IMG/VR virus record: IMGVR_UViG_3300023223_001280
Span: 1-48,985 of that record
Reading direction: 5' to 3' (one strand)
Source of the DNA: a virus
DNA length: 48,985 nt
Shown here piece after piece: positions 1 to 48,985 of this stretch; positions within the stretch are counted from its first letter, which is position 1; every line of letters begins with the position of its first letter. The translations under genes and the position numbers were made by a program. The notes under the pieces were generated by a model, which was not told where the DNA came from, did not search any database, and worked only from the letters and a program-made list of their open reading frames with translations.

Positions 1-84
1 GGAACAGATGCAACTGAGTAATCTGGCACCGCATTTAGACCGAATACGTCAGGATACACTGGCTTTTTTAAAGCAAGAGCGCAT

Positions 85-149
85 TGTGCAAGCCAGTGAC
101 GAATGCTGCGGCAAGGGTTACGTTAGATGTACACCGTCACGCAACGTGA
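85..149 (+). promoter_or_regulatory. Structured leader element, copy 1 (diverged)
   Basis: Candidate RNA structure in front of the first small gene. An outer helix TGTGCA (85-90) pairs with TGTACA (128-133) with one G-U. Its inner flanks are AGCC (91-94) and TAGA (124-127). A weaker helix GTGAC (96-100)/GTTAC (117-121) lies inside. It is followed by a perfect small hairpin TCACG-CAA-CGTGA (137-149), then the ribosome binding site and ATG at 173. The TAGA flank and overall plan match copies 2 and 3. This copy is the least convincing of the three because the inner helix is short. Confidence 0.4.
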
Positions 150-172
150 GCGGAACACAAGGAGCAACAACA

Positions 173-367
173 ATGACAAACCAACAAGATGCGATCAACC
201 ACGCGCAACACGCGCAAGCACGCGCAACAGTATTCGCCGATACAGTCGAAAACAAAAATGGCGTGTATAATCCTATCATACGACTTTGGGCGGATCGCAA
301 TGGATGGGCGGTGATTTTGAATAGCGACGGTAGTGTGAGTAAAGCGATCGACGCACGCAACACGTAG
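173..367 (+). CDS. Small hypothetical early protein (64 aa)
   Basis: Unknown function. The chosen ATG follows AAGGAGC at good distance. The same frame stays open to the left edge of the window (from base 2), so a longer protein cannot be excluded, but the upstream part overlaps the leader structure at 85-149 and has no good start signal. The product is soluble, starts with an Ala/Gln/His-rich helix (QDAINHAQHAQARA) and ends with a compact part containing IIRLWADRNGWAVILNSDGSV, which looks like beta-strands. It is the first of three small genes that each follow a copy of the same leader element, so they may be co-regulated. Confidence 0.6.
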   Translation: MTNQQDAINHAQHAQARATVFADTVENKNGVYNPIIRLWADRNGWAVILNSDGSVSKAIDARNT

Positions 368-387
368 GAGTACCCGAATTGAATCGA

Positions 388-433
388 ATTGCAACCCAAG
401 CGGACAGCGCGAACTGTTCGCTTTAGATGCAAT
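388..433 (+). promoter_or_regulatory. Structured leader element, copy 2
   Basis: Outer helix ATTGCA (388-393)/TGCAAT (428-433), then flanks ACCC (394-397) and TAGA (424-427), then a 10-bp inner helix AAGCGGACAG (398-407)/CTGTTCGCTT (414-423) with one G-U and a 6-nt loop CGCGAA. The conserved run TTTAGATGCAAT continues into CCGCATCAC, also present in copy 3. It lies between the stop at 365-367 and the ATG at 467. It is read here as an RNA structure because the helix sequences differ between copies but pairing is kept. Confidence 0.6.
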
Positions 434-466
434 CCCGCATCACAAACCACACAAGAAAGCAAAACA

Positions 467-736
467 ATGCACACAATTTCAATCACACGTGAAACTGAGA
501 TGCGTCCGTCAGGTATTGAAACAATACTCATCGTACGTCCAACAAAAACGAAAGTATTTAAGGATTTTAATATTCTACAAACATCTTGGGACAAAAACCA
601 AAAAGCATATCATTGGCAGTACACTGATAAAACCGGGAAAGTTGTAGATGGAAGCAAGGATAGTTATAAACATTGCTTGGTAATGCCTCACACTTCGCAT
701 GATATAATAGACGTGAGTTATCATTCAAGGTTCTAA
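467..736 (+). CDS. Small hypothetical early protein (89 aa)
   Basis: Unknown function. The ATG at 467 is preferred over an in-frame alternative start at 389 because 389-466 carries the leader structure. The ribosome binding site is weak (AAGAAAGC). The protein begins MHTISITRETEMRPSG and has alternating beta-strand-like and charged segments (ETILIVRPTKTKVFKDF, then SWDKNQKAYHWQYTDKTGKV). No signal peptide or membrane segment is visible. It is the second gene in the row of leader-preceded small genes. I cannot assign a family. Confidence 0.6.
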   Translation: MHTISITRETEMRPSGIETILIVRPTKTKVFKDFNILQTSWDKNQKAYHWQYTDKTGKVVDGSKDSYKHCLVMPHTSHDIIDVSYHSRF

Positions 737-738
737 CC

Positions 739-837
739 GAATTGTAACCTAAACATGGACAACACGGAAAAGCGACGTCGGTTGGTAATCCCCACGTCCA
801 TGTTTTAGATGCAATTCCGCATCACCGCTAACGCGGT
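739..837 (+). promoter_or_regulatory. Structured leader element, copy 3 with long loop
   Basis: Outer helix GAATTGTA (739-746)/TGCAATTC (810-817) pairs over 8 bp with one U-G. The flanks are ACCT (747-750) and TAGA (806-809), identical or nearly identical to copy 2. The inner helix AAACATGGAC (751-760)/GTCCATGTTT (796-805) is perfect over 10 bp and shares no sequence with the copy 2 helix. The 35-nt loop (761-795) includes the 29-nt segment complementary to 1887-1915. A small hairpin ACCGC-TAAC-GCGGT (824-837) follows, then GGAGC and the ATG at 857. Confidence 0.65.
765..793. repeat. 29-bp inverted repeat, left arm (pairs with 1887-1915)
   Basis: These 29 bases are the exact reverse complement of 1887-1915. 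Both lie in the sense of the rightward genes, so transcripts containing them could base-pair. The left arm fills most of the loop of leader copy 3. Confidence 0.9.
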
Positions 838-856
838 TAATTAACGGAGCAATACA

Positions 857-1429
857 ATGACAAACCAAATACCAATCAAAGACATAAGCGACAAGGAACT
901 GGCCAGTTACGTTCGCGCCATTGGCGCAAGCACAACGATCAACCGGCGCGGCAAGGAACACATGACAACGTTCGATATCGTGCTTGCCCAATTCCCGCTT
1001 GTCGCACTCGAGCGTTTCATCACTTACGGCGCGCAACGGTGTTTCAACGATGCAATCGGCGGCGCGGATAAAACGCCCGAAAGCAAAGTTGAAACGGTCA
1101 AGTTGATGATCGAAGAATATCAAGCGGGCGAGGTTAGCAAAAGGCGCATTAGCGCACCGGTTGACAATGTGCAAGTAGTTACACGTCAGCTTGCCCGTGC
1201 CGCGCTTCGTGCCATGATGGCGGAACAAAACGTGGATTTCAAAGCGTTCACCGAACTCGCCCGCGATGTACAAAATGAGAAGCTTGACATGATCATCGAT
1301 AACAACGACGACCTGATCGCACAAGCCAAAAAGAAAATCGCGGATCGCAAAACCGCAAGCAAAGGTTTGGACCTAGCTACGCTTGGTCTAGCCAACAAAG
1401 GCAAGGCGCATGACGGATCGGAGGTTTGA
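857..1429 (+). CDS. Conserved hypothetical, first of a pair of related proteins (190 aa)
   Basis: Unknown function. The start follows CGGAGC. It is a soluble, mostly helical protein. Its C-terminal half (about residues 110-182) follows the same pattern as the protein at 8828-9355: AR..(L/I)RA.(M/L)A, then AKK(K/R)(I/V), then AS(K/E)G and a Gly-Leu-rich end, so I infer that the two are distant paralogs. A central stretch FITYGAQRCFNDAIGGA resembles a short motif I associate with small phage proteins of unknown role. Both paralogs sit directly behind a control region (leader copy 3 here, a sigma70 promoter at 8828), which suggests a role early in infection. The gene is followed by a small membrane protein two bases downstream. 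Confidence 0.75.
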   Translation: MTNQIPIKDISDKELASYVRAIGASTTINRRGKEHMTTFDIVLAQFPLVALERFITYGAQRCFNDAIGGADKTPESKVETVKLMIEEYQAGEVSKRRISAPVDNVQVVTRQLARAALRAMMAEQNVDFKAFTELARDVQNEKLDMIIDNNDDLIAQAKKKIADRKTASKGLDLATLGLANKGKAHDGSEV

Positions 1430-1431
1430 TC

Positions 1432-1623
1432 ATGGGTACAATAGGTACAATAGGCACAATAGTAATGTCAGCATTACTCGGTGGCATAAGCGCAGTGACG
1501 TTGTGGGTATTTTTCCTAGACAAAAATATGAGTAAGGAAGACAAAAGCGAAAACCTGACACTTCTCTTTTGGCACACCGCTATAATTACTGCAGCAATAT
1601 ATACCGTGTTATCAAACTGCTAG
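1432..1623 (+). CDS. Small membrane protein (63 aa)
   Basis: Unknown function. The ATG at 1432 has a strong GGAGG eight bases upstream, and the gene lies two bases after the previous stop. The protein has two hydrophobic segments, roughly residues 2-29 (ending SAVTLWVFFLD) and 46-60 (WHTAIITAAIYTVL), separated by a charged linker KNMSKEDKSEN, so it should span the inner membrane twice. Its first ten residues come from a nine-base tandem repeat (GGTACAATA, three near copies). It is the last gene before the terminator at 1645-1675. It could be an inhibitor of a host envelope process or a superinfection factor, but nothing in the sequence decides that. Confidence 0.65.
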   Translation: MGTIGTIGTIVMSALLGGISAVTLWVFFLDKNMSKEDKSENLTLLFWHTAIITAAIYTVLSNC

Positions 1624-1644
1624 TAATTGTCTTATGGTAATTAG

Positions 1645-1675
1645 GCCCGGGGCGCTTCAAATGTCCCGGGCTTTT
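1645..1675 (+). terminator. Rho-independent terminator
   Basis: Perfect 7-bp GC stem GCCCGGG (1645-1651)/CCCGGGC (1665-1671), a 13-nt loop and a TTTT tail. It lies 21 bases after the small membrane protein gene and would end the first early transcript. Confidence 0.8.
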
Positions 1676-1766
1676 GCACATGCTTCGCGCCTTTTCGCGC
1701 CATTTAGCACCCACATTTTTCCTCATTATCCCTGATTGGCTCATTCCCAAATATCGACCACATAGA

Positions 1767-1799
1767 CCCATACTATTTGTATATCAAATGGGCCATACC
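1767..1799. promoter_or_regulatory. Operator-like palindrome, site 1
   Basis: ATTTG (1775-1779) and CAAAT (1785-1789) are separated by five bases and flanked by CCCATAC (from 1767) and CCATACC (1793-1799). The two CCATAC boxes are 25 bp apart, exactly as at 8718-8750. A shared binding site for a phage or host regulator is inferred. Confidence 0.55.
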
Positions 1800-1862
1800 T
1801 TACTGTGACCTGTCCCTTCTGTTCTTTCTTTAAAAAAATATTTTTTTTTTAAAGACAGTAAG
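1799..1862. other. AT-rich inverted repeat; candidate origin or terminator
   Basis: CTTACTGT (1799-1806) is the reverse complement of ACAGTAAG (1855-1862). Between them is a self-complementary A/T core (TTTAAA...TATTTTTT...AAA, about 1829-1853). The left side is pyrimidine-rich and the right side purine-rich on this strand. It could be an easily melted replication origin or a bidirectional terminator. The sequence alone does not separate these. Confidence 0.4.
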
Positions 1863-1886
1863 AGAGAAGACACACAGGGAAGTATG

Positions 1887-1915
1887 GGGGATTACCAACC
1901 GACGTCGCTTTTCCG
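1887..1915. repeat. 29-bp inverted repeat, right arm (pairs with 765-793)
   Basis: Exact reverse complement of 765-793. It lies directly next to the right arm of the 22-bp repeat (1917-1938), so 1887-1938 is made almost entirely of two segments complementary to upstream sites. Confidence 0.9.
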
Positions 1916-2018
1916 AAATGAGCCAATCAGGGATAATGTAGGAATATGTACACGATTAATGGCACAAAAAGGCACAATGAGGAAACACCACGCCCGTCCA
2001 CCACCCTTACAATACCAT

Positions 2019-2047
2019 TTGCACTATTCCCCAGTTCGTGGTATAAT
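2019..2047 (+). promoter_or_regulatory. Sigma70 promoter for the second early operon
   Basis: TTGCAC (2019-2024), a 17-base spacer, then a perfect TATAAT (2042-2047). Transcription would start near 2054, about 37 bases before the ATG at 2091. Confidence 0.8.
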
Positions 2048-2090
2048 CGGGTCACAATCACCACACAAGCGCACCGAAAAGGAACCCGTC

Positions 2091-2477
2091 ATGACCCCGC
2101 AAGAGATATTCAACCGTGTCGCGACGCGACTGCACGATGGCACAGGCCAAGCAATGGTAGACGGTACATGCATGTACCTCGACAACGCAGGAAACAAATG
2201 TGTAGTAGGCATTTTCATGTCCGATAACACCTCCACACAAAACTTCGTGGGAGGTGTTTATAGCCTCATAAAGAACTACCCAAACGATATTCCTCCTTGG
2301 TTCATAGACAACGCTAAACTGTTGGAACAACTCCAAGAAATTCACGACAGCTCAGACGCATGGACATTTGACGGCACATTAAGCGACGAAGGTGAAGTAG
2401 AGTTGGAACTGTGTGCAGCCAAGCACTTACTGGAATTACCCGCGCAAGCGGGGCAGGTACGCGGGGCTAGCCAATGA
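2091..2477 (+). CDS. Conserved hypothetical phage protein (128 aa)
   Basis: Function unknown. The ATG at 2091 lies just after the 2019-2047 promoter. An in-frame start far upstream (1884) would cross that promoter and is rejected. The protein starts MTPQEIFNRVATRLH and has the pattern C-x-Y-x(6)-KCVVG followed by acidic and helical parts (LLEQLQEIHDSSDAW). I associate this pattern with a widespread family of small phage and plasmid proteins. Two Cys residues (CMYLDNAGNKC) might bind a metal or be structural. The stop overlaps the next start (ATGA), so translation is probably coupled. Confidence 0.75.
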   Translation: MTPQEIFNRVATRLHDGTGQAMVDGTCMYLDNAGNKCVVGIFMSDNTSTQNFVGGVYSLIKNYPNDIPPWFIDNAKLLEQLQEIHDSSDAWTFDGTLSDEGEVELELCAAKHLLELPAQAGQVRGASQ

Positions 2478-2620
2478 AAAAACCAATTAAATTCTCACAA
2501 ACATACACCGCTTACGGCTGCTACAAATGCCTAGACCCGAGCGAAGGGTGCGCGGATTGTTGGAAAGTGCACAAGCTACGCGCCGAGTACAAATTGAAAG
2601 AGGAGTCACTCAATGACTGA
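2474..2620 (+). CDS. Small Cys4 zinc-finger-like protein (48 aa)
   Basis: Very small gene linked to its neighbour by an ATGA overlap. The central part has two CxxC pairs, CYKC and CADC, ten residues apart and followed by W and basic residues (WKVHKLRAEYK). This suits a single zinc-binding knuckle, perhaps in a protein- or nucleic-acid-binding protein. The start is supported by the overlap, not by a clear ribosome binding site. The end overlaps the next gene by eight bases. No family can be named. Confidence 0.6.
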   Translation: MKKPIKFSQTYTAYGCYKCLDPSEGCADCWKVHKLRAEYKLKEESLND

Positions 2621-2915
2621 CATCACAATAGCTCTAGCCCCTGACGGCGCACATTTCCTCCTAACCGTGCCCGGAGCCCATTCGGAGTCAACCCACACAC
2701 TCACAATCCCGATAAACTACAGTGGAATGCTAACGATGCGCTGTATTTTCACTGAGCGGCAGCACACCACCAAGTCGCCCAAACTAGGCTTAACTGGCAA
2801 CCCAGTGCAATCGATGGTGGATCAGTGGCTTCGTGACAACACTCCAACCCGCTTGCGTGGGACCGGTACGCAACACACGCACGTCGCAATTGACCTGGAG
2901 GCATTAGGGTTATGA
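2613..2915 (+). CDS. Hypothetical protein (100 aa)
   Basis: Unknown function. The ATG at 2613 is preceded by AGAGGAG and lies inside the end of the previous gene. The first half is rich in beta-type residues (DITIALAPDGAHFLLTVPG, then THTLTIPINYSGM). The second half contains QSMVDQWLRDN, a likely amphipathic helix. There is no membrane segment or signal peptide. The gene ends in a four-base overlap with the next small frame. Confidence 0.65.
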   Translation: MTDITIALAPDGAHFLLTVPGAHSESTHTLTIPINYSGMLTMRCIFTERQHTTKSPKLGLTGNPVQSMVDQWLRDNTPTRLRGTGTQHTHVAIDLEALGL

Positions 2916-3011
2916 CAGTAGAAAGCATAATCGTCGACATACTACTATTCGGTATGCATCATACTCATTGCGGTATATTATCTTGTCGGCCGGCTGAAGC
3001 AAAACAAGTAA
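2912..3011 (+). pseudogene. Small single-span membrane protein gene interrupted by a frameshift
   Basis: The ATG at 2912 overlaps the previous stop (ATGA). It opens with MTVESIIVDILLFG and then becomes unremarkable (HHTHCGIL...), running to 3061. In the +1 frame from about 2952 the sequence reads IILIAVYYLVGRLKQNK and stops at 3011: a clean transmembrane helix with a basic tail. Skipping one base near 2957 gives a continuous 32-residue membrane peptide. I therefore read it as one gene broken by a single-base insertion, either real or a sequencing error. Without the shift it would be a 49-residue protein ending at 3061 with an ATGA overlap to the next start. Confidence 0.4.
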
Positions 3012-3057
3012 CCCGCGATAGCGGGGATGCCACACCCCAACACAGGAGTAGAAAAGC

Positions 3058-3429
3058 ATGAGCAAAGAAAACATTAACAAATTAATCGCGTGCATTCGAA
3101 ACGAGCGGAATGCGTTTTCAATGGCCGATGTTGACTGGGAATGCCACACACTGGTGCCGGCCGACTCTTTCGAAGGAAAGTATGGCAGTCCCGCTTGTCT
3201 ACTAGGCTGGATGGGAACATTGTTTCCGAACCAAACTTTTTCTGATAAACTGGGTCTGGAAAATGATAGTGACAGTTACAATCATCTCGTAGTTCCCCCT
3301 GGCTGGATGTACAAACAGCACTACACCCGCACCCGCACAATAGCAGTGCTGGAGCATTTACGCGACACAGGACGGGTGGATTGGGATGCATTTGATGCGC
3401 AAGGGTGCAGGACAAACAAGGAGCTGTGA
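3058..3429 (+). CDS. Conserved hypothetical phage protein, CxxG family (123 aa)
   Basis: Unknown function. The start follows AGGAG. The protein has a helical N-terminus (NINKLIACIRNERNAF), a YGSPACLLGWMG motif around residues 42-53, and a C-terminal TRTRTIAVLEHLRDTGRVDW. The combination resembles a group of small phage proteins with a conserved x-A-C-(I/L)-(A/L)-G motif and a C-terminal 'tG.vdW' ending. The product of 5202-5693 shares this plan (TIGCIAGTAL, then VNWQEAF), so the two are probably related. The Cys may be buried or metal-bound. Confidence 0.7.
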   Translation: MSKENINKLIACIRNERNAFSMADVDWECHTLVPADSFEGKYGSPACLLGWMGTLFPNQTFSDKLGLENDSDSYNHLVVPPGWMYKQHYTRTRTIAVLEHLRDTGRVDWDAFDAQGCRTNKEL

Positions 3430-3431
3430 TC

Positions 3432-3845
3432 TTGCCCGTATCCAAAAACATAAACTCCTACACCGACATCCGCCAAGTACTCGACAGCGCACTAGCCGTT
3501 GGCGGCGCACGAATTCGCATAAACACTAAGGGCAGCGCTCGCCATTGGATGCAGCGGGCGTACTCATTCCGCAAGCTCGCACTTGCGACAGAAAGTACTG
3601 CAGTGGGGCATATAATTGGCTACACCCCTTCCACCCCATACGACAGTATGAAACTAAGTGTCCAGCCTCTCCCTAACGGTCAAGCCGATGTTGTGATCGA
3701 GTTTCGTGTGATCGAGGGCGAACTACTATCACTTGATGGCAAAACCGTGCTCGAGCCCGCGGTAGCGGGGGCGGTGCGCATTCACACAGGGGGTGGTGAA
3801 GACGAGCTACTTACTGAAGCAATGAAAATAGCTGAGGAGAGCTGA
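3432..3845 (+). CDS. Hypothetical protein with TTG start (137 aa)
   Basis: Unknown function. The TTG at 3432 lies eight bases after GGAG (3420-3423). A GTG at 3426 would sit too close to that site, and an ATG at 3405 lies inside the previous gene. The sequence begins PVSKNINSYTDIRQVLDSAL and continues as a mixed alpha/beta protein with basic residues early (SARHWMQRAYSFRKL) and a strand-rich middle (SVQPLPNGQADVVIEFRV). The early basic helix could contact nucleic acid, but this is speculative. Confidence 0.6.
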   Translation: MPVSKNINSYTDIRQVLDSALAVGGARIRINTKGSARHWMQRAYSFRKLALATESTAVGHIIGYTPSTPYDSMKLSVQPLPNGQADVVIEFRVIEGELLSLDGKTVLEPAVAGAVRIHTGGGEDELLTEAMKIAEES

Positions 3846-3849
3846 ACCA

Positions 3850-4089
3850 ATGAAATACAAGTTCAAACTGAATGATCAAGTGTATAAAACGAGCGGATAT
3901 TCATACAATGGATGGATCAGAATGCGGGGAATAACTATCCAAGGAAAAGAACGGTATGTTGTGGAGAATTGGACCAAGCCACCATGCACTTATATCTCAG
4001 GCAACGAGCATAAAGATGATTCTTACCGGTTTAACCACGAACTCGGGGAGAGGCAGAAAAGAGAAAACGGTGTCTGGGTTCCCGGATGA
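3850..4089 (+). CDS. Small beta-rich hypothetical protein (79 aa)
   Basis: Unknown function. The ATG follows GAGGAGA at good spacing. The sequence is basic and strand-rich (YKFKLNDQVYKTSGYSYNGWIRMRGITIQGKERYVVENW), a pattern seen in small SH3-like or KOW-like folds of phage proteins. The C-terminal part is polar (ELGERQKRENGVWVPG). It lies four bases after the previous gene. Confidence 0.65.
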   Translation: MKYKFKLNDQVYKTSGYSYNGWIRMRGITIQGKERYVVENWTKPPCTYISGNEHKDDSYRFNHELGERQKRENGVWVPG

Positions 4090-4108
4090 CGAAAATTAGA
4101 GTTTTAAA

Positions 4109-4309
4109 ATGACCAAACTACTCGCTAGCATCGCAACCGCGATGCTACTCACCGCGTGCACAACACCAGGCGGCCGCTACACCGGTATGACTTACTACTA
4201 CACCGACAAAGCTGGCATCGACCATTCCTGTCGCGAACCTACCCCGTGGCGCGGCGGCAATTGTCGTCCCTTAACCGAGTGGAAGGATATCCCAAATGGC
4301 CGAATCTGA
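4109..4309 (+). CDS. Small predicted lipoprotein (66 aa)
   Basis: N-terminal signal MTKLLASIATAMLLTAC with a clear lipobox (LTAC, Cys at residue 17) followed by TTPGG, so the mature protein of about 50 residues should be lipid-anchored. A Gly/Tyr-rich segment (RYTGMTYYYTD) follows, then two more Cys (SCREPTPWRGGNC) that could form a disulphide in the periplasm. It is encoded among early genes rather than with the lysis genes, so a role in host-surface exclusion is conceivable. The last 14 bases overlap the next gene. Confidence 0.7.
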   Translation: MTKLLASIATAMLLTACTTPGGRYTGMTYYYTDKAGIDHSCREPTPWRGGNCRPLTEWKDIPNGRI

Positions 4310-4829
4310 CTCCCGCCGTTTTGCCGGCCAGATCTTCATCTGGTCCGGTCTCTTGTCCCGCAATCTGTATGGTTGGCAACAGGGTATGCGCAAAGTTGGC
4401 AGCGCAATCGGTGACGCAACTTTCATCCCTTCCAAACGCACCGGGAGCGGTTACGATTGGATCGACGAAGTCACCGAAGCAATCATCGCGAACGGCCACG
4501 AGCGGGTGCTGCTGATCGGCCACTCAAACGGAGTGTACGCGATAACCGAGGTAGCCCGACGACTTCGTACGGGCGAAGTCGTGTGTACACTCATCAGCTT
4601 TGACCAAACCCTGAAAGATTGCCCAAAACTTGGCGCAAACGTTGACCGCGCAATAGATTTGTGGGCAGGTCTGGACAAGCTAGAGGCCGGCCGAAACTTC
4701 ACGGGCAAACTACGCCTCTACGACTTCAGCCCCGACTCGCACATCGGCATCACCCACGACACCGCCGCCCTGCAAATCGCAATAAACTTCGGCCGCGCCT
4801 GGAAGCACGAATGGGAGCCGACAGGATGA
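4296..4829 (+). CDS. Alpha/beta-hydrolase-fold protein (177 aa)
   Basis: Likely esterase- or lipase-like hydrolase. The nucleophile elbow is GHSNG (residues 75-79, Ser77), preceded by the strand RVLLI. A candidate catalytic Asp is in SFDQT (103) and a candidate His in SPDSHIGI (149), in the order expected for the fold. At 177 residues it is a minimal version with no lid domain. There is no signal peptide, so it should act in the cytoplasm unless released by lysis. It overlaps the lipoprotein gene upstream by 14 bases, which suggests translational coupling. The substrate is unknown. LysB-type mycolyl esterases share the fold, but the spanins argue against such a host. Confidence 0.7.
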   Translation: MAESDSRRFAGQIFIWSGLLSRNLYGWQQGMRKVGSAIGDATFIPSKRTGSGYDWIDEVTEAIIANGHERVLLIGHSNGVYAITEVARRLRTGEVVCTLISFDQTLKDCPKLGANVDRAIDLWAGLDKLEAGRNFTGKLRLYDFSPDSHIGITHDTAALQIAINFGRAWKHEWEPTG

Positions 4830-4891
4830 AAACAGCAGCAACAGTTATGCCAAAAATGCAACTCTATCCCATTCAACTAAAGGAGAATATT

Positions 4892-5182
4892 ATGCAAACC
4901 ATTGACAAAACCGAAATAGTACCGGAACCAACAGTCATGGATCGAGAACTACCCAAGATCATAGACCAAGTACAAAATTTTATCAATCAAACAGAATCTA
5001 CCGGTGATCAAGCTGTGCTGATTGTGCTCAGAGTATTAGGTTCACAAACAACACCAGACGAAGCTTATGAAGATGCAAAAACGCATGATGGCGATATTTA
5101 TAAACTAAATTATCTTCTCGATATTCTGGAACAGAAACTTAATCGTATAACAAATGCAACCAATCGGTTGGACACACTGTAA
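4892..5182 (+). CDS. Hypothetical acidic helical protein (96 aa)
   Basis: Unknown function. The ATG at 4892 has AAAGGAG seven bases upstream. An in-frame ATG at 4826 overlaps the previous stop but has a poor ribosome binding site. The protein is acidic and mostly helical (PKIIDQVQNFINQTEST, LNYLLDILEQKLNRITNATNRL), and its C-terminal heptad-like Leu spacing fits a short coiled coil. No membrane segment is present. Confidence 0.65.
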   Translation: MQTIDKTEIVPEPTVMDRELPKIIDQVQNFINQTESTGDQAVLIVLRVLGSQTTPDEAYEDAKTHDGDIYKLNYLLDILEQKLNRITNATNRLDTL

Positions 5183-5201
5183 CAAAACCGGAGCAATCAC
5201 A

Positions 5202-5693
5202 ATGAACGAACTTATGAAAGCCACTCGCCAGCACATCATCGACAACCCCGCAGAATTTGACATGCAACAATGGGGAAAAGTACTAAAACCCGTTTGTAGC
5301 ACTATCGGTTGCATCGCAGGCACAGCCTTGCACTTGCATAAAATGCACCACCCAAAGCTTTCAGTATTTAATCAGCCTACTTATAACGATATTATTGATG
5401 CTGCAACAATAACACTAGAATTACCTTGTGTGGTCGCCATGCACTTATTCATGCCTGGTCGTTGGACGATTAGTTTATGCAACAACAAATTTACCTCAGA
5501 CCATGCCGGTTTATGGGAAGGCAATTACCGCTGCGACCTGGACACAATAGAACAAATGAAAGAGTGGACAAGCAAATGGACTTTTGGTTTCGAAACTTCA
5601 AATGTAGCCGCCAACCATGCCATTGCCGCAATAGATGGTCTCGAGTCCCACCCACACTACGTCAACTGGCAGGAGGCATTCGAAAATGCCTAG
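5202..5693 (+). CDS. Conserved hypothetical phage protein, CxxG family (163 aa)
   Basis: Unknown function. The start follows CGGAGC. The sequence has an N-terminal helix (LMKATRQHIIDNPAEFDMQQW), the motif CSTIGCIAGTAL around residues 33-44, a middle section LELPCVVAMHLFMPGRW, and an end HAIAAIDGLESHPHYVNWQEAF. The motif and the W-containing end match the plan of the product of 3058-3429, so I infer a common family. It is larger because of an insert of about 40 residues. The gene overlaps the next by eight bases. Confidence 0.7.
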   Translation: MNELMKATRQHIIDNPAEFDMQQWGKVLKPVCSTIGCIAGTALHLHKMHHPKLSVFNQPTYNDIIDAATITLELPCVVAMHLFMPGRWTISLCNNKFTSDHAGLWEGNYRCDLDTIEQMKEWTSKWTFGFETSNVAANHAIAAIDGLESHPHYVNWQEAFENA

Positions 5694-5913
5694 TCGCAAA
5701 CCAATGACTGCCACCACCCCAATGCCTGAGGCATATTTAGGCGACGGTGTATATGCCTCATTCGATGGTTATCACATCTGGCTCAAAACACAAGAAGGTG
5801 ACAGCATCGCCATCGAAGATGGAGTATGTGAAATGCTTTACAGATATACCCGAGGAATAGATAGACATTTTAATGTTTGTCGTTATGCACCCAAACAGGA
5901 GCAATCCCAATGA
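5686..5913 (+). CDS. Conserved small phage protein (75 aa)
   Basis: Function unknown, but the pattern YLGDGVYASFDGYHIWL followed by IAIEDGVCEMLYRY is one I recognise from many phage genomes as a conserved small protein of unknown role. AGGAGG nine bases upstream fixes the start at 5686, inside the end of the previous gene. It is probably a compact beta-rich domain with one C-terminal helix. The ATGA overlap with the next gene suggests coupled translation. Confidence 0.75.
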   Translation: MPSRKPMTATTPMPEAYLGDGVYASFDGYHIWLKTQEGDSIAIEDGVCEMLYRYTRGIDRHFNVCRYAPKQEQSQ

Positions 5914-6194
5914 CCCCAACTGAAAAACTTAACCACATCTGCGCAACCTGTGCAAATGCAAAAATCGCCATGTTCAGTACCTCAAAATATTCTGATGAGT
6001 GGCACATAGACGTTGATATCGTAACAGACAGTCGCGATGAAGTGTCACTGCGTGAAACAAACACCGAACTGGACGATTGCATTGACGCGATCTACAAGAA
6101 AACCATGGCATTTCTCGCCAGCAACATCGATTTCGTCGCGCCGCAGATCGAGCACCAACCGGCGGTAGACGCCAACGACGAAATCCCATTCTAA
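5910..6194 (+). CDS. Hypothetical protein with SSB-like acidic tail (94 aa)
   Basis: Unknown function. The start overlaps the previous stop (ATGA) and follows GGAGC. The N-terminus has two Cys in a CATCANAK segment. The middle is strand-like (EWHIDVDIVTDSRDEV). The last residues are ANDEIPF. An acidic run ending in I-P-F is the hallmark of the single-stranded-DNA-binding protein tail that recruits partner proteins, so this small protein may imitate or compete with it. The body does not look like an OB-fold SSB. The tail could also be coincidence. Confidence 0.65.
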   Translation: MTPTEKLNHICATCANAKIAMFSTSKYSDEWHIDVDIVTDSRDEVSLRETNTELDDCIDAIYKKTMAFLASNIDFVAPQIEHQPAVDANDEIPF

Positions 6195-6208
6195 ACGGAA
6201 CAACCCTC

Positions 6209-6487
6209 ATGCTTAACAATAACATAAACATAAAAGCAGGCAAACTGTTCTGCTGGTCAACAGGCGAGTATAGCGACTATCAATACATAGGTCATTTCCT
6301 TGCGCTAGTCAACATTGACAGCGAGCTGCAAATACAGGAAAGTAAAGGTATAGACCGTAAAAATCGTCAATACCGTAGCATGGCCGGCCTGCTTCTGCCT
6401 GAATTGATCCGTAGTGGCGTAGTTATGTCAATTGACGTGCAAGAAATACACGGCGAGTTAACAAGTTGGGGAGTAAACCGCTCATGA
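6209..6487 (+). CDS. Hypothetical protein (92 aa)
   Basis: Unknown function. It starts 14 bases after the previous stop with a weak ribosome binding site (CGGAACAA). It is a mixed alpha/beta protein with several aromatic residues early (LFCWSTGEYSDYQYIGHF) and a helix MAGLLLPELIRSGVVM. The stop overlaps the helicase start by four bases (ATGA), so it is probably translated together with the helicase. Confidence 0.65.
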   Translation: MLNNNINIKAGKLFCWSTGEYSDYQYIGHFLALVNIDSELQIQESKGIDRKNRQYRSMAGLLLPELIRSGVVMSIDVQEIHGELTSWGVNRS

Positions 6488-7956
6488 CCGATTTCACCCC
6501 AACACCCGAACAACAAGATATTCTTCTTGCCGCCACCGAGACCGACGACAACCTGCTAATCTCCGCCCTTGCCGGCGCAGCAAAAACCAGCACCCTAGTC
6601 CTAATCGCGAAGGCGTTGCGCAAAACACCAATCCTGTGCCTCGCATTCAACAAAGCCATCCAGGTCGAAATGACCGCACAACTCCCTTCCACCACTGTAG
6701 CCATGACCCTAAACTCAATCGGGTACCGTGCCTGGCGCGAAGCAACCGGTCGTCGTCACCCCATTAACAAAAGCAAAACCTACGAGTTGCTCAAACGCCA
6801 CATCAACACCAAACTGAAAACAGGCGAGAAATTGGAGGCCCACACCACTATGACCGAGCTGATGCGGGCAATAGACTCGGGCAAAACCGCCGGTTACGTA
6901 CCGAGCGGTCATTTCCCTTCCGCTCGTCCACTCATGAACGACGACGAGTTCTTCGCCTGGCTCGACGACATCCCCAGCAAACTCGGCGAAAGTATAATCC
7001 GCGACGTGACGATTGAGTCAATACACGAATCTTTCCGGGGCGAACTCGATTTCAACGACCAGATTTTCATGCCAACCATCTTCCCCGCAACATTCCCACA
7101 ATACCCCCTTGTCATGGTCGACGAGGCACAGGATCTATCCGCCCTCAACCATGTCATGCTCAACAAAATCGCCCGCAAGCGCATAATCGCAGTCGGTGAT
7201 GAGTGCCAAGCCATCTACGGATTTCGCGGAGCGCACGAAGACAGCATGAATTTGCTCCAGCACCAATTTGGCATGAAGGAGATGCACCTCACCATCTCTT
7301 TCCGCTGCCCAATCGCAGTGGTGAAAACTGCCCGAGGACGAGCACCCCAGATGCGCTACCCAGACTGGGCCGAAACCGGCAGTGTCACCACTCTCCCCTC
7401 GTGGAACATAAACAACATACCCGACGACTGCTTCGTTCTGTGCCGCAACAACGCCCCCCTATTCACCCTCGCCATGCAAATACTCCGCGCCGGCCGCTTT
7501 CCCACCCTCCGCGGGAATGAAATTGGCCGCACCATCCTGAAGAATATGAAAAAGTTCGGAAAAAGCCAGCTGACGCGGGTCGAGGTACACTCAGCAATCA
7601 ATGCTTGGGAAAGCAAAAAGCAAAAAAAGTCCAGATCGCCCAAAAAAGTAACAGACATGGCCGATTGTATGCGTTTGTTCGCTGAAAATGGCAAAACCCT
7701 CGGAGATGCACTCGCATATGGCGAGCATTTAATCAATTCTTCCGGGCCAATCCACCTCATGACCGGGCACAAGGCAAAAGGACTTGAAAAACCTGTGGTT
7801 TTCATCCTTGACGAGTACCTAATCGCCCCATTTGGCCAAGATCGCAACCTGCGCTACGTCATGCAAACACGAGCGCAGCAGGATTTGATCTACATCACCT
7901 CGGGGGGCTTCAAAAGCGAAGCAGAATTCAACGAAGAAATGGTTGAGTCGGTATGA
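6484..7956 (+). CDS. UvrD/Rep-like superfamily 1 DNA helicase (490 aa)
   Basis: ATP-driven DNA translocase/helicase, likely 3'-5' by family. Q-motif-like TPEQQDILLA is near residue 7, motif I ALAGAAKTST at 28-37 (Lys34), motif Ia LCLAFNKA at 51-58, motif II VDEAQD at 212-217, motif III VGDECQAIYGFRGA at 237-250, a motif V-like GHKAKGLE near 430 and a motif VI-like MQTRAQQD near 465. It is shorter than UvrD (about 720 aa), lacking most of the 1B/2B insertions, as in many phage helicases. The start at 6484 overlaps the previous stop. It may act in replication restart or recombination with the nuclease and Sak4-like ATPase encoded 4-5 kb downstream. Confidence 0.93.
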   Translation: MTDFTPTPEQQDILLAATETDDNLLISALAGAAKTSTLVLIAKALRKTPILCLAFNKAIQVEMTAQLPSTTVAMTLNSIGYRAWREATGRRHPINKSKTYELLKRHINTKLKTGEKLEAHTTMTELMRAIDSGKTAGYVPSGHFPSARPLMNDDEFFAWLDDIPSKLGESIIRDVTIESIHESFRGELDFNDQIFMPTIFPATFPQYPLVMVDEAQDLSALNHVMLNKIARKRIIAVGDECQAIYGFRGAHEDSMNLLQHQFGMKEMHLTISFRCPIAVVKTARGRAPQMRYPDWAETGSVTTLPSWNINNIPDDCFVLCRNNAPLFTLAMQILRAGRFPTLRGNEIGRTILKNMKKFGKSQLTRVEVHSAINAWESKKQKKSRSPKKVTDMADCMRLFAENGKTLGDALAYGEHLINSSGPIHLMTGHKAKGLEKPVVFILDEYLIAPFGQDRNLRYVMQTRAQQDLIYITSGGFKSEAEFNEEMVESV

Positions 7957-8072
7957 TACCTTACAAATTCACCTTTCCTTTTGCAATTTTCAGAGCCTTA
8001 GCACGGAGGCAGCGTCGTAAAGAGTTAGCTAATGACTCGAAACTATTCACAACAAAACTAAGGAGCAGTGAC

Positions 8073-8240
8073 ATGACAACACCTATCCCCCACACTCATG
8101 ACAACACAAACCACCCACCAGTAGGCGAATGTTCGGATTCAATCGGCCTGCTCCCGCGTGAGTGGGACGAATGTAGACCGAGCGACTATGTGCAAACTGA
8201 AGTGGCATTATTGAAACGGCAACGTTTTGAACTGACATAA
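8073..8240 (+). CDS. Small hypothetical protein (55 aa)
   Basis: Unknown function. AAGGAG seven bases upstream supports the ATG at 8073. The frame is open back to an ATG at 7953 that overlaps the helicase stop (ATGA) and would add 40 basic residues (ALARRQRRKEL), so a 95-residue form is possible. The 55-residue form starts with a His/Pro-rich, probably disordered segment and ends in LLPREWDECRPSDYVQTEVALLKRQRFEL. Confidence 0.5.
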   Translation: MTTPIPHTHDNTNHPPVGECSDSIGLLPREWDECRPSDYVQTEVALLKRQRFELT

Positions 8241-8251
8241 GGAGAAACAAC

Positions 8252-8332
8252 ATGGAAACAATTGAATATAACAATTTCGATAAACAACTGTGGAAAGATT
8301 GCATCGCTGGCAAGGAAAACTATCATGAGTGA
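8252..8332 (+). CDS. Tiny ORF (26 aa)
   Basis: Starts with ATG eight bases after AAGGAG and encodes METIEYNNFDKQLWKDC plus nine residues. It overlaps the next gene by eight bases, the same spacing seen between other real gene pairs here. It is either a genuine micropeptide or a translated leader for the zinc-ribbon gene. Confidence 0.45.
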   Translation: METIEYNNFDKQLWKDCIAGKENYHE

Positions 8333-8642
8333 TTTTAAAGGAAAGAAAAACATTTACCTGTGTAATGAATGCGGCCACGGTTTCGTCAGTCTGGATCAAG
8401 ACAGTGGCACTACTCCATTCATGACTGCTTGCCGAAACCCAGAATGTGAAAAGTTGGCGTACAGTCTGCTTTACCTGTGCCCGCAAGAATCGCTGGCAGA
8501 AGTCAAACCGGCTTTAATATGGGTAGTACCCACGGGGGATCAATTAGCCAAAATGTCCGAATCCACCCAACACCATGTAAAAATGGGTGGATTAATTTCT
8601 AAAGAATGGTTGACTGAACTGGAAAAGGAGAGTATACATTAG
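8325..8642 (+). CDS. Zinc-ribbon phage protein (105 aa)
   Basis: Residues 11-43 carry CNEC...CRNPEC, a Cys4 zinc ribbon of the type found in many small phage proteins of unknown role. The linker contains TTPFMTACRN, and a helical C-terminus follows (KMSESTQHHVKMGGLISKEWLTELEKE). The chosen ATG (8325) lies inside the tiny upstream frame. An in-frame upstream start would overlap that frame fully. Zinc ribbons of this size often mediate contact with nucleic acid or with a larger enzyme, but no partner is evident. It is the last gene before the control region at 8643-8827. Confidence 0.75.
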   Translation: MSDFKGKKNIYLCNECGHGFVSLDQDSGTTPFMTACRNPECEKLAYSLLYLCPQESLAEVKPALIWVVPTGDQLAKMSESTQHHVKMGGLISKEWLTELEKESIH

Positions 8643-8647
8643 ACCAA

Positions 8648-8717
8648 TCAATATGATCCCGTTGTGGCCACACCGAACCGCAAATGGCCCGTTCAGTGAC
8701 TGCAACGATCATATTGA
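8648..8717 (+). other. Long RNA hairpin after the zinc-ribbon gene
   Basis: TCAATATGATC (8648-8658) is the exact reverse complement of 8707-8717. The helix continues with GTTG (8661-8664)/CAAC (8703-8706) after a two-base bulge, and an inner GGCCA/TGGCC pairing is possible. There is no T-run, so it is not a classical terminator. It may be a transcript-end stabiliser or a regulatory RNA domain. Confidence 0.5.
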
Positions 8718-8760
8718 CCCATACCATTTGATACGCAAATCACCCATACCATCTGCAAAT
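8718..8760. promoter_or_regulatory. Operator-like palindrome, site 2 (tandem)
   Basis: CCCATACC (8718-8725), ATTTG, five bases, CAAAT (8736-8740), then CCCATACC again at 8743-8750 and a shorter ATCTG-CAAAT (8751-8760). The 25-bp spacing of the CCATAC boxes equals that at site 1. The element ends five bases before the -35 box of the promoter at 8766, so a bound protein would block or activate it. Confidence 0.6.
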
Positions 8761-8765
8761 AACCC

Positions 8766-8794
8766 TTGAAGTTACTTTCAGTTTGCGGTATAAT
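8766..8794 (+). promoter_or_regulatory. Sigma70 promoter for the replication operon
   Basis: TTGAAG (8766-8771), a 17-base spacer and a perfect TATAAT (8789-8794), 34 bases before the ATG at 8828. Both this and the 2019-2047 promoter have the context GGTATAAT. Confidence 0.85.
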
Positions 8795-8827
8795 GGCAAC
8801 GCAACAAACAACAATTTGGAGACTAAC

Positions 8828-9355
8828 ATGACTGAAGTAACATCAAAAATAGTACAAATCCAAGGCGAAGAATTCACCCTACCCATTCGCTACACCGAGG
8901 GCGTAGTCCTAAGCGCGATCGAGGCCAAGGTACTCAGCCAAACATGGTGCGAAAATGTGCGCAACAACACGGCGAAATTTATCAAGGCAGCGAATGATGA
9001 AGATAACGAAATGACAATGGCCCAGGCGCACGATGAAGTGTATGCCGCTGCCAATGAATATGAGTTTACCGCCGCAGCCGCCGCCGGAAGTCGGTCATCC
9101 TACACCCCTGAGCAGAAAGAAGCTCGCAAAATTGCCCGCGAAGGCATCCGTGCTGAACTCGCCGCCGCCGGTCGTAAAATGTCTGATATTGGCAAAGAGG
9201 TTCTCGAGGCCGCTGTGCATCAAGCTTCCGAAATGCCTCACATTGTCAAGATCGCGAAAAAACGCGTGAAAGAAGCACAGTCCGCGAGTGAAGGCATCCT
9301 GGCCGGCTTGGATTTGTCCGGCACAGGAGAAGTTTCCGAAATAGCCGCAGAGTAG
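8828..9355 (+). CDS. Conserved hypothetical, second of a pair of related proteins (175 aa)
   Basis: Unknown function. The ATG at 8828 follows TTGGAG. A TTG at 8783 in the same frame falls inside the promoter and is rejected. It is an Ala/Glu-rich helical protein with a central Ala tract (AAAAAGSRSS) that looks like a flexible hinge. The C-terminal half (EARKIAREGIRAELAAAG...IAKKRVKEAQSASEG) parallels the product of 857-1429 in spacing and residue type. It is the first gene of the replication operon and would be made in large amounts from the strong promoter, which fits a DNA-binding or host-modifying role, though nothing proves one. Confidence 0.75.
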   Translation: MTEVTSKIVQIQGEEFTLPIRYTEGVVLSAIEAKVLSQTWCENVRNNTAKFIKAANDEDNEMTMAQAHDEVYAAANEYEFTAAAAAGSRSSYTPEQKEARKIAREGIRAELAAAGRKMSDIGKEVLEAAVHQASEMPHIVKIAKKRVKEAQSASEGILAGLDLSGTGEVSEIAAE

Positions 9356-9376
9356 TCGTCCTCCATTCTGCAGCTT

Positions 9377-9418
9377 GGGCAGGGAAGCCCGGTACCTCCC
9401 TCCGTTGCTTCCTTGCCC
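9377..9418 (+). other. 12-bp RNA hairpin between genes
   Basis: GGGCAGGGAAGC (9377-9388) pairs with GCTTCCTTGCCC (9407-9418) with one G-U and an 18-nt loop. No T-run follows, so it is more likely a processing or stability element or an attenuator than a terminator. The 95-base gap holds no gene. Confidence 0.5.
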
Positions 9419-9450
9419 TACCACCACTCACCATTTCAAGGACCAGCCCA

Positions 9451-9873
9451 ATGGAAATTCTTGCCCCAGTTCGCGGAGCCTACTTCCGCATCAAAGAAAA
9501 CCCCGCAGTCGAAGACATCATTCTCAACCTGCGCGCTGACCAACCTGCCGAGTTGCGTCGCGAACCCGACAATCCGTACGATCCAAACGCAATCATTGTA
9601 TTAGTAACTGAAATGGTTTCCGATCCTGACAATGGTAACACTCAGGGGGATAACTGGCTTGTGGGAGTTGGTCCACCAGTCAACATCGGCTACGTCGCCA
9701 AAGAATTCGCAGTCGACATCGCCCCATTCCTTGACCAGGGCGCCGACTACACCGCTACTATTGATCATTACGCCAACCCTCAACAACCGGTTATCAAGAT
9801 CATCCTTGACATCGAGGACCAAGAACTATCTCATTTTCGGTATTCAATATCACTAGATGATATTCCATCTTGA
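9451..9873 (+). CDS. Stand-alone HIRAN-domain protein (140 aa)
   Basis: Resembles the HIRAN domain, known from HLTF/Rad5-type remodelers, where it binds 3' ends of single-stranded DNA at stalled forks. The pattern seen is APVRGAYFRI at the N-terminus, then LRREPDNPYDPNAIIV (residues about 34-49), then NIGYVAKEFAVDIAPFL, the expected order of conserved blocks. An acidic tail follows (DIEDQELSHF...SLDDIPS). The domain is not fused to a helicase or nuclease here. Given the neighbouring recombination genes, it may guide them to DNA ends. The ATG follows AAGGA. It ends in a TTGA overlap with the next gene. Confidence 0.75.
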   Translation: MEILAPVRGAYFRIKENPAVEDIILNLRADQPAELRREPDNPYDPNAIIVLVTEMVSDPDNGNTQGDNWLVGVGPPVNIGYVAKEFAVDIAPFLDQGADYTATIDHYANPQQPVIKIILDIEDQELSHFRYSISLDDIPS

Positions 9874-10073
9874 TCCACCTCCTTTACCGCGCCCTCGAAT
9901 CACCCAACGGCATTGAGGTCGAGACGAACAACAGGGAATTGCTGCGAGCACGGCTCTACAAGCTTCAGAAAAAAGACCCCAGTGCATTCGGTGAGTTGGC
10001 CTTTGTTTTTCCTGTCTACAAAACCTGCCTCTGGATAATGCGAAAGAACCCTGATGACCCAACCGATGAATAA
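9870..10073 (+). CDS. Conserved small phage protein, TTG start (67 aa)
   Basis: Starts with TTG overlapping the previous stop. The pattern IHLLYRALESPNGIEVETNNRELLRARLYK and the C-terminal LWIMRKN recur in small phage proteins I recognise as conserved but uncharacterised. It is a compact alpha/beta protein with many basic residues in the central helix. It overlaps the next gene by 20 bases. Confidence 0.65.
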   Translation: MIHLLYRALESPNGIEVETNNRELLRARLYKLQKKDPSAFGELAFVFPVYKTCLWIMRKNPDDPTDE

Positions 10074-10248
10074 TATAGATTATACTGATCCAAAACTTTT
10101 ATTGGATTTACACGCAGAGATGAAAAGCGCAAGACGTGAAATACAAGGAAGTTTTATTGCTCTTCACTTAAAAACACCGTCGCGTGTTACAGATGACATA
10201 CAAAAGGAGCACTTACCAAAACCAAGGAACCCGGATGACCCGACGTAA
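10054..10248 (+). CDS. Small hypothetical protein (64 aa)
   Basis: Unknown function. Two possible starts lie in frame (10054 and 10066), and neither has a strong ribosome binding site. The product is helical and polar (DPKLLLDLHAEMKSARREIQGSFIALHL) with a basic tail ending in RNPDDPT. The preceding protein has an almost identical segment near its own C-terminus (KNPDDPT), encoded by similar DNA (10047-10060 and 10228-10241), which suggests a short local duplication. Confidence 0.5.
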   Translation: MTQPMNNIDYTDPKLLLDLHAEMKSARREIQGSFIALHLKTPSRVTDDIQKEHLPKPRNPDDPT

Positions 10249-10432
10249 AGAAATCAGCCCGCTTCAAAAGCACACCCTAGAATTGTTCGAGGGTGATCTT
10301 TCGGAAGTTGCTGACTTGAGTGGCAAACCGGCGGGTTACGTCATACGCAGGATCGTGCGGGCGTTTATAGAGAATGCTCGGCGCGGCCAAACCCCGGCTG
10401 AGGATATTAAAACAGGAGTAAAACTGAAATGA
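10235..10432 (+). CDS. Small helix-turn-helix-like protein (65 aa)
   Basis: Starts at ATG 10235 after AAGGAA. The segment DLSEVADLSGKPAGYVIRRIVRAFIENARRGQ has the size and residue pattern of a helix-turn-helix (A-D-L-S-G-K as the turn, then a basic recognition-like helix). It could be a small DNA-binding regulator, but similarity is by pattern only. ATGA overlap with the next gene. Confidence 0.5.
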   Translation: MTRRKEISPLQKHTLELFEGDLSEVADLSGKPAGYVIRRIVRAFIENARRGQTPAEDIKTGVKLK

Positions 10433-10554
10433 GTAAACACACTGTCGGAACATCAATAACTGCAATGCTCGGCTTAGCCATTCTTGGCGGATGCCAACCA
10501 GATGCACAAATAGCATCAAAGAACCTGTCCAAACCGGCGTGTGGTATTTTATAA
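10429..10554 (+). CDS. Tiny predicted lipoprotein (41 aa)
   Basis: Starts at the ATGA overlap, with GGAG ten bases upstream. The N-terminus MSKHTVGTSITAMLGLAILGGC is a short signal with lipobox LGGC (Cys22), leaving a mature peptide of only 20 residues. It parallels the lipoprotein at 4109-4309 and the o-spanin candidate at 45918-46208, but here it lies in the replication operon. It could be a superinfection-exclusion lipopeptide. Confidence 0.55.
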   Translation: MSKHTVGTSITAMLGLAILGGCQPDAQIASKNLSKPACGIL

Positions 10555-10637
10555 CGGCATTACAGCCGGCTAGATGTTGATCTTCGTATTGATACAAAAG
10601 AGCTAAATACTGACCGACACGACTAAAGGAGCAACCA

Positions 10638-10856
10638 ATGACCACCGACATCGGCAAGATATTCGCCGACAATCCCCTTAATCTCAAACGAACCGACATT
10701 CGCGAGATGATCGAGGTCTACCGGTCCGCCCGGAAGTCGTTCAACCTCGGCGTGCCGCAGGCGGGCGCAATCAAAAAGCTAACCACAAAACAACTGGAAG
10801 TTAAAGAGGCGGCGAGTAAGATTAGCCTTGTCGATCTGGGGCTGGGTGACAAGTGA
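10638..10856 (+). CDS. Small hypothetical protein (72 aa)
   Basis: Unknown function. The ATG follows AAGGAGC. It begins with TDIGKIFADNPLNL, continues with a helix IREMIEVYRSARKSF and a basic stretch AIKKLTTKQLEVKEAASKI, and ends DLGLGDK. It lies 83 bases after the tiny lipoprotein, in a gap where I see no further gene. It overlaps the next start by four bases (GTGA). Confidence 0.6.
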   Translation: MTTDIGKIFADNPLNLKRTDIREMIEVYRSARKSFNLGVPQAGAIKKLTTKQLEVKEAASKISLVDLGLGDK

Positions 10857-10981
10857 ATTGGTTTGCGCAGCACTGGCAAGAATGGATACTGGAAATGCTC
10901 GGTATTTATGGTTTTGTCAGTCGTATTCACGTCGTGCGTAAATTTAACATCAGAAAGTATTACTGGAGAGAACGCAAATGA
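10853..10981 (+). CDS. Small basic hydrophobic protein, GTG start (42 aa)
   Basis: A GTG at 10853 overlaps the previous stop (GTGA), and the stop at 10979-10981 overlaps the next ATG (ATGA). This double coupling makes it very likely real despite its size. The sequence WFAQHWQEWILEMLGIYGFV is an amphipathic, Trp-rich helix followed by a strongly basic tail RKFNIRKYYWRERK, suggesting attachment to the inner face of the membrane or to nucleic acid. Confidence 0.55.
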   Translation: MNWFAQHWQEWILEMLGIYGFVSRIHVVRKFNIRKYYWRERK

Positions 10982-11181
10982 CATACAAATCATCCCAAGC
11001 ATTTCCACGCGCCTCAAATGTTCGTGGCATGAGCCTACGCGATTACTTTGCAGGACAGGCTTTGGCAGGGTTATTATCTTCTAATGTTGAAGTCCATTAC
11101 AGTAAAACGCCTACCGATATTTTGGCTTACGCCTTGTATACAATGGCCAACGCAATGCTCAAAGAACGGGAAAAGTCTTGA
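10978..11181 (+). CDS. Conserved small phage protein (67 aa)
   Basis: The segment RGMSLRDYFAGQALAGLL followed by AYALYTMANAMLKERE is one I recognise from many phage genomes as a conserved small protein of unknown role, usually encoded near replication genes. It is all-helical and about the usual length. The ATGA overlap upstream and the TGATG overlap with the nuclease gene downstream suggest coordinated translation. Confidence 0.75.
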   Translation: MTYKSSQAFPRASNVRGMSLRDYFAGQALAGLLSSNVEVHYSKTPTDILAYALYTMANAMLKEREKS

Positions 11182-12173
11182 TGATCAACGGAACCAAATC
11201 AATCCTACCCGCTCAGTCCGCAGTCCAGTCCTGCTTTGATCAAGGTGGTCAGTTCGCTTGGGACGCTACCTCACTTTCCCTCTTCACCACCTGCCCCCGC
11301 AAGTACTACTACCGCATGATCGAGGGGTGGGTTCCGCATCGCAAGTCAGTCCACCTACTATTCGGCGGCTGGTACGCCAAAGCACTGGAGAACTTTTGGC
11401 ACCTACTCACCAGCGGCACAGATCGTGAAACAGCCCTTGAAGACATCGTGCTTGAACTGCTAAAAAGCACCTGGGAGCCTGGCTATGCCTCTGCCGCCGA
11501 CGCAACTGCAAAACGCAACCCAGACTGGACGAAAGGTCGACCCTGGAAATCTGACGACAACAACAAAACCCGCGAAAACCTAATCCGAACTGTGATTTGG
11601 TACATCGACCATTTCACCGATGACAACTGCAAAACCATCATCCTGAGTGATGGCGCGCCCGCTGTCGAGCTTTCGTTCAAAATCGACATCGGCCACAATT
11701 TCTTGTGGTGTGGACACATCGATAAACTCGTCGACTTTGGTGGAGATGTAATGGTTATGGACCAAAAAACCACGGGCAGTACAATCACCCCCCGTTACTG
11801 GCAACAGTGGCACACCGATGGCCAGATGAGTGGCTATGCCTTCGCCGGTACCATACTCTACAACACACCCGTCAAGGGAGTGATCATCGACGCAGCTCAA
11901 ATCATGGTTGGTGGTACTCGGTTCGAGCGTGGCTTTACCCACCGCACCCAAGACCAGCTGCAGGAATGGCTCAACGATACAAAGCACTACATTTCCCTGG
12001 CAAGGAGCTATTTCCGGGATAAGGCATGGCCTATGAACCGCTCGAGTTGTGGCAACTACGGCGGATGCGAATTCCGCGACGTATGTGGCCACTCACCCAG
12101 CGTCCGCCCCAACTTGTTACGGGGCGACTTCACGCAGGACGAACAGAAATGGAACCCACTGGAGAATAGATAA
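11181..12173 (+). CDS. PD-(D/E)XK nuclease, Cas4/RecB-like with Fe-S cysteines (330 aa)
   Basis: DNA exonuclease of the RecB/Cas4 superfamily. The catalytic core is GHID (178-181) followed by DQK (194-196), the D...(D/E)xK signature with Gln in place of Glu. SLFTTCPRKYYYR near the N-terminus (Cys38) and three C-terminal Cys in CGNYGGCEFRDVC (290, 296, 302) make the four-cysteine set that holds an iron-sulphur cluster in AddB/Cas4 proteins. The ATG at 11181 overlaps the previous stop. Next to the RecA-like ATPase and SSB-like genes it probably makes single-stranded ends for phage recombination. Confidence 0.88.
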   Translation: MINGTKSILPAQSAVQSCFDQGGQFAWDATSLSLFTTCPRKYYYRMIEGWVPHRKSVHLLFGGWYAKALENFWHLLTSGTDRETALEDIVLELLKSTWEPGYASAADATAKRNPDWTKGRPWKSDDNNKTRENLIRTVIWYIDHFTDDNCKTIILSDGAPAVELSFKIDIGHNFLWCGHIDKLVDFGGDVMVMDQKTTGSTITPRYWQQWHTDGQMSGYAFAGTILYNTPVKGVIIDAAQIMVGGTRFERGFTHRTQDQLQEWLNDTKHYISLARSYFRDKAWPMNRSSCGNYGGCEFRDVCGHSPSVRPNLLRGDFTQDEQKWNPLENR

Positions 12174-12250
12174 GGAGCAACCCAATAACCAACGCTATTA
12201 AGCCCAATATCGCAAAACAAGCCAAAGACTAATTGAGGAGAAGATCACCG

Positions 12251-13045
12251 ATGCCACCACTTGACAAATCCACCGCATCCCAGTTCATCAAACTTATGTA
12301 CATCGGCGACAGTGGCGCAGGCAAAACCGGCTCCCTTGTATCCCTCGTTGAGGCCGGTTACCGCCTCCGCATCCTCGACATGGACAACGGCGTAACCGTC
12401 CTGCGCAGCTACATCATGGAACAGTGCCCGAACCGCATTGATCAAGTCGAGTACGAAACCTGCCGCGACAACATCATCGCCACTAACATGGGACCAACAA
12501 TCAGAGGAGTCGCAAAGGCATACGTCAAAGCGACCAAGCTGCTCACCAAGTGGACTGACGAGACTACCCCGTGCGAGTGGGGGTCAGACACGATCCTAGT
12601 CATAGACTCACTCGCCACCCTCAGCCAAGCTGCGTTTAATTGGCAGAAAAGCCTCAACCCCGGCGCGGTGGGCAAAGCCCAACTCAAATGGGTTGGCGGT
12701 GCGCAGGAGTCTATCGAAACCATCCTTGCTATGTTGACAAGTGAAACATTTGAGTGCAACGTTATCGTCATTTCTCATGTCGAGTATATCGATGACGGCC
12801 AGGGCAACATCATTCGCGGCCAGGTTGATGCAATCGGTAAGAAGCTTGGCCCGCGCATACCAAAGTACTTCAACACGATGGTACTCGCCACCATGATTGG
12901 CAGCGGCAGCAACATAAAACGCGAAATCGCTACCGTGCCCACTAACCTAATAGCTCTGAAGAATCCCGCTCCCTTCAGACTTGACAATTCACTTCCCTTG
13001 GAGACGGGACTAGCAACATTGTTTGAAAAACTAAAGGAAATCTAG
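12251..13045 (+). CDS. RecA-like ATPase, Sak4-type recombinase (264 aa)
   Basis: P-loop ATPase with Walker A GDSGAGKT (19-26), Walker B ILVIDS (115-120), and NVIVISHVEY as a sensor-like strand. The size and single RecA-core domain fit the Sak4 group of phage single-strand annealing or strand-exchange proteins, which usually have an SSB-like gene next to them, as here. The ATG at 12251 follows GAGGAG at a rather long ten bases. A TTG at 12233 would add six basic residues. The 77 bases before the ribosome binding site hold no gene, though AAGGAGC followed by ATA at 12186 looks like a lost start. Confidence 0.85.
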   Translation: MPPLDKSTASQFIKLMYIGDSGAGKTGSLVSLVEAGYRLRILDMDNGVTVLRSYIMEQCPNRIDQVEYETCRDNIIATNMGPTIRGVAKAYVKATKLLTKWTDETTPCEWGSDTILVIDSLATLSQAAFNWQKSLNPGAVGKAQLKWVGGAQESIETILAMLTSETFECNVIVISHVEYIDDGQGNIIRGQVDAIGKKLGPRIPKYFNTMVLATMIGSGSNIKREIATVPTNLIALKNPAPFRLDNSLPLETGLATLFEKLKEI

Positions 13046-13046
13046 C

Positions 13047-13520
13047 ATGGCAGATAAAATGAATTTTCAAGAGGCTCTGAATGTAAAAGTTGGAAGTATC
13101 GAAAGACCACCAAAAATTCCTCAAGGAACTTATGTAGTCAAGGTAAATAAGCAGCCTTTCTTTGCCAAAACTGGTGAAGATGATCGTTACGAAACCTGCG
13201 ATTTCACCCTTGGGCTGATCCAGCCAACAGACAATGTGGATGCAGCTGACTTAGAAGAATACGGACCAATCACCAATTCCTCCATTCAACTTCGCTTCAT
13301 GTTCGACAGTGAGGACAAAAGTAGGTTCGAACGTTCTCTGTTCTTCCTGAAACGGTTCATCGAAGAGCACCTGCTGGTTGACGGCGCCGATAAAATGCCA
13401 CTCAAAAAAGCATTGGCCGATACTGTCAACCACCAATGCATGGTTGATGTAGTGTGGAGTCCAAATCCCAAAGACCCTGAGGAGTTCTTCGTCAACGCTG
13501 GCAAAACCATGCCGGTCTAG
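13047..13520 (+). CDS. SSB-like partner of the Sak4-type ATPase (157 aa)
   Basis: Starts one base after the ATPase stop. The N-terminal part KIPQGTYVVKVNKQPFFAKT and the strand-rich middle (ETCDFTLGLIQP, SSIQLRFMF) suit an OB-fold single-stranded DNA-binding protein of the kind encoded beside Sak4 proteins (DUF669/DUF2815-like). The C-terminus EEFFVNAGKTMPV lacks the classical DDDIPF tail. That tail type occurs instead on the small protein at 5910-6194. The function is assigned mainly from position and strand pattern. Confidence 0.7.
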   Translation: MADKMNFQEALNVKVGSIERPPKIPQGTYVVKVNKQPFFAKTGEDDRYETCDFTLGLIQPTDNVDAADLEEYGPITNSSIQLRFMFDSEDKSRFERSLFFLKRFIEEHLLVDGADKMPLKKALADTVNHQCMVDVVWSPNPKDPEEFFVNAGKTMPV

Positions 13521-13553
13521 CCTACCCAATTTCCGGCCGAGGCACGTCATTGG

Positions 13554-13599
13554 CCTTGCTTATCAGTCCCGCCTGATGATGGATAGGATTAAAGCAAGG
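13554..13599 (+). other. Two-part RNA hairpin in an intergenic gap
   Basis: CCTTGCTT (13554-13561) pairs with AAGCAAGG (13592-13599), and inside it ATCAG (13562-13566) pairs with CTGAT (13573-13577). It lies in the 140-base gap after the SSB-like gene. It could slow transcription or protect the 3' end of the recombination transcript. No T-run follows. Confidence 0.45.
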
Positions 13600-13660
13600 T
13601 GTGGCGGTCCAGCCTTATACTCTTCTTGCACAAGAGACTTAGCTAAGAAAGTGAAAGAAG

Positions 13661-13981
13661 ATGAAGACAAGATTAATCAGACGAAATAAAAAATCCTCTA
13701 ACGGTTGGAATAATGGGGATATAGATGAGGTCAGGCAGCTATTCAGAAGTGCTATGGTATGGGATGGGAATCATTGCTCAAAGGAATCAAGGGATCGTCT
13801 TATATCCTTTAAGTATGCCTATCGATATGATGGTCTAACTGCATTGACTGGGCGTGGTAAAATCGCCGCTATACTCTCCTGGCCGATGCCATTCGTCTGG
13901 ATTCGTTATTGGTGGCGAACTCGTAGATTTGGTTGGTGGTTTGCATTCAATAGCCCTGATCAGAAGAATTCGGTTAATTAG
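13661..13981 (+). CDS. Small basic, Trp-rich hypothetical protein (106 aa)
   Basis: Unknown function. It begins with a basic stretch MKTRLIRRNKKSSN. Residues about 65-96 contain KIAAILSWPMPFVWIRYWWRTRRFGWWFAF, a hydrophobic, aromatic segment broken by arginines that may lie in or on the inner membrane. The upstream AAAGAAG is a modest ribosome binding site. It is isolated on both sides by short gaps, unlike most genes here, so it may be a later insertion. Confidence 0.55.
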   Translation: MKTRLIRRNKKSSNGWNNGDIDEVRQLFRSAMVWDGNHCSKESRDRLISFKYAYRYDGLTALTGRGKIAAILSWPMPFVWIRYWWRTRRFGWWFAFNSPDQKNSVN

Positions 13982-13986
13982 GATGA

Positions 13987-14085
13987 GAGCATGGATTAAT
14001 AGCTATTGGCTTTCACACTGATGGCACCGGAAAAATTCGGCTTACTGACGCAGGTTTAGTAATAGTTAGGTATAAAATCGTATGA
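13987..14085 (+). pseudogene. Possible gene remnant without a start codon
   Basis: A 32-codon open frame reads HGLIAIGFHTDGTGKIRL and then TDAGLVIVRYKIV, ending in TGA that overlaps the next ATG (ATGA), the junction style of real genes here. It has no ATG, GTG or TTG start. Either a one-base error near 13992 hides the start or this is a decayed gene tail. Confidence 0.25.
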
Positions 14086-15353
14086 CTTCAGGCAATTTCA
14101 CCCCCATACTTCTTTCCTCCATAACCCGTGGCGAGCGCCAACGCAAAGAATTAAAAGGCATCCGGGAGCTTGCCTGGTCTATCAACAGCGTTGGCCTCAT
14201 CAACCCGCTCGTCGTAACTCCCGACTACCAGCTTGTTGCGGGCGAACGACGCCTCGCAGCTTGTCGTCAGCTCGGTTGGACCGATATCCCTGTCCAGTTC
14301 ACAACCAACCTTTCTCCCGACGAGCTACACCTGATCGAGTTGGAAGAGAACATTCGCCGCAGCGACTTGCCCTGGAAAGATGAAGTCCTGGCAGTCCAGG
14401 CCTACCACAACCTGCGCAGTCAGGAAGATTCTGAGTGGAACCAGACCAAAACTGCCGCCGCGTTATCCACCAGCACTCCACTTACCAGCCAAAAGTTAAT
14501 GGTAGCGGAACAGATAATGGCAGGTAACGAGAAAGTTACAACTGCCGACCACCTAAGTGTTGCAATTAATTTGACAAAACGGGCACGATCACGGGCGGAA
14601 GCATCAGAAGCGGTCAAGGTGGATAAACTCATCGCCACCGCTACCGCTACCGCGAGCGAGCCGGTAGAACCCGAACCACCCACCATTCCCCTAATCAACG
14701 AGGATTTCATCGAGTGGGCACAAACCTATTCCGGACCCAAGTTCAACCTAATCCATTGCGACTTTCCCTACGGTATAGACTCAGGCAATCAACAGCAAGG
14801 CACAAATGTTGCTTTGTACGGCAATTATGAAGATACCTTCAATACATATGTTAAACTATTGTATACGTTAGATGTAGCTACCCATCGCATAGTTGAAGAC
14901 AGTGCGCATTTAATCTTCTGGTTTTCGATGGCACATTACCAAACAACAATCAACCGGTTGAGTGACCAAGGTTGGATCGTTGACCCACTCCCACTCGTTT
15001 GGCATAAGTCTTGCAGCACAGGCCTCTTACCCGATCCTAACCGGGGCCCTCGTCGCACCTACGAGACTGCCCTGTTCGCCAGTCGAGGCGATCGCAAGAT
15101 CGTTCGGGCGGTAGCCAACTCAGTCTCCGCCCCAACCCGCACGGACAAGCTGCACATGAGCGAAAAGCCCCCGGCAGTCCTAGCCCACTTCATGCGCATG
15201 GTGTGCGACGAATATAGCACCGTGCTCGATCCAACTTGCGGCAGCGCTGGGGCGATTAAAGTTGCCGAACAGCTCGGCGCGAGTCGGGTGCTGGGTATTG
15301 AGAAGGACGAAGAATTTTTCAACATAGCAACGGAGAATTATCATGGGAACTGA
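14082..15353 (+). CDS. ParB-like domain fused to DNA methyltransferase (423 aa)
   Basis: Two domains. The ParB/Srx-like N-terminal part (1-110) has GLINPLVVTP, then VAGERRLAA (52-60), the nucleotide-binding GERR motif, and the helix ELHLIELEENIRR. The C-terminal part is an adenine- or cytosine-N4-type methyltransferase with motif IV DFPYG (227-231) before motif I DPTCGSAG (383-390), the beta-class order, and a KLHMSEKP block ahead of motif I. It probably methylates phage DNA to evade restriction, with the ParB-like part aiding DNA contact. Such fusions are common in phages. An Ala/Thr/Pro-rich linker (about 185-202) joins the halves. It overlaps the next gene by 11 bases. Confidence 0.9.
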   Translation: MTSGNFTPILLSSITRGERQRKELKGIRELAWSINSVGLINPLVVTPDYQLVAGERRLAACRQLGWTDIPVQFTTNLSPDELHLIELEENIRRSDLPWKDEVLAVQAYHNLRSQEDSEWNQTKTAAALSTSTPLTSQKLMVAEQIMAGNEKVTTADHLSVAINLTKRARSRAEASEAVKVDKLIATATATASEPVEPEPPTIPLINEDFIEWAQTYSGPKFNLIHCDFPYGIDSGNQQQGTNVALYGNYEDTFNTYVKLLYTLDVATHRIVEDSAHLIFWFSMAHYQTTINRLSDQGWIVDPLPLVWHKSCSTGLLPDPNRGPRRTYETALFASRGDRKIVRAVANSVSAPTRTDKLHMSEKPPAVLAHFMRMVCDEYSTVLDPTCGSAGAIKVAEQLGASRVLGIEKDEEFFNIATENYHGN

Positions 15354-15717
15354 AAAGAAAACAGACAAGTCAGTACCTCAACTTGCTGGTGAATTGGACT
15401 TTAATCTTACAGCAGAAGAGGTTAAAAAGCGAAGGGATGGCACGTTCGACTTGCTACCCAATCGCCAATCCACTCACGGCGACTTCAGCCTCAACGCCCA
15501 CATTTCCCAACACTTAAAACAGGTGTACAAATCCAATGGATACGACAAGTTCACTCCCACCAAGCGTGAGTCACTTGATATGATTGCCCTAAGAATTGCT
15601 CGCATCCTGAGTGGCAGTCCGAACGTTGCGAGACATTGGAGTGATATCGCAGGGTACGCGCAATTGGTGGTGGAAGAACTGACAGCTAAACCAAAAGCTT
15701 CTAAGGAGCAGACATAG
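15343..15717 (+). CDS. DUF6378-like protein (124 aa)
   Basis: Pattern THGDFSLNAHISQHLKQ, then LDMIALRIARILSGSPNVARHWSDIAGYAQLV, is typical of the phage DUF6378 family. This helical domain is often compared with MazG-like nucleotide pyrophosphohydrolases. The family pattern occupies about residues 44-112. The first 40 residues are charged and probably flexible. A role in nucleotide-pool control would fit the adjacent uracil-DNA glycosylase and polymerase, but activity is not established. The start overlaps the methyltransferase end. Confidence 0.75.
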   Translation: MGTEKKTDKSVPQLAGELDFNLTAEEVKKRRDGTFDLLPNRQSTHGDFSLNAHISQHLKQVYKSNGYDKFTPTKRESLDMIALRIARILSGSPNVARHWSDIAGYAQLVVEELTAKPKASKEQT

Positions 15718-15722
15718 CAATC

Positions 15723-16754
15723 GTGAGCGACCAGCAACCTATCATGATCGTTGGCGAGGCCTGGGGAAAGGACGAGGCCGAGGCCCGCCTACCTTTCGTC
15801 GGCAAAACTGGGGGCATTCTTCGCGTAATGCTGCGGCAGGTTGGCATCGACATATCCTCAGTTTACCTAACCAACGTATTCAACCTTCAACCGCCCGGCG
15901 GAAACGACGTTAAGAACCTGTGCGGTTCACGACCCGAGGCAATAAAAGGAATGCCAGCACTCAACCGTGGCAAGTTTGTGCGGGCCGAGTACTTGCCCGA
16001 GATCGAGCGCCTATACCACGAAATCGCTACGATCAAACCCAACATCGTGATAACCTGCGGGGCTACCCCAACATGGGCACTACTCCACACCAACGGTATA
16101 GCAAAGCACCGGGGCGCCCCATTCAGCTGCCCAATACCAGGCCCAATCGCTGGCGTAAAAGTCCTGCCCACCTACCACCCGTCAGCCGTTGCCCGTGATT
16201 GGAAGCTGCGCCCGATCGTCATTGCCGACCTGCACAAGGCAAAACGCGAAGCAGAGTTTCCTGAAATCCGACGGCCACGTCGAGAGATATGGATCGAACC
16301 TACATTCAAAGACATCAACACCTTCTACAACGAGTACATGCTAGACTGTGATGAACTGTCAATCGACATTGAAACGATAGGCAATCAAATAACCTGTATC
16401 GGATTCGCCCCGACCGAGGTGGTAGCACTAGTCATTCCATTCTATGATCCTCGACAAAAGGATGGCAATTACTGGCGAACAATTGAAGAAGAACTCAGGG
16501 TTTGGGATTTGGTCCGGTATTTCTGCTCCCTTGACCGGGCGGTGGTCGGCCAGAACTTCATGTATGACATGCGTTTTCTACTCGACAGCTATGGCATACC
16601 TTGCCCTAACACAAACGACACCATGCTGTTGCACCATGCCCTACAACCGGAAATGCAAAAGAGTCTTAACTTCCTCGCATCGGTCTACAGTGACGAACTT
16701 AAGTGGAAGTTTATGGGCGGGCGAGGAACACTAACTCGGAAGAAGGAGGACTAA
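15723..16754 (+). CDS. Uracil-DNA glycosylase fused to N-terminal part of a 3'-5' exonuclease (343 aa)
   Basis: Residues 1-170 match a family 4-type uracil-DNA glycosylase: GEAWG (11-15), PFVG (24-27), NVFNLQPPGGND, and YHPSA (151-155). The N-terminal pair of the four Fe-S cysteines of family 4 is not seen. Residues 205-340 match the proofreading exonuclease of polymerase A: motif Exo I DIET (215-218) and Exo II NFMYD (278-282). Exo III is missing here and appears at the start of the next gene. The protein would remove uracil from, and proofread, newly made phage DNA together with the polymerase. The GTG start at 15723 is uncertain; ATG 15744 is an alternative. Confidence 0.82.
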   Translation: MSDQQPIMIVGEAWGKDEAEARLPFVGKTGGILRVMLRQVGIDISSVYLTNVFNLQPPGGNDVKNLCGSRPEAIKGMPALNRGKFVRAEYLPEIERLYHEIATIKPNIVITCGATPTWALLHTNGIAKHRGAPFSCPIPGPIAGVKVLPTYHPSAVARDWKLRPIVIADLHKAKREAEFPEIRRPRREIWIEPTFKDINTFYNEYMLDCDELSIDIETIGNQITCIGFAPTEVVALVIPFYDPRQKDGNYWRTIEEELRVWDLVRYFCSLDRAVVGQNFMYDMRFLLDSYGIPCPNTNDTMLLHHALQPEMQKSLNFLASVYSDELKWKFMGGRGTLTRKKED

Positions 16755-16757
16755 ACA

Positions 16758-16799
16758 ATGCCTACAAAAGTAGATGTCAATACGCAAACCTGTGCATAA
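16758..16799 (+). other. Mini-ORF with strong ribosome binding site before the polymerase
   Basis: AGGAGG (16744-16749 region) lies seven to eight bases before ATG 16758, which opens a 13-codon frame (MPTKVDVNTQTCA) in the frame of the upstream glycosylase gene. It stops 11 bases before the polymerase GTG at 16811. It may serve for translational coupling, or be the trace of a frameshift that once joined the two proteins. Confidence 0.4.
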
Positions 16800-16810
16800 G
16801 AGAAGTAACC

Positions 16811-18370
16811 GTGGTCCGTATAATTCAAACAGCTGATCTTGATCCGCACGTTTCGCTACCCCGTACAACTAACGATTGGGTATACAACGGACTCGATTGC
16901 TGCGTGACCCTCGAGATATGCCACACCCTCCTCGAGCAGCTTGACGACACCAGCCGCACCATCTACGAACGGTCCCTTGCACTACAGGGACCGGTGCTTG
17001 AGATGACCTTGCGTGGAATAAAGATCAACGAGGTCGAGCGCAAACAAATCCTTGCTCACACCGTTCGCGATATCATGAAGCTTGAGGCAAACTTGTACAT
17101 GATTTTGCAAGAGGGACTTGGCATTGACACGAAAATGAAAGGCCCAACAAAGTATTGGCGGAGCAACAAACAGTTGATGCATCTATTCTACACTGTGCTG
17201 GGATTGGAGCCGATAAAGAAACGCAATGCTGCGGGTGGCTTCAGCCCCACGGTCGAGGAGACGGCATTGGAAAAGCTTTCAATCCATTTCTACGCCGAAC
17301 CAATCTGCGCCCACATCTTACTCCTCCGTGATCTCGACAAGCAGCGCCAATTACTTGAGACTGAATTGGATGAAGACAAGCACCTGCGAGCAAGTTGGAA
17401 CATTGCGGGCACAAACAGCGGGCGCTTCTCGTGCTCTGAGTCTGCATTCGGTACCGGTCGCAATACCCAAAATATTGACAAGCGTCTGCGGACGATGTTC
17501 ATTGCAGATGATGGAATGAAGTTGGCCAACCTAGACCTCAAACAGGCCGATGCCCGTAATCTCGGCGCAATCTGTTGGGAGCTTTTTGTCGAGAAGTATG
17601 GTCCAGAATTTGCAGGCAAATACCTCGACTATTGCGAGTCCGGTGATCTGCACACCAAGGTGTGCGAAATGGGTTGGCCAACACTTCCATGGACTGGCAA
17701 TACTGCAGCAGATCGGGCAATCGCTGATGTAATCGCCCACAAAGGCATGTCATACCGCGACCTTTCCAAACGACTCGGTCACGGCACCAACTACCAGGGC
17801 GAGGTAAGTGTGGCTCAGGCAACGAAGCTGGCCATGTCGGTCATTCTCGCATTCAAGAAAAAGTACTTTGCTGGTTTTCCTTGCATAGAATTGTGGCATG
17901 ATTGGGTAAGAAGACAGCTCATTGATTTTGGATTCATCACTACCCTTCTCGGCCGTCGCCGTTTCTTCTACGGCAGGCCAAGGGACGCAAATAACATTCG
18001 TGAAGCTGTTGCCTACGGCCCTCAATCAATGACTGCTGAACAGACACATATGGGACTGGTAAACTTATTCCGTACAAATCGAGTACAACTTTTGCTTGAA
18101 GGCCACGATGCACTAATCTTTCAGTACCCGAAAGATGAGGAAGAAGAAATCTTACCACTAGCAATTGCTGCCATGACTATACCGTTGACCCTCAAGCAGG
18201 GCCGCGAGTTTGTTGTGCCGGTAGACGCAAAGGTGGGATGGAATTGGGGAGACAAGACGAGTGACAATTACCACGGGCTGGCGAAATGGAAAGGTGCGCC
18301 AGACGAACGCACCTCCCCGGTGTACGGTAAGCAACCACGCCTTTCATTTCTTAGGGAGTTAGAAAGATGA
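16811..18370 (+). CDS. DNA polymerase A family polymerase with Exo III motif (519 aa)
   Basis: Replicative family-A polymerase. YNGLD (25-29) is the Exo III motif completing the exonuclease of the previous gene. TNSGRFS (201-207), motif A DLKQADAR (242-249), motif B R316...K320...Y328 and motif C GHDA (431-434, with Ala in place of the usual Glu) follow in order. The residue aligned to Phe762 of E. coli Pol I is His324. The start is uncertain: GTG 16811 is chosen, while GTG 16703 would overlap the previous gene by 52 bases and has no ribosome binding site. The stop overlaps the next frame (ATGA). Confidence 0.92.
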   Translation: MVRIIQTADLDPHVSLPRTTNDWVYNGLDCCVTLEICHTLLEQLDDTSRTIYERSLALQGPVLEMTLRGIKINEVERKQILAHTVRDIMKLEANLYMILQEGLGIDTKMKGPTKYWRSNKQLMHLFYTVLGLEPIKKRNAAGGFSPTVEETALEKLSIHFYAEPICAHILLLRDLDKQRQLLETELDEDKHLRASWNIAGTNSGRFSCSESAFGTGRNTQNIDKRLRTMFIADDGMKLANLDLKQADARNLGAICWELFVEKYGPEFAGKYLDYCESGDLHTKVCEMGWPTLPWTGNTAADRAIADVIAHKGMSYRDLSKRLGHGTNYQGEVSVAQATKLAMSVILAFKKKYFAGFPCIELWHDWVRRQLIDFGFITTLLGRRRFFYGRPRDANNIREAVAYGPQSMTAEQTHMGLVNLFRTNRVQLLLEGHDALIFQYPKDEEEEILPLAIAAMTIPLTLKQGREFVVPVDAKVGWNWGDKTSDNYHGLAKWKGAPDERTSPVYGKQPRLSFLRELER

Positions 18371-18489
18371 CGAAGCATTTGATGAAACGGCCTGAGACAA
18401 AGTGGGTTACACTTACGGGTGACTACAAAAAAGATAACCTTTTCACTAACTCATTGCTAGATGACATACCACACAAAAGGAAAACAACA

Positions 18490-18807
18490 ATGAAACTAGT
18501 AATAATCGAAAGCCCCTACGCAGGCGATATTCAACTGAACACCGAGTATGCTCGTGCCTGTGTACATGACAGCCTTAGCCAAGATGAAGCTCCCATTGCT
18601 TCTCACCTTCTTTACACTCAGCCAGGAATTTTAGACGACAATACTCCTGAGGAACGGAAACAAGGTATTGAGGCTGGGCTAGCTTGGCACAAGGTTGCTG
18701 ATCTTATAGTAATATATACAGATTATGGTATCAGCAAGGGCATGGCTTCTGCAATTGAAGGAGCCATAACTAGTGGAATTGATATTGAATACCGAAAAAT
18801 AGAATAG
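18490..18807 (+). CDS. DUF4406/DUF7768-like protein, nucleoside deoxyribosyltransferase fold (105 aa)
   Basis: Begins MKLVIIESPYAGD (beta-strand plus loop), then N...ARACVHDSLSQDEAPIASHLLYTQPG, then ADLIVIYTDYGISKGMASAIEGA. This is the Rossmann-like layout of DUF4406-type phage proteins related to nucleoside 2-deoxyribosyltransferases, probably acting on nucleotides or sensing them. The start at 18490 fits the domain boundary and follows AAAGGAA. The same frame is open to an ATG at 18367 that overlaps the polymerase stop and would add 41 polar residues. Confidence 0.75.
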   Translation: MKLVIIESPYAGDIQLNTEYARACVHDSLSQDEAPIASHLLYTQPGILDDNTPEERKQGIEAGLAWHKVADLIVIYTDYGISKGMASAIEGAITSGIDIEYRKIE

Positions 18808-18817
18808 AGACTCATCT

Positions 18818-20041
18818 ATGTCAAGATCACTTGAGTCTTGGATCGACAGCTATATCCAGCATACCAGTTCTATGGGCAGTCCACAACTATTTTGTAAGTG
18901 GACTGCCCTAGCCGTTGTGGCAGGTGCGCTTGAGCGCAAGGTGTGGCTCAGGACATCTCGCGGCACTCTCTACCCCAACATGTACACTATTCTAATTGGT
19001 GAGCCGGGCGTGGGCAAATCACTGCAGACTGATCTGTCATGGCAACTGTGGCGAAGTCTATCCAATGTTGGTACTGATACACATTGGACCTCGGTCCAGT
19101 CCCTCACCTACGCTTCGCTCATAGACCAACTCCACATGGCAGAACGAAAGTTAGTTCGTCCTCAAGAAGACGAACCAATCATATCATTCAATTCCCTGCT
19201 CATTTCAGTCAACGAGTTGTCCGTCCTCCTTCCCGAGTACGCTGTTCAAATGATGGCTAAGCTGACCGATCTTTACGACTGCAACGCGTATGGCGAGGCG
19301 CGCCGGTCAAGCGAAATCGAGTTCACCATGGAAAATCCACAACTAAATATCCTGTCCGCCAGCACACCAGCCCAGCTATTAGGTCTTCTTCCCGATGGTG
19401 CCTGGGACCAGGGCTTCTTATCCCGAGTCATGCTTGTTTATTCCGGCGAGATAGTGGAGTACGACTTGTGGGAAAAGGGACCACACCACGGCAGTGGTTT
19501 GTGGGCAAGCCTCAAGTCTGACCTGGGCGTGATCGGCAACTTGTATGGGGAAATGTATTTTGTTGAGGATGCGGCAAAAGCAATCAATGAATGGCAAAAA
19601 GCAAAGGGGCCACCCCGACCCACACACCCTAAATTAACGCGATATTGTAACCGGCGCACCGCGCACCTATTAAAACTATGCATGGCCGTGTCGGCATCCC
19701 AAAGCGATGATTTGACCATAACCATAGACCATTATTCGGAAGCGCTTAACCATCTACTTGAGGTCGAACATTCCATGCCTGACATGTTCAAGGCCATGAC
19801 AGCGGGTGGCGATGCACAAGTGATAAAAGACACATGGCACTTTGCCTACACCGTGTATATGAAATCGAAAGACCACACCCCGGTCAAGGAGGCGTTACTG
19901 GTCCATTTTATCAGCGAACGAACCTCGGCACATAATGTGATGAGAATACTGGACGTGATGGAACGGGCAGGCTTGCTTAAGATAGTCGAGGTTAACAAGA
20001 TCGGGTCGTGTTACATACCGAAGGAGCGCACGGTTTTCTAA
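18818..20041 (+). CDS. DUF3987-like P-loop ATPase, putative replicative helicase (407 aa)
   Basis: Walker A GEPGVGKS (61-68) is preceded by LYPNMYTILI, and SRGTLYPNMY matches the block that precedes the P-loop in DUF3987-type phage and plasmid ATPases. ISVNELSVLL (about 129-138) may be the Walker B region, and ILSAST (about 177-182) a sensor. A C-terminal helical part (VIKDTWHFAYTVY...VMRILDVMERAGLLKIV) looks like a winged-helix domain. Position after the polymerase suggests replication. No zinc-binding or TOPRIM primase part is present, so priming would depend on the host or on an unrecognised gene. It overlaps the opposing gene by three bases. Confidence 0.78.
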   Translation: MSRSLESWIDSYIQHTSSMGSPQLFCKWTALAVVAGALERKVWLRTSRGTLYPNMYTILIGEPGVGKSLQTDLSWQLWRSLSNVGTDTHWTSVQSLTYASLIDQLHMAERKLVRPQEDEPIISFNSLLISVNELSVLLPEYAVQMMAKLTDLYDCNAYGEARRSSEIEFTMENPQLNILSASTPAQLLGLLPDGAWDQGFLSRVMLVYSGEIVEYDLWEKGPHHGSGLWASLKSDLGVIGNLYGEMYFVEDAAKAINEWQKAKGPPRPTHPKLTRYCNRRTAHLLKLCMAVSASQSDDLTITIDHYSEALNHLLEVEHSMPDMFKAMTAGGDAQVIKDTWHFAYTVYMKSKDHTPVKEALLVHFISERTSAHNVMRILDVMERAGLLKIVEVNKIGSCYIPKERTVF

Positions 20042-20313
20042 CGAACATGCGCAGTCAGGAAACGGTTTAATAACTTGTTGTTCGCCTTCAACGTTTGTTC
20101 AACAGCAATCAATTGTTCCCGCGTTCTCGTAAGTAACTGAATCTCTTTTTCCAGTGTAGTAGCAAGCCGCGTAATATCCTTACTGTTGCTGGCTATACTA
20201 GCGTGAGCCTCGGAAAGCCGCCACGCCCCTGTTACGGTCTGCACAAGTAGAAAACCTGCGAGTGATAACACGGCCACAATTGGCATGTTACCGTCAATCT
20301 TATATTCAGGCAT
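20038..20313 (-). CDS. Small membrane protein with coiled coil (91 aa)
   Basis: Last gene of the leftward late block. One membrane segment (about residues 11-29, PIVAVLSLAGFLLVQTVTG) is followed by a long helical heptad-like region (TRLATTLEKEIQLLTRTREQLIAVEQTLKANNKLL). The topology resembles inner-membrane spanin-like or accessory holin proteins, but a better spanin pair exists at 45918-46302, so I leave the function open. The end overlaps the opposing ATPase gene by three bases, with no terminator visible between the converging transcripts. Confidence 0.65.
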   Translation of the reverse strand: MPEYKIDGNMPIVAVLSLAGFLLVQTVTGAWRLSEAHASIASNSKDITRLATTLEKEIQLLTRTREQLIAVEQTLKANNKLLNRFLTAHVR

Positions 20314-20343
20314 AATATAACTCCATTATAAAGTTTTCTCTAC

Positions 20344-22239
20344 TTAGTAAAACTCCTCGACAATCATTCGTCCAGCGGCACCAACACCGCCTGCAAGATT
20401 AGATACACTATCGCCATCAGCCCCGCCGCCGCCACTACCAATACCAACTGCCGCATCACCTGGGTTACCACTACTAATTGACAATGATTCGTCAGCCACT
20501 GATAGCGCTTGAAGGTAGAATAATGGAGCTATTAGTGCTGACGCACTGCCAGTATTGGCTACACTACCCTCACCGGCAGACGAATTGGAGCCTGTATGAG
20601 AGCTTTCCAAATTAACCACCCCACCTGTACCCACAGCAGGTGTCAGAGCATTATTCCTATTTGCGTGCGTAGCGTATAAACCGCCCGGACCGCCAGGCGC
20701 TGTATGGTGCGCGCCAAAAATAGTGTCACCACCATCTCCGCCGCTGTTTGCACCTGCTGCACCTGCTGCACCGGCAGCACCAACAGTAACTGTTTCCGTG
20801 GCGCCCAAATCTCCGGCGTCTATTTCATCGTAAACTAACGCCCCCCACGTCCCAGCTTGTCCTTGATCACCAGAAGAGCTTACAGCTCCACCACCGCCTC
20901 CACCGCCGCCAACACTCCAAACTCTGATCTTCACTAAACCAGAATCTTTGGTCCAGGTTCCTGAAGCCGTGAAATCTACTATTTCTGGCGCACCCCCACC
21001 TCCACTGCTACCAGGTGCATCTGCAGCAATCTGGTAATTTATGCAACGCCAATCCCCAGTTGCATATTTTTGAAGAAGTGCAGTATCACCGACAGCGGTA
21101 GTGATATTCGCGGCACCGGGAAGTATCAAGTTAGTGGTATGATGTGTGAATGTAAGAATGCCATCGAAATGCAACATAATAATTGAACCTATACCGAAGG
21201 CATTAGCTGTAGTTTCAATTGAAGTAATAGGAGTGGTGCCAGTTACGTCGAAACTGTTGCCATCGGTAAGGACCAGCAATTCTGTGGCGCTGGCAACGTC
21301 CGCACCTTTAGACCAGAAAACCGATTTCGAGTTAGTATCAAGATCGCCACCTAGTTGTGGGGTAGTGTCCTCAACTACATTGGATAGGCCACCGCCGCCA
21401 GCCAAAGGAGTTCCGTCTGCTTTTGAATAACTAACGCAGCGCCAATCACCGGAAGCATACTTCTGGAAAACACCTATATCACCAACAGCAGTAGTAATAT
21501 TTGTACCAGTCGGTAAGATCAGATCGGACGCGTTGTGAGTCAAAGTTAGTATACCATCGAAATGCAACATAATTATTGAGCCGATACCAAACGCATCGGC
21601 TGTTTCTTCAATCGAAGTAATGGCAGTTGTATCAGTTATGTCGAAACTGTTGCCATCTGTCAGAATCAATAATTCTGTTGCACTAGTAACATCGGTGCCT
21701 TTAGACCAAAAGACTGATTTTGAGTTGGTGTCAAGCGTGCCACCAAGCTGGGGAGTCAGGTCTTCAACAATGTTGGACAAGCCACTCCCGCTACTAGCTG
21801 AGTTCTCAAAACCTGTCCCGGCCGCATTGATCACTACACCACTACCCGCTGTCGGGAACTCGGGCATGTCAGCCTTAACAGAATTCTGTTGCACTTGCAT
21901 AACGATCAGGTCAAGTTGTGTTTCAACCGTGTCAGGAAAAAACCCGCCTTGATTTATGATATCCAATGCCTGGGTATAGGGCACAATGCGCTGGATTTTG
22001 ATCTTCGTGTTAGTGTCGATAGGCGAACCGACGAGTGGATACGTGACCGAGATACTCCCAGGCACACCAGCAACACTATACAAACTATTCGATAGTGGCC
22101 CCGTTACAATCTCAGTCGTGATGTCAAACAGGAAAACTTCCACATCATTTTCATCGAGCACTGTCGCGGCAAGTGCCCACACTGTAGTAGCATCATTCCC
22201 GGTGTATGTGATTTGTTGTATTAGTGTTGTCAGTGTCAT
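20344..22239 (-). CDS. T7-like tail fibre with internal duplication and Gly-rich tip (631 aa)
   Basis: Host-recognition fibre. The N-terminal 120 residues (ITYTGNDATTVWALAATVL, then KIQRIVPYTQALDI and a helix ending QLDLIVMQVQQ) match the virion-attachment domain of T7-type fibres. Residues 154-272 and 285-403 are a tandem duplication of a domain starting LSN(I/V)VED and ending DWRC(V/I). The C-terminal 210 residues have a Gly-rich, sandwich-like pattern with many GG and GGGG runs, typical of phage adhesin tips. The start at ATG 22239 is preferred over one 36 bases upstream because that lies within the previous gene. Confidence 0.88.
   Translation of the reverse strand: MTLTTLIQQITYTGNDATTVWALAATVLDENDVEVFLFDITTEIVTGPLSNSLYSVAGVPGSISVTYPLVGSPIDTNTKIKIQRIVPYTQALDIINQGGFFPDTVETQLDLIVMQVQQNSVKADMPEFPTAGSGVVINAAGTGFENSASSGSGLSNIVEDLTPQLGGTLDTNSKSVFWSKGTDVTSATELLILTDGNSFDITDTTAITSIEETADAFGIGSIIMLHFDGILTLTHNASDLILPTGTNITTAVGDIGVFQKYASGDWRCVSYSKADGTPLAGGGGLSNVVEDTTPQLGGDLDTNSKSVFWSKGADVASATELLVLTDGNSFDVTGTTPITSIETTANAFGIGSIIMLHFDGILTFTHHTTNLILPGAANITTAVGDTALLQKYATGDWRCINYQIAADAPGSSGGGGAPEIVDFTASGTWTKDSGLVKIRVWSVGGGGGGGGAVSSSGDQGQAGTWGALVYDEIDAGDLGATETVTVGAAGAAGAAGANSGGDGGDTIFGAHHTAPGGPGGLYATHANRNNALTPAVGTGGVVNLESSHTGSNSSAGEGSVANTGSASALIAPLFYLQALSVADESLSISSGNPGDAAVGIGSGGGGADGDSVSNLAGGVGAAGRMIVEEFY
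21031..21780 (-). repeat. Tandem duplication inside the tail fibre gene
   Basis: Two units, 21424-21780 and 21031-21387, each about 119 codons, encode near-identical domains (shared LDTNSKSVFWSKG, LTDGNSFD, FGIGSIIMLHFDGIL). They are joined by short Gly-rich linkers. Differences lie mainly at third codon positions and in a few surface residues, so the duplication is not recent. Confidence 0.85.
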
Positions 22240-22252
22240 CTCATCAATCCTT

Positions 22253-25200
22253 TCATTCGTCCCAACGAGGGCCAATTATAAATTCCCAGGCCTCGACATC
22301 ATCACCATCCAGTGATATTGAAAGGGCCTCACCAGTTTTAACCAGTTGGCTTGTTCCTGGAATCCTAAGCAACGTGCCGCTGAGTCGGGCGGCACTCTTC
22401 ACAAATGCTGCATCAATCTCGCCCTGTTTCGCTTGCGTCCACACATTACTCATATCATCCAGTACCGACGAATACACCCCGCCGCCACGAAAGCCTTCAA
22501 TCTCCGAGAACACATCGCGTGCAAAGGGCACTCCCGCCAGCACCGCCCCGACGGTTTCGCCAAGCGCGAACATCACTTTACTTTCTTCTTCATCATCTGG
22601 CCATTGACCTCGTATCATCGCAACCAACATTGCTTCAAAGGTGTAGAGTAGGGCCATGTCTGTTGCCCAACTGAGCACTTGTCCTGGCTTGCGAAAGCTA
22701 GTTTTCTTCGTGCGCTCATACGCCACGTTAGTCTTGGCCATAAAGTAGCTGATAAGTGGAACCATCGCCCGCACGGTTTCACTCTGCCGAAACTTCGGCC
22801 CAAACGTTCCCCGTTCCAGTTGTGTCCGTCCACCGAACACGCCGGTCGCCTGCGAACGTTCGACCATCCTGTCAGCAAACTCAACCGCTTGGACCTGATC
22901 TCCCGCAAACAGTTCCATCCCTTTCCGCTTTGCCCCTACCCAGGTAATAACATCAACAAACCGTTGCATCTTAATAATACCCCAAAACGCAGCCCGCGCT
23001 ACTATCTCCGCCGAGCGTCCTGGTGTGAACCGCTGCACAATCGTACTACTCAGCGCCGTCTGTGCCTCAACAATCTCCCGATTAAAACTCTCTTGTCGCT
23101 GCCGCATAAATCCACTTTGGCCTGAAACAAAGTTCCAGATGGAATCCGGTCCAAACTGTTTTGCAGTCAACGTGTCTACCATCCCACGATAGGTATTGTA
23201 CTTGCCAATCTGTGCGGAGGTCTGAAGAATTCCAAGCGGTTGGAACATAACCGTGGTTATGTTGAACCCAATCTTCGAGATCGTAAACCCAGTACGTATC
23301 CACCTAAATCCCTTCTCGAACAGTCCACTATAATGTTGCTCTCCTATCACAACATCGCCAAACCACAAGTCGAGTTTCTCCCACATCTGTACCTGGCCGG
23401 TGTCGCGAAACGCATCCCGAGTACGCTTGTGATACAGTACCTTATACATATCATGAACTGCATCACCCACCTCGAGATCGTACACAACCTGATCCACGTG
23501 AGAATTGATTATGAACAGGTCAAGCTTAACCGGGCGTCCATCTGAGCCGACCCGTTCTTGGGTGTGCCCGTTCTGTGTGTGACTTGTGGCGAAGTTGCCG
23601 AACCGTGCCTGCTTCACATCATCTTTAATGTGCTTAGAAGTGGTTAGGATTGACTCGCGACTATCGAACTGTAGAGGATAGTACCCACCCTTAAATGTGC
23701 CAAACTTAGTTTCAATCGACTTCGCTCTGACCTTGACCGGCACGGTATTCTTGCGCCGCTTAATTGTCACAGCAATATCCGACCACAGCGTGTCAAGATA
23801 ATCCCACACCGATTGCGCGAAATTCCAATCCTTCTCCGATGCAAAATCGTGTATCCGCAGGACCTCCTCTTGGGTGAACTGTCCACCATTAGTAATTGCC
23901 TCGAGATTCTGCCGGTTGCCTGAATTCAGCAAGACCGCAAGCACAGTCTGATGTGACATGCGCCGACGAACACCAGGTATTTGCACCCGCTTCCGCATGT
24001 CCTGCGTCTCTTTCTCGCCCCACACCGCATAAAGTTCTACAAGCTTCGCACTCTCATCCTTGCTCCGTTGCGTGTAGCCCACTTGGCCCGACTGGTACCC
24101 TTCAGTTATCGCCCGGTCATAGGGCCGTTTCAGCGCGTTATAGGCCGAGCCCAAATCTTTGAACCCGTCGATTTCCCTCACCAAAGTGTCAGTGTTAAGT
24201 AGGGTAAGTTTTGCCTCGCGCCCAAAGTTCTTCGCCTTATCCCAGGTAGTTTCAACGATTGAATCAACCGGGGCAAGGTTTGTCACGATGTTATTCACCA
24301 CCATATCCACCACCGCTTCCCGAGTCTGTTTTTCTTCCGCTTGCATGAACTTATTCTGATCGCGCCCGGCCTTATCCAGTTCTGCAATGGTATCATTCAG
24401 CACATTCCAAGCGCTCAGCCGCATCTCACTAACATTCGTGCGGCTATCAGCATCAAGAATGCGTTGGGGTATCTCTACTGCTGTGCCATCTTCCCGCGCC
24501 TTTCGTTCGGCAAACTCACGAAGTTGGGTCCGCTTCGCCGGGCTTAGTTTCGGCCCCAAATCGAAATCCGATAGAATTGTACGAATGGCCTGGAGGTAAT
24601 CTACCGGCAGTGCTTTCGGTGCCTTCCGTTTCCGTGTGAATTTGAGAAGGAACTTGGCCTGCTGCTTAATCTTAGCCTGCGCACCGTAGGCCAAGTGAGC
24701 GGACTGAAAATTGGCAAGCTGGCGGAACTTTGCCCGCGCCGCCACGGTTCGATCTCCCGTCCGCACAGCCTGTCTAGCCTTAGTAGCTTCCCTTCGCTCC
24801 TGCGCAAGGAACCGAGTGGGCTTAATGTCTTGCACCAACATAGTGTCCATTCGTTCCCGTGCAATCTGCTTAACCTGGCTAGCTTTCACCCGCCCGGCCC
24901 GCTTGTTTTCCCGCAACTGGTTCAACTCTAACGCCAGTACCTCTGCATGAGTGTCGTTGTGCAGTGCTTCAATTGCCTGTTCAATCCGCGTACCCTCCCG
25001 ACGCGTTTCACTAACTGCAAGTTGCTGCTGAGTCTCGGTGGCAATCATTACCGCTTCCGGCTGTGCATCAATCATCGCGAACAGCATCGTTTGGCCATCA
25101 AGATAATCGTACAGTGCAGCGTGTTCATCCGGGTTAATCCCACCTCGTCCCGGTGGACCATACAAGCGTCGTCCACCTTTCTGCTTCGGCAATTCTTGCA

Positions 25201-27256
25201 GTTGTTCTTTGCCGTTCGGCAACAACTCAATCACTTGTTGCCGATCCAGCTGTTCCACACCTATCCCGTTCTGAGCAGCATACACCGGGCGTTGCCGCAC
25301 ATTCTCAGTGACCTCTTGCGTGACCCGCTCCGTTTCTGCCTTCTGCTCCGCGCTGTTCCGCCGTTTCTCAATTTGCAGTTCTTTCTTCTCTTGCCGCTGC
25401 TCAGCTGCTTGTCTAGCCCGCCCCCGAGCTTCCAGATAGCTGGCAAATCCCTTATCAGTCAACCCCGCATCTCGCGCAGTTCGAAACAATCCATCAAGCC
25501 CAAGCCCCCGTTCGACCTGCCCTTCAATCTCTTTGAGTGCCTCTTGCCGAAACTTCTGATCAAGCACTGCGTCGCCGAGTTCCCCTTCCACCGCCGTCGC
25601 AACTTCACTCTCAAGTGCCTCTTCTGTCGTTGTGATTGCTGGATCATCCGCATCAAGCCGGGCAATTTCCTCTTGCAGTCCAGCTTCTTCAAAAGCCGCC
25701 GCTTCCCTCGCAGTCATATCATCCACAGCCATGCGAATATCAAGTTGCAGCTGCGTGTACAAGTCGGTTTGCAGTATATGTTCGGAGAACAGCGCACCCT
25801 TGATCCTCACATCACCCGCAAGGAACCGGGCATCATCCACCTGATTGGCCACACCAAGCTCGTTAAGCAGGTCCGGGTTGCCCAGCGCGTCAAGCGCCTC
25901 AATCGGGATAAACACCTCATCAATTTGGGCCTCTTTCAGCGACTCGCCCACAAACTCGCCCAGCTTTTTTGGCGCGATTTCATTGAGCTTGGTCTCTTGC
26001 ACTTGCTCGCTGACCGCATCGAGCAAATTGGCGTTCGCTTTCGCCCGTCGCGCACTGTTCGTATCCATTATAAAGTTTGTTGCAGGACTGGGCAGGCCAA
26101 CGACGGCCATCCCTTTAAACGTGCGAGTTGCAATTTCTTCGAGCCGGTCCCCAATCTCTTCAGGTGTGATGCTTTCAAATTCCCCCTCGCTAAATGCCTT
26201 GCCCAATTCTTCCGCTGCGATGTTAACTGCCTCTTGCATCACTTCCGTGCCAACCTCTGCCGAGACCCCACCGCCATAAGTAGCAACTAGCCGAGCCGCC
26301 GCTGCCTTAACCGCCCCTTTAGTAGCAAGCTTCTTAACTCGCTCCCGTAGCGCAGTCTTAGCTATAGCAACTATCGGTGCGCCAACTGCAGCCACACCAA
26401 TCGTCTCAAGCGTCGCATTCAGCGTGCCCACACCAACCGACAGCCAGCTTGCAATTTCCGGATCGATCCCAACCTCAATCATATCGACAAAGGCCAGCCC
26501 GCCCTCAACTTCAAACGCATCCGCCGCAAGATGGCCAATTGTACCAGCTGTTGCGCCAGCCGTAACACCAGCGGGCACGGTAATCTCAGCGAACGGCCCG
26601 CCAGCTAACCCAATCGCCAACCCTGCCGCCGTTCCCGTTCCCACCCGGATAGATGCTTGAGGATCGGCTAATGACGCGGTGATGCCGCCAACTATCTGTG
26701 CAGCCTCCGCCATCCAGTTAGTGAATCCACCCTGCTCATCCTGGCCAAGCGACTCGAGGCTACTCTTGAGATGCGCTACATCTTCTTGTGCTTGCTTACT
26801 CCGCTGCCGCCGAAACCTACTACCCGCTAGACCCAATTCCCGCGTTACCACACCACGCACAACGCCCCGAATGAGCCGCTCGGTCATACCCAGCTGTTCT
26901 ATCTCCGGATGCGCTACCTCTGCAAACTCCGGATCGCGCAGAGAATCGCGAGTGACTGACAGATTAGCGCGCAACAGTTTGTCAATGGCATCAGTGCGGG
27001 CAATATTCTCCATTGTTTGCGGTGAGGCTTTTACCACACGAGGATCAATGCCAAGTTGATTTGCAATATCTTGATGCTTGGCATTCTTCGCAGCATCGGT
27101 GCCGACTACAGCAAGAATGAACGGACTGGGCCGAGGTTGTGTAGCCTCAAGAATCGAGTTTGTTATGGGTGATTTGATACGCAAATCATCCGTATCAATG
27201 CTCGGCGGCTTTGTCGGCAGTGTAGAATTAAGCAAATTGTCAAGTGCGCTTGCCAT
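22253..27256 (-). CDS. Large internal virion / DNA ejection protein (1667 aa)
   Basis: Third and largest protein of a T7-like internal core set, in the position and size range of T7 gp16. The N-terminal 100 residues are polar. Residues about 195-330 hold several Gly/Ala-rich hydrophobic helices (GTAAGLAIGLAGGPFAEITV and others) that could form a membrane channel. A long charged helical region with many Glu/Lys/Arg follows (about 540-900). Near residue 1320 comes GFTISKIGFNITTVMFQPLGILQTSAQIG. No lytic transglycosylase motif is recognised; the wall-cutting domain is in the neighbouring protein. The ribosome binding site is weak. It probably enters the host cell and forms the ejection tube. Confidence 0.8.
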   Translation of the reverse strand: MASALDNLLNSTLPTKPPSIDTDDLRIKSPITNSILEATQPRPSPFILAVVGTDAAKNAKHQDIANQLGIDPRVVKASPQTMENIARTDAIDKLLRANLSVTRDSLRDPEFAEVAHPEIEQLGMTERLIRGVVRGVVTRELGLAGSRFRRQRSKQAQEDVAHLKSSLESLGQDEQGGFTNWMAEAAQIVGGITASLADPQASIRVGTGTAAGLAIGLAGGPFAEITVPAGVTAGATAGTIGHLAADAFEVEGGLAFVDMIEVGIDPEIASWLSVGVGTLNATLETIGVAAVGAPIVAIAKTALRERVKKLATKGAVKAAAARLVATYGGGVSAEVGTEVMQEAVNIAAEELGKAFSEGEFESITPEEIGDRLEEIATRTFKGMAVVGLPSPATNFIMDTNSARRAKANANLLDAVSEQVQETKLNEIAPKKLGEFVGESLKEAQIDEVFIPIEALDALGNPDLLNELGVANQVDDARFLAGDVRIKGALFSEHILQTDLYTQLQLDIRMAVDDMTAREAAAFEEAGLQEEIARLDADDPAITTTEEALESEVATAVEGELGDAVLDQKFRQEALKEIEGQVERGLGLDGLFRTARDAGLTDKGFASYLEARGRARQAAEQRQEKKELQIEKRRNSAEQKAETERVTQEVTENVRQRPVYAAQNGIGVEQLDRQQVIELLPNGKEQLQELPKQKGGRRLYGPPGRGGINPDEHAALYDYLDGQTMLFAMIDAQPEAVMIATETQQQLAVSETRREGTRIEQAIEALHNDTHAEVLALELNQLRENKRAGRVKASQVKQIARERMDTMLVQDIKPTRFLAQERREATKARQAVRTGDRTVAARAKFRQLANFQSAHLAYGAQAKIKQQAKFLLKFTRKRKAPKALPVDYLQAIRTILSDFDLGPKLSPAKRTQLREFAERKAREDGTAVEIPQRILDADSRTNVSEMRLSAWNVLNDTIAELDKAGRDQNKFMQAEEKQTREAVVDMVVNNIVTNLAPVDSIVETTWDKAKNFGREAKLTLLNTDTLVREIDGFKDLGSAYNALKRPYDRAITEGYQSGQVGYTQRSKDESAKLVELYAVWGEKETQDMRKRVQIPGVRRRMSHQTVLAVLLNSGNRQNLEAITNGGQFTQEEVLRIHDFASEKDWNFAQSVWDYLDTLWSDIAVTIKRRKNTVPVKVRAKSIETKFGTFKGGYYPLQFDSRESILTTSKHIKDDVKQARFGNFATSHTQNGHTQERVGSDGRPVKLDLFIINSHVDQVVYDLEVGDAVHDMYKVLYHKRTRDAFRDTGQVQMWEKLDLWFGDVVIGEQHYSGLFEKGFRWIRTGFTISKIGFNITTVMFQPLGILQTSAQIGKYNTYRGMVDTLTAKQFGPDSIWNFVSGQSGFMRQRQESFNREIVEAQTALSSTIVQRFTPGRSAEIVARAAFWGIIKMQRFVDVITWVGAKRKGMELFAGDQVQAVEFADRMVERSQATGVFGGRTQLERGTFGPKFRQSETVRAMVPLISYFMAKTNVAYERTKKTSFRKPGQVLSWATDMALLYTFEAMLVAMIRGQWPDDEEESKVMFALGETVGAVLAGVPFARDVFSEIEGFRGGGVYSSVLDDMSNVWTQAKQGEIDAAFVKSAARLSGTLLRIPGTSQLVKTGEALSISLDGDDVEAWEFIIGPRWDE
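27164..27196. promoter_or_regulatory. Operator-like palindrome, site 3 (inside a gene)
   Basis: TATGGGTGATTTG, five bases, CAAATCATCC. The 13-base left part equals the reverse complement of the right half of site 2, and ATTTGATACGCAAATCA (from 27172) occurs identically at 8726. It lies about 60-90 bases inside the start of the largest ejection protein gene. It may be functional or a chance match. Confidence 0.3.
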
Positions 27257-27259
27257 AAC

Positions 27260-27379
27260 TTATTTATTTTTCCATTTGATGAAAAATGTGCGAAGCTGGT
27301 CAATAAAAAGGCTCACCACATAACACACTATCATAAGCGTCACAATAGCAAAGTAGAGTAGATTAAGGTCAGTAAACAT
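27260..27379 (-). CDS. Small single-span membrane protein (39 aa)
   Basis: Lies in the 132-base gap between the two large ejection protein genes. The ATG at 27379 follows AGGAG at six bases. It encodes MFTDLNLLYFAIVTLMIVCYVVSLFI followed by a basic tail (RTFFIKWKNK): one transmembrane helix with the C-terminus inside. It could help seat the ejection machinery in the inner membrane or be a small lysis regulator. Confidence 0.65.
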   Translation of the reverse strand: MFTDLNLLYFAIVTLMIVCYVVSLFIDQLRTFFIKWKNK

Positions 27380-27388
27380 TGCATTCTC

Positions 27389-30157
27389 CTATCGGTTCAG
27401 TAGTCTCACTATACGAGCACCATCATCCATCGCCATCGCTCCGGCAAGATTTTCAACCAAATCCTCATCGTTCAGGTCAAGCCCCACCTCAACAATCGCT
27501 TTCTGAATCAGATCTAATTGCGGCGCCGGCACACTGTCAAAATCAATTCGCGCAACCGCCCGCTGTTCTGCAGACATGAGCAGTCGCTCGCCAACAATGC
27601 CTTCAAACGCGGCTACATCAGGATTGCCAATGAATGGAATGGCAATCCCATCTGGATCACTTTCAATCGGCGCGGCAAGTAGCATAGCAGCATCAGCTAT
27701 TTCTTGCTCTGAGGGAGCTACACCTTTTTTCTCTTCGAATTTTGAATCAACAAATGCTCGCATTTCATTAGCAAGCAAATTTTGTTGGTCTTGTTTTATA
27801 GCAATTTTTTGTCTCCCGCCCATTCGCCGGCCGCGAGGAAAGAAAGTTCTCAATATAGTTTGAGCTCTAATATGGACAGCCCTGCGAGTAGGATTCGGTT
27901 GCAGTTGTTGTTTTGCACTATCTCGAAGCACAATCACCCTTTCAAATTCTGGCGGAGTCAGTCGGGGCCGCCACTCATCCAGATTAACATTCGCCTTTTC
28001 CGGGATTGTGAGGTCTCTGAACGCGGCAAGTGTCTTACCGTCACTCGTGCGGGTAAACAACTCTCCCTTATTAATCGTATCCTGCGCTCGGAGCAACCCA
28101 TCAATCGCCGCCCGATTGCCCTGCAGCAATTTCGCATCATCGAGCGGTAGCGAGGCCATAACGTCATTGAACTTCGCACCCTCAAACAATTGCCGGTAGA
28201 AGTCAGATTCAACACCCTTCAACCGCTGCGTCTCTGCTGTCTTTCGTCGCCTCTCATCAGCATCAAGTAGCCGCAGCACTTCTTTGCTCACTACGCCGTT
28301 AGCTTCTTCTTGTTCCTCTGCCACAGCATCCAAGTAAGGTATACCTGCCTCTCTCAACCGGGTGAATCTCTCTTGCGCAGCCTTAGTCACAACTCTACTG
28401 CGCGCCCGATCCTGGTTGGCATACTCGCGCGTGACAAGTTCCCCAACTTTTATTCGCTTCTCAGGATCGTCAATCCTTTTCACCGCCTCTAACGCTTCCT
28501 TCTCGGTCAGGGTTGTCTTGCGTATGCCATCAAAAACTTTAAGCGAGTCACCAAGCAAATCCTTTGCTGCAATATTCGCATCGCGGTCAAACCGCTGCGT
28601 CAGTTGGGCGATAACGTCTTTCCGTTGCGTACCTTTCAACTTCATCGCTTCGGCAATCGCCGTTTGCTTGCTGGTTGTCGTTTCATATATTGCATCGGCC
28701 TTTTCCTGCACGACCTGGAGGTCGAGTTCATCTTGTTCTTCCCGATTGAAGTTGCGATCCGCGGCTAACTCGGCCCGCCGTTGGTCAATCCGCGTCAAAG
28801 TTGTGTCGAGCAACAACCCGCTGGTTCCCTCTCGCACCTCTTTCCGGGCAGCGGCAAAGTCATTCCCATGCCGACTGATTAGATCATCTACAATCCCCTG
28901 CGAGACAATCCGCATCTTATTACCGTTGAGCACTTTCGCGTCACTCTTAGCCTGCGCCCGAAGAACCGCCCGCCGCTCAAACGAGATATCGGAAAAGATT
29001 GGATCAAAATCGAACCCGCCCTCTTGTCGCGATCGCCCAGCCTTATACGCTGCACTCAACAACGGATCAGCAGTCGCTGAGTTCCCATCCGGTCCCCAAA
29101 ACACTGCCTTACCGCCGCCCACATGAATGCCCCAGGAATAGTTTCCCATACCTGTAAATCCCGCTGCCGCCAATTCCTTAACCACCTTCGCATACAGGAC
29201 TTTGTTATTCCCCGGACGAACCTGCTTACCATCAGCCGTAAGCACAATGTCGGAGGTATCCGAAGCACCCTTATGCACTGCATCGTGCCGAGCTGAACCA
29301 GTACGTGGCCCGCCCGTTCCCTCGGGTGCCTGTCCCGCCGAACGAACCACTGCACCAAGACCCGGATCAATCGCTTGCAGTGTGCCGACAAGTCGTTGTA
29401 CATACTGCTTTGTCACCGGACGGTTTCGTGTCTTGCCGCCCAGATCATACACCAGCCCCGGTGTTTGCCAAAATCCATTAGCATCTTGAACAGGGTTTAT
29501 ACCACTACCTACGCTAGTAACCACACCCGTTTCCTGATCTAACACATATCGCTTATACGCAACTTCCCCCAGCGCCGCCGATGTTTCCTGCCTAAGCTCC
29601 GTCTTATCCACCTCGGACAGACCCGAAGCACTAATTTCGCTAAAGGTGGTGAAGCGGGCCTGTTCAAGTCCTGCAGGATTATCCGCCAACCCCGGCTTGA
29701 GTCGGTTAACCGAACGTCCGATAGAAGTTTTAACAAACTCATCCTTCTGAGTCAAGTCAAAGTTTCGCATGTCGGATGCAAGCGCAACCCTCACCTTATT
29801 CATCCTTGCAGTCATTTCGGGTTGCAACCGGGGCGGAACGGTTGAGAGGAAAGCTGAGGCAACCGGATCAAACACAGCTGTCCCGCGCTCCATTACATCC
29901 TGCGCACCTGGCGCCGTGGTTCGTTTGATCTCTTCCATTTGAACAGTAGCGTTATTAGCAAAATCGTCGAGCCCTTGCATAGCTTTAATACGGTCAATTC
30001 TTTCATTTTCCGCTTCAACTGTTCTGAGATTGGCGGCAATCCGGCCAAAACTAGCAGCAAGCGTAGCGATGCCACGAGGCGCCCCACCACTAACTGGACT
30101 CAGACGCCCGGCGCCCGGTCCTATCCTTGGAACAACGTGCTCACGAGTGTGTGTCAT
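27389..30157 (-). CDS. Internal virion protein with M15-like peptidase domain (922 aa)
   Basis: Second internal core protein, in the place of T7 gp15. Residues about 250-360 look like an inserted M15/VanY-type peptidoglycan peptidase: VVRSAGQ, then SARHDAVHKG (His291), TSDIVL (Asp303), and YSWGIHVGG (His345), giving the H...D...H zinc set. The rest is long, charged and helical, as expected of a rod-like core protein. It would open the cell wall locally during DNA ejection. The ATG at 30157 overlaps the previous stop. Alternatively the metal site is degenerate and the domain only structural. Confidence 0.82.
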   Translation of the reverse strand: MTHTREHVVPRIGPGAGRLSPVSGGAPRGIATLAASFGRIAANLRTVEAENERIDRIKAMQGLDDFANNATVQMEEIKRTTAPGAQDVMERGTAVFDPVASAFLSTVPPRLQPEMTARMNKVRVALASDMRNFDLTQKDEFVKTSIGRSVNRLKPGLADNPAGLEQARFTTFSEISASGLSEVDKTELRQETSAALGEVAYKRYVLDQETGVVTSVGSGINPVQDANGFWQTPGLVYDLGGKTRNRPVTKQYVQRLVGTLQAIDPGLGAVVRSAGQAPEGTGGPRTGSARHDAVHKGASDTSDIVLTADGKQVRPGNNKVLYAKVVKELAAAGFTGMGNYSWGIHVGGGKAVFWGPDGNSATADPLLSAAYKAGRSRQEGGFDFDPIFSDISFERRAVLRAQAKSDAKVLNGNKMRIVSQGIVDDLISRHGNDFAAARKEVREGTSGLLLDTTLTRIDQRRAELAADRNFNREEQDELDLQVVQEKADAIYETTTSKQTAIAEAMKLKGTQRKDVIAQLTQRFDRDANIAAKDLLGDSLKVFDGIRKTTLTEKEALEAVKRIDDPEKRIKVGELVTREYANQDRARSRVVTKAAQERFTRLREAGIPYLDAVAEEQEEANGVVSKEVLRLLDADERRRKTAETQRLKGVESDFYRQLFEGAKFNDVMASLPLDDAKLLQGNRAAIDGLLRAQDTINKGELFTRTSDGKTLAAFRDLTIPEKANVNLDEWRPRLTPPEFERVIVLRDSAKQQLQPNPTRRAVHIRAQTILRTFFPRGRRMGGRQKIAIKQDQQNLLANEMRAFVDSKFEEKKGVAPSEQEIADAAMLLAAPIESDPDGIAIPFIGNPDVAAFEGIVGERLLMSAEQRAVARIDFDSVPAPQLDLIQKAIVEVGLDLNDEDLVENLAGAMAMDDGARIVRLLNR

Positions 30158-30690
30158 GCACTAAATCCTCTCAGTAAGCTACTACTCGTCGACTTTGACC
30201 CACCAAGCAGTGAACCTGCTTCCAAGAAACTTCCCAGAAGTGCAAGCTTTCCGCCGATCTTCGTCTGTTTTGCTTCCGCCCCAAGAAATGCCGATTGATT
30301 TTGAAAGTTGATAGCCTCAACCACTCCCTTATCACGAATCCTAAGAGCATCCAACCGCCCAAGTCTGCGCCCAGTACTTCGAGCCTGCTGAAAACTTGTG
30401 CTCCCTACAGCCAACCCACTTGCACCTTGCTTTGCAGTTTGACTTCCGAGAAGCGCAGCCGTGAGATCATCTTGTTCCTGTTGTTCGAGTTGCGATTCCT
30501 CTATCGACCGTATTGCATTGCTATCAACAATGAACTGGTTAGCTTTTGCGACCGCCGCCTGATAGTTTGATGCCTGAAACGAAGCTATACCACTTACAAT
30601 GGCAGTGCCCGCTGTTACCAACGTGGCAGCTGTAGCTGCCGTGCCTGCCGCAGCCGTGCCTGCCGCAATTGCTGTGCTAATGACTGGCAT
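30154..30690 (-). CDS. T7 gp14-like internal virion protein (178 aa)
   Basis: First of three ejection proteins. The N-terminal Ala/Thr/Gly-rich hydrophobic stretch (about residues 5-38, TAIAAGTAAAGTAATAATLV and on) could insert in the outer membrane. It is followed by FQASNYQAAVAKANQFIVDSNAIR and an acidic Gln-rich helix, the layout of T7 gp14-type proteins. The order gp14-like, gp15-like, gp16-like in the reading direction matches the T7 group. It overlaps its neighbours at both ends. Confidence 0.82.
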   Translation of the reverse strand: MPVISTAIAAGTAAAGTAATAATLVTAGTAIVSGIASFQASNYQAAVAKANQFIVDSNAIRSIEESQLEQQEQDDLTAALLGSQTAKQGASGLAVGSTSFQQARSTGRRLGRLDALRIRDKGVVEAINFQNQSAFLGAEAKQTKIGGKLALLGSFLEAGSLLGGSKSTSSSLLRGFSA

Positions 30691-31102
30691 TTCTATTTAC
30701 CTCAAAAATTAATTCTTCGTCAATTATTTCCGAAACGGTGAAGCCGAAAAACTTTACAAACCGGGTGGACAATTCGTTGCCGCAATGCACAGAAACTCTA
30801 AACCGGGTATAATTTTCCAACCTATCAAACCCCCATTTCAGGTGTCGCCATTGGTGTGGTTGGGTCATCAAGTTGTTGCAAAGCAGTGCCCACAAATCGG
30901 GTGCGCGCAGTAAATACGGCCGAATTATTCCAAGCACAAGCAACGGTTTGCCCGCTTCATCAGTCACAGTAAACATGCGTTCCGACTGTTCCACAAGCAT
31001 ATCTCTTACCGCCCAAGAAGTGGCCCACTCACATTTCGAAAATGGTGTGAGATCGTCAACAACCTCATCCGGCACAGACTGTACTTCATTAACCTGTATC
31101 AT
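30677..31102 (-). CDS. GNAT-like virion-associated protein (141 aa)
   Basis: Small protein between the tail tube B gene and the ejection proteins, the site of T7 gp13 and of GNAT-fold proteins in related phages. The C-terminal half FRVSVHCGNELSTRFVKFFGFTVSEII has the 'friend-partner' feel of the acetyltransferase end, where position N and F-K-x-x-G-F contact the cofactor. The usual Q/RxxGxG/A acetyl-CoA loop is not obvious, so it may be inactive and structural. The ATG at 31102 follows GAGG. Confidence 0.65.
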   Translation of the reverse strand: MIQVNEVQSVPDEVVDDLTPFSKCEWATSWAVRDMLVEQSERMFTVTDEAGKPLLVLGIIRPYLLRAPDLWALLCNNLMTQPHQWRHLKWGFDRLENYTRFRVSVHCGNELSTRFVKFFGFTVSEIIDEELIFEVNRNASH

Positions 31103-33902
31103 CACCAACCTCAACTTCAGTCACAATCCCCAGGAGCGTCGCGGGAAGTGGGTTATCCTGAACAATATACGTTTGCCCATTTATATCCCACGTACCTGCG
31201 AAAATCTCATACTTTGTATTACTCTTGAGCGGCACCGGCTCGCCCCATTGTTCAGTAGTTCTCTCTTTAATCTCAGTGAGATTATCAAGCTCAGCCCCGA
31301 CCTTCAATCCCCTAGATTCTGATATCTTCACTGCTACACCAGCTGGCAATTTCCTACGCGACTCGATAACAGTATCATTCACTGTAAGCGGCAATGTTCG
31401 AAGGACACAGGTAAAACCCAGCCCCACCAACGGTTTTGTAATTGCACTGGGAAAAGTCACGATCCCACCGGTGACAGTCTGGTTCGGGAAAACACTACCA
31501 TTGCCAAACATTCCAACTGACTTACCTTCAAGATGATGCAATCCGCTGATCTGCGTTATTTTTGCATTCATTGACCAACCACCAGTTGCAATGGGAAACG
31601 GTATATTAGTCTCATAGTTTATATCAGTTATATCACGAAGTATCGTACAAGTGACTTCAGTAGATGACACAAACACAGTGATCACCGCTTTACCGCCCCC
31701 ACTCACAATAACACTCCCTACATCTCCCGCAACGAATGGGGTTGCGCCAGTTACCGTGTACGCGATACCGGTGCCTGTAATCGCTGCCGCTGTAAGTTCC
31801 CCAGCCGGTAAAGTATCCGCGACGGTGAGTGCACTATCAAGTGCCCGAGAATCTTCAACAAACTTAACATCCCTCAGTGCTTGCCTTTCCAAATACTTAC
31901 GCTGAACACCGCCAATCTCTCTTTGCACAATCATGTAAATACGGTCAATACCATTTTCCTCAATAGTAACTACATCTTTATATTTACCATCGGTGCTACT
32001 CCAGGTCCACCCTTCAACCTGGTGCTCTTGAACAATGGTAAATGACAGCATCGTGCCATCTTGTCGGGGCGCATGAACTACTTTGTGTGGAGTAGCCGCA
32101 TATCCCCACCGCACGACTGGATTCTCGACAGTAATCAAATGCGATGATAGAATTGATATGTCCCGCCCGTCATAAAACTTAGCAAATTCAGTAAGTGACA
32201 ATAACCGTGCTGCAGTGTTACTCGCTTGCATGTACAAAATATCAGCATCAATGTTAAGCGGCGGCACTTCTGATATACCAAGATACGACTGTGGGTCAGC
32301 CAGAGCATTCGTGGCTGTCACAAAATCGTCAGTGGCATTACCTCGAAGTTGCCAAATCGCAGTATGGGCAAAAACAATAAGCCCGATCTTTTGGCTGGAG
32401 ATGTGACGGATTGGTGTTACCGATTGACTGTCAATTGTAAAGTTCCACGAGTCATTATCAACAACATTCTTCGAAACGTCAAAGTTTGAGAGCAAACCTG
32501 TCTTGCTCGCCCAAATATCAAGCGGGTCGTTGGTGCTTGCAGCATAAAGTTGACGCTGTTGAAAAGTAGTGGCCTCACCTGGGTTGTTACCGGTGGCGGG
32601 ACCTACCGTAGCATCAGCTGTAGCACCAGTACCGAAGGAAGTATTAAACGACACTACAGGATTTACATACCCAGAACCGCCATTAACAATTTCCACTCCA
32701 ACAACTGTGTCATCTATTGTGTTAGTTATCAAGATTCCAACAAATCCGGTACCAGGCGCGCCACTAATTGACACCGTGTCATCTCGAAAATAGCCTGAAC
32801 CATTAGCAGTAATTGTAACTGCTGTTATTGTACTATCAGCAAATGGATCAAGCCCCCGTACCGGTGTTTGGGTAAAGTTAGGTATTATGTTGGCATCTTG
32901 AAAACTTAGACCGAACGTATCGCCAAGAAAACCAAGCTGCATCCCGGAATTCAAAGTGCTAACTCGAGTGGTAAAGATCGACCGATATACCCGGTAGCTG
33001 ACCGCCCCAACTGAGGAATCCCATGAAAGGTGGACCGATCCGTCTGAAGTTGTATAATTATTCGAGTCGAGGACAAAGTGTCGCGCAGACACGAGCGATT
33101 CATTGCCCTTAGCATCCACCGCACTGACGGCAAAAGCCGCCCCACTGGACCCAGTATTTTCGGATGTGTGACTCAAATTACCCGGCACAGCAAGGTCGTT
33201 AGAAATAGTCTCAGTGGTGATTGTCCAATTTGTCGCCGCAAACCGAGTCAAGTTCCGCACATCATAATCAGGGTGGGTCAAACGAAGTGTATCGCGCACC
33301 TGATATGATTTAAGTTTCGCAAGATCGGCAACCGCATACGGACTTGTGATGGTGTAAATGCGTGCCAGTGTACCACCAGAAATATACACTGTAAATCCGC
33401 TTGTATCGAGTGCTACACCGAAATGATCCGTAATTTCAAAGGTGTTTGCTGTGCTACTCGCAACTTCAATCGTTCTGCCATTAAGTTCGGTCATCCCAAC
33501 AATGTCAGCTACAAGCAGATTGTCGCCATCGGCGTAACCATGTGCAGTAGCTGTGATAACACCAGGCGATGCTTGAGTAACCCCAGTTACCGCCACATCT
33601 GACTCTACCACATACGCACCATCCTGAACAAACCGAACGTAGCCATCACCAAACAAAATGCAGTACGTGTTCGCAATGTCGGGGCTAAACACGAAATCGA
33701 AAAGTTTAACCTCCTTATCATCATCCTTGATGAACCCAATAAATTCTGAGCCAGGTCGCGTGGAAATACCGCCCCGATAATCAACAAACCAGTTGCGAGC
33801 GAGCGCGACCCCAAGATCATACTTCTCAAGGTCAGAGCGCCCGATCAACTTCGGCGCTATTTCTCCCGCAGCAAAGGCGTATTGTATCAGGTTAGCTGAC
33901 AT
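31089..33902 (-). CDS. Tail tubular protein B-like / tail stabilisation protein (937 aa)
   Basis: Forms the nozzle of the short tail. The N-terminus NLIQYAFAAGEIAPKLIGRSDLEKYDLG, followed by NWFVDYRGGISTRPGSEF and KLFDFVFSPDIANTYCILFGDGYVRFV, is the conserved start of podovirus tail tube B proteins. The remainder is beta-rich with Gly/Asn/Thr turns. It is somewhat longer than T7 gp12 (about 790 aa). The ATG at 33902 fits the conserved start. It overlaps tail tube A by 11 bases upstream and the GNAT-like gene by 14 bases downstream. Confidence 0.9.
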   Translation of the reverse strand: MSANLIQYAFAAGEIAPKLIGRSDLEKYDLGVALARNWFVDYRGGISTRPGSEFIGFIKDDDKEVKLFDFVFSPDIANTYCILFGDGYVRFVQDGAYVVESDVAVTGVTQASPGVITATAHGYADGDNLLVADIVGMTELNGRTIEVASSTANTFEITDHFGVALDTSGFTVYISGGTLARIYTITSPYAVADLAKLKSYQVRDTLRLTHPDYDVRNLTRFAATNWTITTETISNDLAVPGNLSHTSENTGSSGAAFAVSAVDAKGNESLVSARHFVLDSNNYTTSDGSVHLSWDSSVGAVSYRVYRSIFTTRVSTLNSGMQLGFLGDTFGLSFQDANIIPNFTQTPVRGLDPFADSTITAVTITANGSGYFRDDTVSISGAPGTGFVGILITNTIDDTVVGVEIVNGGSGYVNPVVSFNTSFGTGATADATVGPATGNNPGEATTFQQRQLYAASTNDPLDIWASKTGLLSNFDVSKNVVDNDSWNFTIDSQSVTPIRHISSQKIGLIVFAHTAIWQLRGNATDDFVTATNALADPQSYLGISEVPPLNIDADILYMQASNTAARLLSLTEFAKFYDGRDISILSSHLITVENPVVRWGYAATPHKVVHAPRQDGTMLSFTIVQEHQVEGWTWSSTDGKYKDVVTIEENGIDRIYMIVQREIGGVQRKYLERQALRDVKFVEDSRALDSALTVADTLPAGELTAAAITGTGIAYTVTGATPFVAGDVGSVIVSGGGKAVITVFVSSTEVTCTILRDITDINYETNIPFPIATGGWSMNAKITQISGLHHLEGKSVGMFGNGSVFPNQTVTGGIVTFPSAITKPLVGLGFTCVLRTLPLTVNDTVIESRRKLPAGVAVKISESRGLKVGAELDNLTEIKERTTEQWGEPVPLKSNTKYEIFAGTWDINGQTYIVQDNPLPATLLGIVTEVEVGDDTG

Positions 33903-34593
33903 TACCACCCCCAGACGAACCACCGATCATAGGACCGAATGGAAAGGTGAATTTGTTTTGCGTAGGCGGACCTTCAAGCCCTCGTGCCGATAACCATTCC
34001 GGCAGCACATCAATCTTATCCTCTGGTTCATTTGCCATACTTTCCCGTGCCTGCAAAATTGCAAAGTTCGCTTGCTGTTGTGCATCTTGCTTAAATGAAA
34101 GCTTGCCATGGAGTGGGCCTGAAATGTAGAAACTAAGTGTATTGGCAATTGCCATATACAGCTGTGCATCCCACAAAGATATATCTATTTGCTCTTTGGT
34201 ATATACTAAAATTGGTTGTTCTGCTGACGAATGAATTGCACTAACCTCGCCATTAGGCAATTGTGCCAACCCTGTTGTGAAGCGTTCATACGTTGTGAGA
34301 TAGCGGGGATAGAGCATATCGACCGGCGCTGAATACATGAATTGCCAGCCTGGCTCGGGATTGGTCGTTACCCACGCCACATTATCATCCCGCTCATCGA
34401 TCAGTGCAAGGCGATTGTATGCTTTTGCTGAGGGCCAAAACGCAGCCCTCAACACTTGTCTAAAGGCTGCGTCAAACCACAACCGGCATTCTTCAGCTTC
34501 ACCAGATGCTTCATCCGGCGACGACACTTTCGCTCCACGCGATCCCATACCTGAAATCGCAAGATTGAAAAGAGTTACTTTATCTTGTGCCAT
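33892..34593 (-). CDS. Tail tubular protein A-like (233 aa)
   Basis: Ring protein joining portal and nozzle. The pattern VTLFNLAISGMGSRGAKV, ECRLWFDAAFRQVLRAAFWPSA, then PGWQFMYSAPVDMLYPRYL is typical of T7 gp11-like adaptor proteins, and the length is about right (T7 gp11 is 196 aa). The C-terminal 40 residues (PEWLSARG...GPMIGGSSGGGNVS) are Gly-rich and probably flexible. It lies directly before tail tube B. Confidence 0.9.
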   Translation of the reverse strand: MAQDKVTLFNLAISGMGSRGAKVSSPDEASGEAEECRLWFDAAFRQVLRAAFWPSAKAYNRLALIDERDDNVAWVTTNPEPGWQFMYSAPVDMLYPRYLTTYERFTTGLAQLPNGEVSAIHSSAEQPILVYTKEQIDISLWDAQLYMAIANTLSFYISGPLHGKLSFKQDAQQQANFAILQARESMANEPEDKIDVLPEWLSARGLEGPPTQNKFTFPFGPMIGGSSGGGNVS

Positions 34594-34608
34594 CTTCGTC
34601 AGCTTCCG

Positions 34609-34875
34609 TTACACCGGAGGAGTGATACCCTTAACGTTACCTGCTTTGGGAGCAAGTTCACTTCGGGCGACCGGTTTCTGGGGCTTCTTTAATTCCTCAG
34701 ACTTCTTCGCAGCCGTTACTTCATCCTCGGTCATTTCCTCATCTTCGAGAATCTTAGCATCGTGCGGCAGGCAATCCCGGTATTTTTCCGGCATCTCAAC
34801 ACCTGCCGAGTCACGCCGCCAGTATCCACCATCCCGATTTTCGTCTTTAAAGTCCCGTTTGAGAAGTACTAACAT
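34609..34875 (-). CDS. Small charged hypothetical protein (88 aa)
   Basis: Unknown function, between the cement protein and tail tube A genes. It has a basic start (MLVLLKRDFKDENRDGGYWRR), an acidic middle (DAKILEDEEMTEDEVTAAKK) and a Lys/Pro-rich end, so it may be largely unfolded. It starts one base from the cement protein stop and is likely translated with it. It may be a minor head protein. Confidence 0.65.
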   Translation of the reverse strand: MLVLLKRDFKDENRDGGYWRRDSAGVEMPEKYRDCLPHDAKILEDEEMTEDEVTAAKKSEELKKPQKPVARSELAPKAGNVKGITPPV

Positions 34876-35325
34876 TTATTTCTCCCCATCAGGATAGACC
34901 TTGAAGCCGCTTGGATGCATCGTGAGAAACACATCGACCGCGCCGGCAGTAAAAGCCACCGTTGCTGTGGTTTGCAGGATACCCAAGAATTGCTCGTAAG
35001 CATTTCCTTCATCAGGTAAAGCAACAACTGCGAGGATTGTGCCGGCGACCATGTTTGCAACAGCAAACGGTCCAATTGTAACATGGCTAGTAGCAGTGCT
35101 TGTCGAAATCGCGGCGGTGCTATCCGACGCAAGCTCAAAAGCAGCAGTAGCCGAACCGCCAGAAGTGGCTGTTACTGACACAATAAGCACCATATAAATA
35201 GGCTCACCATGCCCGACATCTCTAACAACCTCCAAATCGATTTGATTGCCAATCAAAAAAGTGGCTGGTGCGCCGGTATTGAGCGCGACATTGTCACAAA
35301 ATTCAGTTCGTGAATCAACTAACAT
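34876..35325 (-). CDS. Bbp16-like capsid cement protein (149 aa)
   Basis: Resembles Bbp16 of phage BPP-1, which stabilises the capsid shell. It begins MLVDSRTEFCDNVALNTGAP, continues IGNQIDLEVVRDVGHGEPIYMVLIV, and has the beta-rich, Ala/Thr-rich body of that family. The gene follows the major capsid protein, as in BPP-1. Its job is to clamp the capsid lattice during DNA packing. Confidence 0.82.
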   Translation of the reverse strand: MLVDSRTEFCDNVALNTGAPATFLIGNQIDLEVVRDVGHGEPIYMVLIVSVTATSGGSATAAFELASDSTAAISTSTATSHVTIGPFAVANMVAGTILAVVALPDEGNAYEQFLGILQTTATVAFTAGAVDVFLTMHPSGFKVYPDGEK

Positions 35326-35345
35326 TTCATTCTCCTTTACTTTTC

Positions 35346-36347
35346 TTAAGTGATTTGAGCTTCGTCAACGGCAAGTTTGTCAACGCGCCTGACCGGTACT
35401 TCATCAAACATGACAGCCATTCTGCCAGCAACATTTTCCTTCGTCAACGTAGAACTGACAGTCTTGTTGACAATCTGCCTGCGCAAGAACGACCGGATAG
35501 TTTTGTTAACATAGAAAGTTGCTCGACCAATCGCAAGGCTAGGCGGAATTTCCAACGCTTGCGTCATCAAGTCGATCAAGTCCGGCCCACTGTCTGGGCT
35601 TTTGGTCAGGTTCGATTTGTCAATGTTCGCGATGCGGACAACGTAACGCCAGTCTTTCACAACCAACCCCGCTTTCCACTGGTAAAACGTGCGGTATGCT
35701 TCCATCCGCCCGCCAGCACCATCAACATCCTCAATCGTGACCTGGCCTTTATCCACCATAGTCAAACCAGCTTCGGACCCCTTCGGCACAATACCAAAAA
35801 CGGTGTTTGGTGACCAGACAACAAGCCAGATAGAAGTGTTGTCAGAACCGGTGCCGCCTGCGTCGATGATATTGTCTTGACCATTCTCACTGGTAAGGCT
35901 GTTAAAGCGAGGACCAAAACCGGTGAAAGTTTCTGGTTCCAGCTTCTCATCACCACTGAACAACGTTTGAGCAATCTCTTGGTTGAACCCTTCGAAATGT
36001 GGGCGATCTTCCGACAACCTGAATTCAGCAGTGTTACCGTTAAGATCGGCCAATTCCTTGTCCACCTCCGCATATGCGGCAAGTTCACCTGTGTTATCGG
36101 TGATCGTGGCAGTGTTTGACTTGGTTGGTTGAACACCACCGTACAGCTTACGCCAGGTAGGTATAGGCAACCCGGTGCGGATAATCGCCCGGTTGCCGGT
36201 AGGCAAGTTACCCTCCATCCACGTCATTTCGTCGAGAATCTCGTTCGTTTCGTTGAGAATCTCCACTATAGTTGCAATCTGACCGTCAGGATCAAGTCGC
36301 TTGGACAAGTCCAGTAAGGTCGGATTCTTTACTGATAATGCAGGCAT
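35346..36347 (-). CDS. Major capsid protein, BPP-1 Bbp17-like HK97 fold (333 aa)
   Basis: The sequence MPALSVKNPTLLDLSKRLDP, EGNLPTGNRAIIRTGLP, TWRKLYGGVQPTKS, YAEVDKELADLNGNTAEFRL is the conserved pattern of BPP-1-type major capsid proteins, and the length is normal for that group. NPTLL and the LADLNGNT block are strongly kept. ATG follows TAGGAG. It is preceded by the scaffold gene and followed by the cement gene, the standard order. Confidence 0.92.
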   Translation of the reverse strand: MPALSVKNPTLLDLSKRLDPDGQIATIVEILNETNEILDEMTWMEGNLPTGNRAIIRTGLPIPTWRKLYGGVQPTKSNTATITDNTGELAAYAEVDKELADLNGNTAEFRLSEDRPHFEGFNQEIAQTLFSGDEKLEPETFTGFGPRFNSLTSENGQDNIIDAGGTGSDNTSIWLVVWSPNTVFGIVPKGSEAGLTMVDKGQVTIEDVDGAGGRMEAYRTFYQWKAGLVVKDWRYVVRIANIDKSNLTKSPDSGPDLIDLMTQALEIPPSLAIGRATFYVNKTIRSFLRRQIVNKTVSSTLTKENVAGRMAVMFDEVPVRRVDKLAVDEAQIT

Positions 36348-36363
36348 GTCTAACTCCTATTGA

Positions 36364-37137
36364 TTATGTACCCGTTTTTGCTTGTTTAGGGTACAATACA
36401 TCAGCTTGCGATGCAGGTGCTGAAGCTTCGGGTTGCCCATGAACTGGGCCGCCCTCGTTCAGCACTTTGCTAATCGCGACGAAAAACCGAAAGGTAGAGA
36501 TGTGATTTCCCGCACCTGTACTATCCAGTATTTGGCGAAATTCCTTATCCCCATAGGTATCAAGAACTTTCGCCGCATTGGCTACGTGATCGTCAAGTTT
36601 ACTGCCCCCAACATCGGGGTCGTTATCGACAGCCTCGCGCCACTCCGTCTGAGTATCAATATAAGCCTGGCTAAGCTTGTCTGCTGCCATTTTAATTGTC
36701 TCAGTTTGAAGATTTATTAGAGCCTGCCCTTTTTCAACAGCGCTCATATCCGTATCATTTACCAATTCCAGGAACTTCCCGGACAATTTCTCATCAACTT
36801 CAAAGCCTTCAGGCAACTCGAAGCTGTCCATAGTTAGCGGAGCAACATCGCCACTGTCATCGCTTTTCTTTTCACCCTCGCTAACTTCTTCTTTTTTGCC
36901 ACCATCTTCTGTTTTCTCTTCAGATGTTTCCTTGAGTGTTTCCGTCTCCTTATCATCGCCAGTATCACCGCCCGTCTCGCCTATCTTTGTGAAAAGAGTG
37001 TCGGCTTTTTGTTGCTCAGTCTTGGCCTCAACTTTAACCTCAGTCTCAGTGGTGCCCGTTACCGACGCCTCAGAACCCGTCGTCTCCGTTCCAGTCTCCG
37101 TCGCCGGCGCCAACGTCATTTGCAGTTTGTTGTACAT
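36364..37137 (-). CDS. Scaffolding protein (257 aa)
   Basis: Assembly chaperone for the head. The first 95 residues are a Thr/Glu/Lys-rich, low-complexity acidic region (KEETSEEKTEDGGKKEEV-like). A helical part follows (KFLELVNDTDMSAVEKGQALINLQTETIKMAADKLSQAYID) with VDNDPDVGG, then a C-terminal helix DKEFRQILDSTGAGNH and a likely capsid-binding end. Position just before the major capsid gene and the low-complexity start are typical of podovirus scaffolds. AAGGAG precedes the ATG. Confidence 0.85.
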   Translation of the reverse strand: MYNKLQMTLAPATETGTETTGSEASVTGTTETEVKVEAKTEQQKADTLFTKIGETGGDTGDDKETETLKETSEEKTEDGGKKEEVSEGEKKSDDSGDVAPLTMDSFELPEGFEVDEKLSGKFLELVNDTDMSAVEKGQALINLQTETIKMAADKLSQAYIDTQTEWREAVDNDPDVGGSKLDDHVANAAKVLDTYGDKEFRQILDSTGAGNHISTFRFFVAISKVLNEGGPVHGQPEASAPASQADVLYPKQAKTGT

Positions 37138-37435
37138 TTTGCTTCTCCTTTATCATTTTCATGTATCCCTCCGGGGATACTTCTATAATGTTGTCGCGAA
37201 TCATACGGCCAGCATCCTGCTTACCACAATTATACGCAGTGTAACGGTCACTCTCAGTAAATGGACTACCTTCCACCACGGTACAATCATTGAGCAGCCA
37301 CCAAAGGTAATCTCTACCTTCAGCCGACGCGAGAAGTGCCCGCACTGCGTGATCTCTACTTGCCTTCCCGCCTTTTGCTGTTACTTTATCCTTGTCATAC
37401 TGCTTCCGGGCAGCCTTATCTTCATGCTGTTTCAT
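37070..37435 (-). CDS. Bbp19-like protein (121 aa)
   Basis: Small protein between portal and scaffold, matching the position and pattern of BPP-1 Bbp19: HAVRALLASAEGRDYLWWLLNDC, then YTAYNCGKQDAGRMIRDNI, then PEGYMKMIKEKQ. Its role in virion assembly is not established. The end overlaps the scaffold gene by 68 bases in another frame, an unusually long overlap that is probably genuine because both proteins are conserved types. The start overlaps the portal stop by four bases. Confidence 0.8.
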   Translation of the reverse strand: MKQHEDKAARKQYDKDKVTAKGGKASRDHAVRALLASAEGRDYLWWLLNDCTVVEGSPFTESDRYTAYNCGKQDAGRMIRDNIIEVSPEGYMKMIKEKQNVQQTANDVGAGDGDWNGDDGF

Positions 37436-39123
37436 ACCGCACCCCCAGCCAGTACTTCGAGTGCATTCACACCCCCACCAATATCAGCGTCGCCAAGATT
37501 TTTCGCGCCCTGTGCAAGATTGCTGCCAATCTCCGCCTCGGCCGCTGCCCGTTCTGCAGCATCATCAGCAGAATTCAATTCTTGTATCGTTGCCCGCGAG
37601 TTGATTCCTACCGCAGGGACACCAATATCTTTACCGTACTTAATAATAAGCTCGTCCCAATCAGGAATATTCTTAACCCGTGGTTGAATGGCCGCAACTT
37701 GTCCAACAACTGCAAGGAACTGTTCAGTCGAAGCCGTACCGACCGCCCGTTGCGCCGCAGATAGAATTGATTCATATTTAATTTCGATACCCTCTTCCTC
37801 AAACCCGGCGGGTACTGGAGGCAACAGGCCAGCCCGTGCCGCAATATTAAACACCCGGCTCACCCCGGGGTCGAGCCCCTCATTTTCAATCTTTTCGAGC
37901 ACCGAACCAAGAAGTACAAGTTTCTCGTCCTGCCTTGCCACAATCTCAGTGGCCGACCGTGTTGTGTCAAGCTGGGATATCATATTGAATAGCGGGTTGT
38001 AAAAGATATCCTGAATGCGAGACTTGATTTGTTGAAGATCTTGGGTAATCTCAGCTATTGGTGGGCGAACTTCATACGCGGGTTGGATGGCCCTGGCGGT
38101 ACCCTGAAGCAGGCCAGGTACAAACGTCTGTCCGCCCGGTAACATTGCAGTAGGTTTGTGTTGCATAACTACGTCCAGCACAAGAGGCGGCCGGTTCATC
38201 AAGTCCAACGATTGACCCTTAGCCTTCGTCTCATGCTGCAATTGAATGACATCACCCAGTCCATCCATTCCGGGACTACCACCATACGCCGAATTCCCCG
38301 TCACTTCCCAACGAACAAACATACCAGGAATTTCATTGAACCCACGAGCATCCAACAGCAGGCCATCCGAAGTTATGTTTCCCTTGCTTATCCCACCTCG
38401 TTCCCAGTACATTTCCCGAAACGGAAAGCGCTTCGATACGATCCCGCCTTGCACATTCGGCTCAATCAGGTGCACAATACCAATATCATCCTGCAAACGA
38501 GCGCCGCCCAACTTAAACTTGTCTCTCACACTAGTACTTACATTCTCGACACCCCACTTTTCAACAACCTGGTGTACCTTATACACGAATTCGCGAGCAA
38601 ACGTGTTGACTTCCAACCGGTCAGACTGAGCAAGGTAAAACTCACCGAGGGCCGAATTGTAACAGCGGATCACTGTTTTGCGATCCTCATAAATCAGTAT
38701 GGCCGCAGTACCGAAGATTGCCAGGTCCAGGTACATCTCAGCAAGGGCCTCGTAGAAGTTCGACTGCGCCATAATTTGCAGAAGTATTCTCTCAACCTCG
38801 TCCAGCCAAATTCGCATTTCACGTGGTTCTTCGCCCCCAAATCGATTCAGCTGCAACTTAAACCAGCGTCGACTTCGCGAAGTCACACCGTCGTCCATAC
38901 CTGCCGCGAGTACCCGTGCCGCCGTCGTGCCGGTCGAGTCAAGTATCTTTGTATTCCGTTGCGGTTGTCTCCGCTCAGGAATAGTCAACAGGTTGACATA
39001 CCGACGCGGCGCATACATATCGGCGAGAAGTCTCCAGTGGTTCCACCAGGGAAGCCGATCGGTTCGCATTGCCTCGACGGAAGCACGCATTTTGATGTGT
39101 AGGTCGATATCAATAGTTGGCAT
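37432..39123 (-). CDS. Portal (head-tail connector) protein (563 aa)
   Basis: Dodecameric ring through which DNA enters and leaves the head. The pattern WWNHWRLLADMYAPRR, LDSTGTTAARVLAAGMDDGVTSRSRRWF, and AEMYLDLAIFGTAAILI is that of T7-type head-tail connectors, and the length is typical. A C-terminal helical region rich in Ala/Glu (DDAAERAAAEAEIG) follows. It lies between the small structural gene at 39129-39317 and the Bbp19-like gene. Confidence 0.92.
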   Translation of the reverse strand: MPTIDIDLHIKMRASVEAMRTDRLPWWNHWRLLADMYAPRRYVNLLTIPERRQPQRNTKILDSTGTTAARVLAAGMDDGVTSRSRRWFKLQLNRFGGEEPREMRIWLDEVERILLQIMAQSNFYEALAEMYLDLAIFGTAAILIYEDRKTVIRCYNSALGEFYLAQSDRLEVNTFAREFVYKVHQVVEKWGVENVSTSVRDKFKLGGARLQDDIGIVHLIEPNVQGGIVSKRFPFREMYWERGGISKGNITSDGLLLDARGFNEIPGMFVRWEVTGNSAYGGSPGMDGLGDVIQLQHETKAKGQSLDLMNRPPLVLDVVMQHKPTAMLPGGQTFVPGLLQGTARAIQPAYEVRPPIAEITQDLQQIKSRIQDIFYNPLFNMISQLDTTRSATEIVARQDEKLVLLGSVLEKIENEGLDPGVSRVFNIAARAGLLPPVPAGFEEEGIEIKYESILSAAQRAVGTASTEQFLAVVGQVAAIQPRVKNIPDWDELIIKYGKDIGVPAVGINSRATIQELNSADDAAERAAAEAEIGSNLAQGAKNLGDADIGGGVNALEVLAGGAV

Positions 39124-39128
39124 AACGT

Positions 39129-39317
39129 TCAGGAACCAATCAATGCTTTTTTCTTCGTGTTTGCCTTACGTGACAAGCCTCGGCTGCCGGTAGTGATAAG
39201 AGATGCGAGCCCTCCTATATTATCCGGCAAGCCCGAGGTAAGAACAGACGAAATCGCCCTGGAAGGTGGACTCGGCAATCCCTTTATTTTAGGAAGTTTT
39301 GGTTGTAAAAACGACAT
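39129..39317 (-). CDS. Small conserved virion-region protein (62 aa)
   Basis: Starts in a TGATG overlap with the terminase stop. The start MSFLQPKLPKIKGLPSPPSR and the end RKANTKKKALIGS with Gly-rich middle (NIGGLASLITTGSRGL) fit a small gene found between terminase and portal in BPP-1-type phages. It has no known function. Confidence 0.7.
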   Translation of the reverse strand: MSFLQPKLPKIKGLPSPPSRAISSVLTSGLPDNIGGLASLITTGSRGLSRKANTKKKALIGS

Positions 39318-40831
39318 CAGCTATACATCCTTTCAAGATCGTAAGGGTCGTGGCCAAGAACAACTACCGATTTTTCTTCCATAAGGTTGTCGTGCCTGTC
39401 CTGCTTGCTTGGCATGTAATCGTCAAAGGCGAAAGTGCAGGCGAGTGCGTCAGCGACATTCGGGTTAATCCCACCTCGCCGGCGAATGTCACCCTTGCTT
39501 TCAAGTCGAATCGCCTCTTTATTGTCCATACCGTACCGTGGCTCGCAAAGCTCATCAACAAGCTCGTGCTCCAGGCCATTAATCTTTTCGGGCAGGCTAC
39601 CGAATGGCAACCAGTCTCGCATCGCACCCCACATTTCAGACCGCTTCCGCGAGTACTTGACCCCAGTCTGGATAACATTCGTGCCGCTAGCCCTCGCCCC
39701 AAAGTCAACCTCAATCACCGGAACACGCATTTGCCGCAGCCGATCAACCACACCACCGCCAACTCCACCGCCATCAACGAAGCAGAACGAGGCCTTATGC
39801 TGGTGGTAAGCTGCGGCAATCTTATTTGCCAGGTCCATGGTATCAATGTACATGTAGAGTTGGACCGGGAGTGAACTTGCGTCCCGGCCTTTCCTCGGGT
39901 AGATAACCGACGGGTCAGTGCCAAACCGTCCCACATCCACACCCAACACAACGGCCTCACCGGTTCTTTGTTCAACCACACGCCCAACCGCTTCCAGCAC
40001 CAGCTCAGTAGAGATGAACGAATCCGCATCGACTCGTGGAAACTCGCCCCGAACCCGCACGCGGAAAAAGTCGTGATCCTCACCGTAGTCTTTAAACCAA
40101 CGGGTAATCTGGTGCTTGTTCGTTTGCGGTACATCACGTGAGTCGACCTTACGTGATTTCCACCGATGCGCAAACTTTCCACCGGGGAAACAGGCGCGAA
40201 AACGCCCAGTCGCTCTCGTCGGATTGCCAAAAACCATCCAAATGATCTGTGTATCTTTGTCAGTCAGTGCACCCTCGGACACCTCATAGATCAAATCGGG
40301 TATGGCTGACCCCTCATCAAAGATCAAGATCAGCCGCTTGCCTTTATTATGCAGTCCAGCAAACGCTTCGGTATTCCGCTCGCTCCACGGTACCATATCA
40401 ATACGCCACGTTTTTTCATGCTCAGGCTCAACGGAGAATAGCGCAGTCGCGGTGAGCCGAAAGAATTCTTTCCCGATAAACATTCTGAACCACTTAGCAA
40501 GTTCTGCCCAGGTTTTGGTCTTGAGCTGATTCTCAGTATTGGCAGTAACAACCCCCTTTGTATCCTCGTAAGTGCCAAGCGCCCACAGCATGATAATGGC
40601 AACAAGCGCTGACTTACCCACACCATGGCCCGAGGTCACACACAGCTGGATTGCTTCGGCCACGTCAATCAGCCCCGCGCCGAGATCGGTAAGCACACCA
40701 AGCTGAAAGTCGTTCAGCCCTTCCTCGCCCTCAAGCTCACTTCCTACCTCGTCCCAAGGGAAAGCGAAGTGGGCGAAGCCGACCGGGTCATCGCTGTAGG
40801 TGGCAAGCTCTTCGAGAAGTTCGTGGTTCAC
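39317..40831 (-). CDS. Terminase large subunit (504 aa)
   Basis: DNA-packaging motor. The ATPase part has Walker A TSGHGVGKSA (66-75) and Walker B LILIFDEG (167-174). The nuclease part has GVDVGRFGTD (297-306), FVDGGGVGGGVVDRL (about 354-368) and NPNVADALA near 475, giving three acidic sites. The order and length match phage large terminases. It begins at GTG 40831, overlapping the small upstream gene (GTGA), with AAAGGGCGG as a possible ribosome binding site. A separate small subunit is not recognised. Confidence 0.93.
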   Translation of the reverse strand: MNHELLEELATYSDDPVGFAHFAFPWDEVGSELEGEEGLNDFQLGVLTDLGAGLIDVAEAIQLCVTSGHGVGKSALVAIIMLWALGTYEDTKGVVTANTENQLKTKTWAELAKWFRMFIGKEFFRLTATALFSVEPEHEKTWRIDMVPWSERNTEAFAGLHNKGKRLILIFDEGSAIPDLIYEVSEGALTDKDTQIIWMVFGNPTRATGRFRACFPGGKFAHRWKSRKVDSRDVPQTNKHQITRWFKDYGEDHDFFRVRVRGEFPRVDADSFISTELVLEAVGRVVEQRTGEAVVLGVDVGRFGTDPSVIYPRKGRDASSLPVQLYMYIDTMDLANKIAAAYHQHKASFCFVDGGGVGGGVVDRLRQMRVPVIEVDFGARASGTNVIQTGVKYSRKRSEMWGAMRDWLPFGSLPEKINGLEHELVDELCEPRYGMDNKEAIRLESKGDIRRRGGINPNVADALACTFAFDDYMPSKQDRHDNLMEEKSVVVLGHDPYDLERMYS

Positions 40832-40977
40832 CGTTTACCGCCCTTTGACTTTTCAGCCTGCTCTACCAGCTTGCCCGGCATTTGCATCGCCTCTATAATA
40901 TTACCCTGAACCTGCCGGTTAACTTGCACTTGAGCGCAAACGCCATCAACAAATTCTAATGCTTCTTTTGGGGTCAT
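40828..40977 (-). CDS. Small helical protein upstream of terminase (49 aa)
   Basis: ATG at 40977 follows AGGAAA, and its stop overlaps the terminase GTG (GTGA), so it is almost surely translated. It encodes MTPKEALEFVDGVCAQVQVNR, then a helix NIIEAMQMPGKLVEQA and a basic end KSKGGKR. Its place suggests a link with packaging, but it is much shorter than known small terminase subunits. Confidence 0.7.
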   Translation of the reverse strand: MTPKEALEFVDGVCAQVQVNRQVQGNIIEAMQMPGKLVEQAEKSKGGKR

Positions 40978-40986
40978 TTCATTTTC

Positions 40987-41073
40987 CTATGCTACTATTG
41001 ATCTATCTTGAACGCGCCGCCAATTGGTTCCATCGCTGAAGGATAATGTAGCTCCGCATGTCTTCGGCCTCAT
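40987..41073 (-). CDS. Short ORF resembling a fibre C-terminal end (28 aa)
   Basis: An ATG overlapping the tail spike stop (ATGA) opens a frame ending LSFSDGTNWRRVQDRSIVA. The pattern SDGT.WRR is common at the very end of phage tail fibres and spikes. This may be the original end of the spike, now separate because of a frameshift, or a small separately made tip protein. Confidence 0.45.
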   Translation of the reverse strand: MRPKTCGATLSFSDGTNWRRVQDRSIVA

Positions 41074-42740
41074 TGAATGTTCAAAGAAAAATTAGTTACT
41101 GTGACATTATCATTACCATCTATATTTTGTACTTGCATTCTAACTCTGTCGTCAGGAGATGTTTTTATGCCGACAATAGGTGTCAGGCTATTGTCAGCTC
41201 CTCCTTGGCTTGACGTTGGGAATATCTGCGCAATAGCTAAAGGGCTATCATTTATAATCACTCTAAATTGATAATTTTGCGATCCCGTGGGTTGATATGA
41301 AATAGAGGCCGCTAAAAGTCCTGAAAAATCGTTTATGTCTTGAATTTGCAGCTCGCCTGTTACCGGATTAAACACCCTCCATAACTCTATATTTGCAGCC
41401 GCAATAGCAGGACTGGACGTAAAATTAAGATCAGTCCAGACATTCTGGGTTAGAACTGTAGGCGTTGTGTTACCAACAACACATAAGGCACCAATGTTTT
41501 TACTGTCTGCAAGTCCCGGGTTGTTTTCAGCATCAACAAACTTGCTGGTTTCATCCAAACTCGCATTATCGAAACTGCCAGCTTCTGTTCCAACAAATGT
41601 GCCATCTTCGACAATAAACCCGTCAACTCCTTCTGGCAAAAAAGCTGTATGGCCTTTTACATCATATCCCCGATCATAATCGATGGTATCAGTCACATTT
41701 ACCGAGGTTCCAATAGGTGGTAATGTACTGTTTGATTGAAACCATAGACTTTGAAAGCTGATATCACCCGAATCATTGACCGTATAGGGTACCAATTCGT
41801 TGGTATCAATATCTCGGATATGAAATGTATCTTCATTGATCACATCCATTAAATAGGTTTTGTTGTCGTAATTTGTAAATCCAGCCAAAACTACCTGCAA
41901 ACCAGTTTTGTACCAAGGTGGGCCTGCCAATGCTTGCAATAATGCAAATCCCCCAAAATCAACCAAGTTAGCGGATTCATTCGTGAACATATTATCAACA
42001 ACGGCACCGAAACCACCTGACAGTGTGGCAGCCGTAAAGAATTCTGTATTGAATGGTGCATCTTTAAAGGTATTTGTGTTGCGAACGATATTAATTGAAC
42101 CGGTATTTGCGGGTAAAATATTTATCAAACTTCCAGTCGCTACAAATACCGTATCTGAAATATTTCCGCCATCAGCTCCATCAATCTCCAATACAGGTCC
42201 AACGCCTGTAGCAAATCCCTCTACAAAAACAGATGCATCGAAATTGAAAGCTGGACAGTCGATAATTCTTAAAGCCTCTGTAAATTGATTAAAATTTGTA
42301 TCTCGTGATCGCAGGTTAAAATTCTCAAGTGTTCCGCGTGCACCTCCGACTCCATTTCCAGCAAAAATAGTATCCTCTGCTAAAAATACCGGAACTTGTC
42401 CTGTCCCTTTTAAATTAAACAACGTGCCGGAATTATTCGATATGTTCATTCTGACGCCGAAAAATCTTACATCGCCAGGAGACCCGCTGTGAAAAGTCTC
42501 AGTGCCTGTGTATGTAATGAAATCGGGAAACGCAAATTGTCCATGATAATTTACAACGACACCCTCTGGATAAGTCCATTGATTATCATGAGAAAAAGGC
42601 TGTTTCAAAAAATAGGTGCCACTTTTTACTTCTAATATATTGCCGGCTTTTCTGAGCCAACCTGCCTTTTTAACAAAATCTTCTTCTTCTTCAATGAAGA
42701 ATGTATTGAGTGCGGCATAATCTGAATTGAATGCTGACAT
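41070..42740 (-). CDS. Beta-helix tail spike protein (556 aa)
   Basis: Predicted right-handed beta-helix receptor-binding or depolymerase protein. Residues about 30-110 look like a spike start (GTYFLKQPFS, GVVVNYHGQFAFPDFITYTG). The middle has repeating strand-turn units rich in Asn, Gly and Phe (FNFDASVFVEGFATGVG, GGNISDTVFVATGS, NIVRNTNTFKDAPF). It ends with beta-rich LTPIVGIKTSPDDRVRMQVQNIDGND. Catalytic residues cannot be named. It is located just upstream of the terminase region, in a run of other adhesin genes. Confidence 0.75.
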   Translation of the reverse strand: MSAFNSDYAALNTFFIEEEEDFVKKAGWLRKAGNILEVKSGTYFLKQPFSHDNQWTYPEGVVVNYHGQFAFPDFITYTGTETFHSGSPGDVRFFGVRMNISNNSGTLFNLKGTGQVPVFLAEDTIFAGNGVGGARGTLENFNLRSRDTNFNQFTEALRIIDCPAFNFDASVFVEGFATGVGPVLEIDGADGGNISDTVFVATGSLINILPANTGSINIVRNTNTFKDAPFNTEFFTAATLSGGFGAVVDNMFTNESANLVDFGGFALLQALAGPPWYKTGLQVVLAGFTNYDNKTYLMDVINEDTFHIRDIDTNELVPYTVNDSGDISFQSLWFQSNSTLPPIGTSVNVTDTIDYDRGYDVKGHTAFLPEGVDGFIVEDGTFVGTEAGSFDNASLDETSKFVDAENNPGLADSKNIGALCVVGNTTPTVLTQNVWTDLNFTSSPAIAAANIELWRVFNPVTGELQIQDINDFSGLLAASISYQPTGSQNYQFRVIINDSPLAIAQIFPTSSQGGADNSLTPIVGIKTSPDDRVRMQVQNIDGNDNVTVTNFSLNIQ

Positions 42741-42741
42741 T

Positions 42742-45033
42742 TTATGGAACCACTATTGAGTTAAATACTTTAAAATTATTAATTTCAAGATTTGGTTCGG
42801 GATCGCTCACAAAGGAACTATTCGCAATACATTTGAATGGTCGTGGAGCATTGGGAAGCGGTACACCTTGAAGGTTTTCAACTAGAGTAATTCCTAAACC
42901 AGTTCCGGCAGCAGTAATCCCATTTTCATCCAAAACTAAAATTTTATTTTTATAAATATGAACATCTCCATTTGAAAAATGATTAATGGTCACACGCACC
43001 CATTCAGCAACCGCCCAATAGCCATCTAAACGAATAGAAGTATCATTACCCCCGCCGCCTGTTCGAGTGACATAAATAAATCGTGGAGTGCCACCTTCGT
43101 GAAGCACCACTACAAAATCTAAGCCATCGACTCCCGATGAAAATTCAAAAATACGACCAAATGAAGTAGAAAAATCAGGCCATTTAACATACATATCGAA
43201 TGTCGTATCATCAAAAACTTCTTTTGTTGTATCGTCAAATTCTACAACTTGATCGTCACTAGCCAGAAGGACAATAGCATTATTGCCGCCAGTCCCATCA
43301 GGATTACTCAGAGTAGGTAATGCCATAGCACTTTCACTTATAAGAGTAGCCGATGACAACCCCTCCATAGGTGAGCTTAAAACAGGACTTACTAAAAATT
43401 CATTTGCGAATCGTAAATAATAAAGCAGTGTATTGGTTTCGGGTAAGGTACTATCACGAATGTCGCAAATAATATCCACGCCGCCAGCCTGTGTGTTGCC
43501 ACGGCTAGTGACAAGTAAATCAACCGATTTTGCAGCGATAGTGCTGTTCGTGCCATAATAACTTAGATAAATTCTTTGTTCTTGATTGGGGTCAGTCAAA
43601 TCAAGCGTAGTATTCACACTACCTGTATCAGTCAAAAAGTTAGTGCCTAAGGAAGCTAATTCAACCTCGCCATTCGCATTAACAGTGACAGGTGAAGCAA
43701 TAATATCACCATTCTCCCCCACCCTCTCAATCACTAACGTATAGTTTAAGGTTTCAGCACCAATATCGGGCGCTACAATTTTAAGCAACCAATTATCAGC
43801 ATCCCACTGTAAGGTAACGGCTGAATCAATCGTAACGATAGAATGGATGCCCGAAAGAGTAGAACTAAAAGAGGCTATTTCCGGAAAAGCAAATTGCTTC
43901 CAGCCTGTATTATTTGTTGCAGAATCTGTATGGAGAAACAGGCCTGGGTCCGCACCACCGCGAAATGCTACTGACCCACTACCCCCAGTAATATTACCTA
44001 CCGGAGTGCGATTAGTTATAAATAAATCAATAGATGTACTGTTGGAACCAGTGCTAGTAAGCGTAAGTATGACTTCAGTGTCACTACTACCCTCATGCAA
44101 AATCAAAACAGGATCTAGAGCAGTCTCTAGCATAATCCTATTGAGCAACGAAACAATTTCTACTTCATTATTAAGATCGTCATAAGCAATCCTCAATCTG
44201 TTGACTGAAGACGAATCTCGTAAGATTAAAGCAGCTAATCTATTACTCTCTGGTGTAATAAAAAGTATATCCCCTTCATCATTGGTCGAAATGCTTCCAT
44301 TCCCCAACGTCGAATCAGCAGACGATAAAGTTACTCCTCCCTCTCCACGAAGAATCACGTTACGTGTCAGCACTCCTATAGGTAGCGCAATACCTTCAGC
44401 CCCGGAAGGTATCCAAAGAGGAGCAAACCAGTTACCTACTGCTGTTCCCGCAAATATAAATGACACATCAAACGTATTGGCAGTTGCCCGATAGATTAAA
44501 AATGTACCGTCATAGGTGGTTGCATCAACTGTCTTTAAAACAACTTCTCTATCATCAACTATACCATGTGCGGTAGAGGTAATTGTGATTCCATTGGATA
44601 AAAAACTACCTGTTTCATCAGATCCAAATACGATATTAGCGAGTTCAAAAAACCCTGTTCCAACAACAGTAACGCGCCCCGTGGTATTGTAATCTGGATT
44701 AGTAATAAAATTAGAAATTACAACAGTTTGCCCCACAACAGGATCAGTAAGACTATGATTAAATCGAGCGATTCCGCCTGAATCAGTGACGCTGTTAATC
44801 GTTTGTAGTACTATGGAATTGTCTGCCACGATTGTGAATAAGCCAGAGGTCGTGCTGTGCAGTGTGAAATAACTAGGTGGACTGGCTATCACAACCTCTT
44901 TATCTACACTGACCGGATCACCGCTGAACGCCGTATCTGCATCACGCTCAGCAATATCCGCATACCGGCGTGCAGTAACTGCATGATTATTACTGGTAAC
45001 TGAATTTGGATGTTGAGTGCCACCGTCACTCAT
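42742..45033 (-). CDS. Large adhesin/tail fibre protein with LamG-like end (763 aa)
   Basis: Beta-rich fibre protein. The N-terminus HAVTARRYADIAERDADTAFSGDPVSVDKEVVIASPPSYFTL is shared in type with phage fibre proteins that start with an attachment helix. The C-terminal 200 residues (TKEVFDDTTFDMYVKWPDFSTSFGRIFEFSSGVDGLDFVVVLHEGG, then WVRVTINHFSNGDVHIYKN) are LamG/concanavalin-like and likely bind carbohydrate. It lies one base before the spike gene, and its start overlaps the upstream fibre gene by four bases. Confidence 0.72.
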   Translation of the reverse strand: MSDGGTQHPNSVTSNNHAVTARRYADIAERDADTAFSGDPVSVDKEVVIASPPSYFTLHSTTSGLFTIVADNSIVLQTINSVTDSGGIARFNHSLTDPVVGQTVVISNFITNPDYNTTGRVTVVGTGFFELANIVFGSDETGSFLSNGITITSTAHGIVDDREVVLKTVDATTYDGTFLIYRATANTFDVSFIFAGTAVGNWFAPLWIPSGAEGIALPIGVLTRNVILRGEGGVTLSSADSTLGNGSISTNDEGDILFITPESNRLAALILRDSSSVNRLRIAYDDLNNEVEIVSLLNRIMLETALDPVLILHEGSSDTEVILTLTSTGSNSTSIDLFITNRTPVGNITGGSGSVAFRGGADPGLFLHTDSATNNTGWKQFAFPEIASFSSTLSGIHSIVTIDSAVTLQWDADNWLLKIVAPDIGAETLNYTLVIERVGENGDIIASPVTVNANGEVELASLGTNFLTDTGSVNTTLDLTDPNQEQRIYLSYYGTNSTIAAKSVDLLVTSRGNTQAGGVDIICDIRDSTLPETNTLLYYLRFANEFLVSPVLSSPMEGLSSATLISESAMALPTLSNPDGTGGNNAIVLLASDDQVVEFDDTTKEVFDDTTFDMYVKWPDFSTSFGRIFEFSSGVDGLDFVVVLHEGGTPRFIYVTRTGGGGNDTSIRLDGYWAVAEWVRVTINHFSNGDVHIYKNKILVLDENGITAAGTGLGITLVENLQGVPLPNAPRPFKCIANSSFVSDPEPNLEINNFKVFNSIVVP

Positions 45034-45908
45034 AATGGAAACTCAATAGAAGTCATAGGCTTAAGATTTTCATCAAACATAAAGCCTAAACCCTCATTGA
45101 GCATTAAATTACTTGTGAGCACATCCAATTCCGCAAACAGGTGACCATCTTGCGTTGTAATAACATCCCCATCCACATTGGTTGCTAACGAAATATTATT
45201 TTCGCTGATAAATTCGAAGAAGATATTCTGCTCCCCTTCGAAGCCTATATCATCATCATACAAAACGGTAAACGATTGGCCCGCAACCATTTGACTCGTA
45301 GGTAGGTTCACCCGACTTATGAGCGAGCCTGTATTATCTGTGCCTTTGTAATAGCTGAGCTCTATGGGCTTAATGGCTCCGACACTGCCGGCTGTATGAA
45401 CGGCCGAGTGCAATATGCGAGTTGGGAGTGCTGAAAATACTTGGCCAATCGTTTTAGCAATAATCTCGCCTGTGGCCGGTCCTGGAAAAATATCAAAATC
45501 CTGGCGTATACCTAAAGCGGGTGTATGCGCAGGTTGCGTTGTGCCCCGATTATCAAATTGGCGGTGAAGTATTAATGCCTTGATGTGTTGATCTATTTCG
45601 GAGATATTGAAGCTTTCAATATAGCCTCCTACAGCTCCTACGCGAAGATCGCGACCCAAAGAAACTGACGATGAGGCGAACCTGAATCCTGTGTCATTCC
45701 ACACCTCTTGTTTCCGCAACGCGATGTGCGCGTCCGAGTCCGACGTGGTAAATTCAAGCCGAATGCTTCCGTCGATATCTTCTGCTGCCGGAAGACCAGA
45801 CGTTACGTTACCGATATACACAAACTTACCAGGGTTGAAAATGCCCACAGTTAGGTCAAGTATAGCCTGGGGTGAGGCAATCGGGTACTGGAGAAGTATG
45901 CTAGGCAT
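45030..45908 (-). CDS. Fibre or baseplate-like protein (292 aa)
   Basis: Beta-rich protein translated just before the LamG-like fibre (four-base overlap). It starts MPSILLQYPIASPQAILDLTVG, with GFRFASSSVSLGRDLRVGAVGGYIESFNISEIDQHIKALILHRQ in the first half and strand-rich segments later. There is no recognised family. It is probably part of the host-recognition apparatus or its attachment to the tail. Confidence 0.6.
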   Translation of the reverse strand: MPSILLQYPIASPQAILDLTVGIFNPGKFVYIGNVTSGLPAAEDIDGSIRLEFTTSDSDAHIALRKQEVWNDTGFRFASSSVSLGRDLRVGAVGGYIESFNISEIDQHIKALILHRQFDNRGTTQPAHTPALGIRQDFDIFPGPATGEIIAKTIGQVFSALPTRILHSAVHTAGSVGAIKPIELSYYKGTDNTGSLISRVNLPTSQMVAGQSFTVLYDDDIGFEGEQNIFFEFISENNISLATNVDGDVITTQDGHLFAELDVLTSNLMLNEGLGFMFDENLKPMTSIEFPL

Positions 45909-45917
45909 CGAATTGTT

Positions 45918-46208
45918 TCATTTCAGGCATTTAAGTTTCTTTTGTTTGGCCAGGTTTAACTTGATCTGGTTGATTGTCCTGCGGTTTATGTCTAGGTTTA
46001 GAAGTGCAAGAAATTCTTGCGGTGTTATTGTCACCTCAACTTCCTGAAGAAGGTCACAGACATATTTATGAGCGACTGACTCAGGGATCGCGTCTAATGA
46101 TTTCGTCGTCAGACACGCTGGCAGGATCAGCATCATCAGAGCGAGCGCGAAGGTCTTTGATATTATCTTCACCCCGCTTAATCGCCCTATCTTCGCCAAC
46201 CTGTTCAT
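45918..46208 (-). CDS. Outer-membrane spanin candidate (lipoprotein, 96 aa)
   Basis: Signal with lipobox: ...LALMMLILPAC (Cys about residue 32) followed by LTTKSLD, so it should be an outer-membrane lipoprotein. The mature part is helical. The gene overlaps the i-spanin candidate at 46081-46302 by 128 bases in another frame, the arrangement typical of Rz/Rz1 pairs. It would fuse inner and outer membranes at lysis. The start is relatively far upstream; an internal Met after the basic residues is possible. Confidence 0.72.
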   Translation of the reverse strand: MNRLAKIGRLSGVKIISKTFALALMMLILPACLTTKSLDAIPESVAHKYVCDLLQEVEVTITPQEFLALLNLDINRRTINQIKLNLAKQKKLKCLK

Positions 46209-46302
46209 GCCGCTTGCGTTCCATTACGTTCCTGACGCCTTTGATCAAGTCAAGAACTTTTGAGATAATCTCTAGGACAGCTCTCCACATTAGAAAGCCC
46301 AT
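46081..46302 (-). CDS. Inner-membrane spanin candidate (73 aa)
   Basis: N-terminal segment MGFLMWRAVLEIISKVLDLIKGV is a short hydrophobic/amphipathic anchor, followed by a charged helix RNVMERKRHEQVGEDRAIKRGED and an end SDDEIIRRDP, the look of phage Rz-type i-spanins. It overlaps the o-spanin candidate. Function is inferred from layout and topology. Confidence 0.7.
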   Translation of the reverse strand: MGFLMWRAVLEIISKVLDLIKGVRNVMERKRHEQVGEDRAIKRGEDNIKDLRARSDDADPASVSDDEIIRRDP

Positions 46303-46352
46303 ACAATCGCTGCGATAACAACGAACATCATAGGGGAGCTAAAATCAATCAT
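46290..46352 (-). CDS. Tiny hydrophobic peptide (20 aa)
   Basis: MIDFSSPMMFVVIAAIVWAF, one membrane segment, overlapping the start of the i-spanin by 13 bases. AGGAGG lies farther upstream than usual (14 bases). It may be a small lysis modulator or an uncoupled leader. Confidence 0.4.
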   Translation of the reverse strand: MIDFSSPMMFVVIAAIVWAF

Positions 46353-46353
46353 A

Positions 46354-46851
46354 TTAATACAAATTGCCTCCTACCCAGATATGTCCCGGTAAATCGTTTG
46401 TAACAAGAAATGCCTCAACGTCAACCGGGCTCATGACCTTGACTGAAGCCAATTGTTCATACGGGATACCACTCAGTGTACCACTTGCCCCATTATCCTT
46501 GACATGGCGAACAACACGATTCTTTTCATACTGTTCTACATTCTCAGGATCGGCAGGTTCGACGTAATCGGGATCACCAACATTGATACCATTAATGGCA
46601 GTCTCGCTATCCTGAATGCGCAAGATGCCCACTATTCCGGTCATGAATTCAGGTGGTGTCAGTTCAACGAATTCAGAATCATAAGTTCCCTTAACTGTCA
46701 TGAACTTCCCGTCCCCGGCCCATAAACAGAAATTAACAGCATGGGCGAGATTGTCATCAGCATCCATCAGTTCGTTTCCGGGCGGATGGGCTTTGAGAAA
46801 GGCGGTGAGCGTGGCCTCATTCGGTGCCTGGAGGATAAGATCAATGGCCAT
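46354..46851 (-). CDS. Hypothetical protein near tail fibre (165 aa)
   Basis: Unknown function. Starts one base from the fibre stop at 46851. It is an acidic alpha/beta protein with PNEATLTAFLKAHPPGNEL, then GDGKFMTVKGTYDSEFV, ending DVEAFLVTNDLPGHIWVGGNLY. It resembles small proteins that follow fibre genes and may help fibre folding or attachment. That is inferred from position only. Confidence 0.6.
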   Translation of the reverse strand: MAIDLILQAPNEATLTAFLKAHPPGNELMDADDNLAHAVNFCLWAGDGKFMTVKGTYDSEFVELTPPEFMTGIVGILRIQDSETAINGINVGDPDYVEPADPENVEQYEKNRVVRHVKDNGASGTLSGIPYEQLASVKVMSPVDVEAFLVTNDLPGHIWVGGNLY

Positions 46852-48317
46852 TATGTAGATTTACTTTGAAGTTCGGTGTTTGTGATGCGGCGACGGAGAT
46901 ATTCAATATACGCCACATGCCCCCCCCATTGATGAGTTGTAGCACCAAACTGCCCTACGAATATTGTTGTTGGTATAGGCACTGTAGCAACTGTGTCTGT
47001 TCCCACTGTGCCCCCATCTTTTGACCACGCATAGTCATTTACTTTATACCCTACAGCCACCTTGAATGACGTAAAATCATTTAACGCACCGAGACTTTTA
47101 CTGCCAATCCCGGTACCAAAAATACTGGCATTACCCCCAGCAAATAATCTTTGGAATTCTAGTAAACGATTGTTTCCACCTACCGAATTCAGCGCAAGTG
47201 CCTCTGCGTTTAAAGAATCGTGCAGGCTCCCTGATCGGGGGTTAATTATTACAGTCCCTTCTGCATCATTATAAGGGATGGCGCTTAACAACTCAGAGAT
47301 ATTATCCTTTGCCCTCGTTACCGTAGCGGCGACGGTTGCAATCGATGATGTGGCAAAAACACCATTTTCATTCTGTACAAAATCAACGACTATTTCATCT
47401 GTATCTGTGACAATTCGGAATCCCACAATCGGATTTGCCAGCGTTTGAGTAGGAATGGTGACCTTAGTCCAATCGGAAGTCACCGTAATGACAGTCCATG
47501 TTATGCCATTGTCCATCGTCATATTAATGGTACCGAAACCTGTTATTCTTTTTACATACGCGGTTTGGAATCGGGCACTAGATGCAAGTGTGATATTCTG
47601 TAAACTGGTTCCATTTGCAGCTGTGGCGAGAATCGATGACGCGGAATTTGCAACACCGTCTACGCCAGTTTGATCCATCGTTGCAGTAATGTTTGTATTT
47701 GTCCAGACGGCATCAGTTAAATCCCGATTGTGGAGGCAGACATTTGTTCGAGCTTCTTCAACCAAAACCCCAAATGGCTTGATAATCGTCCATGCTGAAA
47801 TAGTGCCGGAACCAACGGCGGTAAGCACGTCTACAATGAGTGTGGTACCGATATGGCTTGTCACCGTGCCGACCATGTAGTTTGTGGTACTACCAACCGT
47901 TTCACTGATGCGAACGAAGTCGCCTGCGGTCTGGGATGCCGATGCAACGGTTGTGAAGGTCTGTGCGCCACGGCCTATTGTGTTGCTGGTTGTGCTGGTG
48001 TCGAGCGTGGCAGGATCGTGGTCAGGTCGAATAGTCGAGGCACTTGCTAATATGCCAAGCTCATTGATAATGTATTTTGCACTTGGCGCGGTATAGGTGA
48101 GCCAACTGTCCGGCGTTTCCAGTGTTGAATTAGCTGGTGTGGCTGTATCGCGAACAAGGACTTCATTTGATACAAATGCTGTTACCAGAACATCAGTTTC
48201 CGTCTGAAGTGAATCCGCTATGCTGCCAGCTAGCGTGTTCGCGCCAAGCGCTACCCCACCAAACGGGTTCGCGAGCGGATGATGAAGTGGGTGGCGGAGC
48301 GGGTGATGAACATTCAT
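46851..48317 (-). CDS. Tail fibre/adhesin with carbohydrate-binding-like middle (488 aa)
   Basis: Starts with a His/Pro/Leu repeat (HPLRHPLHHPL), encoded by a short DNA repeat, then a Gly/Ala stretch. Residues about 170-320 (VEEARTNVCLHNRDLTDAVW, then SASSILATAANGTSLQNITL and FQTAYVKRITGFGTINM) match the pattern of carbohydrate-binding modules found in phage fibres. The C-terminal part is LamG-like (QFGATTHQWGGHVAYIEYLRRRITNTELQS). The ATG at 48317 is used; the frame opens at 48329. Confidence 0.72.
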   Translation of the reverse strand: MNVHHPLRHPLHHPLANPFGGVALGANTLAGSIADSLQTETDVLVTAFVSNEVLVRDTATPANSTLETPDSWLTYTAPSAKYIINELGILASASTIRPDHDPATLDTSTTSNTIGRGAQTFTTVASASQTAGDFVRISETVGSTTNYMVGTVTSHIGTTLIVDVLTAVGSGTISAWTIIKPFGVLVEEARTNVCLHNRDLTDAVWTNTNITATMDQTGVDGVANSASSILATAANGTSLQNITLASSARFQTAYVKRITGFGTINMTMDNGITWTVITVTSDWTKVTIPTQTLANPIVGFRIVTDTDEIVVDFVQNENGVFATSSIATVAATVTRAKDNISELLSAIPYNDAEGTVIINPRSGSLHDSLNAEALALNSVGGNNRLLEFQRLFAGGNASIFGTGIGSKSLGALNDFTSFKVAVGYKVNDYAWSKDGGTVGTDTVATVPIPTTIFVGQFGATTHQWGGHVAYIEYLRRRITNTELQSKST

Positions 48318-48352
48318 GGTGCTACACAATCGAAGATCAGAGCAAGGGTCAT

Positions 48353-48619
48353 CTAATTCTCCAATTCCACTTCAATCGTCCCACTCGTGTACGCGGAGAC
48401 GTTGAATCGCATGAACAAAGTCAGGCCGTTGTCGAACACTGTGTCGTCCGTCTCGACCGTGGGCACTGTGTATGTGGCGATCGTGTTCCAGGTGCCTTGG
48501 ATTTTCCGTTGCAGCTCAACTATGGCAACGAACGTACCGCGAATCGCAAATGAGCCGGTATGGGCCTGAGTCTGGCTCGACTCGCCGGTCGCGGTCATAC
48601 TTTGCTTAATCCCAGACAT
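48353..48619 (-). CDS. Small beta-rich tail-region protein (88 aa)
   Basis: ATG at 48619 overlaps the stop of the tiny upstream peptide (TGATG). The sequence FVAIVELQRKIQGTWNTIATYTVPTVETDD and TLFMRFNVSAYTSGTIEVELEN is a single beta-sandwich pattern that occurs in phage tail or head-decoration proteins. Its role here is unknown. It starts the run of host-recognition genes. Confidence 0.68.
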   Translation of the reverse strand: MSGIKQSMTATGESSQTQAHTGSFAIRGTFVAIVELQRKIQGTWNTIATYTVPTVETDDTVFDNGLTLFMRFNVSAYTSGTIEVELEN

Positions 48620-48687
48620 CACACAGCACACTTCACAGCCACAGCTGCAACCAACACAAGCAGATAGATACTAGCATAGTTTAGCAT
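48619..48687 (-). CDS. Tiny hydrophobic peptide (22 aa)
   Basis: MLNYASIYLLVLVAAVAVKC plus AV, one membrane segment, linked on both sides by TGATG overlaps with the holin and the beta-rich protein. Such double coupling supports translation. It may assist the holin. Confidence 0.5.
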   Translation of the reverse strand: MLNYASIYLLVLVAAVAVKCAV

Positions 48688-48857
48688 CAGGATTGTCCTT
48701 TATTCGTGGGAAAGCGCCATGTAGCAACTGCGCTAAGTAGTACCGTGAGCGCCGCTTGAATTTCTGGTGTGGCCAACTCGGTTGGCAGCCCTTTACTTGT
48801 GCCAAAACCAACAAGGCCTCCAACAACTGCGCCAATTAGTTTACTATAATTTCCCAT
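48687..48857 (-). CDS. Holin-like protein (56 aa)
   Basis: Start MGNYSKLIGAVVGGLVGFGTSKGLP, middle TPEIQAALTVLLSAVATW, end RFPTNKGQS: two hydrophobic helices joined by a polar turn, the pattern of small phage holins I recognise as 'SKLIGA..GG..G' proteins. AGGAG lies eight bases before the ATG at 48857. It would permeabilise the inner membrane for the endolysin encoded next to it. The last 31 bases fall in the terminal inverted repeat (48687-48717). Confidence 0.72.
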   Translation of the reverse strand: MGNYSKLIGAVVGGLVGFGTSKGLPTELATPEIQAALTVLLSAVATWRFPTNKGQS

Positions 48858-48872
48858 TTGGTATTCTCCTTG

Positions 48873-48915
48873 TTAAAGTCGTGCTGCCTGCACATGCATC
48901 CAGTCGAAGTTGCGA
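48873..48915 (-). pseudogene. Truncated endolysin C-terminus
   Basis: Just before the holin a frame reads RNFDWMHVQAARL then stop (48873-48875). D-W-M-H-V-Q is the end of the metal site of M15-type endolysins (DxxHxQ). The rest of the gene is missing: to the right, the inverted copy of 48648-48717 begins at 48916, with an in-frame stop. The gene is therefore cut off by the window end structure, not naturally short. Confidence 0.45.
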
Positions 48916-48985
48916 GCGCTTTCCCACGAATAAAGGACAATCCTGATGCTAAACTATGCTAGTATCTATCTGCTTGTGTTGGTTG

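Follow-up and report, generated by a model that had tools for sequence, protein, structure and literature searches.

Covarying stem-loops between the early genes of a podovirus with the layout of T7 RNase III processing sites

The early gene cluster and its setting

The window considered here is the whole of a virus record, 48,985 bases in length, with a GC content of 43-53% and no tRNAs. Its structural genes, which encode the portal/connector, capsid, tail tube and internal virion proteins, are T7-like, and its replication genes include those for a family A DNA polymerase, a UvrD-type helicase, a PD-(D/E)XK exonuclease and a primase. A search with Pfam PF00940 gives no T7-like RNA polymerase in the record but detects this enzyme in the two positive controls, T7 and Pseudomonas phage CHF21. 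The family A DNA polymerase is split between two overlapping plus-strand frames (15723-16754 and 16703-18370, matching phrog_17 profile positions 480-790 and 809-1238, respectively), an arrangement that could mean two separate genes, a frameshift or an error in the sequence. A tail-fibre-like gene on the minus strand carries two 300-nt direct repeats (21035-21334 and 21428-21727) that are 73% identical, and the final 70 bases of the record (48916-48985) are an exact inverted copy of 48648-48717, which probably arose as a foldback during assembly of the contig end.

Near the start of the record lies a cluster of four genes, designated A to D, that ends in a terminator-like hairpin. Two structured elements, copies 2 and 3, occupy the A-B and B-C gaps of this cluster. 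The features are as follows.

85..133, + strand: claimed copy 1, unsupported as a structured copy
173..367, + strand: gene A, 64 amino acids, no family match, upstream of copy 2
386..435, + strand: copy 2, with outer helix 388-393/428-433, internal loop strands ACCC (394-397) and TAGA (424-427), 10-bp inner helix 398-407/414-423 and hexaloop CGCGAA
467..736, + strand: gene B, 89 amino acids, no family match, between copies 2 and 3
739..817, + strand: copy 3, with outer helix 739-746/810-817, internal loop strands ACCT (747-750) and TAGA (806-809), 10-bp inner helix 751-760/796-805 and a 35-nt apical loop made up of a 6-nt loop and a 29-nt insert
857..1429, + strand: gene C, 190 amino acids, no family match, downstream of copy 3
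1432..1623, + strand: gene D, small, membrane-protein-like by eye, the last gene of the cluster
1644..1675, + strand: terminator-like hairpin GCCCGGG...CCCGGGCTTTT, closing the four-gene cluster A-D

Genes A to D are likely to be co-transcribed, and copy 3 begins 2 nt past a stop codon. No convincing promoter was found between the cluster genes. Because the contig starts within the early region, the early promoter would lie outside the view. Upstream of the start at 173, the reading frame of gene A stays open at least as far as position 8 (window 1-172), and the gene may therefore be longer, in which case the claimed copy 1 would fall in a coding region.

Two elements with a covarying inner helix

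Copies 2 and 3 are built on the same plan. The outer helix, the ACCY and TAGA strands of the internal loop and the 10-bp inner helix that were reported for these two copies in the initial annotation are all present, with folding z-scores of -3.3 for copy 2 (over 380-445) and -4.3 to -4.6 for copy 3 (over 736-817 and 733-845). Near-identical flanks common to the two extend to 441 in copy 2 and to 823 in copy 3, and for both the fold program proposes a lone C-G pair within the internal loop.

The inner helix had been described as completely different between the copies yet paired in both. Pairing is indeed kept, and 6 of the 10 pairs have changed on both sides, but pairs 1, 2, 4 and 9 are identical. 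Covariation of the observed degree was matched by 8 of 500 column shuffles, and sliding the partner strand by 1-3 columns lowers the proportion of paired cells in the two copies from 97% to 21-40%. The outer helix is nearly without covariation, showing one change from C-G to U-G and one mismatch. Both non-Watson-Crick pairs are G-U on the plus strand and would be A-C on the opposite strand.

The combination of features is also confined to these two places in the window. When a covariance model of copies 2 and 3 was run unfiltered over the whole window, the only matches below an E-value of 0.01 were the two copies themselves and the reverse strand of copy 2. Stems with an outer helix of at least 5 pairs, an inner helix of at least 9 pairs and a 4x4 or 4x5 loop between them number 17 on the two strands, and the loop strands ACYY/TAGA occur only in copies 2 and 3.

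Conceivably, a functionless hairpin that arose by chance was recently duplicated to give the two copies. There are only two of them, no relatives carrying the element were found, and the shared 22-nt flank is 95% identical, so that the duplication could be young. Against this stand the six compensated inner pairs beside fixed flanks, the match of the loop strands to T7 sites (see below) and the location of both copies in gene gaps, and a functionless origin is considered highly improbable.

Nor is it at all likely that the element acts at the level of DNA, with its inverted repeats bound by a regulator or used in recombination. Such a role would be in keeping with the start-associated stretch common to leaders 1 and 3, and with the layout of the extended start-associated sequences (ESAS) of cluster K mycobacteriophages, which are likewise repeated inverted-repeat elements with variable centers located upstream of a subset of early, non-structural genes (PMC3203893). 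In ESAS, however, the repeat sequence is conserved while the spacer varies, and its authors found little support for mRNA hairpins (PMC3203893), whereas in the present element the inner arms change with compensation and the wobble pairs fit only a plus-strand RNA. Assignment to ESAS itself, which is characterized by conserved 17-bp inverted repeats with a variable spacer next to GGGATAGGAGCCC, was rejected, as the inner arms differ between the copies and the SAS motif was not seen in the leaders.

The proposal of a family of three structured leaders under selection on RNA structure is upheld for copies 2 and 3 by their six compensated pairs, but it does not extend to the stretch at 85-133 that had been taken as a third, diverged copy. 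This stretch folds at the shuffle mean (z-score of 0.06, or -0.9 with more flank) and is missed by the covariance model of copies 2 and 3 even at an E-value of 10. Its structured part resembles copies 2 and 3 at shuffle level, with 326 and 411 of 1000 shuffles, respectively, scoring as well, and the only likeness to either copy beyond that of shuffles is the 7-mer TTAGATG. What leaders 1 and 3 share is the ribosome-binding and start region, GGAGCAA..AATGACAAACCAA, which none of 1000 shuffles equaled. Folding does predict, for both, the second small hairpin that had been noted after copies 1 and 3.

Comparison with the RNase III sites of T7 and T3

Although the initial annotation knew of no named RNA class with this pattern, the RNase III sites of phages T7 and T3 have the same architecture and nearly the same loop strands. 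The T7 sites R0.3, R0.5 and R1.1, folded from NC_001604, each give an outer helix, the strand ACUC, an inner helix AAGG...CCUU of 9-10 bp, the strand UAUGA and the return of the outer helix, and T3 R0.3 and R0.5, which are annotated in NC_003298 as RNase III recognition sites, adopt this same layout. A pair between the C of ACUC and the G of UAUGA is predicted for T7 R0.3 and R1.1. Three further T7 sites at 13863, 18511 and 36826, which carry no annotation in NC_001604 and which we take to be those named R4.7, R6.5 and R18.5, vary in their loops (CCTC/CATGA in R4.7, TACGA in R6.5 and TATGG in R18.5).

Like the early sites R0.3, R0.5 and R1.1, copies 2 and 3 are intercistronic, lie among early genes and possess an outer helix and a lone C-G pair within the loop. 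Also common to both groups are a 5′ loop strand of the form A-C-Y-Y, a 3′ loop strand of the form U-A-(U)-G-A and an inner helix of 8-11 bp that opens with AA/UU. The 5′ strands of the window copies, ACCC and ACCU, are one and two substitutions, respectively, from the ACUC of T7 (for which CCUC and ACUU are variants), and the paired C is kept. The 3′ strand is UAGA, of 4 nt, in contrast to the 5-nt UAUGA of T7 (variants CAUGA, UACGA, UAUGG and UGUGA). The window copies further differ from the T7 sites in that the AAGGUC/GGCCUU inner consensus is missing, and the window phage differs from T7 in having no single-subunit RNA polymerase. The model substrate among these sites, R1.1, lies between T7 cistrons and has an internal loop of 4/5 nt, in which a single cut divides its RNA into pieces of 47 and 13 nt (PMC6121014; PMC4858673). 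Recognition by RNase III depends on structure, and a fully paired loop permits double cuts (PMC8708148).

A descriptor of these sites (ACYY / TA(T)GA, with an inner helix of at least 8 and an outer helix of at least 3 pairs), drawn up after both the window and the T7 sites had been seen, selects, across the entire T7 genome, only R0.3, R0.5 and R1.1 and, in the window, only copies 2 and 3. Sites in T3, K30, Jarilo and Vibrio phage JSF35 are recovered as well, against a background of no matches in 60 shuffles of the window and one in 1.25 Mb of other viral loci. Because the descriptor was fashioned post hoc, a less tuned measure was used as well, namely the edit distance of the loop strands to the ACTC+TATGA of T7, which puts copy 2 at 2 and copy 3 at 3. 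Among 1467 two-helix stems from 1.25 Mb of other viral DNA, none lies at a distance of 2 or less and 21 lie at 3, figures that apply to a loop match noticed after the fact and to two copies that, being paralogues, amount to roughly one observation.

Profile searches give a less close correspondence. A covariance model built from nine sites of the T7 type finds the held-out T7 sites R18.5, R4.7 and R6.5 at E-values of 2e-11 to 9e-7; in the window, it ranks copy 2 second at an E-value of 1.8, which is not significant, and does not list copy 3. The converse model, built on the window element and run against T7 1-9000, returns R0.3 only at an E-value of 2.7, since it is dominated by the flanks of the element itself. 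Given the poor profile match, the 3′ strand that is one base short and the missing inner consensus, the likeness to T7 sites is taken as one of function and is not read as a sign of common descent. With that proviso, copies 2 and 3 are candidate intercistronic RNase III processing sites, and they probably function in the manner of the T7 early mRNA sites. The earlier suggestion that the fixed flanks form a protein- or ligand-binding site is thus broadly borne out, with the protein RNase III as the likely partner, and a look for RNA processing at these sites had been one of the checks proposed there.

The predicted cut and an alternative hairpin

Alignment to the T7 sites places a predicted cut within each copy (marked below by an arrow), directly at the edge of a second potential structure.

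425..426, + strand: cut by RNase III predicted for copy 2, UUUA↓GAUGC, aligned to T7 CCUUUA(U)↓GA
426..441, + strand: alternative hairpin of copy 2, GAUGC-AAUCCC-GCAUC, forming a blunt end at the 5′ terminus that the predicted cut would create, and excluding the outer helix
807..808, + strand: cut by RNase III predicted for copy 3, UUUA↓GAUGC, by the same T7 alignment
808..823, + strand: alternative hairpin of copy 3, GAUGC-AAUUCC-GCAUC, followed by a second hairpin with the loop UAAC

R1.1 is cut at T7 nucleotide 5887 (PMC8708148). Around this nucleotide, the T7 sequence reads CCUUUA↓UGAUUG. By the other convention, the T7 cleavage products presumably end in ...UUUAU and begin with GAU. Both conventions give UUUA↓GAUGC in the window, because the disputed U is the very base that is missing there.

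The conserved block of the two copies extends beyond the outer helix (YCCGCATCAC), and a simple stem needs no such block. The GATGC of the 3′ strand can pair with the GCATC of this block, forming a conserved hairpin, GATGC-AATYCC-GCATC, that the initial annotation had overlooked, as it had the 29 nt inserted into the copy 3 loop. Conservation beyond the stem is explained if the predicted cut yields a 5′ end bearing the blunt hairpin GAUGC/GCAUC. The predicted 3′ product starts GAUGCAAUYCCGCAUC, and its first base lies in the first pair of the 5-bp hairpin, with a pairing probability of 1.0 in copy 2 and 0.9 in copy 3; an exact blunt 5-bp hairpin with a loop of 3-8 starts at 0.6% of plus-strand positions. 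Before cutting, the outer-helix fold and the GAUGC/GCAUC hairpin are mutually exclusive, with energies of -20.4 versus -20.4 kcal/mol in copy 2 and -29.6 versus -26.8 kcal/mol in copy 3. In this respect the window copies are unlike most T7 sites: most of the T7-type products examined have no such 5′ hairpin, R1.1 and R18.5 having something near it. Decay of mRNA can depend on its 5′ end, and on this basis the blunt hairpin may serve to protect the new 5′ end.

The near balance of the two folds, equal in energy in copy 2 and close in copy 3, would also suit a two-state switch, in which the ACCY/UAGA loop is bound by a phage- or host-encoded RNA-binding regulator, or by some other ligand, that governs how the early genes are translated or transcribed. 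The constancy of the loop strands while the helix changes is compatible with such a regulator. On the other hand, those same strands closely match T7 RNase III sites, the ribosome-binding site lies further downstream and is hidden by neither fold, no terminator-like T run follows the element and no Rfam family matches it. No regulator can be named, as the early proteins have no assigned family. Overall, control by a regulator or ligand seems unlikely.

Proposed processing of the early transcript

Cleavage of copies 2 and 3 by RNase III, the position of the cut and an effect on message stability are what we infer from the folds and the T7 alignment, and a possible sequence of events can be outlined. 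A long early transcript would fold at each element into a stem of approximately 22 base layers (8 + 4 + 10), with ACCY/UAGA as the internal loop that interrupts it. The RNase III of the host would recognize the double helix, leaving the sequence of the inner helix free to change, and the internal loop would restrict the enzyme to a single cut at UUUA↓GAUGC. The upstream mRNA would then be left ending in the inner hairpin and UUUA, the downstream mRNA would start with the blunt 5′ hairpin GAUGC/GCAUC, and each early gene would thus obtain a separate mRNA that carries a structured end.

It might also be, although this is offered as a tentative idea, that the elements represent a separate lineage of RNase III sites in phages, apart from the T7-like phages that have their own RNA polymerase. 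Such a site would be a two-state element, in which the cut leaves a hairpin at the upstream 3′ end and frees a pre-encoded hairpin at the downstream 5′ end. If copies 2 and 3 are indeed RNase III processing sites, the T7-style division of early mRNA by host RNase III would be independent of T7 RNA polymerase, and a distant podovirus with a different replication module would have arrived at it or retained it. A blunt 5′ hairpin freed by the cut would be part of a simple and portable means of protecting both new ends of a processed message, with possible uses in reading early gene expression in uncultured phages and in designing stable operons.

Searches for related elements

Rfam gave no matches in the window at the gathering threshold and only chance-level matches at E-values up to 10. 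A TIGR array was considered and rejected, since the record contains no Nop domain (control genomes were positive) and the two copies are separated rather than in a tandem array. When viral contigs were searched with exact patterns, either the 3′ flank or both flanks with a variable gap, none of the matches listed had the structure, and those listed for a loose pattern failed the helix test. A scan of bacterial and archaeal genomes yielded one match, about the chance expectation, on a contig of a Flavisolibacter MAG that has neither the 5′ flank nor the stem. A search for relatives that started from gene C and from the helicase, terminase and DNA polymerase turned up none for the early genes, and comparison of the early-gene DNA and the gene C protein with a phage collection returned nothing useful. 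The covariance model of the window element found nothing in 39 related records, which is weak evidence of absence because most of these records are fragments.

The insert of copy 3 and a nearby foldback

The apical loop of copy 3 reads AACA, 29 nt and AC, and without the 29 nt it would be a hexaloop like that of copy 2.

765..793, + strand: insert of 29 nt within the copy 3 apical loop, exactly reverse-complementary to 1887-1915

The insert holds the palindrome CGACGTCG, and the window contains no third copy of the 29-nt stretch. The pair formed by 765-793 and 1887-1915 could be either a copied patch or a shared binding or antisense site. A long insert in the apical loop of such a stem has a precedent in T7 R6.5 (18511-18565), a stem of the RNase III type whose apical loop holds the phi6.5 promoter. 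Unlike that of R6.5, the insert of copy 3 contains no recognizable promoter, and it recurs inverted in a nearby foldback.

This foldback spans approximately 300 nt (1683-1985), contains 1887-1915 and is predicted to form 99 pairs at -112 kcal/mol, its outer arms being 76% complementary over 70 nt. It is situated between the terminator-like hairpin at 1644-1675 and a sigma-70-like promoter at 2018-2047, which has an extended -10 element and is the best promoter match of the region. The foldback is possibly an origin or a decayed mobile element.
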